Shown piece by piece: positions 1 through 40,612 of a stretch of 40,612 bases of DNA. Location: assembly GCA_016930815.1 (NCBI GenBank), contig JAFGFZ010000178.1, positions 1 through 40,612 on the forward strand. Reading direction: 5' to 3'. The position numbers and the translations under genes are program-made. The notes under the pieces are model-generated. The model was not told the DNA's origin. It searched no databases and saw only the letters and a list, made by a program, of their open reading frames with translations. The DNA comes from Pirellulales bacterium. GTDB lineage: Bacteria > Planctomycetota > Planctomycetia > Pirellulales > Lacipirellulaceae. Every line of letters begins with the position of its first letter. Positions within the stretch are counted from its first letter, which is position 1.

Positions 1-1232
1 AGCGTGTCGATCGCCGCGTCGGTCACGCCCGTTGCCCGGATTGAGAGTTCCTTGAGATTTGGCAACGTGGCAATCACATCCATGGTTGCATCCGTCATCC
101 GCGGGACCGACCAGATATCAAGCACTTCCAGCGCCTGCAACAATCCGATGTTCTTAAGCCCAGCGTCACCGATGGAATTAATCTCATGGAGCTCGAGGCG
201 TTTCAGGTCGGGAAGGCCCTGAAACACGTCCAGTGCCGAATCGTCAACTCGTGGAAGATCTCGCAACTTCAGCCGTGTCAGTTGCATGCCCTCCAACGCC
301 AATACACCCTGGGTTCCGAATCCCTGGCAACGGAAAACTTCGAGCTGGGTCAGTTTCTTAAGCTTCGCAAGGTATTCCCCAGACTGGTCGGTCACGGCAA
401 AATCTTGCATCAGGAACGAAGAGAGTGTTTTGCTCGCCGCTAAATATTCCATGCCGAAATCGGTGACCGCCGTACTGCGGTGTTTTAACGCCACGAGTTT
501 CGGCATGGTTCCTAGGATCTCCATGGTCATATCCCCCGCTTCCATATTGCCGCGGAGATCCAGCACTCGGAGTGTCTTCAGTTTTTCCAAATGGCTTGTT
601 CCCAGATCGTTGAACCGGTTTTGAATCAGTGTCAGCCGTTCCAGCTTGGGCAAGGTACAAATGGTTTTCAGAGCACCATTGGTCACGTTGGTGTTGTAGG
701 ACAGGTCGAGGTTGGTCAGGTCCGGAAAGGACTTAACAATCATCTCGACCGCGGCATCGGTGATCACCGAGTTGGTCAACGCCAGAGTGGTCAGCGTTTC
801 TAGCCCCGTGAGTTGCGCGACGATCGCGTCGTTCAAATCGCGACAATTATGGATTTGAAGCGATTTGAGACCAGCCAATTGCCCAAACAGGGCAATATCT
901 TGCGGCGCCAACGAGGATCCATCCTGGATGATGATTTCCGTCATGATCTGGTCAGGTTGAATCTTGTATTGAGCTTTCGAGCCCAATCCATCCAGCCGCG
1001 CCTTGACCGCCTGCACGGTTTCCGCATGCCTATCTTCCAGCCGATCCGCCACGACTGGTGCCAGATCATTCGGCGTTTTATCCGTCGCACCTGCTTCAGC
1101 CTCGACGATAACTTGATCGCTCAGAACCGGGGTATTAACCCCGTCACTTTCCGACATGGAGCAACCAATCCCACAGGCGAGCCCGACAATCAAACCGGCA
1201 GCCACGCACGGAGCCCTATACAGATATTTCAT
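1..1232 (-). CDS. Leucine-rich-repeat lipoprotein, C-terminus outside the window
   Basis: Reading the minus strand from the ATG at 1232 gives 410 open codons running off the left edge. The N-terminus is a lipoprotein signal: a charged MKYLYR start, a hydrophobic stretch, then a lipobox ending in GIGC with the lipidated Cys at about residue 24. A Ser/Asp/Glu-rich linker follows. From about residue 110 there are repeated units of the type LxxLxxLxLxxxxVTDAA, the RI-like LRR form common in planctomycete proteins (for example GVTDAAIDTL at the cut end). An AGGA element sits about 8 bases before the ATG. It is probably a surface-exposed binding protein; the ligand is unknown. It lies 45 bp downstream of the Tat oxidoreductase on the same strand and may be co-transcribed with it. 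The plus-strand open frames covering it are shadows. Confidence 0.85.
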   Translation of the reverse strand, partial: MKYLYRAPCVAAGLIVGLACGIGCSMSESDGVNTPVLSDQVIVEAEAGATDKTPNDLAPVVADRLEDRHAETVQAVKARLDGLGSKAQYKIQPDQIMTEIIIQDGSSLAPQDIALFGQLAGLKSLQIHNCRDLNDAIVAQLTGLETLTTLALTNSVITDAAVEMIVKSFPDLTNLDLSYNTNVTNGALKTICTLPKLERLTLIQNRFNDLGTSHLEKLKTLRVLDLRGNMEAGDMTMEILGTMPKLVALKHRSTAVTDFGMEYLAASKTLSSFLMQDFAVTDQSGEYLAKLKKLTQLEVFRCQGFGTQGVLALEGMQLTRLKLRDLPRVDDSALDVFQGLPDLKRLELHEINSIGDAGLKNIGLLQALEVLDIWSVPRMTDATMDVIATLPNLKELSIRATGVTDAAIDT

Positions 1233-1277
1233 CGATTTATCCTGACTTTTTTCTATCCGTCGAGCCGGTGGTTTCTT

Positions 1278-2756
1278 TCAATCGAGCCGGTAGCCTTCCG
1301 GATACTTTGGCTTGATCAAATCGGCAACGTGGGGCGTCTTGAGCGAATCGAGGTTGGTCACCTTGAGATTCTTGGCATCCCACTCGACCAATTCACCCCA
1401 GTCTCCCATGGCACCGTTTTCACCACCGTGGGCGGCAGCCCAAACGGCCAGGTTCCCGAGCAGAATCGTTTCGGTCAAAGGCCCGGCTCGATCAACGAAG
1501 TTCGATTTGCAGATTTTCGGATCACCGGCGGCAACGGCCCGGAAAAGCTCGAACATGTTGTTGAGGTCGTTGTTGCCCTTGTTGACGGCCTTTTCATAGT
1601 CGACGTCGACCTTGCTGACCCCCTTCAGTTCATATTGGCTGCAGTAGTCGTCGTTGCTGTAGAAAGCACCCTTCTCGCCAACGATGAGAACTCCGCTGTC
1701 GGCGACTTCCTTGATCCCCCACTTCTCGAAGACTTCCTGGGGTGGTTTGTTCCCTTTCCGATCATACCACCAGCATGGGATAGCAGGCCGTTCGGATGTT
1801 TCCGGGAACTGGAATTCGATGATTGAGCTCGCTGGAAAACTGTCATAATCATGCCCGGTGGTTTTGGCGACAACCGAAACCGGATCGCGAAGTTGGCATG
1901 AAGCGAACGGGACGGTTACCTGGTGGCAGGCCATATCGCCCAGGGCACCGCTTCCGAAGTCCCACCAGCCACGCCACGCGAAGCTGTGATACAGGCCAGG
2001 CCAGTATTCCCGGTACGGAGCCACCCCAAGCCAGTTTGTCCAATCGAGTTGTTCGAGGTCCCGTTCAATCTCTTGTTTCTTTCTGACAACGAGTCGTTCG
2101 GCGGCTTCTGGATTTTCCTTCTTGGCCTCTTCGGCGAACTTTTCCATGGTCATGCGGCGATCGGGACCTTGAGGCCATATCGGCCGATTCGACCAGACAT
2201 AGACCTCCTTCAACGTGCCGAGAACGCCCGACTGGAGTTGGGCGATGGCTTCGCGGGAGTTATCAAGCGCTGTCCCCTGATTGCCCATCTGCGTGCAAAC
2301 TCTCGTCTCTTGGGCGACTTTTGCCAAGAGGCGCGCTTCGTAGATCGTTCGCGTCAATGGCTTTTGCGTGTAGCAGCTGATCCCTAGCCGCATCGCTTCG
2401 AGAGTGATCGGCGTGTGCATGTGGTCCGGGGTACTGATTGTCGCGATCTGGGCTTCCTTGCCATGCTTGGCGAACAACTCACGGTAATCCGTGAACTTCT
2501 CGGCATCTCGGAATCCCTGCTGTTTGGCCTTATCATCGAGCGTCTTGCGATCGACATCGCAGATGGCAATGACATTGCCGAATGTTGCCGCGTTGCTCGA
2601 ATCGCTCCCCCCTTTGCCGCCAACGCCAATGCAGACCACGTTGGGTTTCTCATTCGGTGATTGGCTCCATGCTCTTTGATTACCGGCAGTCAGGAAATAA
2701 CCGGTTCCTGCAAGAGCTGTGGACTTGAGAAATGTACGGCGGGTGGACTTCGACAT
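1278..2756 (-). CDS. Tat-exported Gfo/Idh/MocA family oxidoreductase
   Basis: The 492-residue protein begins with a twin-arginine signal (TRRTFLKS, then a hydrophobic stretch ending near residue 31). A Rossmann NAD(P)-binding domain follows, with a glycine-rich loop (GVGGKGGSD) and an ICDVD acidic end of strand two. The QKPLTR element, equivalent to the EKP motif of the family, lies at about residues 131-136. The C-terminal half is the family's alpha/beta substrate domain, including DMACHQ. These proteins oxidise or reduce sugars or polyols with tightly bound NAD(P), and in planctomycetes many are exported. The substrate cannot be read from the sequence. An AAGGAA Shine-Dalgarno sits just before the ATG. 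The gene diverges from rhamnulokinase across a 437-bp gap. Confidence 0.9.
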   Translation of the reverse strand: MSKSTRRTFLKSTALAGTGYFLTAGNQRAWSQSPNEKPNVVCIGVGGKGGSDSSNAATFGNVIAICDVDRKTLDDKAKQQGFRDAEKFTDYRELFAKHGKEAQIATISTPDHMHTPITLEAMRLGISCYTQKPLTRTIYEARLLAKVAQETRVCTQMGNQGTALDNSREAIAQLQSGVLGTLKEVYVWSNRPIWPQGPDRRMTMEKFAEEAKKENPEAAERLVVRKKQEIERDLEQLDWTNWLGVAPYREYWPGLYHSFAWRGWWDFGSGALGDMACHQVTVPFASCQLRDPVSVVAKTTGHDYDSFPASSIIEFQFPETSERPAIPCWWYDRKGNKPPQEVFEKWGIKEVADSGVLIVGEKGAFYSNDDYCSQYELKGVSKVDVDYEKAVNKGNNDLNNMFELFRAVAAGDPKICKSNFVDRAGPLTETILLGNLAVWAAAHGGENGAMGDWGELVEWDAKNLKVTNLDSLKTPHVADLIKPKYPEGYRLD

Positions 2757-2867
2757 GGTGATTTCCTTTGACGTGGTTACATGGGAAATGGACTCAAGAA
2801 CTTGTTGGCATTACCTGCCTCGCAAGAGACAAAAGATCTCTCACGGCGATTTTGGTGGGAATCGCAA

Positions 2868-2922
2868 GGGAGGGAGGGGGGCAATGTGGATAATCCGTTT
2901 GGATTATACCCCCCCACCCCCC
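2868..2922. other. G-tract/C-tract hairpin in a divergent intergenic region
   Basis: The 437-bp stretch 2757-3193 holds no gene. Within it, three G-runs (GGGAGGGAGGGGGG, 2868-2881) are followed by ATAATCC-GTTT-GGATTAT (2889-2906) and then two C-runs (2909-2915 and 2917-2922). The inner 7-bp stem with a 4-base loop is perfect, and the outer G and C tracts can pair above an asymmetric bulge. Because the flanking genes diverge, this is not an ordinary terminator. It could be a regulatory secondary structure, or the G-strand could form a quadruplex. Both readings are inference. I saw nothing else convincing in this gap. Confidence 0.5.
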
Positions 2923-3193
2923 AGGGCTGCAACCGGCAACACCCGATCCAATGATGGTCCCCCGGCAGAGCGATCGTGACCCAATCAATGCCTCAATGGG
3001 GACCGGTCCTGGTTACCATGAACGGCCCTTTCCATGAAATCCCGTCGAATCCCATCCGTTGATCCCTGTTGGAAATCCGATCGGATCCCTCAATCTTCTG
3101 CCCTCCCCCCTCCGCAGCATGAAATGAGCCGGTTATCTTGGTATGATGGCAATCTTGAATCCCCAATTAGCATCTTCGTGAGCGATTGATCCC

Positions 3194-4666
3194 ATGTCCT
3201 TCAGTACCTATCTTGCCGCTGATTTGGGTGCATCGAGCGGTCGTGTTGTCGCCGGGCACTTTGATGGCAGCCAAATCCGGCTTGACGAAGTCCACCGCTT
3301 CGAAAATGGCCCGGTCCGGGTCGGTGATCGGCTCCACTGGGATATCCTGCGGCAATGGGTTTCGATCCAAGATGGGCTGCGTGCGGCGTCCACGCGATTC
3401 GCGGGCCAGATCCAGAGTGTGGGGGTCGATACATGGGGTGTCGATTTCGGACTCATCGGTCCGGGCAACGAACTCCTCGGCAATCCGGTTCACTACCGGG
3501 ACGCCCGAACCAGCGGTATCCTCGAGCGGGCGTTCCAGATCGTGCCGCGGGAAGAGATTTTCGCCGAGACCGGGCTCCAGTTCATGGAATTCAACACCGC
3601 CTTCCAACTCCTGGCCATGCGCCTGGCCGGTTCGCCGCAATTGGACGTGGCCGAATCCCTTTTAATGATGCCGGATCTGTTCCACTGGTTTCTGACCGGT
3701 ATCCGATCGAACGAATTGACCAATTCCTCCACCACGCATCTCTATAATCCGAAAACGGGCACCTGGTCGGACAGACTGATTGAACGGCTTGGATTCCCTC
3801 TTGGAATCTTCGGTACAATCACCGAGCCGGGCACCAAGCTTGGCCCGCTGGCCGCCCATGTGGCCAGCGACACGCATTTGTCCGGGGTTGATGTTGTCCT
3901 TCCTGGCTCGCACGACACGGCAAGTGCCGTGTTGGCCGTCCCGGCCGCCAGCCAGCCATCGGCGACACCGAACTGGTGTTATATCTCGAGTGGTACCTGG
4001 TCGTTGATGGGTGTCGAAGCACCTGCGCCGGTGGTCACCGATCCATGTCTGGCCATGAATTTCACCAACGAAGGCGGTGTCGGAGGGACCACTCGGTTGT
4101 TGAAGAACATTGCCGGATTGTGGCTGGTCCAGGAATGCCGCCGGGTCTGGCAGCAGCAAGGGCATCGTTACTCGTGGGACGATCTGGTCCGCATGGCCGC
4201 CGCCGCGAAGCCGTTGGCTGGCTGCATCGATCCCGACGATCCGCGACTCCTCGCCCCAGATGATATGCCGGCAACCATCGCGACCCTCTGCCGTGAATCG
4301 GGTTTCGCAGAACCGAATTCACACGGCCAGATCATCCGAATCGCCCTCGAGAGTCTTGCCATGCGCTACCGCCAGGTACTTGAGATGCTTGAGGAACTCA
4401 TCGGCGGCAGATTGGAAACGATTCACATTGTCGGGGGTGGATCGCAGAACCAATTGCTATCCCAAATGACGGCCGATGCCACGGGCCGCCGGGTTCTTAC
4501 CGGACCCGTGGAAGCGACCGCCATCGGAAATGTCATGATGCAGGCCCTGGCCGCGGGTGAAGTCGGCTCCATCGCCGAGGCCCGTGAGGTAATCCGGCGG
4601 AGTTTTGACGTGATCGAATACACACCCCACGCAACCAACCGCTGGGATACCATGGCTGGTGCCTGA
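3194..4666 (+). CDS. rhaB: Rhamnulokinase
   Basis: The 490-residue protein is a FGGY-family sugar kinase. It starts with the phosphate-1 motif (AADLGASSGRV), then VDTWGVDFGL, HYRDART and NEGGVGGTTRLLKN, a combination characteristic of L-rhamnulokinase. The C-terminal ATP-binding part contains HIVGGGSQN and ends at about the usual length. It phosphorylates L-rhamnulose to L-rhamnulose 1-phosphate in L-rhamnose breakdown in the cytoplasm. No isomerase or aldolase gene is in the window. A cytoplasmic Gfo/Idh/MocA oxidoreductase begins 42 bp downstream on the same strand, suggesting a two-gene sugar operon. Confidence 0.9.
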   Translation: MSFSTYLAADLGASSGRVVAGHFDGSQIRLDEVHRFENGPVRVGDRLHWDILRQWVSIQDGLRAASTRFAGQIQSVGVDTWGVDFGLIGPGNELLGNPVHYRDARTSGILERAFQIVPREEIFAETGLQFMEFNTAFQLLAMRLAGSPQLDVAESLLMMPDLFHWFLTGIRSNELTNSSTTHLYNPKTGTWSDRLIERLGFPLGIFGTITEPGTKLGPLAAHVASDTHLSGVDVVLPGSHDTASAVLAVPAASQPSATPNWCYISSGTWSLMGVEAPAPVVTDPCLAMNFTNEGGVGGTTRLLKNIAGLWLVQECRRVWQQQGHRYSWDDLVRMAAAAKPLAGCIDPDDPRLLAPDDMPATIATLCRESGFAEPNSHGQIIRIALESLAMRYRQVLEMLEELIGGRLETIHIVGGGSQNQLLSQMTADATGRRVLTGPVEATAIGNVMMQALAAGEVGSIAEAREVIRRSFDVIEYTPHATNRWDTMAGA

Positions 4667-4708
4667 TGCCTCTCCTGTTTCCACCACTTACCCACGGAGA
4701 AAATTCAA

Positions 4709-5758
4709 ATGAAAGTAGGGATCGCCGGTATTGGCTTCATGGGGATGGTCCATTACCTGACTTACCAAAAGATCGATGGCGTGGATGTCGTGGCGCTGGC
4801 CGAGCCAAACGAAAAAAGGCTCCGCGGCGATTGGACCGATATCCAAGGCAATTTTGGGCCTCGAGGCGAAATGATGGACCTATCGGGTGTGGCCCGGTAT
4901 CCCGATGCTGTAGCCATGATCGACAAAGCGGACATCGATTTCGTCGATATCTGCCTCCCGCCCAGTCTGCACGCACCGGTTGCCATCCACGGTCTGGGAT
5001 CCGGGAAGCATGTCTTTTGCGAGAAACCGATTGCACTGACCGCCGAGGACGCCAACGCGATGGTTGCCACCGCCGAGCAAGGCGGAAAACGGCTCCTCAT
5101 TGGCCATGTCTTGCCGTACTTCCCCGAATACCGCAAGGCGTACGAGATCATTCAAAGTGGAATGTATGGCCCGGCCATTGGTGGGCATTTCAAACGTGTC
5201 ATCAGCGATCCGGCATGGCTGGCCGATTTCTGGAACCCCGATCTCATGGGTGGCCCGATGTTGGACCTGCACGTCCATGATGCCCATTATGTCCGCCTCC
5301 TCTTCGGGATGCCGAAGGCCGTAACGACTCAAGGCCGCATGCGAGGCGATCTGGCCGAGTACTGGAACACGCATTTCGTCTTCGAGGAGAAGAACCTCGT
5401 TGTCTCAGCCACCAGTGGTGTCATCCATCAACAAGGACGTTCCTTTTTGCATGGATTCGAAATCCACCTTGAAAAGGCAACGCTTGCCTTCGAGTTCGCG
5501 GTCATTGGCGGCCAGCCGGAACTCCTCCTCCCGTTGACAATCTTGGCGGACGATGGGAGTGTCGAACGGCCCGTTTTGGATGGTGGTGACCCAATGTCAG
5601 CCTTCGAGGCCGAACTGACCGAGGTTCTCCGTTCCATCGGATCCGGGGAACCTTCGCCCATCCTCGCCGGTGATTTGGCTCGGGATGCGGTGACCATCTG
5701 CCATCACCAGACGCAATCGATCGCGACTGGCAACCGCGTGGCATGCGGACCTGGCTAG
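4709..5758 (+). CDS. Cytoplasmic Gfo/Idh/MocA family oxidoreductase
   Basis: The 349-residue protein has no signal peptide. It begins directly with the Rossmann loop GIAGIGFMG, followed by ALAEPN (end of strand two), the CLPPSLHA segment and the family EKP motif (FCEKPIAL) near residue 110. The substrate domain contains GGPMLDLHVHDAHYVRLLFG, where the DxxxHD histidine/aspartate cluster is typical of the active site. It probably acts on a sugar or sugar derivative linked to the rhamnose pathway, since GGAGAA 7 bases upstream and the 42-bp spacing from rhaB suggest co-transcription. The exact substrate is unknown. The stop codon lies inside a short repeat shared with 39747-39771. Confidence 0.88.
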   Translation: MKVGIAGIGFMGMVHYLTYQKIDGVDVVALAEPNEKRLRGDWTDIQGNFGPRGEMMDLSGVARYPDAVAMIDKADIDFVDICLPPSLHAPVAIHGLGSGKHVFCEKPIALTAEDANAMVATAEQGGKRLLIGHVLPYFPEYRKAYEIIQSGMYGPAIGGHFKRVISDPAWLADFWNPDLMGGPMLDLHVHDAHYVRLLFGMPKAVTTQGRMRGDLAEYWNTHFVFEEKNLVVSATSGVIHQQGRSFLHGFEIHLEKATLAFEFAVIGGQPELLLPLTILADDGSVERPVLDGGDPMSAFEAELTEVLRSIGSGEPSPILAGDLARDAVTICHHQTQSIATGNRVACGPG

Positions 5759-5778
5759 CCCGCCTATTTCATGAGCCT
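5755..5778 (+). repeat. Short dispersed repeat, copy 1
   Basis: Twenty-four bases that include the stop codon of the preceding oxidoreductase gene match 39747-39771 except for a small change: here GCCTATTT, there GCATTATTT. The shared core TATTTCATGAGCCT is identical in both. Here the reverse-complement arm found at the other copy is missing, so this would be a half or decayed copy. An unrelated 12-bp palindrome (CCAGGATCCTGG, 5790-5801) lies just downstream. Confidence 0.5.
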
Positions 5779-5901
5779 GTCCGAGAAATCCAGGATCCTG
5801 GAGTTCGGCCAAAGTTTCCGGGAAACCTTGCCGATTATTCCGAATAGGACGGCACGCAAGGTCCGCGGTCCGTGTTTTGTCTTTTGGGAAAGGATGCCGT
5901 A

Positions 5902-6432
5902 ATGACACCCGCTTTCGTTGGCAAGACTGTGCTGGCATGTTCCATTCTCTTGGGCCTGGAAGTGGTTTCGTACGGCCAGTCCGGGATCGGGCATTATTTC
6001 CCGGTTCCCAGCAACCAGACAGTGCAGACCCAGCGGGTGCTCAATTTTTATGGCCGCAGTCCGACGGCGGCCAGTTCGCTGAACCAGATTCCGAGACGGC
6101 CCGTTTCCCCCCCCGCATCTAGCTTGCGTCCGCAAGCCCCGAAACCGTTCACGAACAACAGTCTCCCAGCCTCTGTAAGTCCCTACATGAATCTTTTCCG
6201 CTCCGACGAATCCGATTCGGCTCCGAATTATTTCGCCCTCGTCCGGCCACAAATTCAGCAACAGGAAACGAACCGCCAGCAACAGATAGAACTGCAACGC
6301 CTCAACCGCCAAGTTCAGATCGCTTCCGCAAGTTCGGGCCTTGCCTTTCCGACGGGGAACCAGCTCCTGCCATCAACGGGCCACAACACGCGGTATATGA
6401 ATACGGGCGCCTATTACCGGTTGGCTCGGTAA
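5902..6432 (+). CDS. Secreted planctomycete-type hypothetical protein
   Basis: The 176-residue product starts at an ATG preceded by GGGAAAGG. It has a signal peptide (MTPAFVGK, hydrophobic core, cleavage likely after SYGQ near residue 26). The mature part is Pro/Gln/Asn-rich, with the order SPYMNL (about residue 94), NYFALVRPQ, a Gln-rich amphipathic segment, and a C-terminal STGHNTRYMNTGAYY. I recognise this pattern as recurring in planctomycete envelope proteins, but no function is known to me. It converges on the next minus-strand gene with only 9 bp between the stop codons. Confidence 0.75.
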   Translation: MTPAFVGKTVLACSILLGLEVVSYGQSGIGHYFPVPSNQTVQTQRVLNFYGRSPTAASSLNQIPRRPVSPPASSLRPQAPKPFTNNSLPASVSPYMNLFRSDESDSAPNYFALVRPQIQQQETNRQQQIELQRLNRQVQIASASSGLAFPTGNQLLPSTGHNTRYMNTGAYYRLAR

Positions 6433-6441
6433 GCGGCCGGT

Positions 6442-7188
6442 TTAACTCCGAAACGGCGGCTCATTCAACACATGGAATGTCGTGATCCGCCAGCGGGGAT
6501 TCCTGTCGGAATCCCGGCCACTCCGGTCGAGTCGAACACTCACGAAGAAGCTCTTCTTTTGGCCAGCATCGTTGTATGTTACCGCATACACGAGCGTCAC
6601 GGCCTCGAGCGAATTCAAGATTTGCTGCACACTCCCGCTTTGGTAGAACCGCACTTCACATGCATCACCCAATGCCAGCAGCGTACGGATAAGAGGATAT
6701 TCGACGAACTTAATCAAATTCTGCCGGGCTTCATCGTCGGTTCGATAATGGTCCCATAGGGTGGCATCCAGCGGTTTCCGATTCGCGGGGTATTCCATCA
6801 TTTGCATGGCTTTATGGGGTTCGTTCGATGCCAATGCCATGAAAAACTGGTCGGCCAGCGGGCGGGCATGATAGACAATCAGGGCGTGGCGGGTGGCCAC
6901 TCGGGCAATGGCCGCGGTCGCAAACAAGATCGCCAGGCATAAGCCGAGAATAGCCGCTCGGCGACCGGTCAGCCTCCCATCGCTGGCGCGGATTCGACAG
7001 AGCGCCAAGACATTCATGAAAATCGCAGCGGCCGATACAATGAGCAAGAGGGACCGCCATAGAACCAGCGACGATGCAAATCCTAGAAGAAGTCCGACAA
7101 TTGCCAATCCACTAGGCGCCTCATAATCGGCAAGCTGATCGTCTCCGCTTGTTTGGAAGCGGATCTTTGGATCGGTCCCAACAGACAT
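6442..7188 (-). CDS. Membrane protein with DUF4190-like N-terminal region
   Basis: The 248-residue protein has a short soluble N-terminus and then hydrophobic segments at about residues 26-62 and 78-98, with the glycine-rich spacing LAIVGLLLGFASSL typical of DUF4190-type membrane domains. The remaining 140 residues are soluble and carry a small alpha/beta domain with no recognised motif. It is probably a cytoplasmic-membrane protein with an extracytoplasmic domain. Function is unknown. The CvpA-like gene lies 94 bp upstream on the same strand. Confidence 0.75.
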   Translation of the reverse strand: MSVGTDPKIRFQTSGDDQLADYEAPSGLAIVGLLLGFASSLVLWRSLLLIVSAAAIFMNVLALCRIRASDGRLTGRRAAILGLCLAILFATAAIARVATRHALIVYHARPLADQFFMALASNEPHKAMQMMEYPANRKPLDATLWDHYRTDDEARQNLIKFVEYPLIRTLLALGDACEVRFYQSGSVQQILNSLEAVTLVYAVTYNDAGQKKSFFVSVRLDRSGRDSDRNPRWRITTFHVLNEPPFRS

Positions 7189-7282
7189 GCTCTTCCCCTA
7201 CTTCAAAAACTCCCAATCCGGCAATTCCACCGGCTTAATAGCCATTGGCACAATCGTTGATGGGCTCTTTTCCTCGAGCTGG

Positions 7283-7981
7283 CTAACTCCGATTCACCCG
7301 CAATATACCCTCTTTCTCGAATTGGGATCGGCGCTTTTGATACTTCACGATAAACATCCTGGCCCATAGATCCGGCCAAATGGTGCAATTCCTGCAGAAC
7401 TGGAGGTATGGCTCTTTTTTGGCGGCTTCATCGAGCTCTGTTTGCAGCGCATCGACTCGATCATTGGAGCTCAACTGCCCACTGAGTGATATGGAGCTGC
7501 CAATGAAGCGGAGCCAATGGATATGCGGCTTCGTCAATGCCCATTCCACGTCCGATTCATTTTCAACAACAATCGCCTCGCCAAGCAACCCTTTCGGCAA
7601 GGGTGCTGTGTGCATGCTCGCCGACACAATGCCCACCATGATCCAGGCGGCAACCAGGGAAACGATAGGACCACCAGCTGCTTCGATCGGTTTCTTGAAA
7701 CGGACTCGTATTCTGGACAGGAAATCGGTGCAAAGTCGTAAAAGAATCATACAGATACTGAAGACCATCCAGATCGTCAGGAAGTCAATAAGGTATGTAT
7801 ATTGTCCATTCAGAAGTTCATCCAACCAGATCGCTACCGGGCCATAGAGCGTAAATGCGAGAAGCCCGCTGAATAGAATATTAAAGAGCGTGATGGTATT
7901 GCTCCATAATCCTTCACGGATCATCATAGCGAAGCATCCAAAGAAGACGAAAAACAACAATGCTGTGTAGAGCCAATGCAT
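7283..7981 (-). CDS. CvpA-like integral membrane protein
   Basis: The 232-residue protein has about four hydrophobic segments (residues 2-20, 28-52, 62-84 and 104-122), arranged as in the CvpA/colicin V production family, followed by a soluble C-terminal tail of about 100 residues. CvpA-like proteins are membrane proteins of poorly defined function. The assignment rests on topology and on the region around TLFNILFSGLLAF and PIVSLVAAW, not on catalytic residues. It lies about 100 bp downstream of the PilB-like gene on the same strand. Confidence 0.65.
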   Translation of the reverse strand: MHWLYTALLFFVFFGCFAMMIREGLWSNTITLFNILFSGLLAFTLYGPVAIWLDELLNGQYTYLIDFLTIWMVFSICMILLRLCTDFLSRIRVRFKKPIEAAGGPIVSLVAAWIMVGIVSASMHTAPLPKGLLGEAIVVENESDVEWALTKPHIHWLRFIGSSISLSGQLSSNDRVDALQTELDEAAKKEPYLQFCRNCTIWPDLWARMFIVKYQKRRSQFEKEGILRVNRS

Positions 7982-8079
7982 GGGATGATGGATTCTGGAT
8001 GGGGACTACGGATTGTGGATCGAGGAAAGCGATCGAATGCAGGCGGATGCCTGGATGCCACCTCCAATTTTATGTCCAG

Positions 8080-9891
8080 TTATTGTTTTAGTACGCGCGT
8101 CAGTTCTGGTAATGAAGTGATGCCCTTGGCAACGAGCAGGATACCCTCCTCCTGTAATGTTCGCATGCCGGTAGCCCGCGCCGCGGGGCGAAGTCGTTCC
8201 ATCGTGGGCTGTTTGGCCAAAATCTTGCGAATTTCAGCGTTGACTTCCAGCAGTTCGAAAATACCCGTTCGGCCATGGAACCCGATCCCATGGCATTTTT
8301 CGCACGGTTTATCGATCTCCTCCGGTTTCGGAGCCCGATATAGCATTGGCACACGCCCCTGGGGTATGCCTAATTTTTGGAGTATGTCGGGTGTCGGTTC
8401 GTAACCGATCTTGCATTCCGGGCACAATTTCCGAACCAATCGCTCATAGAGGACCGCGGAAACAACTTCCGAAAAATCCTCTTTGGGAATTTTTTTGGCA
8501 ATGAGTCGCAGGAGGGCTTCCGGGGCATCCTTGGATCGGACACTGGTGATCACCAGTCGCTCGTCACGGATTTCATCGAAGAGCAATTGTGCTGTTTCGA
8601 CATTCACCAAGTCGCGAATGACATACACGTTGGGGTATTTTCGGATGAGTGCTGGCAAGACGGTCGCTGGAGTTTCACCTTTTGCCGAGTCATACGTTGT
8701 CACCTCAACATTTTCAATTTCTCGTTCTCGGTGATGGACATCTTCCACAGATGCCCAATCCCGCATGAGCCGATCCGTATCTTCGATCGATGCGTCGATC
8801 AGTGTTGTCAGTCCTCCTCCAGGGAGTGTCGCCATGATGAGCATTCCCTGATCGGCACCCATGTGTTCGATCCAGAGGTCTCGGATTTTGTCCCGCATGC
8901 CAAGATCGTCCAGCTCTTTGAAAGGCAACCGGTTGTCCTCGAGCGAGAAGAGCACGCGTTCAGCTGTCTGAGTCCCCTGGCTTTCCAGGGAGGCCCGATA
9001 TGAGTGGCCTTGGTACTTGACTCCTATGGTTCCACTCTGATGTTTTTTGCGCTCGTTGATATCAAGATTCGCCAGAATTTTCATCGCCGCCAGCATACTA
9101 TCCGCCGGCTCGCGCTCGCGGGCGTCCCCTTTGTGCCAGACACCATCGATTTGATATTGTTGAGCCGCGCTTTGGGGGGTGTATTCGAGCAGAATCCGAT
9201 CACTTCGCTTGGCCAGCATGTCGGCAATCAGTTCCTTGAGTGAGACATAGCCGGGCAATTGGCGTGATTGGATCAGAAGAATCTGGTTTTCCCGTTCGTT
9301 GGCCGCACCCTGGGCTTTCAGATCGACTGGTGGGCCTTTTTCGTAGTCGGGAATCCGTTCGGCCGCGATTTTCATCCCCAATTTGTTGAGGATTCCCGCG
9401 AAAAAAAACCGCCACCATGCCCGAGTGAGCACTTTCTCATGCTGAGGAACGGATTGGTTGTGGACAATAATATATGCGATAAACACCGACAAATAGACGA
9501 GCACCAATATGGACAAACCAATGACATAGGGTAACACCAGCGCCAACAGCAATGCGGCAGCCACCGGGAAGAATGCAATCGAATTCCATTTTACATAGCC
9601 AAGATTATGAAGTTGGCAATCACGGTTGACCCAATCCGTTGTTCGCACCCAACAGATGAAGATTAATATGAACAGTCCCACTTTCCATAATACGACGCCA
9701 CTGGCCTGGGGACGGGAGATGGAATGGGAATCGTTCCATTTATCTTGACCGGTCGTTTGGGCGAGCAGTCCAGAAGATGCATGAACGATGCTGGCCAGCG
9801 GTGCCGGATCGAGCGCGCGGGCAGGAGGTGCCGCGCCGAAGGAAACGGCAAAGGATACGTAGGCAATCAATGAGATAAACAGGCGTTGCAT
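8080..9891 (-). CDS. Membrane-anchored GspE/PilB-like protein with degenerate ATPase motifs
   Basis: The 603-residue protein has an N-terminal signal-like segment (residues 1-20) and hydrophobic segments at about 65-82 and 103-143. A GspE/PilB-type domain fills the rest. The tetracysteine zinc element is intact (C490xxC493 and C530xxC533), as is the C-terminal GRTGIFELLEV block. The nucleotide-binding motifs are not: the Walker A position reads LPGGGLTTL (residues 356-364), with Leu361 where the Lys should be, and the usual GEIRDxETA reads RDLVNVETA (426-434). It is therefore probably a non-hydrolysing structural partner of a pilus or secretion machine. The start ATG overlaps the stop of the PilT-like gene as TAATG, implying coupled translation. 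Confidence 0.85.
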   Translation of the reverse strand: MQRLFISLIAYVSFAVSFGAAPPARALDPAPLASIVHASSGLLAQTTGQDKWNDSHSISRPQASGVVLWKVGLFILIFICWVRTTDWVNRDCQLHNLGYVKWNSIAFFPVAAALLLALVLPYVIGLSILVLVYLSVFIAYIIVHNQSVPQHEKVLTRAWWRFFFAGILNKLGMKIAAERIPDYEKGPPVDLKAQGAANERENQILLIQSRQLPGYVSLKELIADMLAKRSDRILLEYTPQSAAQQYQIDGVWHKGDAREREPADSMLAAMKILANLDINERKKHQSGTIGVKYQGHSYRASLESQGTQTAERVLFSLEDNRLPFKELDDLGMRDKIRDLWIEHMGADQGMLIMATLPGGGLTTLIDASIEDTDRLMRDWASVEDVHHREREIENVEVTTYDSAKGETPATVLPALIRKYPNVYVIRDLVNVETAQLLFDEIRDERLVITSVRSKDAPEALLRLIAKKIPKEDFSEVVSAVLYERLVRKLCPECKIGYEPTPDILQKLGIPQGRVPMLYRAPKPEEIDKPCEKCHGIGFHGRTGIFELLEVNAEIRKILAKQPTMERLRPAARATGMRTLQEEGILLVAKGITSLPELTRVLKQ

Positions 9892-11036
9892 TAGAGAATA
9901 CCCGGCTGGGAAATATCGATACCCTTCAGAGCCATCTTCAGAGCTTCGCGGTTGGGGGCAACTTCCAAGGCGACCTCGCGATCCAGGAGATTATCATCCA
10001 CGAGTTGCTTCAGACTCATGATAAAGTCCTGCATTCCGTCCTGGGCACCTATGCGGATGGCTTCGGGCAGTTTGTTATCCTGCTCTTCCAGAACGAGCTT
10101 TCGGACGGTCGGATTGAAGTTCATGATCTCGACCGATGGTACTCGCCCAATGCCTTCCTTAATGGATGGTAGAAGTTTCTGCGCAATGATACCACGCATA
10201 TTGAACGCGATCGCACTGCGCAAGGACATATGCATATCGCGTGGGAACAGATCCAAAATGCGCCCGATCGTGCTGGCAGCGGACGAGGCATGGATCGTTC
10301 CGAAGACCAGGTGCCCTGTCTCCGCCGCGTGGATAGCCGTCATGAATGTTTCCCGATCCCGCATTTCACCCACCAGCATGATATCTGGATCTTCACGCAC
10401 AGCATGCTTCATTCCTATTTCAAAATCGACGACATCCAAGCCGATTTCTCGTTGATTGATCAGGCATTTGTCTTCGGTGAAAACAAATTCGATCGGGTCT
10501 TCAAGCGTTAGGATATGTTTCCGCTTGCGGTGATTGATATAATCGAGCATGGATGCAATCGTTGTGCTCTTGCCAGACCCGGTGACGCCCGCCAGCAGGA
10601 CCATCCCCTGATCGAAATTGCAAAGCCTTTCAATCGAAGGGGGTAAGTTCAAATTGGCAAAGTCGGGAATCCAGCTATTGACTTTCCGGGCCACGAGGCC
10701 GACATGCCCAAGCTGTTGTAACAAGTTGACCCGGAACCTCCAATTCACATTGTCGACTTCAAGTGAATAGGCAAAGTCGGCCCCGCCGTCTCGTTCGAAT
10801 ATCTTGCGATTCCGATCGTTCAGAAGTGGAAAACAGAGACGAACCATCTCCTCATCGTCGACTGGATCGCGGTTGAGCGGGCGCAATGTGCCGTCCACCC
10901 GGACAAAGGGTGGTTTACCAACCTTCAAATGGAGGTCACTCCCATCCAAACGCACACAGGCCCGAAATAGCTTATCGACTTCAATGTCTTGACGCTTGTC
11001 AACAAAACTATCGTAAAAGTCATCATGTTGAGGCAT
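9891..11036 (-). CDS. pilT: PilT-family ATPase (twitching motility / secretion)
   Basis: The 381-residue protein is a hexameric secretion-type ATPase. It has an N-terminal [13 protein letters not shown] block typical of PilT, an intact Walker A (GVTGSGKST), the Asp box (LTLEDPIEF), Walker B ([10 protein letters not shown]) and the His box ([10 protein letters not shown]). It lacks the zinc element of GspE/PilB, as expected for PilT. The ATG at 11036 is chosen because of AGGAA about 8 bases upstream; a GTG at 11075 is less likely. The start overlaps the end of hisF by 14 nt, and the stop overlaps the start of the degenerate GspE-like gene. Pairing with that gene suggests it powers, or remodels, a machine containing the non-hydrolysing partner. 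Confidence 0.88.
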
Positions 11037-11820
11037 GAATTGCGTTCCTAGAATTGAGACGTACGGGGATACCACGATCAGCCATCAAGTGTTTTGTTTC
11101 CTCGATCGAATATTCACCGTAGTGAAAGATACTTGCAGCCAGAGCTGCATCGGCATGACCGAGCAGGATCGCGTCCACCAGATGTTCCGGTCGCCCCGCA
11201 CCACCACTGGCGACAACTGGAATCGACACAGCATTGCTGACCGCTGCGGTCATTTCCAAGTCGTATCCATCTTTTGTCCCGTCGGCATCCATGGAGGTTA
11301 GAACAATCTCCCCCGCCCCAAGCCGTTGGACTTCCACGGCCCAAGCTACCGCTTCGAGCCCGGTTGGTATCCGGCCTCCGTTGATATGGACCTCCCAGAC
11401 TTCCCGACCATCTCGAACGATCCGCTTGGGATCGATGTTGACCACGATGCATTGGCTACCAAATCGGCGCGCCGCAGTGTGGATCAATTCCGGATGATGC
11501 ACGGCGGCTGAATTGATCGATACCTTGTCGCAACCGGCCAGCAGCAGCGTGCGAATATCATCGAGTGTCCGAATACCACCACCAACCGTCAGAGGCATGA
11601 AGACTTGTTCGGCCGTCCGGCGGACGACATCAAGCATGATATCCCGGTCTTCATGGCTGGCACAAATGTCGAGAAAAACCAGTTCGTCGGCTCCCTCCAA
11701 TTCATACCGCGCCGCGACCGCCACTGGATCTCCGGCGTCCCGAAGGTTCACAAAATTCGTCCCCTTCACGACCCGCCCGCGATCGACATCCAAACACGGA
11801 ATCACACGCTTGGCCAACAT
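11023..11820 (-). CDS. hisF: Imidazole glycerol phosphate synthase subunit HisF
   Basis: The product is 265 residues from the ATG at 11820, close to the usual 250-260. It is a (beta/alpha)8 barrel with both catalytic aspartates: Asp11 in IPCLDVDRG, and the Asp of [18 protein letters not shown] and VVASGGAG are the phosphate-binding loops. Together with HisH (not in this window) it makes IGP and AICAR from PRFAR in histidine biosynthesis. An upstream extension of 48 codons stays open but does not look like HisF, so I use the ATG at MLAKRVIP although no clear Shine-Dalgarno is visible. The gene lies 73 bp after rlmN and overlaps pilT. Confidence 0.93.
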
Positions 11821-11893
11821 GAGCGAATCCAGCACGGCAAATAGAACGGAGATCTTCGCAAACCTTTTACTGTAAATAGCATTCCAACCGTGG

Positions 11894-12955
11894 TCAACTG
11901 GCGGTCTTCCGACGATTCTCTTTGCATGCCAGTTGCCCACACGCCGCCGCGATGTCGCTGCCAAGCGAATAGCGGATCGTTGTCGTCAGTCCAGCCACTT
12001 TCAACCGCTCGGCAAAGGAATCGCGAACAGCGCGTGGTGGACCGGTGTAGCTGGGAACTCCGGGTGGTACGTCGATCGGATTGTATGGGATCAAGTTCAC
12101 ATGAACATGGAGCCCCTTCAGGTAGGCAATCAGGGCATCCGCATCGTCCGCGGAATCGTTGATGCCAGCAAGCATGAGATACTCAATGAATAAAGGGCGT
12201 CCCTGGATTCCATTCACGCACTCAATCGCTGCGCGGAGGATATCAACCGGATACCTTTTGGCAAGCGGGATGATCCGCTCGCGGATTTCCTGCCGAGGGC
12301 TGTGCAAACTGAGGGCGATGTTCACGCCGGGGAACCGCCGAGCGAATCGGATCATTGCGTCGGGAATTCCCACAGTCGAGACTAACAGGTATCGTGGAGG
12401 ATGGTAAAATAACCCTGGATCCAGAAGTAATTCCAAGACTTGATATACGTTACATTCGTTATGGAACGGTTCACCCATGCCCATAAAAACAATGTTTCGA
12501 ACACGGCGATTCTCTTCCTGAAGCAATTCATTCGCCTGAACAAGTTGATCCAACATTGCGGCCGGATTCAGATTGACTGCTATTCCCATCTGGCTAGTGG
12601 CACAGAATGAACACGCTCCTTTGCAACCGACCTGGCTCGATAAACAGAGCGCCGTTCGCCCGGTCACCGTGCGAAGAATCACCGATTCAATTCGGTATTG
12701 ATCTGGCGTGCGAAAGACAAGTTTCGTTGCCCCGTCTTGACTGGAATCATGTCGCGACTCCATCACCAGCGAATGGAATACTACCTGGTTGGAAAACTTT
12801 TCCCGGACCGTACTGGGGATCTCTTCCAATGCCTTCGCGCTGCCGGCGAAATGTTTAAAAAATTGGGTTCGAAATCCCCGGTACTGCCGAAGCCCTATTG
12901 CTAAATCAGCACGCAGCCGTTGGACAGCTGATTGGTCGTAGATATCGATGGGCAT
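11894..12955 (-). CDS. rlmN: 23S rRNA (adenine-C2)-methyltransferase RlmN
   Basis: The 353-residue radical-SAM enzyme has the [4Fe-4S] motif CxxxCxxC ([12 protein letters not shown]), VFMGMGEP, and the C-terminal [13 protein letters not shown], which contains the second conserved Cys used for methyl transfer. RlmN methylates C2 of adenosine 2503 in 23S rRNA, and in many bacteria adenosine 37 of some tRNAs. The length is normal. It is the first gene of a likely rlmN-hisF-pilT-gspE-like run. The 191 bp upstream hold no gene. Confidence 0.93.
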
Positions 12956-13146
12956 GAGACCGAGTGCAGTGGTTGGAGTCTTACAGGATGCTATGTATGA
13001 GGTGGCATTGCGGGTCTCGGAGAGATCCGCCTACACTTGTTAGGGAGATTCAATCTGCGGGCCCTCATTAGGGCGACATCGACAATTATGGATCATTCCG
13101 AAGGAATTGCTACAGCGGTGAAGCCTGGCTTTTTTGGAAAAGCAGT

Positions 13147-14166
13147 TCAAGAATCCTCGGCAACAGGACCCATGCCCGGCGCATGTAACATCCGCTGAGC
13201 TTCCACTTGTTCGGGCGTATTCGGATAATCGCGGACGAGTTCGCGAAGCAGGTGGCACGATTGGTCGGTGTGGCCCGTTTTTTGGATTGCCCGCGCCGCG
13301 CCAAGTAAGGAGCGCGCGGCCAATGGCCGGTCGTGGCCGCAATGGATGACAACACGGAGATAGGCCAACGCGGCTTCGTCGGGATGGTTCAACCGCTCCA
13401 GAGCAGAAGCCAGGATGAAGTACGGTCCACCGCGCAGGACCGCTGGCATCGCTTCGATCCGTTCCCCCCATCGAGCCACCTTTGCCTCATCCGAGGTCAT
13501 CACCTCTAGCCTCCAAAGCTGTGCTTCCGCCAGAACGGCAATTCGGGGATCATCGGTCTGGTCCGCGAGTTGCCGTAGTCGTGCACGAGCCGCGTCCCGT
13601 TGAGCAGTCGCCAGCAAATGACTCGCGCCGAGCAGGGCGGCTGCGGGCTGATCTTGGGATGCAAGCCATGTTTTTGCCTTGGCCACGCCGACCGATTCCG
13701 TTGCGAACCAGGCGAGCGGGATTCGGTCGAACGCCGGTGTGGTCGGATCGCTTTGGACCATCTCCAGAAAGAGATCGCCCGCCTTGGAGTCTTGGCCAAT
13801 CGCCCGGTAACAGACAATCCATTCGGCCCAGATACGCCGTCGTGCCCATGGCCTCGTCTCCACTTGAGCTGCCGCCAAGAAATGTAAAGCGGCAGCGGAA
13901 AAGTCGCACTCTGCCGCCGCCTGATGGCCTTGTTCCAACGCCTTCGGCCACGTTGTTTCGATATGATCAATCCGCTCGGCCGGATAGCGCCTCGGCTTGG
14001 CACTGCCCTGCATGAGAATCGTCAATTCGCATCCTGTCTCATCCAGAATCTCGCCGCGTACCACGTAAGATCCAACCCCTGGACGATCCGGCCGAAGGTG
14101 GACCGTATCTTGAGCCAGAACGGTGGGTGTAAGAACAAGGAATGACAAGATCCTATAGAGTGGCAT
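13147..14166 (-). CDS. Exported TPR-like repeat protein
   Basis: The 339-residue product has a signal peptide (hydrophobic residues 4-17, cleavage probably after VLAQ). A short beta-rich region follows (residues 25-70, with GEILDETG), then an all-helical part from about 75 to the end with Ala-rich helix pairs resembling tetratricopeptide units. Its N-terminal beta segment is of a type often found in planctomycete envelope TPR proteins. It is probably a periplasmic scaffold. It starts 3 bp after the stop of the vWA protein, so the two are very likely co-translated and may work together. Confidence 0.78.
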   Translation of the reverse strand: MPLYRILSFLVLTPTVLAQDTVHLRPDRPGVGSYVVRGEILDETGCELTILMQGSAKPRRYPAERIDHIETTWPKALEQGHQAAAECDFSAAALHFLAAAQVETRPWARRRIWAEWIVCYRAIGQDSKAGDLFLEMVQSDPTTPAFDRIPLAWFATESVGVAKAKTWLASQDQPAAALLGASHLLATAQRDAARARLRQLADQTDDPRIAVLAEAQLWRLEVMTSDEAKVARWGERIEAMPAVLRGGPYFILASALERLNHPDEAALAYLRVVIHCGHDRPLAARSLLGAARAIQKTGHTDQSCHLLRELVRDYPNTPEQVEAQRMLHAPGMGPVAEDS

Positions 14167-14169
14167 CGT

Positions 14170-15129
14170 CTAGCGTCCCAATGTTCGCGTGTCAATGTAG
14201 GCATATTGCCCACCACTTTGCTGGGCAAGTTGAACGAGGAAATTGTGCCGCCCGTGGGGTGGACCGTTTCCAAATTCGATCGCATGGATTGCCGTGCCAC
14301 TGCGGTTACGTCGCCTGATCTGATACAAATCGGTCTCTGACATTGGCGTATCGTCATCGGTCAAGAAGAAGATGATATCCGGCCGAAGACGGATTGCTTG
14401 ATTCAATGCCCCAACGCGATCCGTACCTCCGTCGGCCGAAATACCCATAATCCATCGTGCGGCCTGCTCTTTATTCCGATCTGTTCCGAAGGCGATGCGC
14501 TGTTGCCCGCCGGTCAGATCCCAAATTCTGACTTCGTGGTTGAAGAAGATCACTTGAAATTGGTGCGTGCTTTCGAGCGATTCAAGGCTTTGGATCAATT
14601 CACGTTTCGCGGCCTGGAGGCGGGTACCTTCCATGCTAACCGATCGGTCGAATACATAAACAAATTTGTTGCCGACACCTTCGGTTCCAAAGACGCGAAC
14701 ACGGGCCTTGCCACCCGATATTGCACCCCCGCGACCGCCGCCGGAGGTCATTCCGCTGGCATTCCCGACACCGCCGGATTCCAAGCCACCCAGGCCAATT
14801 GCCGGCAGGCTCGAAAGGGCATTGGCCGCGGTGGCCATGAGATCCTCCGGCGGGAGAGCCGCGATCGGATCGTACTGCCCTCGATCTGGATCACGGATCG
14901 ATTCGGCTGGCTGGTCCGCTTCACCCTCGAACCAATCACCACGAGCAGAGGAATGCTGGATCACAATACCGGCCGTTCGCACCGGCTCCTCACCCGCTCC
15001 ACGCGGGACGCCTCGAAAAAAAAGCCCCAAAAGCACGAGAACTGCCGCATGAAAAACAAGGGACACAATCCACGCCGGCAAGATCGGTTCGTGGATTGGC
15101 AACTCATCGGAATAACAGGTAGTTGGCAT
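14170..15129 (-). CDS. Membrane-anchored von Willebrand factor A domain protein
   Basis: The 319-residue protein has one transmembrane helix near residues 18-40, a low-complexity Gly/Ser-rich linker to about residue 145, and then a vWA domain. The metal-ion adhesion site is recognisable: DRSVSM matches DxSxS, with a Thr in GGTDR and an Asp-rich FFLTDDDTP. vWA domains bind protein partners through a divalent cation. The adjacent TPR-like protein, 3 bp downstream, is a plausible partner. Orientation in the membrane and role are unknown. Confidence 0.82.
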   Translation of the reverse strand: MPTTCYSDELPIHEPILPAWIVSLVFHAAVLVLLGLFFRGVPRGAGEEPVRTAGIVIQHSSARGDWFEGEADQPAESIRDPDRGQYDPIAALPPEDLMATAANALSSLPAIGLGGLESGGVGNASGMTSGGGRGGAISGGKARVRVFGTEGVGNKFVYVFDRSVSMEGTRLQAAKRELIQSLESLESTHQFQVIFFNHEVRIWDLTGGQQRIAFGTDRNKEQAARWIMGISADGGTDRVGALNQAIRLRPDIIFFLTDDDTPMSETDLYQIRRRNRSGTAIHAIEFGNGPPHGRHNFLVQLAQQSGGQYAYIDTRTLGR

Positions 15130-15283
15130 AATGGGATTTTAATGCAGGATGTGCCACAAAAGAACCCGCATTCCAAGATGGAACTCGGAAATTGCCGGGC
15201 TCCTGCTTACTCGCCCTGGTCCCTTTCGTGGTGCAAAGATCCATAGGATGGACGAACCTGCCGGATCAACGCAACCTTTCCTA

Positions 15284-15313
15284 TTGGTCATGCGCCCATC
15301 AATATCCTATAAT
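15284..15313 (+). promoter_or_regulatory. Probable sigma70-type promoter of def-fmt
   Basis: TTGGTC (15284-15289) and TATAAT (15308-15313) are separated by 18 bases and lie 46 bp before the def start codon. The -10 box is perfect consensus and the -35 matches 4 of 6. No clear Shine-Dalgarno precedes def, so the leader would be short. This is a pattern match only. Confidence 0.5.
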
Positions 15314-15359
15314 TGCACTGTCAACAGGCGATTCCACAACCTGCAATTTGCACCTGCCC

Positions 15360-15947
15360 ATGTCACTCGAAATTATCTATTATCCCCACCCCACCCTCCG
15401 CCACCCATCGCGACCAATCATGCGCGTGGACGCCCAGCTGCGCCGTTGGTTTTCCGAGATGCTCGAATTGATGTACGAGAACAAGGGGGTTGGTTTGGCT
15501 GCCAATCAGGTCGATCTGCCGTACAGATTTTTCGTGATGAACACCGAGGGAGATCCGGACATCAAGGAAGCCGAACATGTTTTCATCAATCCGGTCCTCT
15601 CGGGCGGTAAAGGAACTGCTGAAGGAGAAGAAGGCTGTCTTTCGATCCCTGATATTTACGCCCCTGTGATCCGCAATGAGAGGATCAAGGTCCAGGCCTA
15701 CAATATCCGGGGTGAAGAAATATGCACCGAGATTGATGGCCTCTTCGCCCGGATTGTACAACATGAAACAGATCACCTGGATGGAACACTCTTCATCGAT
15801 CGGCTCAGTCCAACTCAGATGGCGGATATTCGCCCTCAACTGGAAGAGCTCGAAGATGTGTTCGAGAACCAGCAGAAAACCGGAGCCATTCCGAGCAATG
15901 ACATGATCGCAACGCAATTGGCCGAACTGGAGTCCATGCGGACCTAG
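15360..15947 (+). CDS. def: Peptide deformylase
   Basis: The 195-residue enzyme from the ATG at 15360 contains all three deformylase motifs: GVGLAANQV, EGCLS (metal-binding Cys) and HETDH (metal ligands and catalytic Glu). It removes the formyl group from the N-terminus of nascent proteins. The upstream open frame from 15192 is longer but unrelated to the family, and the -10 box at 15308 lies within it. The start MSLEIIYYPHP is the expected N-terminus. fmt follows 20 bp later, the classical def-fmt pairing. Confidence 0.94.
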   Translation: MSLEIIYYPHPTLRHPSRPIMRVDAQLRRWFSEMLELMYENKGVGLAANQVDLPYRFFVMNTEGDPDIKEAEHVFINPVLSGGKGTAEGEEGCLSIPDIYAPVIRNERIKVQAYNIRGEEICTEIDGLFARIVQHETDHLDGTLFIDRLSPTQMADIRPQLEELEDVFENQQKTGAIPSNDMIATQLAELESMRT

Positions 15948-15967
15948 GATTCATCGATTTAGCAAGT

Positions 15968-16939
15968 ATGCGTTTAATCATTCTCGCCAACGGTCCGTTT
16001 GCTCTGCCCATGCTCCACGCATTGGATGCCAGCCGGCATCCCGTGTTGGCCGTGGTCGTGCGCCCACCGCGGCTGGGTCAAGGCCGTCACCGCCACCCAC
16101 ACCCCAGCCCGATCGAGTTGGCGGCCAAAGATCTTGGGCTGGAGGTCTTCGCCCCATCCACCGTCAATACCGACGAAATGCGGCGCCGCCTGCGTTCCAT
16201 GGAACCTGATTTACTCATGGTCTGTGATTATGGCGAGATCCTGCGGGATGCGACATTGGCCATCGGACGGCTTGGCAGTATCAATTTGCACGGTTCCCTG
16301 CTGCCGAAATACCGCGGTGCCGCACCCGTGGCCTGGGCCATTTACCATGGTGAAACGGAGACGGGAACCACGGTTTTCCAGGTAACACCCGGGGTCGACG
16401 CAGGGCCTATCCTTGGTCAACGGTCGCTTGGGATCGATCCCGACGAGACCGCCGGCGATTTGGAAGCACGTTTGGCGGATCAGGGAGCGATTCTTGTAAC
16501 CGATGTTCTTGACCAGATCGATGCTGGGACCGCTCAGCCCCTGGAACAGAATGCGGCCCTGGCAAGTCGAGCGCCGCGGCTTTCAAAAGCCAACGGGCAA
16601 ATCGATTGGGCTCGCTCGGCCACCGCGATCAAGAACCAGGTCCGCGCCATGCAGCCTTGGCCCCGGGCATTCACCACCTGGCTCCGTCCCCAGGGGGATC
16701 CGCTCCGGCTGATCCTTACGAAAACCGTCGCCTGGCAGCTAGGAGAACTCGATGTCCTGGCAAGTGGACCTGATATCACGGAACCTGGCACCGTGCTCGA
16801 AGCCGGTAATCGACTCCTGATAGCAACCGGCGATGGGATGATCGAAGTCATTGAAATCCAACCGGCTGGAAAGCGGATCATGTCGGCCGCCGAGTTTCTC
16901 CGTGGCCATACCGTCCAGCCCGGCCATCGATTCGGATGA
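15968..16939 (+). CDS. fmt: Methionyl-tRNA formyltransferase
   Basis: The 323-residue enzyme transfers a formyl group from 10-formyltetrahydrofolate to initiator Met-tRNA. It contains the SLLPKYRGAAP signature of the catalytic domain, NLHGSLLP with the catalytic Asn and His, and VTPGVDAGPIL. The C-terminal OB-like domain runs from about residue 205. The length is normal. The N-terminal sequence MRLIILANGPFALPML departs a little from the common F-G-T-P-x-F form. It forms a functional pair with def. Confidence 0.93.
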   Translation: MRLIILANGPFALPMLHALDASRHPVLAVVVRPPRLGQGRHRHPHPSPIELAAKDLGLEVFAPSTVNTDEMRRRLRSMEPDLLMVCDYGEILRDATLAIGRLGSINLHGSLLPKYRGAAPVAWAIYHGETETGTTVFQVTPGVDAGPILGQRSLGIDPDETAGDLEARLADQGAILVTDVLDQIDAGTAQPLEQNAALASRAPRLSKANGQIDWARSATAIKNQVRAMQPWPRAFTTWLRPQGDPLRLILTKTVAWQLGELDVLASGPDITEPGTVLEAGNRLLIATGDGMIEVIEIQPAGKRIMSAAEFLRGHTVQPGHRFG

Positions 16940-17048
16940 TCTCGCCTCGAATCAAGTGGCGCGGTAAAGTCTCCTCGCAAATTTGGAGCCCGGCGATCGG
17001 CCCGGCTATGGGCTGATTCTCGAACCGATTTCCCCTAGGACCAACCCA

Positions 17049-17222
17049 ATGTTCCGCATGGATGCCTGGGACGTGTGTCTCTTGTTGGCCGCCAGTTACC
17101 TTGCCGTCATGGCCCTTGTACGGCTCATGGCCGCGCGGCGGAGAAAACTCGTCGATGAAGTGCAACACCAATGGGAGGCTGAACGCCAGCGGCAGAAGCA
17201 TTCCCAGAAAAAAACTGCCTGA
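17049..17222 (+). CDS. Small single-pass membrane protein
   Basis: The 57-residue product starts at the ATG at 17049 (AGGA 9 bases upstream). It has one transmembrane helix (residues 7-23) followed by a strongly basic, then Glu/Gln-rich, helical tail with a probable short coiled coil. Small proteins of this pattern occur in planctomycetes. Function is unknown. It lies 109 bp downstream of fmt on the same strand. Confidence 0.65.
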   Translation: MFRMDAWDVCLLLAASYLAVMALVRLMAARRRKLVDEVQHQWEAERQRQKHSQKKTA

Positions 17223-17448
17223 AATGCCTCGGAAGACCATCGCAGACGTAGAGTTTGGGCGAAGGTTCTATTAAGCTAAAAACAGACGGTCCGATCGATT
17301 CGCCGCGGGGTTGTATTGATTAGTAGCCACAACAAAAGGTAGCCGGGAGGCCAAGACTCCAACAGGTAAAACCCTGGTGCCTCAAGAGTATCCCGGACCG
17401 TGGACAACCGATATTCTCTTGACCCAGAACCCCTCGCTGCCAATCCTC

Positions 17449-18891
17449 ATGAAATCCCAATCCATGACCCAATGGCGGTTCCCAGCCGTTCTGAGCGCTG
17501 CCCTTGTAGCCTTGATCTGTATTCCCGATGCCATAGCCCAACCACCCGGTCGCGGGCCCGGTGGGAGTGGAGGTTTCGGAGAAATGTACGGTCCAGGCGG
17601 AATGGGTGGGCCTGGCGGACCGGGGAGAATGAATGGTGAGGGAAGATTCGGTGGGCGTGGGAGATGGGGAGGCGGGGGACCGGGCGGAAACCCCGGCGAG
17701 ATGTTGCAGCGGATGGATCGGAACCAAGATGGTCTCCTGCAACCAGACGAAATCCCCGAAATGGCGCGACCCTTCTTCCGCCGCTCCGCCGAACAGCAGG
17801 GTCTGAATCCAGACCAGCCCATTCCCATCGATCGGCTCCGGCAAAATCAAGAGGCACGGGGCGGCCGGGATGGCTGGCAACGCGGCGACGAAAGGCGTGG
17901 GGAAGACCGACGCGATGACAGAAATCGAGGCGATCGAAGCGATCGAGGCGATCGAAGCGATCGGGACCGGGATCGAGGGAACCGGGATGAACCACGGCAG
18001 ACCTACCAACCCGATAATGGACCAGCCCAAGTCCGGGAATTTGGCGAAGAACCACTCTATCCGCCCGTTCCCGGTTTTGATGTTCCCCTCTCGGTGAACA
18101 CGGCCGAGGAATTATCCGATGCGGAACTTAAAGCCATCTACGACAGCCGGATCGTCGATTTTGTGAATCGTTTTATCCTCGAACGAGGCGATAAGAACGA
18201 AAATGGAATCCTTGATCCGGAAGAGTGGCAAAGCGTCGAATGGAGAAGCGATCCGAATGAGGCCGACACGAACAACGACGGCCGGCTGACCAGGGCGGAA
18301 ATGGTCATCTGGTTCGCGAAACAACGGGGGATTGAGCCACGGCAACCCAATTCCCAGCCCGCAGGCAACCAGAACACTCCGGAAGGTCAGCCGAATCGCA
18401 ACGACCGGCAACCCGAAGCATCGAGCGAACCGGACAAGAAATCCGATACCGACAAAAACCGCAGCTATGCCGAAAATATCATTCGCCAACACGATAAAAA
18501 TGGGGATGGTGCACTGCAGCAAAACGAACAGGAGAACATCCCAGGCATGCTCTCCGGAGCCGATTCGAACAGCGACGGAACCATGTCCCGGGACGAGATC
18601 ATCTCCCATCTTGCCAAGGGGGCAGAATCGGGCAGTTCGGGCACTGAGAATCCGGGCAGGCGGGCCGCCCGGAGCTCGAATCCTCGCGGCAGCACGATCC
18701 ATGCACGAACCGCCCACGAACGGCTTCCTGACAACCTCCCGTCGTGGTTCCGAAGCCGCGATCGAGATCTCGACGGGCAGGTGGCAATGAGTGAATTCGC
18801 AAGTGACTGGACTGACAGTAAGGTCGCTGAGTTTACCCGCTATGATAGGAATGGGGATGGGCTCATCACACCGGAAGAGTGTTCCCGGTAA
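17449..18891 (+). CDS. Secreted seven-EF-hand protein with Arg/Gly/Asp repeats
   Basis: The product is 480 residues from the ATG at 17449; the ATG at 17464 is also possible. A signal peptide ends near AIAQ, followed by a Gly-rich stretch. Seven EF-hand-type calcium loops of the form DxNxDGxLxxxE can be read: DRNQDGLLQPDE, DKNENGILDPEE, DTNNDGRLTRAE, DKNGDGALQQNE, DSNSDGTMSRDE, DRDLDGQVAMSE and DRNGDGLITPEE. Between the first and second loops lies a highly charged RGD/RSD repeat. It is probably a calcium-binding envelope or matrix protein. It converges with the secretin-like gene across 8 bp. Confidence 0.85.
   Translation: MKSQSMTQWRFPAVLSAALVALICIPDAIAQPPGRGPGGSGGFGEMYGPGGMGGPGGPGRMNGEGRFGGRGRWGGGGPGGNPGEMLQRMDRNQDGLLQPDEIPEMARPFFRRSAEQQGLNPDQPIPIDRLRQNQEARGGRDGWQRGDERRGEDRRDDRNRGDRSDRGDRSDRDRDRGNRDEPRQTYQPDNGPAQVREFGEEPLYPPVPGFDVPLSVNTAEELSDAELKAIYDSRIVDFVNRFILERGDKNENGILDPEEWQSVEWRSDPNEADTNNDGRLTRAEMVIWFAKQRGIEPRQPNSQPAGNQNTPEGQPNRNDRQPEASSEPDKKSDTDKNRSYAENIIRQHDKNGDGALQQNEQENIPGMLSGADSNSDGTMSRDEIISHLAKGAESGSSGTENPGRRAARSSNPRGSTIHARTAHERLPDNLPSWFRSRDRDLDGQVAMSEFASDWTDSKVAEFTRYDRNGDGLITPEECSR
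17924..17959 (+). repeat. Tandem 9-bp repeat inside the EF-hand gene
   Basis: Four tandem 9-bp units alternate ATCGAGGCG and ATCGAAGCG, giving an 18-bp super-period that encodes alternating Arg-Gly-Asp and Arg-Ser-Asp triplets. Related degenerate units continue on both sides. This is a short tandem repeat likely to vary in copy number without breaking the reading frame. Confidence 0.85.
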
Positions 18892-18899
18892 TCAAAGGA

Positions 18900-21800
18900 C
18901 TATCGCCCGCCACCCCGGCCCCCGCCGCCGCCGCGACTCCCGCCTCGGTCGCTTCGCCCGCCGCCACCGAACGGTCCACCCTGTCCGCCCGGCTGACCAA
19001 ACTGGCCCCGGAATCCTTGCATCCTTTGGAAAAATTCCATCCGGCGCCGCATATCATCCATCGACTGGCCAGGTGGCTGGCCACCTCCAAAGACGGGTTG
19101 CCCTGAGGATGCCGATCCTCCACTGGATGCCCCGGAGACCTGGACCGATTGGCCAAAGAGGGCAGTCAATGCCTCTTGAACGGCTGACGGATTCGTCGAT
19201 TTCAGAGACAGGATCTGGGTTGCCTGGCGAACATTCGAATCCTGCAAGTCGATTTGGGCCACCAGTTTCTTGACCTCTTCGAACAAGGGATCGGGGGCCC
19301 GGACGACAATGGAATTACTTCGGGTATCAACACCGATGGACATTTTTGTCGTCTCTTCCTGCTCGCGGTCGGTGGATCCACGACCCCGAGTCGAACCGCG
19401 GAGGGCCCGGATCAGTTCCTCGGGCGATGGCTGACGTTGCTGATTGCTGCCCGATCGGAGCCGATCTTCGTAGACCTGCCGGACAACACCCGCGACATAT
19501 TCCGCCTTGGTGTTGTAGACCGGGATCATTCGGGGCGGGGCATCGACTTGAACATCTTCCGGGCCAACGGGCTGATCGAGGATATGCAAGAGTTGTTCGA
19601 GTGTGTCGAGGTCGGCCGGTTTCCCACGGACAACGAGCGCGTTCAGGCGTGTATCGGGAACGATATCGACGGCGCCCAGCGCGATGGTGCCGCCACCGCC
19701 GCCGAGTCCGAGCAGGTTCCCGACCAGGTCACCCCCGGGCCCACCACCCAGGGCAGCCCCGGCAATGTCCCCCAAAATACCGCCACCACCGCCGCCACCA
19801 CCGGTGCTACCTCCAAAGATTTCCGTGACCGTCTCGGCAACGACATTCGCCTTGGCATAGCGGAGGTAATAAACGGCGAATTCACGCCCACTCGAGGTCG
19901 CTCGATTGGCTACCGAAGTGATCAGTTCCTCGAAGTCATCCAGCGCATCAAGGTCTTGGGATGCGATCAGGACTCCGCCCGGCCCCGGAGCGATCAGGAT
20001 CGGAGAGCCTGGAACACTCGTCACGGCAGGAAGTTGAGGATCGACATCGGCCTGATCCTCGAGGGTGGGTCCGGAAAGTTCATCCTGCGTCGCTCGCCTC
20101 TCCGCCATCGGCCGCCCCGATCCCTGTCCCAGTTCCTGACTCGCATAGGATGCGTGGATCCGCGGTTGGATCCGGGTAGTCGCATCCTCCTTGGCCGACG
20201 ATTCCGGCTTGGCCGGTTGTTCGGAGGACGGGGATTCGCCAGGCGGGACCGGATCATCGAAAAATGGGAGCAATTCCCGGAGACGTGGATCAATTTGATA
20301 CGAATTCTCTCCTCCTCCGGTCTCCGATTCGTCGCGACCGGTTCCATAAGGCACCGACATGTTATCCAGTCCGCGGTCCCCCGGTCGAAAGGTTGGAATT
20401 CCCGATGCCGATGGAGTGACGACACGGATCCGATTTGGCCGCAATGTCGGCCATACCTGTTCGATTTGGTAGAGCGCACTCCGGGCCGAACGGCCAGTCA
20501 ACGGGAGCAGACGGACGCTACTTCGAGATCTCTGGCTGTCATCCTCCGACAAGCTCTCACCCAGCTTTTCGAGCAGATCCCGAATCTGGACGAGTTGGGA
20601 CGGACTTGCCCGCACCATCAGGCTGCGAGTCGTCAAGTCGGCATCGACCTTCGGTGCCGTTGGATCTTGCTTCTCGCTATCCGTGCTGTTGCTAAAGAGC
20701 TTATTGATCGCCAGAACGGCGACTTGCGGATCGACACTCGATAGTGGAATGACGTCGATCTGGCGGGCATCGCGCTGCATTTGGGCAATCGTGGCACGGA
20801 TGGTGGCATGCTGGGAAGGTCGGGCCAATGCCACAATGTTGCCGGTTTGCGGATCGAGGCCCAAGCGGGCGTTCGGATCACCGGCCAGGAGTGTCTGGAG
20901 CACGGCCAGGACCGACGCCGGATCGGCCCCGCTGACCGTGTAAACTTCAATTTGTGGTGTTTCGGCAATACCAAATGTCCCGGCCGGGCCCGGAACATCC
21001 AATAGTTCCAAAATCGATTCGAGGTGGTGTAGCTTGTCAGGATCGCCCTGGACAATCAACCGCTGACCCGTGAGATCGACGGCAATCCGCAGCGAACCAT
21101 CGGGAAGTGCATTGGATTCGTCAGCCATTCCGAGCATTTGGCGAACGATCGGCAGGATTTCATCGGCCAGGCGATTGTTCAAAGTCAACTCGCGCAGCTG
21201 GCCGCGCAGGTTCATGGGGTTTTCAATGGCTTCGAAAACCGAACGGATCACACGAAGCCGGCCGGCCGTGTCCGTGACCTGAAGTCGCCGTGATTTCGGG
21301 AGGACAATCGTCGAGCCCTGTGGACCAAGCAGGCTCTCGATTTCGGCGCGGGCCTCCTCGGCTGTCATCTTGTTGAGCGTGAAGACCACGCGGACCAATT
21401 CATACTCGCCCCGTTCATCGAGCTCAGTGAGTGGAATCACCGGGACAAGGTTCGGTGGTACGCCGTCCCGCATGTCATCGAGGTTGATCACCATCAACAT
21501 CCGCCCCCGGCGGACGAGTGTATAACCTTTGGTAAGAAGGACACTGTTGAGTAAATCAAGGGCCTCTTCGGGCGTGTATTCGCGCGTGTCGACATAATTA
21601 AAAGTCCCCTGAGGGGGTGAATCCATTACAATGGAAAGGTCGGCCTGCTGCGCGAACCAGTCCAACACGTCTCGCCAGGGCTGGAAACGGAAGCTGAATC
21701 GCATCTTGCCGCTTGCCGCTGGAGCTGCCGATGGATCGTCCGTCCGATCCACATCATCCGCCGAACGGGAATCCATTTCGCCCAAGGCACGATCCGATGC

Positions 21801-22538
21801 ATCGAGGGTGGCGGCGCCACTGTCTTGAGATTCCAAAGCTTCCGGTTCGGGTGGCAGACCGCTGGTTGAACTTTCCAGTGGTGCTGGCTCCACAGCAGAA
21901 TCAACGGTGGAACTCGCAACGGGTTGCGCATCCTCCGGTTGACGATCCGTTTCCCCGGCTGGATCTTCGGTCCAAAGCGGATCGATCGAATTCTCCGAAA
22001 TCAGATTGGTTGGATTGTCTCCTGTTCGCCGCTCGACAATCTCTCGGATCTGAGCCCGTTGTTTCTTGTTCAGCAGGCTGAGGCCAAGTTCCTGCGATTT
22101 CGCCCGAAATGGTGCCAGCTGAATGGCCCGTTCATCCGGTGGCAGGTCCTTGTTGCGCAGGGCCAATTCCAATCCTTCATCCTCGCGTTGCTCGATGAGC
22201 CGTTCGAGGGCGTCCCGCTGTTGCTGGGTCAAATCCAGCTCCTTGGCCACCTCCTCCTCAACCATCATCGCGACAAAGCCGACCAGTTCCGGCTCCGCGG
22301 CACGTGCCGGCAACGCAATGACCAGCCAGGCAACGGCCAGCCAGAATGCCAGCAGGAATCCAACGGGGATTGAGTTGGCAGAAGTTGTCAGCCATCGCCC
22401 AACCCGCGGATTTAGCGGATTGGCGGAAAACTTCAGAGGGACCGGTTCCTGGGATCCGAACCGGAGCCTGGGCGACGCTTCCATGGATAAGGATTGGCTT
22501 CGACCCACCGCTGGGGGCAGAACAATAGCATGCAACAT
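18900..22538 (-). CDS. Giant secretin-N-domain protein without a secretin barrel
   Basis: The product is 1212 residues from the ATG at 22538 (GGAG upstream); the exact start is uncertain because the export segment (GFLLAFWLAVAWLVI) lies about 60 residues in. After it come a helical Lx-rich region, an acidic linker, and then an STN-like domain and at least five secretin N-type (N1-like) domains up to about residue 1100. Two Gly-rich loops interrupt the last ones, and the end is a Gly/Arg-rich tail. The canonical C-terminal beta-barrel of GspD/PilQ secretins is absent. It may form a periplasmic ring or scaffold rather than a pore. Confidence 0.82.
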   Translation of the reverse strand: MLHAIVLPPAVGRSQSLSMEASPRLRFGSQEPVPLKFSANPLNPRVGRWLTTSANSIPVGFLLAFWLAVAWLVIALPARAAEPELVGFVAMMVEEEVAKELDLTQQQRDALERLIEQREDEGLELALRNKDLPPDERAIQLAPFRAKSQELGLSLLNKKQRAQIREIVERRTGDNPTNLISENSIDPLWTEDPAGETDRQPEDAQPVASSTVDSAVEPAPLESSTSGLPPEPEALESQDSGAATLDASDRALGEMDSRSADDVDRTDDPSAAPAASGKMRFSFRFQPWRDVLDWFAQQADLSIVMDSPPQGTFNYVDTREYTPEEALDLLNSVLLTKGYTLVRRGRMLMVINLDDMRDGVPPNLVPVIPLTELDERGEYELVRVVFTLNKMTAEEARAEIESLLGPQGSTIVLPKSRRLQVTDTAGRLRVIRSVFEAIENPMNLRGQLRELTLNNRLADEILPIVRQMLGMADESNALPDGSLRIAVDLTGQRLIVQGDPDKLHHLESILELLDVPGPAGTFGIAETPQIEVYTVSGADPASVLAVLQTLLAGDPNARLGLDPQTGNIVALARPSQHATIRATIAQMQRDARQIDVIPLSSVDPQVAVLAINKLFSNSTDSEKQDPTAPKVDADLTTRSLMVRASPSQLVQIRDLLEKLGESLSEDDSQRSRSSVRLLPLTGRSARSALYQIEQVWPTLRPNRIRVVTPSASGIPTFRPGDRGLDNMSVPYGTGRDESETGGGENSYQIDPRLRELLPFFDDPVPPGESPSSEQPAKPESSAKEDATTRIQPRIHASYASQELGQGSGRPMAERRATQDELSGPTLEDQADVDPQLPAVTSVPGSPILIAPGPGGVLIASQDLDALDDFEELITSVANRATSSGREFAVYYLRYAKANVVAETVTEIFGGSTGGGGGGGGILGDIAGAALGGGPGGDLVGNLLGLGGGGGTIALGAVDIVPDTRLNALVVRGKPADLDTLEQLLHILDQPVGPEDVQVDAPPRMIPVYNTKAEYVAGVVRQVYEDRLRSGSNQQRQPSPEELIRALRGSTRGRGSTDREQEETTKMSIGVDTRSNSIVVRAPDPLFEEVKKLVAQIDLQDSNVRQATQILSLKSTNPSAVQEALTALFGQSVQVSGASSGGSASSGQPVFGGGQPPGQSMDDMRRRMEFFQRMQGFRGQFGQPGGQGGPFGGGGRSDRGGSRGGGGGRGGGR

Positions 22539-22681
22539 CGGGGCAAACTCCAACTAGATCGATCGAGCTGCGCTCCCAGCAAGCGCACACTATCCCTCTT
22601 GACTCCAGTACTTTCCAATATCTATCGTAACCTACCGAGGGTCGCCAGGCCAGCAAATGCCTTAAATTTCCCGCGGTTTCA

Positions 22682-23305
22682 TTAGTTGGAAATCGAGAAT
22701 CCCCAACCGAAATGGGGGGGACGATGACCGTATCGGCGGTAATAGAAGTGGGGATGGGGATAGAACGGGGGCGGACCACAATTGTAATGCCGTTCCTCGA
22801 TAATGACTGGCGTACTGGGAAGCGTTGCCGTACGAACCGTAGCCGGGCGTGGTGTTTGCATGGCCTGAATAACGTCTGTGGCCACCCCCTGTTCATGCAG
22901 GTGGATCACATCGGCGGCCGATAGGGGTGCGATCATGCCTGAGTTCTGAATATAGGTCTTGATCAGGCTTGGATCGACACCGGATCGGCTCATGGCGATC
23001 ACTTCATCGATCGTGGCAGCCCCAGCCTGAACTTCGCGTCCGAGCTGGGCGGCGATGGCAGCTCGGTTCTCGGCCTGGATGTCATCCAAGGCCTGTCCCG
23101 CGACGGCCCCAGTGAGAGCCCCGACTCCAGCTCCAATGGCCGCGCCCGCCCCGGTATCTCCGACCTTGTTCCCGACAAGTGCCCCAAGCCCGGCCCCAGT
23201 CAGCCCGCCGAATAGGGCACCCTGATCGGCATAGTAAGGGGAACGACAGCCCGATGAAACCAATGGGGAAAGTGCAAGCAGCACGACAACCAGTGAGCGC
23301 GACAT
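22682..23305 (-). CDS. Glycine-zipper lipoprotein
   Basis: The 207-residue product has a lipoprotein signal with lipobox VSSGC (Cys at residue 20). A Gly-zipper region of about 45 residues follows (GGLTGAGLGALVGNKVGD and following), which could insert into or line a membrane. A soluble domain comes next, with the element MSRSGVDPSLIKTYI and a VIHLHEQGVATDVI helix found in several envelope proteins. It ends in a His/Tyr/Pro-rich tail. The partner is unknown. It lies 143 bp upstream of the secretin-like gene on the same strand. Confidence 0.82.
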   Translation of the reverse strand: MSRSLVVVLLALSPLVSSGCRSPYYADQGALFGGLTGAGLGALVGNKVGDTGAGAAIGAGVGALTGAVAGQALDDIQAENRAAIAAQLGREVQAGAATIDEVIAMSRSGVDPSLIKTYIQNSGMIAPLSAADVIHLHEQGVATDVIQAMQTPRPATVRTATLPSTPVIIEERHYNCGPPPFYPHPHFYYRRYGHRPPHFGWGFSISN

Positions 23306-23559
23306 GGAATTCGATGGCGGTTGGAAGGCATGGACCGAAGGGAAACGAAGAACAGGACCACTTCGGATGGGCCAAAGATCGTCTCAATTATTAAGGGATC
23401 GGTCAAGGGAAATTGGGGGCTTGAACGCATTCGTCGGAAACCTGGGCGACACGGGAGTGCTAGTGCCAAAGATAGCCTATGTAACATCTTGGATAACAAG
23501 AACTTTGGCACCTTGGACGTGCCCGCGGACCAGATCGAGCACCGCCATGGACTGGCCTT

Positions 23560-25005
23560 TCAGGGTGACCCGCCAGATCGGATTCGGTAGACGTGGTGCG
23601 GCCAGAGATAAATCAAGTCATTCGGGGTCTCTTTCCAGTCGTCGTACTTCTCGCCGAAAGGATTGAAGATGGTTTGTCTCCGGTTATTCTCCATATCATG
23701 AATCCAGGACCAATCGACGACAAAGGACCTCCGGCTCGCATGATCCCGGATAAATCGGGCGCGGGCGCGGGCGCGGGTTTGCGTCTCGGGCACGTAAGGT
23801 TCGGGTTCCTGGCCCGGATTAATCTGAGGTCCAATACGATGTTGCAGCATGCCTGCTTTTTCCAAGCGGTTAAAGACAGACTGGCTGCTGCAGAATGCAT
23901 GGTAGCTGTGGTCAAGAAGCGCCAATTCGTTGAAAGCCGGGGGGTGGTCCGGCAGGGATTCCCACGTCAGGTTCATTTCGCGCAAGACGGCCGAGTAAAA
24001 CTCATACTTCGCAAAGGCGTCGAGCCGGGCTGCCAACCAAGGACGATTCATTTGTTTCAACGCGATCAAGGTCTGTTCCCAATCTCGGAGAATGCCCGGG
24101 ATCCAATCGGGCACTTCGCGCAGGGAATTGGCATAGCGATGGGCGGCGTCTAGATAGATTTGCTGTGTCTTGGGAATCAGTGGATCGATACAAAGTGGCC
24201 CGCCGTCTGAGGCGAGAACATTCAGTCGGCGAAGCAATGCAACCCAGGAGTCTTTGGGCGGAAATGCCGCGATTTGCTTCAGGGCCCTCCTGAGTTTCCG
24301 ATCGAAGAAAATCGCCTTCAAGGCCAGTGCCGTGGCGCCGAATTGGAGGGCCAGATTGAACTGGCTCCGATGCCCATCCCCCAGGATTTGGTGATAGCGA
24401 TAGAATTGCGGATCCGGACCCATGTGGTGTTCTTCGCGTGCCGTGCTATGGATGGCCCGGCACTCCGTGGTACCACCGCCGGTTGCCATTTCCATGCGGA
24501 TGGGCCGCACCGCGGCAAGGAATTGGCCACTCGGATACACGATCCCGCCCGCACCGGCGTAAATGCGTGTCGTCAGGAAAGGCAGGATCATCTCGCCGAA
24601 TTCCGACGGGTGCCGTTCGGTCATATGATTCTCGTGCGAACCCCAAATCGGGCAGTGTGCCTGGAGCAAACCACTATGGTTGTTGCTGGCAAGAAGGAGT
24701 TGAATGCCCTCCTCCTGGAGCTTGACAACCGCCTGCCGCACTAAAGATTGCTGGCGTTCCACGATCCGTGCCAAGAGGTAGGGAGACTCACATTCGGCCA
24801 GTGCCAATTCCATGTGGCCACAATCGATATAGACGCGTCCGTAGCCATTGAAGATGCCGGAAACGGCGGGTAGCGCCGGTGCCAGGGTTGCCATCACGTC
24901 AAAAAAACGGCTGGCCCATTCGCGCACGGAACTGTCGCCTTTCCGGATCGACGTGAGGCATTCCAGTTCCGTGCTCATCACGAACTGACTATTGGGTTTC
25001 GGCAT
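23560..25005 (-). CDS. pafA: PafA-like Pup/UBact ligase
   Basis: The 481-residue protein belongs to the PafA/Dop (glutamine-synthetase-like) family that forms or cleaves the isopeptide bond between the C-terminal Glu of Pup and a substrate lysine. It keeps the ExE pair at residues 13-15 (STELEC), YIDCGH at 59-64 with the Asp equivalent to the catalytic base, WGSHEN at 121-126, and the LDAFAKYE and DHSYHAF elements later. I chose the ATG at 25005 because GAGGTGAG lies 7 bases upstream and the conserved ExE segment starts right after it. It is last in the run, 72 bp after the UBact-like gene, where pafA stands in mycobacteria. Ligase rather than deamidase is inferred from this position and the better conserved motifs. 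Confidence 0.85.
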   Translation of the reverse strand: MPKPNSQFVMSTELECLTSIRKGDSSVREWASRFFDVMATLAPALPAVSGIFNGYGRVYIDCGHMELALAECESPYLLARIVERQQSLVRQAVVKLQEEGIQLLLASNNHSGLLQAHCPIWGSHENHMTERHPSEFGEMILPFLTTRIYAGAGGIVYPSGQFLAAVRPIRMEMATGGGTTECRAIHSTAREEHHMGPDPQFYRYHQILGDGHRSQFNLALQFGATALALKAIFFDRKLRRALKQIAAFPPKDSWVALLRRLNVLASDGGPLCIDPLIPKTQQIYLDAAHRYANSLREVPDWIPGILRDWEQTLIALKQMNRPWLAARLDAFAKYEFYSAVLREMNLTWESLPDHPPAFNELALLDHSYHAFCSSQSVFNRLEKAGMLQHRIGPQINPGQEPEPYVPETQTRARARARFIRDHASRRSFVVDWSWIHDMENNRRQTIFNPFGEKYDDWKETPNDLIYLWPHHVYRIRSGGSP

Positions 25006-25077
25006 GATGTTACTCACCTCTGGCACTTTCCTCCCAGATCGGCTGCAGGATCTGTCCCGTGGCCGTTCGTGTGCCGG

Positions 25078-25287
25078 CTATTGTCCTGATCGATTTCTGC
25101 GTAGAAGCAATTCCTGCTCAGCTTTTTCACCGCGCTGGCAATCTTCCAGGGCTGCCCGGGCGATCTTGGCATATTCGGCTGCTTGTTGGAGAAGGGGACT
25201 CGGCTGGGCAGGAGCATCTCCGCCAGAATCAACCATCTCGTCTTCTTGCTCCAACGGCCGTGGGATGATGATCTCGTCACGCAACAT
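25078..25287 (-). CDS. UBact/Pup-like protein modifier
   Basis: This 69-residue protein is strongly polar, without hydrophobic core or cysteine-rich motif. It has an acidic/Pro-rich disordered first half, a helical-looking middle (residues 32-60), and the C-terminus LLLRRNRSGQ. Pup proteins end GGQ or GGE, and the Gram-negative UBact proteins end with an Arg-rich segment followed by T/S-G-E or Q. This end matches the UBact type. The terminal Gln predicts deamidation to Glu by a Dop-type enzyme before ligation. It sits exactly between the Dop-like and PafA-like genes. GAGGAA precedes the ATG by about 9 bases. It would be attached to lysines on target proteins. Confidence 0.82.
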   Translation of the reverse strand: MLRDEIIIPRPLEQEDEMVDSGGDAPAQPSPLLQQAAEYAKIARAALEDCQRGEKAEQELLLRRNRSGQ

Positions 25288-25304
25288 AACCAGGGTTCCT
25301 CAAG

Positions 25305-26885
25305 TTAGGCGCCGTCACCAGGGACGGCAAGTTGGCCCGACAGGTCCATCACGGGATCGGAATCCTGTGCGGATCTTGGGGTATTTGCATCAACTAACAC
25401 ACCTAGCTCTGCCACGCTCTGGGCGGATTGGATGATCGGCCCGAAAGTCTCCTGGTTCAGGCTGTCAATTCTTGGCATGTCGATCCGTAGCCTGGGCCAC
25501 CATCGATTTCGGTTGCGGTACAACTCCACATAGTCCCAATTGACGTTGCTGATATGTTTGGAGAACTTGCGGATAATTCGCCCTCGAGCCCAGGCACATG
25601 TTTCGACAGGCCCGTCGGCAAGGCATGCCCAGGCGTTCTGCATCGTCACCAGCGGATCTACAAGTCCTTCTTCCCAAAGCCGCCAAAGGATCCCCTGTTC
25701 AGGATCCGTGTTGGCAAAATCGTGATCCGCGATCCGCGCGGCGGCACTGCCCCATGCATGGCCGGCACTCAGTAACCACATTAGTTTTGCGGCCCAGTCA
25801 AGTTGTTGGGCGCAGCGGATGAATGATCCCTCTTCGGCGTAACGGGCCAGCGCAATAATTTGGGAAAGAAAAAACGGGGCATCTGGTGCTGATTCATGCG
25901 TGATCAAACCATCCTCGCACATCTTTAGTAGAGTGGACGCCAGTTCTCCGACATATGCGGGAAGTGTGAGCTTGCGGCCGTCCACGGTTGCCGCCGTGGC
26001 GGCAAGACGACACGTGCCCGTATCCAGGCCCCAGCTCCACGTTCGCAATGCCCGCACCGGATCGTAAATATTCAATCGGCAATAGCCTTCCTCGGCAGCC
26101 GCTAGAATGCTCTGGACCAGGCTGCCGAGCATTGCCGCGGATAGGATTGAATAATCGAAACCAATCAGATGCAGACGATCTTGATCCGCGCCCCATGGTT
26201 CGCGGCGCGTATTCAGCAGACCACGGCAAAAGGCCTCGGTCGTCGATAGTGTTTTGAGCTGCGATAGGTGATGGGCCCGGCCGCTGAGACTATAGATCAT
26301 GGAGCCATCCCGCATGGGTAGCAGATAGCCGGCGCCAAAGAAGGGGACAGCCGCCGCCAGCGCGCTGGCAACAAAGCCTAGGACTGCCGGGTGCCGATGA
26401 CTGAGGCACAAATCTTCCCATAGCGGAGTGCTCACGGAGATATTCAAGTGCGTCCCCCAGCTGATGGACGGATCGTACGCATCCGCGTTAGCCGCTGACA
26501 GTGAGTATTGCGCATCTTCGCCCGTCTGGGCCTCGGCATACTTCCGCGCTTGCTCTGCAATACAAAGCGTAAAGATACACTGGGAAGCAAAATGTCTCGG
26601 GTCGGATGTCGGTGCCGTGCATACCTCCACGTGCCCCATGTCGGAGTAGTAGCATTGCCCGTTGGAGGTCCAGTTCCGAAGGCAGTCCATGGAAGAAGAA
26701 GATGGATAACAGCCACCCTTGGAGGCAATTTCCCGAGACCAGACTTCCGCACCATGGGCGCGGAAGACCGGACCGATCTGTTCCAGAATACGGCTCGCCA
26801 CGTTCCAAGAAGCCAACGCTTGGCCGTCCGCATCAACACCCGTGGTGGATAGTTCACAGTCGCGGCCTAGATACTTGACAACCAT
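25305..26885 (-). CDS. dop: Dop-like deamidase/depupylase of the PafA/Dop family
   Basis: The 526-residue protein is a second PafA/Dop homologue. Near the N-terminus it has GRDCEL (residues 7-12), the counterpart of G-x-E-x-E, with only the second acidic residue being Glu. The YYSDMGH motif lies at 79-85 and WGTHLN at 143-148, where the common HEN is changed to HLN. Later come HLIGFD, LDWAAKL and HDFANTDPEQG. Dop deamidates the C-terminal Gln of Pup and removes Pup from substrates. The assignment as Dop rests on its place between the ATPase and the modifier, its greater length, and the modifier ending in Gln. A strong AAGGAG lies 6 bases before the ATG at 26885, so the longer open frame is not used. 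Confidence 0.8.
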   Translation of the reverse strand: MVVKYLGRDCELSTTGVDADGQALASWNVASRILEQIGPVFRAHGAEVWSREIASKGGCYPSSSSMDCLRNWTSNGQCYYSDMGHVEVCTAPTSDPRHFASQCIFTLCIAEQARKYAEAQTGEDAQYSLSAANADAYDPSISWGTHLNISVSTPLWEDLCLSHRHPAVLGFVASALAAAVPFFGAGYLLPMRDGSMIYSLSGRAHHLSQLKTLSTTEAFCRGLLNTRREPWGADQDRLHLIGFDYSILSAAMLGSLVQSILAAAEEGYCRLNIYDPVRALRTWSWGLDTGTCRLAATAATVDGRKLTLPAYVGELASTLLKMCEDGLITHESAPDAPFFLSQIIALARYAEEGSFIRCAQQLDWAAKLMWLLSAGHAWGSAAARIADHDFANTDPEQGILWRLWEEGLVDPLVTMQNAWACLADGPVETCAWARGRIIRKFSKHISNVNWDYVELYRNRNRWWPRLRIDMPRIDSLNQETFGPIIQSAQSVAELGVLVDANTPRSAQDSDPVMDLSGQLAVPGDGA

Positions 26886-26907
26886 GTTTTCTCCTTCCGG
26901 GCGGATG

Positions 26908-28686
26908 TCAGGTGGTTTGAATGTGCATATAGTGAAAGTTGTCCAGTTCTGCGCGCGGCACGGTGTCAACGCTTGCAACGGGCACCTTGATCCGGAGTTG
27001 CCGGATCAACATGTTCTTGTCAGCTTCCATCTGGTGAGCCGTGCTCAGAGCGACCTCCGAAAGACCCTTCTCCAAATCTTCCACGCTGACCGCGGGAAGA
27101 CCGATTCCCCGGACGATCCGAATTGCGGCCAGCTTCTTCGCGAGGATCATTGCTTCCTTGAAATGGACACCTGCCAGAATCTGCCCCGCGGTCACATCGA
27201 TTCGTCGTTGGGTATCCGTTGAATACTGCAAGACCGTGGTTGAGAAGATATTGGTCAGGGCGGGTCGTAAGATATGCGCGCGGATTGCTTGATCATCCAG
27301 ATCCCTGCGGATGGTGTCCTCAACATACCACGGAACGTTCCCCCCGCGCGCATAGATGGCCAGGATGTCTTCCGCGCCACCCAGATCGATCTCCGGCATC
27401 TCCAGATCCAGATCGCCGAGCCGTCCAGGGCGCTTCAAGGCCTCGTCGACTCGTTCCGGGAGATTGGTCATGCCCCCCACGAGGACATAGGCGGGCGGCC
27501 CATCGGTGGAACGGGTTTGCACAAGGCCATCCATTTCCGACAGCAGTGCTTCCAGGGCATCACTTTGGGCAGATGAGGTGATCGCATGATTGGCATCGGT
27601 TCGCTTCCCCAGCGAGTCGACTTCGTCGAATACGACAAACTGGAACAGGCCCCGCTCCCTTGGCTGCGATTGTCGGGCACGGATCGCTCCCCAGAGATCT
27701 TCTCGAACAATACGGGCATCTTCTCCATGAAAGAGATTTTTCGTGGCATTCGGTGGCACGAAGTAGAGCACCACGTCAAAACCATGCTGTTGGCCGAACT
27801 CATGGAGCCAATAGGCGAAACCCCGCACAAAAGCCGTTTTCCCCATGCCAGGCTTGTACGAACTCAGAAGAAAACCTCGCATCGGCTCAAGTCCAAGATC
27901 CGAGCAAACATCGGGATTCAGGACGTGGACCATGACCTCTTCAATCAGCTGGCGGGCGATGGGTTCGATACAAGCCAATTCGTCCAGGCGGGTGTTGATT
28001 TGTTCGATGGGTATTTCAAACCGGCTATGGGTTTCTAGGCCCGGGACGACAGCAATGGCCCGTCCCGAATGATCGCGCTGCAGGACCAGTTTCGAACCAT
28101 GTGGGATTTCTTGCTCGCGGAGGTTATCCGCAAGCCGGACCACGCGTTCTCCATGGGCGTTCTCCGATACATGGACCAAGCCCAGATCCCGATCATGATA
28201 CCCCTTGAACGCCACGATCTGGCCATGCGCGTCAGCGAACAAGGAAGGATCGTCCGCCCAGGTTCCAACCACGACATTCTCACAAACACGGACATATTCC
28301 CATGGTTGGATCCGTTCAAGGGATGCGCAGTCCAGGCTGGGATGGACTGAAAATTCCCTCATTTGATTACCAGAACGGCAGATCGCGCGGGAACCAGACT
28401 CGGCAGCGTGAACAGCTTCCAGCCGATACAATAGTGCGTTTCCCTCCACGAGGTCCTTGAGCAATTTCTCAAGTTTCTCAGCTGACTGTGTGGCTTGAAC
28501 GCAGCTCCGTTTGGCTTTTTTTTCGTGCCTGCGAGCCCGGAGCCATTCCACGGCCAGGGCGCGCGGATCGTTCTTGGAACGCTGGAGAATCTCGTCGATT
28601 TCCCTCAGTTCCTCCACATTGGGTACTTCTTCGTTCAGATCGAAGCCAGCATCTTGAAGGACGGAGATGATATCCGAATTGAGCAT
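26908..28686 (-). CDS. arc: ARC/Mpa-type AAA+ ATPase
   Basis: The product is 592 residues from the ATG at 28686 (AAGGAA about 9 bases upstream). It has a charged coiled-coil segment near residues 40-85, a beta-rich OB-like region at about 110-220, and then one AAA+ domain with Walker A YKPGMGKT (277-284), Walker B FVVFDEVDS (350-358) and the arginine-finger loop RPGRLG (419-424). This is the layout of mycobacterial Mpa, the hexameric unfoldase that captures pupylated proteins with its coiled coil. Its C-terminus ends HIQTT and does not carry the hydrophobic-Tyr-X tail used to dock on the 20S proteasome. No proteasome subunits are encoded nearby. It lies 22 bp before dop and 53 bp after the JAB gene. 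Confidence 0.87.
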   Translation of the reverse strand: MLNSDIISVLQDAGFDLNEEVPNVEELREIDEILQRSKNDPRALAVEWLRARRHEKKAKRSCVQATQSAEKLEKLLKDLVEGNALLYRLEAVHAAESGSRAICRSGNQMREFSVHPSLDCASLERIQPWEYVRVCENVVVGTWADDPSLFADAHGQIVAFKGYHDRDLGLVHVSENAHGERVVRLADNLREQEIPHGSKLVLQRDHSGRAIAVVPGLETHSRFEIPIEQINTRLDELACIEPIARQLIEEVMVHVLNPDVCSDLGLEPMRGFLLSSYKPGMGKTAFVRGFAYWLHEFGQQHGFDVVLYFVPPNATKNLFHGEDARIVREDLWGAIRARQSQPRERGLFQFVVFDEVDSLGKRTDANHAITSSAQSDALEALLSEMDGLVQTRSTDGPPAYVLVGGMTNLPERVDEALKRPGRLGDLDLEMPEIDLGGAEDILAIYARGGNVPWYVEDTIRRDLDDQAIRAHILRPALTNIFSTTVLQYSTDTQRRIDVTAGQILAGVHFKEAMILAKKLAAIRIVRGIGLPAVSVEDLEKGLSEVALSTAHQMEADKNMLIRQLRIKVPVASVDTVPRAELDNFHYMHIQTT

Positions 28687-28739
28687 GGTACTGATTCCTT
28701 TCCGATTCTTTTCTTGAACGGATTGTATCATTCCAGACA

Positions 28740-29771
28740 TTAGTCCTCGTATTGTTGCCATCGTATCGCTTTCAGTTGTCCGCCTCGCCAGGCAAAAATT
28801 CGAAGGATGGGGCGATCCCCTTGCACGCCCGGTTTACGACCGGCAATCGGCATCAACGTCCCCTTACTGGGAAAGAGGGACAACATCTCGTAGTCCTGCA
28901 GGCTGGGGCTCGATTTTGCCAGCAAGCAACCCACTTTCGGTTTGCAGTTGCGGCAATGAGGAGACCAGCCATGGGAATGGAAAACCGTTAGGACGGATTC
29001 CCCTAGACCGCGGAGTTCGCCGATACGCGCTGCTTCCACGAGCCCTTCCGGACTGAAATTGAATGCAGCTGCCATTCCAACATGCCGGGGATCTTCCACC
29101 AGGCTGGCAAGAATCGTAACGATTCGGGTCTCGGTACCCGGCAGTGGTTGAGGAAGGCGGATCAGTTTTCCCAGTACCGCGCCACCCGTCTCTTGGTTCC
29201 CCGCTTCCTCGCAACGCCGGATGGCATCGGCGGCAAAGCGGGCATTGACCAGAACAGGGCGATCAGATTCCAGGGAACCTTCACTGAAACGGCGGACACC
29301 GGCCGCGTCCAAATCCGAGTCTTCGACGGGTGGTGATTGGAGGAGCGGGGCTTCCGGCAGCGCGCCGGAACTCCGCTCCAACGCCACCAGAAGGCGATAG
29401 GCTGTCTGGTCCTGGGACAGTCTTCCCGATTCGCGTAGTTGGAGTGCTTTCCATTGGGCTGTGCGGATCCAGCGTCCTGCCGTGTAATCCTGGTAGTAGG
29501 TCCCCGCCTCACCATTCTCACCAGCGACCAGTTGGACCTGCACCTTCGCCACAGCCGGTTCCTGAAGATAGATTGGACGAATGTTGACATGGATGGTCGC
29601 CGGATCCGCGGGAAATTTCTCGGCAAGCACACCGCGGGTAAAAGTCTCCTCGATCAGTTCACCAAGGTCCTCAGTAACGTTGAAACTGCATATTGGCGCG
29701 CCTTGCGCATCAGGCTGCAAGTACATCTGCAGGTGCAATTCGTGCTCGATTCCTACATGAATGTGTATCAT
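28740..29771 (-). CDS. JAB/MPN-domain isopeptidase (deubiquitinase-like)
   Basis: The product is 343 residues from the ATG at 29771. Residues 1-135 form an unrecognised alpha/beta region. The C-terminal half is a JAB metalloprotease domain with a Glu in QETGGAVLG (Glu194), the HxH pair FHSHGW (His265, His267) and SLQD (Ser290, Asp293), matching the JAMM zinc-binding set E...HxH...SxxD. An unusual insert with CRNC and a third Cys (C273, C276, C282) lies between HxH and SxxD and may bind a second zinc. It should cleave the isopeptide bond made by the neighbouring E1/E2/Ubl system. An in-frame start at 29885 exists, but its extra residues look non-conserved. Confidence 0.85.
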   Translation of the reverse strand: MIHIHVGIEHELHLQMYLQPDAQGAPICSFNVTEDLGELIEETFTRGVLAEKFPADPATIHVNIRPIYLQEPAVAKVQVQLVAGENGEAGTYYQDYTAGRWIRTAQWKALQLRESGRLSQDQTAYRLLVALERSSGALPEAPLLQSPPVEDSDLDAAGVRRFSEGSLESDRPVLVNARFAADAIRRCEEAGNQETGGAVLGKLIRLPQPLPGTETRIVTILASLVEDPRHVGMAAAFNFSPEGLVEAARIGELRGLGESVLTVFHSHGWSPHCRNCKPKVGCLLAKSSPSLQDYEMLSLFPSKGTLMPIAGRKPGVQGDRPILRIFAWRGGQLKAIRWQQYED

Positions 29772-29921
29772 GAATGCTCCATGTATTCTCGGCACCAAAC
29801 AGGAAATGGATCGGTACCGAACGACATCAATCCAAGGATCACTCCAGGGCCCCATGGGACCGCGGGGCACCGGAGCCACAACCAATGGCGCGGCTCCGGC
29901 CCCCGTTGTCCCGCTGGGTCA

Positions 29922-30185
29922 CTAGCCGGCTGAGACCTCGGGCATGACGGTCCATTCGGTATCCGTCACCTCGAGTTCTCCCAGACGTCTCTTGCCGTCG
30001 AGCATCACGCCCCGGCTGAACGCCGTCCAGCGGAGTCCGGCATCGCGGATTTGCATGCGATCCCGGTAATGCTCGACGGCCTGGGCCACGGAGTGTGCTC
30101 TGGAGAGCACGCCGCCGTCCAGGTCGACCTCGACCCGTTTCTGGCGGGCGAGATCCGACATCGTGAACCGATTTAATGCAACCAT
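29922..30185 (-). CDS. Ubiquitin-like protein ending in glycine
   Basis: This 87-residue protein has the pattern of a beta-grasp Ubl. A hydrophobic strand pair (RVEVDLDGG) leads to a helix (residues 31-45). Then come WTAFSRGVMLDGKRRLGEL, reminiscent of the ubiquitin region around the FAGKQLEDGRTL turn, a strand WTVMPEV and a free C-terminal Ala-Gly. The C-terminal Gly would be adenylated by the neighbouring E1. Because the protein ends right at Gly, no processing would be needed before activation. The Shine-Dalgarno AAGGAGGT, 7 bases before the ATG, is the strongest in the operon, which fits a modifier made in excess. Sequence identity to ubiquitin itself is low; fold assignment is by pattern and context. 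Confidence 0.75.
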   Translation of the reverse strand: MVALNRFTMSDLARQKRVEVDLDGGVLSRAHSVAQAVEHYRDRMQIRDAGLRWTAFSRGVMLDGKRRLGELEVTDTEWTVMPEVSAG

Positions 30186-30284
30186 GATTTACCTCCTTTC
30201 TCGGTTTGCATAAGGTTGGGGTGGTGAAATTGTGACAAACAAGGAACAAAACCATTTTTAAACGACCGTTGCACAATGAATGCC

Positions 30285-31196
30285 TCATTCGTTCACGATT
30301 CCGCTCGGAATTTGCCAGACTCCTGCTGGAGATCCTGGTTCCTTCCTTGCGCAAAGATCAAAAGTATCGAGGAACATGTTTTCAAAAGAACGAGCGACAT
30401 CCGGCTGACTTGCGAGGATCTCTAATATCGTGCCGCAGTAAAACGCCGCCGTCGCAACCGCGCGGCATGCGTGAACAAGCCAAATCGAATCGATCAAGCC
30501 GGAATGCAGGCACGTATCCGCCACCACGGTATCTTTATGGCGGGCGAGTCGGGCATGGCGGAGCCGGGCATTGAAAAACAACGCCTGGCATGCAACGGCC
30601 CGGTGATTCGTCTCGTGGCAACTTGGTACCACCACACGACTGATCCGAAGATTCCGCCCTTCGATCACGAGCCTGACTGCCCTGGATTCCCCGCGAATTC
30701 GCATCCGTACCTCCCAGCCGTTGTCCAGCCGCACGATCGCCTCTTCATCCAATCCGGCCCCATCGAGAGCAGCCTGCACTTGTCCTGGTGTGATCACACC
30801 ATTTCTATGAAGATGCGGTTTCCGGTGCATTTGGAGCGCGTCCCGTAGGCCTTCGCGGATTTCACGGAAGCTGCCCGCCAGATGCAGTTCTCCATCAAGG
30901 CGCGTGTCGGCGACAACGGCCGTCTGCCCGCCTGAGGCGGCGAATCGGACGTTGCCTGGCAATTGGTAGTTGGCCTCCAATGCCACATGGGGTGGTGGCG
31001 GATCCTCGACTTCATGGTGCACGCGCAAGCAATCTCCAGGCTCGATCCGTAATCGGGCGGCATGGGAACCAACCTTGAATGTTCCCTGATATCCGTTCTC
31101 CAATGTCAAACCACGGATTTTCGAGAGCAGCCGGCGCTGCCGAGCTCCCTGATCCATGGGGGTGAATTCATGTTGGTGATTCGCGTCTCTGGCCAT
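30285..31196 (-). CDS. Operon protein of unknown function with an internal duplication
   Basis: The product is 303 residues from the ATG at 31196 (GGAGAAG upstream). It appears to contain two related alpha/beta modules. One centres on VRFAASGGQTAVVADTRL followed by a helix (REIREGLRDAL); the other on LRHARLARHKDTVVADTCL followed by a long helix (WLVHACRAVATAAFYC). The shared T-VVADT core and the strand-strand-helix order resemble YbjN or type III secretion chaperone (CesT-like) folds. This is a by-eye fold guess. Its place between the E2 and Ubl genes suggests that it binds the modifier or a target of the pathway. Confidence 0.65.
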   Translation of the reverse strand: MARDANHQHEFTPMDQGARQRRLLSKIRGLTLENGYQGTFKVGSHAARLRIEPGDCLRVHHEVEDPPPPHVALEANYQLPGNVRFAASGGQTAVVADTRLDGELHLAGSFREIREGLRDALQMHRKPHLHRNGVITPGQVQAALDGAGLDEEAIVRLDNGWEVRMRIRGESRAVRLVIEGRNLRISRVVVPSCHETNHRAVACQALFFNARLRHARLARHKDTVVADTCLHSGLIDSIWLVHACRAVATAAFYCGTILEILASQPDVARSFENMFLDTFDLCARKEPGSPAGVWQIPSGIVNE

Positions 31197-31298
31197 GAAT
31201 CTTCTCCAATGCATTGCCTAGAAGGAGTTTCGAAACCGGGGTTGTGAGGATGGAAAACTCGGAGAAACTGCACTGTTCATTGGGATTTGGAATGTCAC

Positions 31299-31925
31299 TT
31301 AGTACAAAGGGTCAACCGGCTCCAGTCCCACCATGGCCCCGGGGTCCAGCGCGAAGTAGCGTGCCGCTTCGATGTCCGCCGGATGTGCTGGGCGGCGATT
31401 CTGGTATGTGAGGATCGGATAAATATGGTTTTCGAGGAGCACATCCAACGGGAGGGGTCCCGGCGGGAGGTTTTGTTCGTCACCCAGGCAGAGGACCCCC
31501 TGCCGCCGCGCATAGTTCGGATGGAAATAGGCCTGATCGCGATCCAGCAGGACCGCCACCGTGGGCGGCTCGGGATTCTCGAACATGTCCCCACGATACA
31601 GAATCCGGCCGCGAACTGGGCCCGGCATGAGTTCCACCACGGAGTAAGAATCCACCTTGCGCTTGTAGCGAGTCGCGATCTGGAATCGGAACATCCGCGG
31701 GGCTGGATGGGGTTCGGGCTCGACCCGAATCTTCGTTGTTCGTTGAAGGAGCCCATCGCAACATATGCGCCAATTGTTGGCGAAGAACTCACGCGTCAGC
31801 TTGCCCAGCGGCGTGTCTTCTTCAGGCATGTCGTCCCGGCCGACCGCGTTGGAAAGCAGATCGTGCAAGATTGCATCCAAGTGATCGAACTCGCGGACAG
31901 GATTAGCCGGATCGTTTGGCATCAT
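31299..31925 (-). CDS. E2-like ubiquitin-conjugating enzyme
   Basis: The 208-residue protein matches the UBC fold in its second half. A strand series ends in VAVLLDRDQAYFHPN, with the HPN triad at residues 135-137, and GVLCLG places the candidate catalytic Cys at 146, nine residues after HPN as in eukaryotic E2 enzymes. It continues with LPLDVLLENHIYPILT, resembling the helix after the active site. The first 60 residues form an extra helical region. It would carry the Ubl as a thioester from the E1 to substrate. GGGAG lies a few bases before ATGATG; either ATG may be used. The E1 gene ends 136 bp upstream and the duplicated-module gene starts 102 bp downstream. Confidence 0.85.
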   Translation of the reverse strand: MMPNDPANPVREFDHLDAILHDLLSNAVGRDDMPEEDTPLGKLTREFFANNWRICCDGLLQRTTKIRVEPEPHPAPRMFRFQIATRYKRKVDSYSVVELMPGPVRGRILYRGDMFENPEPPTVAVLLDRDQAYFHPNYARRQGVLCLGDEQNLPPGPLPLDVLLENHIYPILTYQNRRPAHPADIEAARYFALDPGAMVGLEPVDPLY

Positions 31926-31995
31926 GGATCTCCCATTGCATGTCAGGCAGAAAAAGATTCGATTCGAGTTATCCCAGAACCAAATGGCTGATTGA

Positions 31996-32024
31996 ATGAT
32001 TGAAATTGCACATGATTGAAATTG
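31996..32024. repeat. Short direct repeat between the E1 and E2 genes
   Basis: ATGATTGAAATTG occurs twice in tandem (31996-32008 and 32012-32024, 16-bp period) in the 136-bp AT-rich spacer between the E1 and E2 genes. A spacer this size is unusual in an otherwise tight operon and could hold an internal promoter or regulatory site. There is no direct evidence for either. Confidence 0.5.
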
Positions 32025-32061
32025 AAGTGAATTGGTGAGTTCTCCTGAAATTTTCTATTTG

Positions 32062-33231
32062 TCAGTCCAGAAGCAGTCGCAGTGGCCGCGCCCCCTTGGC
32101 TCGAGCTACAAACATGGCACCGGCACGGGGCAACCCGAACTCACTTAGCGGTATGTTATCTATCTGCAACTCGGCAACCGTCTCCTTCGTCAAGATTGAG
32201 TGCTGCGTCCAATCAAACCAGCGCATCGTTTCATGGCATTGCAGGCAGTCCGGGGGCTTGGCCCATCGTGTTCCGATCACTTCCCGGCGAGCGCCACAGG
32301 AGCAGATGGCTTCGATACAGAATGCATGACCATAGGGTTCCAGGGTTACCTGGCGGTCACTGAGCCGTATCGCAGCCTCATCGAACAATTCGGCGAATGT
32401 CAGCTCGCTGGCCACGCGCCCTATCGGAGTCAATTTCCAGCAAAGATGTCCACTCAAACATGAATTCGACCTCTGTCGTGAAAGTGGATACAGACACCAG
32501 TTTGTCATATCCAGTACGATTTCTCGATTGACAACCTGATCCAGATCATTCCCTGTAGCCAACCGCTGCGCTTGCACCAAACCGAAACCGCCGATTACCG
32601 CGGCCAGGGCGCCACCGGCAATCGTTGGGGGCCGGCCGTTGATTGGTTGGCCCGGGCAGGGTGTTCGCTGCGTGGGGCGGAACAGATCATGGAAATCGTA
32701 GGTGCACATTTGACAGGCCCAGCCCGCCCCGCCGTGAGAACAAAGTACCCGTCCCAACTCCATTTCTCCGCTGCCATCGACGGCCAATCGTAATAGGGGA
32801 ATTCGCAATCCATTGCTTAGATACGCCAGCGGGATTGCCAGCGCCGGATCGTCGCTGCAATCGATCAGCATATTCAGTTGCGCAATTTCTCCTATGCCCG
32901 CGTGGCGTATATCGTACGCCATACCGACAGCACGGCCCGGACAAATGGCGTCACAAGCGGCGACCAGCGAATCGACTTTCCGGATCCCTTTTCGAGTGAA
33001 CTGGGTTCCTTCATTGACATGTTGGCCAATATCAAAATCCCAGACCCGCATACGGGCTCCCGACAGAATCGTTTCCAAGCCAACGCGATACCCGACCACC
33101 CCCGCTCCCACGATACCCAGGGTTGTCTGCTGCCACTGGCAGAACCGGTCACCGCGGAAAAGACTCGTTCGGCGAAGGCGGTCAAACGGGTCCTCTTCCT
33201 GAACTGGCATATCTTGTCTATTTGGTTTCAT
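32062..33231 (-). CDS. E1-like (ThiF-fold) ubiquitin-activating enzyme
   Basis: The product is 389 residues from the ATG at 33231. It is a Rossmann-like adenylation domain with GIVGAGVVG at residues 39-47 (GxGxxG), the acidic VWDFD at 63-67, and Arg/Asn positions around HVNEGTQFTRKG. Two Cys pairs (173/176 and 258/264) match the structural zinc of MoeB/ThiF/E1 proteins. The Cys in TPCPGQP (192) is the best candidate for a catalytic thioester Cys. A second zinc ribbon (310/312 and 329/332) and a C-terminal tail make it larger than MoeB. It should adenylate the C-terminal Gly of the Ubl and pass it to the E2. ATGA overlap with the upstream gene's stop indicates translational coupling. Confidence 0.87.
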   Translation of the reverse strand: MKPNRQDMPVQEEDPFDRLRRTSLFRGDRFCQWQQTTLGIVGAGVVGYRVGLETILSGARMRVWDFDIGQHVNEGTQFTRKGIRKVDSLVAACDAICPGRAVGMAYDIRHAGIGEIAQLNMLIDCSDDPALAIPLAYLSNGLRIPLLRLAVDGSGEMELGRVLCSHGGAGWACQMCTYDFHDLFRPTQRTPCPGQPINGRPPTIAGGALAAVIGGFGLVQAQRLATGNDLDQVVNREIVLDMTNWCLYPLSRQRSNSCLSGHLCWKLTPIGRVASELTFAELFDEAAIRLSDRQVTLEPYGHAFCIEAICSCGARREVIGTRWAKPPDCLQCHETMRWFDWTQHSILTKETVAELQIDNIPLSEFGLPRAGAMFVARAKGARPLRLLLD

Positions 33232-33842
33232 GGCCTCTCCTGGCGCCTCCACCCGGCAAGATCCATTAGCGATTTGAGGGACTCCCAACGCCGCGGCTCC
33301 GGTGGTGCCCAGCCGGCCCGAGCTGGACTGTGACCGCAATTGGGACAACGAAAAGTCGTGCCCGACTGCTGTGTCATCTTCCACACGGACAGTTTGTAGA
33401 TCATGCCGCATGGGATGTCGGGCGTTCCGGGACAAATGGCAATGGGATCTCCTGCCACCAGCCGCGCTTTGGTCAGAAAACAGAAAGAATTTGGCGGATA
33501 CCTTGAAGGATCATATTCCGTTTCCTCAACCGAATACTCCACGGAAATCCAATACGTCTCGAGGCGGATCTCAAATCGGTCCGCGTGTCGCAATGCGTGC
33601 ATTCCCAATGCTAGCGGTATTCCGTTGCAGGCTATCTGGCCTGCAGCCTGCTCGGACACCATCACAATGCCAAGAATCCGGTGATGCGGTTCAACAGGCA
33701 GGACCACCACGCCGGCATCGTTCTGGACCACACTCGGCATCAGCACTCCATGTTCATCAAACCGAAATGAAAGTGGCTGATCGAAATCGAATTTCGAACA
33801 GACTTCTTTGTCTCTGCGCCAAAGGAATCGTTTCATGACCAT
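33228..33842 (-). CDS. FHA-like/zinc-ribbon protein, possible E3 of the Ubl system
   Basis: The product is 204 residues from the ATG at 33842; the ATG at 33836 or a TTG further upstream are alternatives, and no clear Shine-Dalgarno is seen. The middle contains IACNGIPLALGMHALRHADRFEI, the NG...G...L...GD-like pattern of an FHA-type beta sandwich. A zinc-binding unit follows, with Cys at 137 and 145 and CPNC at 166-169 plus a His. This treble-clef-like spacing is related to bacterial RING-type domains reported in operons with E1, E2, Ubl and JAB genes. As first gene of the operon, overlapping the E1, it is a reasonable E3 candidate. Its binding partners are unknown. Confidence 0.68.
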   Translation of the reverse strand: MVMKRFLWRRDKEVCSKFDFDQPLSFRFDEHGVLMPSVVQNDAGVVVLPVEPHHRILGIVMVSEQAAGQIACNGIPLALGMHALRHADRFEIRLETYWISVEYSVEETEYDPSRYPPNSFCFLTKARLVAGDPIAICPGTPDIPCGMIYKLSVWKMTQQSGTTFRCPNCGHSPARAGWAPPEPRRWESLKSLMDLAGWRRQERP

Positions 33843-34303
33843 GAGATTTTGAAGGAAAGACAGTTGGATGCTTGATTGCACTAACAATAGATTTAGTGGA
33901 CACTTGAACCATCGGATTCTGGACTGTATTTCAATATTTTGACTCTGATCGTTTTGGCCGAGTTGTTCCTTGCAATTTTTTGATTGAGTTGTTTTGTTTT
34001 AATTTATTAATGGATCACGATTCAAATCCGGTGCAGACCTGCGCGATGCGCTGATGCGCACTTCGATTTTTTTCATTGTTCATCTCGAAATAATCTCTAT
34101 AATCAGGGTATTAGGCGAATCGTTGGAAATCATCTTTTGAGCGACAACGTTAGGCATCCCTTCCTCCAAACCACGCCCGAAACATCCCGCCTTTAAACAC
34201 GCCTAATTTTAGCTTCCCGTGAGTGATACACCGCGCTGCAACGAGTTGCATCACTTATCTTTGTTGTCGTTCGCTTCTCCAATTGCCAAAGAGAGGGAAT
34301 CAA
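33843..34303. other. AT-richer divergent intergenic region without a gene
   Basis: This 461-bp region separates the minus-strand Ubl/Pup operon from the plus-strand orphan gene and must contain the promoters of both. It is visibly AT-richer than its surroundings. It holds a GC-rich stem (GCGC repeats at 34041-34059) followed by seven T residues at 34067-34073, and a sigma70-like promoter for the plus strand listed separately. No convincing minus-strand promoter could be picked by eye. No RNA gene was recognised. Confidence 0.6.
34076..34103 (+). promoter_or_regulatory. Probable sigma70-type promoter of the orphan gene
   Basis: TTGTTC (34076-34081) and TATAAT (34098-34103), spaced by 16 bases, give a perfect -10 box and a 4-of-6 -35 box. 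The transcript would start near 34110 and have a leader of about 190 bases. Pattern match only. Confidence 0.5.
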
Positions 34304-35677
34304 ATGGCCAAGAAAAGAAAGTATCTAGTGGAAAATACACTCAAAAAACTTACTTCGGAGAATCCCGAAATACGACGCGAAGGTTGGGAAACAATTTACC
34401 AACATAGCGCGCTGTTTCGCAAAAGTCTTAACGAAGCACAGATCCATTACTTGGAAAACCTGATGGAGGAAGAGAAGGATCTGAAGACCTATCGGATAGC
34501 GAATAAAGCCATGCTAGCCTTAGCACTGCGCTCTTCCGACACAATTCTGCCATTCAATAAACGCCCGTTATCTAGGACTTCCAGCAAAATGATTAGGGAT
34601 ACCATAAAACTTTTAGCGATTTGGCTATGGTATCCCTTTGGAAAGGCATCGGCCGTCTTAGCCGTCACGGCAACGAACTATTGCCGGCGCGACGAAAATG
34701 CTCAAATATGGCTTGCAAGGAGGCTTTCCTTTAGTGAATTTAACAAAACCGATTTCCCACATATTTCCCTTGAAAATCCGGAAGTCGAGGGCGTTTTCTT
34801 TTCAGATAAATACCATGCTTTCTGTATCGTTGGCCGGCTCGGTTTATTTGGCTCAAAGGCTCTCCAAAGGTTTAGTAACAACGACTTGCGTTTTGGCTTC
34901 GTAAAGCATCGCCGCCCCATCGGTTTGCCTCCGGGGGAACTCGATGCCGAATATCATTGTGTCTTCGAACGTACCAAAAATTCCCGGAGAATATTCTATC
35001 GAACCACGGAAGAGAATGGTGAGCGTACGGATTACGTGGTAATTCAGCGATATCAAGTCAAGCTCGACGGCACAAGAACCGTGGTGGTTATCATTATTGC
35101 TGGGGCTTCATCATTGGGTACACTGGCAGGTGCCCGATGGGCCGCCTACAACCTGTTCCAACCAACGGACACAATCGACAAAGGGCCCATTCCGGTGCCA
35201 CGGGGAATCTCGCCGCACAGCACGATGGAGGTTCTGCTGCGCGCCCGGGCGAAAGTGACCACCGGCGCTTGGGATCACCCTGAGATCGATTTGCTACAGC
35301 TCTATGTGGACGGGGCTAGCTGGTCATTGAAAGATCAAGCATGGCATAAAGCTGCAATCAAACAAATCACGATCATTCGCGATAAAGGCCAAGCGACCAA
35401 GATTCTTTTTGACAATCAACCAACTCGGTTGGATCCCAGAAAGCAGATGTTTCGTCTGCTGGTAGCGGTGGCCCAGAAGTCGCTCCAGTGTAATTATTCC
35501 GAGTTGGACATCACCGCGCTTAATTCGGATGATACCATCTGGGAGAAGCCGAAACCCGGCATCCCATATGTTCGCTATCAGCTCCGGCTCTTGCGGAATC
35601 GTTATCTGAGAGAATCGCTCCAGACGCGCGGGCACCTCCAATTCAACGCCCGGGTTAGAATCTTGGACAAGCCGTGA
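34304..35677 (+). CDS. Orphan protein of unknown function
   Basis: The product is 457 residues from the ATG at 34304 (GAGAGGG about 8 bases before it). I do not recognise the family. The first 100 residues are charged and helical, with HEAT-like helix pairs. The middle (about 155-320) is an alpha/beta segment with the order SDKYHAFCIVGRLG, EYHCVFERT, TDYVVIQRY, and VVVIIIAGASSLGTLAGARWAAYNL, whose AGxxxxGTxAxA loop resembles a nucleotide- or ligand-binding glycine loop. The C-terminal about 100 residues look like a winged-helix (RKQMFRLLVAVA, VRYQLRLLRNRYL). A sensory or regulatory role is a guess. The 5' half of the gene is AT-richer than its neighbours, suggesting more recent acquisition. 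Confidence 0.7.
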   Translation: MAKKRKYLVENTLKKLTSENPEIRREGWETIYQHSALFRKSLNEAQIHYLENLMEEEKDLKTYRIANKAMLALALRSSDTILPFNKRPLSRTSSKMIRDTIKLLAIWLWYPFGKASAVLAVTATNYCRRDENAQIWLARRLSFSEFNKTDFPHISLENPEVEGVFFSDKYHAFCIVGRLGLFGSKALQRFSNNDLRFGFVKHRRPIGLPPGELDAEYHCVFERTKNSRRIFYRTTEENGERTDYVVIQRYQVKLDGTRTVVVIIIAGASSLGTLAGARWAAYNLFQPTDTIDKGPIPVPRGISPHSTMEVLLRARAKVTTGAWDHPEIDLLQLYVDGASWSLKDQAWHKAAIKQITIIRDKGQATKILFDNQPTRLDPRKQMFRLLVAVAQKSLQCNYSELDITALNSDDTIWEKPKPGIPYVRYQLRLLRNRYLRESLQTRGHLQFNARVRILDKP

Positions 35678-35766
35678 TTTGTTTCCAACACTTGTAACCG
35701 GCTTGTTTTTCACGACAATATTGGAAAGTCAAGCCATTCTTTGGTTCCTAGTATTGGAGGCCTATC

Positions 35767-36681
35767 ATGCAACTTGGTTTTGTGAGTGCGATCTTGCCCG
35801 ATCTTTCGCTTGAGGAAGTCCTCAATTTCGCGGCGACAGAGGATTACGACTGTGTCGAGGTGATGTGCTGGCCTGCTGGGAAGGCCGAAAGAAAGTTTGC
35901 CGGCGTGACACACATCGATGTCGAGGATTTTTCACAAACGGCGGCCGATGATGTGCGGGGGTTATGCGATAAATACGATATCGGCATCTCCGGCCTAGGC
36001 TACTACCCGAATCCACTCTCGAAGGACGCGGATGAAGCTGCCGTTGCGCGGAACCATTTGAAGAAAGTCATCGACGCCGCGCCACGGTTGGGACTCGACA
36101 CGGTCAACACATTCATCGGTGCCGATTGGACGCAACCGATGGCAACGAATCTCAACCAATTCCGCGCGGTCTGGCCAGCACTGATCCAGTACGCAGAGGA
36201 CCGCGGCGTCCGGATCGGTATTGAAAATTGCCCGATGCTCTTCTCGCTCGACGAATGGCCCTTTGGGAAAAACCTGGCCCGGTCCCCCGATGTCTGGCGA
36301 AAGATGTTTGATGCCATTCCATCCAAGAATTTCGGCCTGAACTACGACCCATCCCACATGATTCTGCAACGGATGGACTGCTACGCGCCCATCAAAGAGT
36401 TCGGACCGCGGATTGTCCACACGCATGCCAAGGACATGAAGATCGAGTTGGACGAACTCAACGACCGCGGTGTCCTGACATTCGATTGGGGCACGCCGAA
36501 GATTCCCGGCTTGGGCGATATCGATTGGAGCCGCTGGATTTCGGCGCTCACCGATATCGGATACAACGGCCCGGTCTGCGTTGAGGTTGAAGACAATGCC
36601 TTCATGGAATCGCTCGAAACCCGCAAGCAATCCCTTCGGATCAGCCGAAACGTCCTGCGACCCTTGATCGGCGGGAATTAA
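35767..36681 (+). CDS. Sugar phosphate isomerase/epimerase (xylose-isomerase-like TIM barrel)
   Basis: The 304-residue protein begins [23 protein letters not shown], a typical first strand and helix of the AP-endonuclease-2-like isomerase family. Metal-binding residues are recognisable: the Glu of RIGIENCP (about 156), the Asp/His of LNYDPSHM, the His of IVHTHAKD, and the Glu of VCVEVEDN near the C-terminus. It converts a sugar or inositol derivative using a divalent metal; the substrate cannot be told. GGAGG lies 6 bases before the ATG. It converges with the Gfo/Idh/MocA gene so tightly that the two stop codons interlock in TTAA. Isomerase plus oxidoreductase partners are common in inositol and sugar catabolism. 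Confidence 0.88.
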
Positions 36682-38075
36682 TACTCTCGACGCCTTTTGA
36701 TCCCCGGCATGGGAACGGGATATTTCCCGTCTGAATCCGCCTGCACCGGGGCCGGTGAATCCATGGTCAGCTTGTCCAGGTCCGGTGCCATTTCATGCGG
36801 GCATTTGAGGATATCTTCGTAGGTGACTTCGACACCGATATGGGCGGCCATCCGCCCCAAGCTGGTCACCAGGCTGGCTTCAACTCCGCGCCGCGCTTCA
36901 TTATAGGGCTGGTCGCCGCGAATGGCCGCCAATAGGTCATCCCACTCGTTCTGATACGGATTCTGTTGGTCGGAAGGTATTTCCGATTCCCAGACTCGGG
37001 TTGCCGCGCTAAAGTTTTGATCCTTGTGGATACTGGAAGGAGGTCCGCAGTCGCCGGACCTGGAGACGACGGCCGATCCTTTGCTTCCATGGAGGTAACT
37101 GGAATAGATATCCTGGCAACCGGTCATGCAGCGGCCGTCGAAGAAGAATTTGCCACCGTCGGCAAACGTGTATTCCACCGAATAGGTGTCCAGGTTCTGG
37201 TCTATCGACGGCACGCCCGGCTCGTATTCGCGATAGTGCCGGCCACCCAGCGCCTGGGCCTTGATCGGCCATTGGCCTTTCATCCAGCAGAGATGGTCAA
37301 TGATATGGATGTAGAAATCGCTGAAGTTGCCGCCACTGGCCCAAATAAAACTGTGGAACCGTTTTATCTGATATAACAGTTCCTTCTCATTGGCTGGTTT
37401 GGGTGGAGATGAGAAGGACGCGAGTGGTCCGTGCATCCGGTAACCCCGCTCGAGGATAATATCACCGATGGCACCATCCTGAACCCGTTTGGCCAGTTCT
37501 TGGAGCGCCCGGTTGTGGCGTGACATCAGGCCAACACCGACTTTCAAGTTTTTAGCCGCCGATTCGTCGGCCAGTTTGAGCATCCGGACACTGGTGGGAC
37601 CATCCACGGTCACCGGTTTCTCCATGAAGACGTTCAACCCTTTCTGGATCGCGTAGGCGAAGTGCACCCAGCGGAAGGCGGGAGGAGTCCCGAAGATTGC
37701 CACATCGCCGGGCCGCAAACAATCCATCGCTTCCTGATAGGCATCAAAACCGACAAACTGCTGGTCTTTGGGGACATCGACAGCCTTCGGATGCCTATTT
37801 TTCAGCTCTCTGTAACTGGAGGCAAGGCGATTCTCAAAGACATCGGCCATGGCCACCAGTTGGATCGGGCCATGCTTCGAGGAGAGGGCGTCGTTCGCGG
37901 CGCCAGTCCCGCGTCCACCGCAACCAACCAATGCGATACGGATCGTGTTCTCTCCGTCGGAGGCGGCCTGGACATGGGGGATCACGGTCCCAGCCAAGGC
38001 GGAAGCCCCAACGATTCGACTTGTGTTTTTTAAGAAATCGCGGCGCGACGATGTGCGGGCTAAGTTTTCAGTCAT
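36678..38075 (-). CDS. Tat-exported Gfo/Idh/MocA oxidoreductase, paralogue A
   Basis: The product is 465 residues from the ATG at 38075 (GGGAG upstream). The longer open frame adds 55 residues before a clear Tat signal (SSRRDFLKN) and is rejected. The Rossmann loop is [11 protein letters not shown], and the EKP motif is FMEKPVTV. Further conserved blocks are GVGLMSRH and [13 protein letters not shown]-like substrate-domain residues (DHLCW). It is closely related in sequence order to the next gene. It is an exported NAD(P)-binding oxidoreductase of unknown substrate and probably acts on polysaccharide-derived sugars. Confidence 0.9.
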
Positions 38076-38304
38076 TGCAAAATTTCTCCCTGGTTCGAGC
38101 CCAACGCGTGCCAAGCCCGCAACCCAAAAGGACTTACAAACATGCGCGCACCACGCGCGCATTTCACAGACAAAGACTCTAAAAGGCTCTAAAAAATGTG
38201 TTTTGGCCGGTCTCCTGACCGGGCCACAGACTCCGATCAAAGGGTTCCCGACGTCTTGTTCGTGTGCCTCATTGTGCCATAGGACAACAGGAATTTCTGG
38301 ACGA

Positions 38305-39654
38305 TCAAATCACCCGCGTTATTCCGGGAATGGCGATGGGGTAGTTTCCTTCTGCATCCGGCATGACCGGTGGATCGGATTCCCAGGTGAGTTGGTCCAG
38401 GCCGGGTGCCAGTTCAAGATTCGATGCGAACGCCTCATCCCAGGTAATCATTTTACCGGACTCGGCAGCCATGCGGCCCAAGATTCCGGTCAAGGCGGCA
38501 TAGGCCGAGCGCTCGGTTTCGTTGTGTGGTTTGTCATTGCGAATTGCCTCAAAAAGGACGTCATGTTCGGCTTGGTGAGGAATGCATTTGGGCCCTTGAT
38601 AGTTCCAAATTACTTGATCGGGTATCTGCCGATGGCTTTTGTAGAGGCATGGGTCAGGGATCCCTTCGCCGAGGACGGCGGAACCTTTCGAGCCGTGGAT
38701 GATATCCCCAAAGAAACCCCAGCAGTCGGCCATATGGCGGCCTTGAGCGAGGAGTCGGGTTCCATCGGCGAATGTGTATTCCACGGTATAATGATCGAAC
38801 AATTGGTCCTTCTCCTGGCGTTGCTGGCGCCCGCCGTGCCCTTGCGCTGAAATTGGCCAAGCGTCTTTCACCCAGCAGCAGACATCCAGATTATGAATGA
38901 GCCAATCCAGAAGGAAACTGCCATTGGCCCAGGTAAAGCAGGAATAGTTCAGGATCTGATGCGCTAATTCACTCATCCCATCGGATTTTGGCGTCAAACC
39001 GACGGGACCGTGCTCGCGGTAGGCCCAGCATGTGATGATCTGGCCAAGGGCTCCGTCGTGGATTTGACGAACCGCATCCTGGAGCGGTTTGTAGTGGCGA
39101 CTCATGAGGCCACCGGCGATTTTCAGGTTCTTCTGCTTGGCGAGTTCACCCGCCTTCAACACGCGGCGAATACCCGGCGCATCGACGGCAAACGATTTCT
39201 CCATGAAGACATGGCAATTTTTTTCGACGGCATACTCCAGGTGAATCGGGCGGAATGCGGGTGGCGTGGCCAGGAGAACCACATCGCCCGGATCGAGGGC
39301 ATCGATGGCCTGTTGATAAGCGCCGATCCCAACGAACTGGCGCTCCGGCGGCACATCGATCTGACTGCCATAATTCCTGGAAAGGTTTTTCACACTCGAT
39401 GCCACACGGTGTTCGAACACATCGGCTACCGCCCAGAGTTTCGTGGGGCCTTGGGTTGCCAGGGCGTTTGCAGCAGCCCCCGTACCGCGGCCGCCACAAC
39501 CGACCAGGGCAATCTTGATCGTATGTTGTTCGCCCACGTGAGTTTGTGCCGCCAGCGTGCCCGCCAGCGTGGAACCAGCGAGAATTCCTCCCGTATGCTT
39601 GAGAAATTCGCGCCGCGATGAGGCATGCCTGGTCGGTTGAGTCTGCGAGTTCAT
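38305..39654 (-). CDS. Tat-exported Gfo/Idh/MocA oxidoreductase, paralogue B
   Basis: The 449-residue protein has the Tat signal SSRREFLKH, the Rossmann loop [11 protein letters not shown] and the EKS variant of the EKP motif (FMEKSFAV, with Ser replacing Pro). GGLMSRHYKPLQ and HNLDVCCWVKDAWP follow. It is clearly a tandem duplicate of paralogue A: shared blocks occur in the same order, and both end with a YPIAIPGI-like or YPVPMPGI-like segment. The change in the EKP motif, whose Lys is catalytic in several members, leaves the Lys intact. A 230-bp gap separates the two genes. Confidence 0.9.
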   Translation of the reverse strand: MNSQTQPTRHASSRREFLKHTGGILAGSTLAGTLAAQTHVGEQHTIKIALVGCGGRGTGAAANALATQGPTKLWAVADVFEHRVASSVKNLSRNYGSQIDVPPERQFVGIGAYQQAIDALDPGDVVLLATPPAFRPIHLEYAVEKNCHVFMEKSFAVDAPGIRRVLKAGELAKQKNLKIAGGLMSRHYKPLQDAVRQIHDGALGQIITCWAYREHGPVGLTPKSDGMSELAHQILNYSCFTWANGSFLLDWLIHNLDVCCWVKDAWPISAQGHGGRQQRQEKDQLFDHYTVEYTFADGTRLLAQGRHMADCWGFFGDIIHGSKGSAVLGEGIPDPCLYKSHRQIPDQVIWNYQGPKCIPHQAEHDVLFEAIRNDKPHNETERSAYAALTGILGRMAAESGKMITWDEAFASNLELAPGLDQLTWESDPPVMPDAEGNYPIAIPGITRVI

Positions 39655-39746
39655 GGCTAATCCATCCTATGTGCGGAAGTGGGAATTCTTTCGAAGATGC
39701 CTTATTATGGAGTCTGGATATCGCATCTTCAATCTGGGAACTTGGA

Positions 39747-39810
39747 CTAGCCCGCATTATTTCATGAGCCTTCTGCTGGGCGGCGAAATTCATGAAATAA
39801 TGTTGGCTAG
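39747..39810. repeat. Inverted-repeat element (MITE-like), copy 2
   Basis: A 21-bp left arm (39747-39767) and right arm (39790-39810) are reverse complements at 19 of 21 positions, including a perfect 13-bp CATTATTTCATGA core, around a 22-bp GC-rich centre. The right arm ends 3 bp inside the 3' end of the next minus-strand gene. The left arm plus four bases also occurs, with one small change, at 5755-5778. It could act as a hairpin terminator for the minus-strand gene, or be a small mobile palindromic element. Confidence 0.65.
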
Positions 39811-40612
39811 ATGCCACCTCTGGCTTCGGCGTATTCTGCCATGGCTTCCCGCTGGATTGGATCAATATCATAGCAGGCGGCTTCCTCAGCAGTCGGCTTG
39901 ATCAAGGGACGCACGACTCGGAATCCGACATGCGAGGCATCCGTATGGTACCAAATGCTTTGCGGAATTTGTGGATCTTGTTCGTTCCAACTCAGATCCG
40001 AACCGGCACGGGACGCGCTCCGTAGATCCTCCTGATCGTCGGCCCAGGAACCGCCCCGGACTACGCGTGGATAGAGGGCCGTCGGTACGAGCAATGGCTT
40101 ATCAGATGCCTCATTCAAAAGACGCGCGTAGCCTTCCGGCAAATATTGATCGAGCACCCATTCGGCAACATTGCCATGCATATCATGAAGTCCCCACGGA
40201 TTCGGCTTCTTCTGGCCAACCGGATGGTACTGATCATCGCTGTTATCAAAGTACCAGGCGTATTCATCGATCTGTTCCGGATCGTCGCCGAAGCTGTAAG
40301 CCGTCGCTGTCCCGGCTCGGCAGGCATATTCCCATTCGGCTTCGGTGGGCAAGCGATAGTACCGGCCCGTCTTCGCCGATAGCCATTTGCAATAGACCTT
40401 CGCCGCTAACTGGGTCATGCAAATCGCGGGATAACCTTCCTTTCCCATTCCAAAGGTCATGTCGGTATAGGGTTTCGTTGGCATCGTGATTGCATCTGCA
40501 AGCGTGTCATATTGGGTGTTCTTAACATTCGTGATTTTCCGAAACTGCATATCCAGTCCAATACCCCATAATTCATATTCATCCCAAGTCACCTCGCATT
40601 TGCCCATCCAGA
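39807..40612 (-). CDS. SUMF1/formylglycine-generating-enzyme-like protein, N-terminus outside the window
   Basis: The frame enters from the right edge (a Trp codon precedes the first visible Met), so the gene is 5' truncated; about 267 residues are visible. They show the C-type-lectin-like FGE fold: [70 protein letters not shown] and VGFRVVR. The segment before the last block reads DLRSASRAG and lacks the paired active-site cysteines of true formylglycine-generating enzymes. It is probably a binding or other non-sulfatase-maturing member, of which planctomycetes have many. The element at 39747-39810 lies just downstream. Confidence 0.85.

Follow-up and report, generated by a model that had tools for sequence, protein, structure and literature searches.

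Ubiquitin-type and Pup-type protein tagging differ in their chemistry and are regarded as having arisen as unrelated inventions. In the Pup pathway the tag is read by Mpa, and HbYX is the 20S-docking motif. Bacterial RING/E1/E2/JAB operons were reportedly described by Burroughs et al. in 2011, and the archaeal ubiquitin operon of Caldiarchaeum includes Rpn11 and RING. Membrane-type planctomycete Pup ligases of the Rhodopirellula type are treated by Iyer et al. 2008 (PMC2588565). No description of a joint ubiquitin-like and Pup operon was found in the literature searched; Burroughs 2011, the likeliest place for one, lay outside that literature, and the novelty of the locus presented here is provisional.

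The window, by which is meant the whole stretch of DNA analysed, comprises 40,612 nt from a Pirellulales bacterium (Lacipirellulaceae; assembly GCA_016930815.1, contig JAFGFZ010000178.1, positions 1 to 40,612). Between 23560 and 33842 it contains ten reading frames, every one open and read from the minus strand. Neighbouring genes lie 17-150 bp apart, except that the RING and E1 genes share an ATGA overlap. The open frames and measured gaps bear out the ten-gene cluster described in the first-pass annotation, which had put the gaps at 150 bp or less. The genes are:

33228..33842, minus strand: FHA-like and RING-like protein (candidate E3), 204 aa
32062..33231, minus strand: E1-like adenylating enzyme, 389 aa
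31299..31922, minus strand: E2-like UBC-fold protein, 207 aa
30285..31214, minus strand: TY-chaperone/YbjN-like protein, 309 aa, containing a duplicated module; start at 31214 or 31195
29922..30185, minus strand: Ubl, ubiquitin-like modifier, 87 aa, C-terminus PEVSAG
28740..29771, minus strand: JAB/JAMM metallopeptidase, 343 aa; it has an N-terminal region, and its JAMM loop carries a Cys3 cluster
26908..28686, minus strand: Mpa/ARC-type AAA+ unfoldase, 592 aa; a longer start at 28761 is possible
25305..26885, minus strand: Dop (depupylase/deamidase) family protein, 526 aa; preferred start 26885
25078..25287, minus strand: Pup/UBact-like modifier, 69 aa, C-terminus NRSGQ
23560..25026, minus strand: PafA-family Pup ligase with a Pup_ligase match; probable start 25005

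Comparison with locus L018 suggests that pafA probably starts at the ATG at 25005 and not at the GTG at 25026.

With the Pup/UBact pathway the locus shares Dop, a G[EQ] peptide, PafA and an Mpa-like ATPase, present and adjacent; it differs in that no 20S core was found in the genomes searched, that the ATPase has no HbYX tail, and that E1, E2, Ubl and JAB are encoded alongside. The Bil, Bub and RING/E1/E2/JAB operons resemble it in E1, E2, Ubl, JAB and a RING-like candidate E3, but here E1 and E2 each have their own gene, Ubl ends in Ala-Gly, and a TY-chaperone-like protein, an Mpa-type ATPase and the Pup half are added. The Caldiarchaeum ubiquitin operon has the same E1/E2/RING/Ubl/JAMM set, with a ubiquitin matched by the predicted Ubl fold, and is distinguished by the Pup half, Mpa-type ATPase and FHA-like domain found here. 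The locus is read, with a probability of about 0.5, as a single conserved operon in which two tagging pathways would be arranged around one Mpa/ARC-type unfoldase.

Only Pup_ligase (dop and pafA) and AAA exceeded Pfam cut-offs among the window proteins. ThiF (E 0.0014) and Prok-JAB (E 0.0029) fell below, and the E2, duplicated-module protein, Ubl and Pup-like peptide had no meaningful Pfam match; E1, E2, Ubl and JAB are therefore identified through orthologue profiles and a structural model. The E1 profile matched MoeB (E 3.5e-30) and further ThiF, UBA, NAE, SAE, and the CBASS Cap2 and Citrobacter BubCD chains. Its GxGxxG motif and residues D65, K85, D127, C173/C176, C192 and C310/C312/C329/C332 were identical in all 11 aligned loci, comprising the ATP-site residues and a candidate catalytic cysteine, which is presumed to be C192 by analogy with MoeB/Uba4. 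The E2 profile matched a ubiquitin-conjugating enzyme (UBC; E 3e-4), with the active-site Cys145 present in 11/11 aligned loci and HPN in 10/11; the Pfam match of the L074 E2 stays below its cut-off. For the fourth gene product, previously called a duplicated-module protein, relatives supply the name TY-chaperone/YbjN-like: TY-Chap1 (E 6.7e-5) was matched by one and YbjN (best E 0.0015) by two of ten family members, but the window protein itself matched neither.

The AF2 model of Ubl (pLDDT 91.5) has a beta-grasp fold, and its Foldseek matches include the Get5 Ubl, ubiquitin and Caldiarchaeum ubiquitin (E from 1.9e-4). K16, A86 and G87 were invariant in 11/11 aligned sequences. In the 14 assessable loci Ubl ended either exactly in Ala-Gly (five) or in Ala-Gly followed by 1-12 extra residues (nine), as expected for a JAB-trimmed modifier. 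The JAB protein has the JAMM residues: E, HxH, S and D, together with three cysteines, were invariant in 6/6 aligned sequences. Its profile matched BRCC36 (E 0.0085), and the L074 JAB exceeds the Pfam Prok-JAB cut-off.

The 204-aa FHA/RING-like protein was modelled by AF2 with a pLDDT of 82.9. The 50 PDB matches listed by Foldseek were mostly FHA domains by title, with TM to target up to 0.71; none reached E 0.001, and the FHA beta-sandwich of the predicted model comes with weak E-values (best 4.1e-3). The canonical FHA phosphothreonine-binding motif was not seen by eye in the family alignment. The name RING-like needs qualifying: Prok-RING_1 was matched by 6/10 family members, but not by the window protein, which does not show two zinc sites in cross-brace order: Thr124 replaces the Cys of most relatives, no His occupies the next ligand positions, and most ligands of one site are gone. 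With C121, C137, C145, C166 and C169 retained, one of the two sites is left. The zinc ligands are more complete in the broad clade. The protein recalls the FHA-RING architecture of the eukaryotic ligases CHFR and RNF8.

On the Pup side, Dop and PafA are paralogues of the carboxylate-amine ligase family, with Pup_ligase matches at E 5.2e-32 and 3.2e-37, respectively. The NCBIfam models separate them as Dop (86.2 bits vs 51.6 for PafA) and PafA (96.3 bits vs 75.1 for Dop), all below the equivalog cut-offs. Dop D9, E11, D82, H85 and E87 were invariant in 12/12 aligned sequences, as were the PafA ExE motif and conserved Asp and Glu in 11/11 aligned hybrid sequences. A peptide ending in G[EQ] followed dop in all 15 assessable loci, and in the window it ends in SGQ beside the ligase gene; over ten of these loci such endings occur in 24 of 2223 ORFs, Pup-like peptides included. 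The Pup-like peptides matched no Pfam or NCBIfam model.

The ATPase between the two halves had TIGR03689 pup_AAA as its best NCBIfam match (73.8 bits, against a cut-off of 504.75), and its profile matched Mpa residues 51-558 (E 1.7e-97), although Cdc48-type chains score higher. An HbYX tail was present in 0/11 aligned sequences. Searches of 13 operon genomes, seven listed at 89-98% completeness and six without a figure, found no 20S alpha/beta core. PF00227 matches elsewhere in these genomes were considered as a possible 20S proteasome and rejected, being HslV or Anbu by our own reading of the sequences and not by HslV or Anbu models.

The Mpa-like character of the ATPase, and the position of dop immediately 3′ of its gene in every hybrid contig reaching that far, would suit two pathways that are co-regulated yet mechanistically separate, with transcription in one stress or quality-control regulon as their only common feature and an ATPase that reads Pup only, as Mpa does. 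This is rather unlikely, since the same ATPase type follows JAB where no dop, pup or pafA follows: in L083, which lacks the Pup half, and in L085, whose contig stops after the ATPase and whose genome has no Pup_ligase match. It also occurs with the Pup half alone in L024, pup_AAA being the best NCBIfam match in all three loci. An ATPase type found with either half alone strengthens the earlier suggestion that one ATPase may serve two tags, and a single unfoldase serving both is the best-supported reading, in which the ATPase would be shared.

The JAB-ATPase-Dop junction was found in 16 genomes in all, which belong to Planctomycetota, Acidobacteriota and Verrucomicrobiota and include one 'Proteobacteria' MAG. 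It lies on a single contig in 15/16; in the remaining one the contigs break off within the ATPase gene and divide it. Profiles existed for nine of the ten genes, and all nine lay in order on a single contig in 10/16 genomes. The two nearest full loci (L018 and L019) have the same gene order at 29-57% protein identity, and in more distant loci the order was matched by profile. With starts chosen closest to the profile match, JAB and ATPase genes have ATGA-type overlaps of 4 bp in L026 and L080, and so do ATPase and dop genes in L025, L026 and L081. In L079 pafA sits on another contig, and L122 is missing the upstream RING and E1. A contig scan with the window PafA as query returned no relatives. 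Many loci were retrieved with hybrid-derived queries, so the search leans toward hybrids. Most genomes are MAGs, and absences are therefore not proof; the same circumstance might favour chance adjacency or an assembly artefact, which is nevertheless already untenable and was rejected, because the same order recurs in independent assemblies of several phyla with divergent sequences, among them that of G266, which is in 80 contigs and has a listed completeness of 98%. Gene content, order, the conservation of sequence and residues, and the lack of 20S genes among the search results are observed directly. Multi-phylum recurrence, fixed order and junction-crossing overlaps strengthen the claim of two tagging pathways in one cluster resembling a transcription unit, whose genes would be co-transcribed. 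Transcripts with a terminator and a separate promoter between 28686 and 28740 had been named as evidence to the contrary; no minus-strand terminator-like site was found there in the sequence, which is weak evidence.

Patchy distribution might also point to defence against phages or to a conflict system that would feed tagged invader proteins to the unfoldase. PADLOC matches were obtained for L074 (E1-E2 3.9e-17, JAB 8.8e-8; ATPase TRIP13 1.5e-24 and IetA 1.5e-22) but read as superfamily-level, the window E1, E2 and JAB had none and its ATPase one weak match, and no nuclease or toxin effector was recognised among the ten genes; this explanation is very improbable. Membership in a PADLOC defence system was rejected for want of a specific match.

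Halves that are separable and independently placed in most relatives had been named as speaking against the operon. Among 392 sampled planctomycete genomes the dop and pafA pair was recognised in 10, with the ubiquitin-like half attached in 7/10, of which G192 was counted from two contigs both ending inside the ATPase gene. The family JAB exceeded 100 bits in eight genomes, linked to dop/pafA in seven and unlinked in G306; this count leans towards hybrids, as only hybrid loci went into the JAB profile. In most cases, then, the halves are joined, but they can be apart. Loci L023, L024 and L027 and the Pup and PafA locus L021 have no ubiquitin-like half; L023 and L027 lie on short contigs, and no family JAB was found in any of the four genomes.

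That all planctomycete PafA genes carry a ubiquitin-like half was rejected on 28 loci of 27 genomes without one (26 further genomes, and two additional loci in G037; G191, with fragments only, was left out). Like the window PafA, the Rhodopirellula-type ligases belong to the PafA family and have no linked proteasome. They differ in being single genes for which a simple hydropathy count gives 1-4 TM-like segments (28/28 planctomycete loci), and their fetched flanks are without a ubiquitin-like half except for one 16-bit E1 match. By the same count, 14/16 hybrid or pair-type entries have no TM-like segment, and L022 and L024 have one.

In L083 the genes after the ubiquitin-like block encode a JAB and an E1 like those of the PRTRC cassette (JAB protein A and a ThiF-like E1), with a like arrangement in L125 and L126. 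This second block replaces the Pup half there and is absent from the window. From this pairing the ubiquitin-like block seems to team with a second modifier system, which would also fit a tag-on-tag arrangement, with one modifier attached to the other or one pathway controlling the other's enzyme. The invariant Ubl K16 could be a pupylation or chain-forming site, but a conserved lysine has many other explanations, and the arrangement is improbable. The fuller form of the preferred reading, held tentatively and at somewhat less than even odds, is a dual-tag remodelling machine: one unfoldase would read two chemically unrelated covalent modifiers, a beta-grasp Ubl and a short Pup-like peptide, in one unit inherited across several bacterial phyla and working without a proteasome core, and the ubiquitin-like block with its ATPase would be a module pairing with a second modifier system (Pup in 16 genomes, PRTRC-like JAB/E1 in three others).

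In the preferred reading, all catalytic steps of which are predictions, JAB would trim the Ubl tail beyond Ala-Gly where present, E1 would adenylate Ubl and transfer it to the cysteine of E2, and substrate would be brought in by the FHA/RING-like protein and the TY-chaperone; JAB would also take Ubl off. Independently, Dop would deamidate the G-Q peptide, PafA would ligate it to substrate lysines, and Dop would also remove it. The ATPase would pull substrates marked by Ubl, Pup or both, leading to remodelling or disassembly. As no 20S core was found, unfolding, or handover to another peptidase, would replace proteasomal degradation. A conserved operon with both tags, one ATPase and no 20S found opens three questions to testing: if two tags can be read by one unfoldase, if the tags can be combined, and what purpose tagging has in bacteria that lack a proteasome.

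The distance matrices of the two halves agree over 11 loci (E1-Dop r 0.93, 0/2000 permutations as high), an overall value driven by two clades. Quick E1 and Dop trees split the hybrids into the window clade and the rest, with long branches, and in the Dop tree L023 and L027 nest among hybrids; these trees do not settle between one and two joinings of the halves. By Mantel tests inside the broad clade the E1-Dop agreement is weak (r 0.39, 266/2000), as it is for most pairs, and that of JAB and ATPase holds (r 0.75, 0/2000).

Ten minus-strand genes were found at 23560-33842 of the window, as the first-pass annotation had described. They are read here as encoding, in order, FHA/RING-like, E1, E2, TY-chaperone-like, Ubl and JAB proteins, an ATPase, Dop, a Pup/UBact-like peptide and PafA. 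The window genome (5.55 Mb in 528 contigs) was 89% complete. The JAB-ATPase-Dop junction, which joins the ubiquitin-like half (RING-like to JAB) to the Pup half (dop, Pup-like peptide and pafA), was present in 16 genomes and lay on one contig in 15 of the 16.

Genomes carrying the JAB-ATPase-Dop junction (G, genome; L, locus)
G000: the window
G266: L018
G019: L019/L082
G050: L022/L075
G013: L025/L076
G016: L026/L073
Chloracidobacterium: L074
Acidobacteria: L077
Phycisphaeraceae: L078
Bryobacterales: L079
'Proteobacteria' MAG: L080
Pedosphaera: L081
G656, G540 and G507, of the phylum of L074: L122-L124
G192, split contigs: L020 and L064/L089, both stopping inside the ATPase gene

Profiles were available for every gene except the Pup-like peptide, and these nine genes were found in order on a single contig in 10 of the 16 (window, L018, L019, L022, L025, L026, L074, L078, L081 and L123). 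Contig ends interrupted the operon in four (G192, L077, L080 and L124). In L079 the sole other Pup_ligase match, a PafA, sat on a different contig, and in L122 (5500-6756) E2 to PafA were kept while other genes occupied the expected place of RING and E1. Scanning of genome contigs with a JAB alignment made up solely of hybrid sequences returned ten loci, all carrying the junction. An extra AAA+-like protein (AAA_lid_9) was seen in three loci, all of L074's phylum: after pafA at L074:16596-17732 and L122:15502-16680, and, under cut-off, between the Pup-like gene and pafA at L123:10001-11338.

Co-occurrence of the halves, raised by the first-pass annotation, held for most but not all of the planctomycete genomes in which dop and pafA were recognised as a pair: among 392 sampled genomes there were ten such pairs, with the ubiquitin-like half joined in seven and missing in three. 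The three (G051, G037 and G320; contigs short in G051 and G320) yielded no match to the family JAB, a profile built from hybrid loci only. In L027 of G320, dop-pup-pafA came immediately after the FHA/RING gene and an E1 remnant of 64 residues (923-3267), an arrangement that looks like a deletion of E1 to ATPase. Across the sample the family JAB matched 26/392 genomes at E 1e-6, eight of them at >100 bits, and seven of these eight matches were linked to dop/pafA. In L074's phylum a JAB match at E 1e-15 was found in 6/386 genomes, four with linked dop/pafA (including G392 itself) and two in a second JAB/E1 arrangement; in L081's phylum the only match (1/377) was G397 itself.

Pup_ligase matches occurred in 38 of the 392 planctomycete genomes, and PafA-like loci were fetched for all except G191 (fragments only). 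A single PafA-like gene with 1-4 TM-like segments was found at 28 loci (26 further genomes and two more loci of G037). Of 16 entries of the hybrid or pair type, 14 had no TM-like segment by the same count, and L022 and L024 had one each. The fetched flanks of the 28 loci contained no ubiquitin-like genes beyond a weak 16-bit E1 match (L140), and L139 had an ATPase match of 22 bits. The G238 locus held PafA and a Pup-like peptide only. At L021:7514-9256, a PafA with 34% identity to that of the window was preceded by a peptide ending SSGE; no dop or ubiquitin-like gene was found within the 20 kb read of this one-contig genome.

The same type of ATPase was found with either half. It closed the ubiquitin-like block of L083, with no Pup half after it, and that of L085, where the contig ended in a genome without a Pup_ligase match; in L024 (L088 upstream) it preceded the Pup half, and no ubiquitin-like half was found. 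The best NCBIfam match for all three was pup_AAA. At L083:223-9836 the place of the Pup half after the E1-E2-Ubl-JAB-ATPase block was taken by two genes, one for a PRTRC_A-like JAB and the other for a ThiF-like E1. JAB and E1 occupied the corresponding place after the ubiquitin-like block at L125:3-8308 and L126:4183-10258, near-copies of one another whose upstream parts were lost to contig ends. L083, L125 and L126 are a second kind of two-modifier operon.

Among the window proteins alone, only Pup_ligase (two genes) and AAA passed Pfam cut-offs; since these proteins match weakly by themselves, E1, E2, JAB and ATPase were identified from orthologue profiles. The E1 profile matched MoeB (3.5e-30), with ThiF, UBA, NAE, SAE, Cap2 and BubCD chains ranking below, the E2 profile matched UBC (3e-4) and the JAB profile BRCC36 (0.0085); the L074 JAB exceeded the Pfam cut-off. 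Sequence matches of Ubl were weak (SAMP1, 0.12, and 0.0021 for L074; YukD in 3/11, best 0.025), and its AF2 model (pLDDT 91.5) resembled ubiquitin-like folds (best E 1.9e-4). The fourth gene was TY-chaperone/YbjN-like as judged from relatives; TY-Chap families are described in PMC9503650. The first gene is predicted to encode an FHA-like domain and a RING-like zinc domain: its AF2 model (pLDDT 82.9) matched mainly FHA in Foldseek (E at best 4.1e-3), and Prok-RING_1 was present in 6/10 family members. The earlier RING-like label needs qualifying: one zinc site is largely missing in the window protein.

The ATPase profile aligned to Mpa residues 51-558 (1.7e-97), and Cdc48-type chains outscored Mpa; the top NCBIfam model for the window ATPase was pup_AAA (73.8 bits, below cut-off). 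Dop and PafA favoured their own NCBIfam models by 35 and 21 bits, respectively, both under cut-off. In aligned subsets of loci, the E1 ATP-site residues and cysteines (11/11), JAMM E/HxH/S/D and three extra Cys (6/6), Dop acidic residues (12/12) and PafA ExE and Asp/Glu (11/11 hybrid sequences) were invariant; the E2 Cys was present in 11/11 and HPN in 10/11.

The Ubl ended exactly in Ala-Gly in 5/14 assessable loci and extended 1-12 residues beyond it in 9/14 (L080 and L124 were cut before Ubl). These ends are compatible with JAB trimming; AG near the C-terminus was not rare on its own (353/2223 ORFs of >=45 aa in ten loci). A G[EQ]-ending peptide followed dop in 15/15 assessable loci (the L077 contig stops there), against a background of 24/2223 ORFs in ten loci, the Pup-like peptides themselves counted.

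No HbYX motif was found in 11/11 ATPase tails, and no 20S core was found with PF00227 in 17 genomes, 13 of them operon carriers (all but G656, G540 and G507). From sequence, the PF00227 matches in L001, L070, L071, L072 and L096-L100 were read as HslV, with an apparent HslU adjoining in L001, L070-L072, L097 and L099, and those in L101 and L102 as Anbu.

Quick trees of both halves placed a window clade of four apart from the other hybrids, with deeper order weakly supported. E1 and Dop distance matrices were correlated overall (r 0.93, 0/2000 permutations as high) and weakly inside the broad clade, the hybrids outside the window clade (r 0.39, 266/2000); there, JAB and ATPase, across the junction, gave r 0.75 (0/2000). 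Either one joining event or two would fit these data.

In the accessible portion of Iyer et al. (2008; PMC2588565), non-actinobacterial Pup is sporadic and mostly with proteasome genes, TM-bearing ligases without proteasome genes are noted in Rhodopirellula and Plesiocystis, and the E1-E2 link is unmentioned; in that of PMC11354881, Pup/UBact and Ub-like operons are handled separately. A literature search returned no recognisable account of the combination. Because the likeliest place for one (Burroughs 2011) lay outside its coverage, novelty is provisional.

Short proteins, coiled-coil by eye, lay just 5′ of the RING gene at L074:5492-6073, L081:5633-6247 and L073:5522-6139; no telling Pfam match was found for them, and they are a possible extra operon component. 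In the window, a 484-aa open frame on the plus strand (34223-35677), upstream of the operon, had no Pfam match at E 0.01. A Gly-zipper protein (Pfam 2.5e-8) adjoined the operon at 22682-23305.
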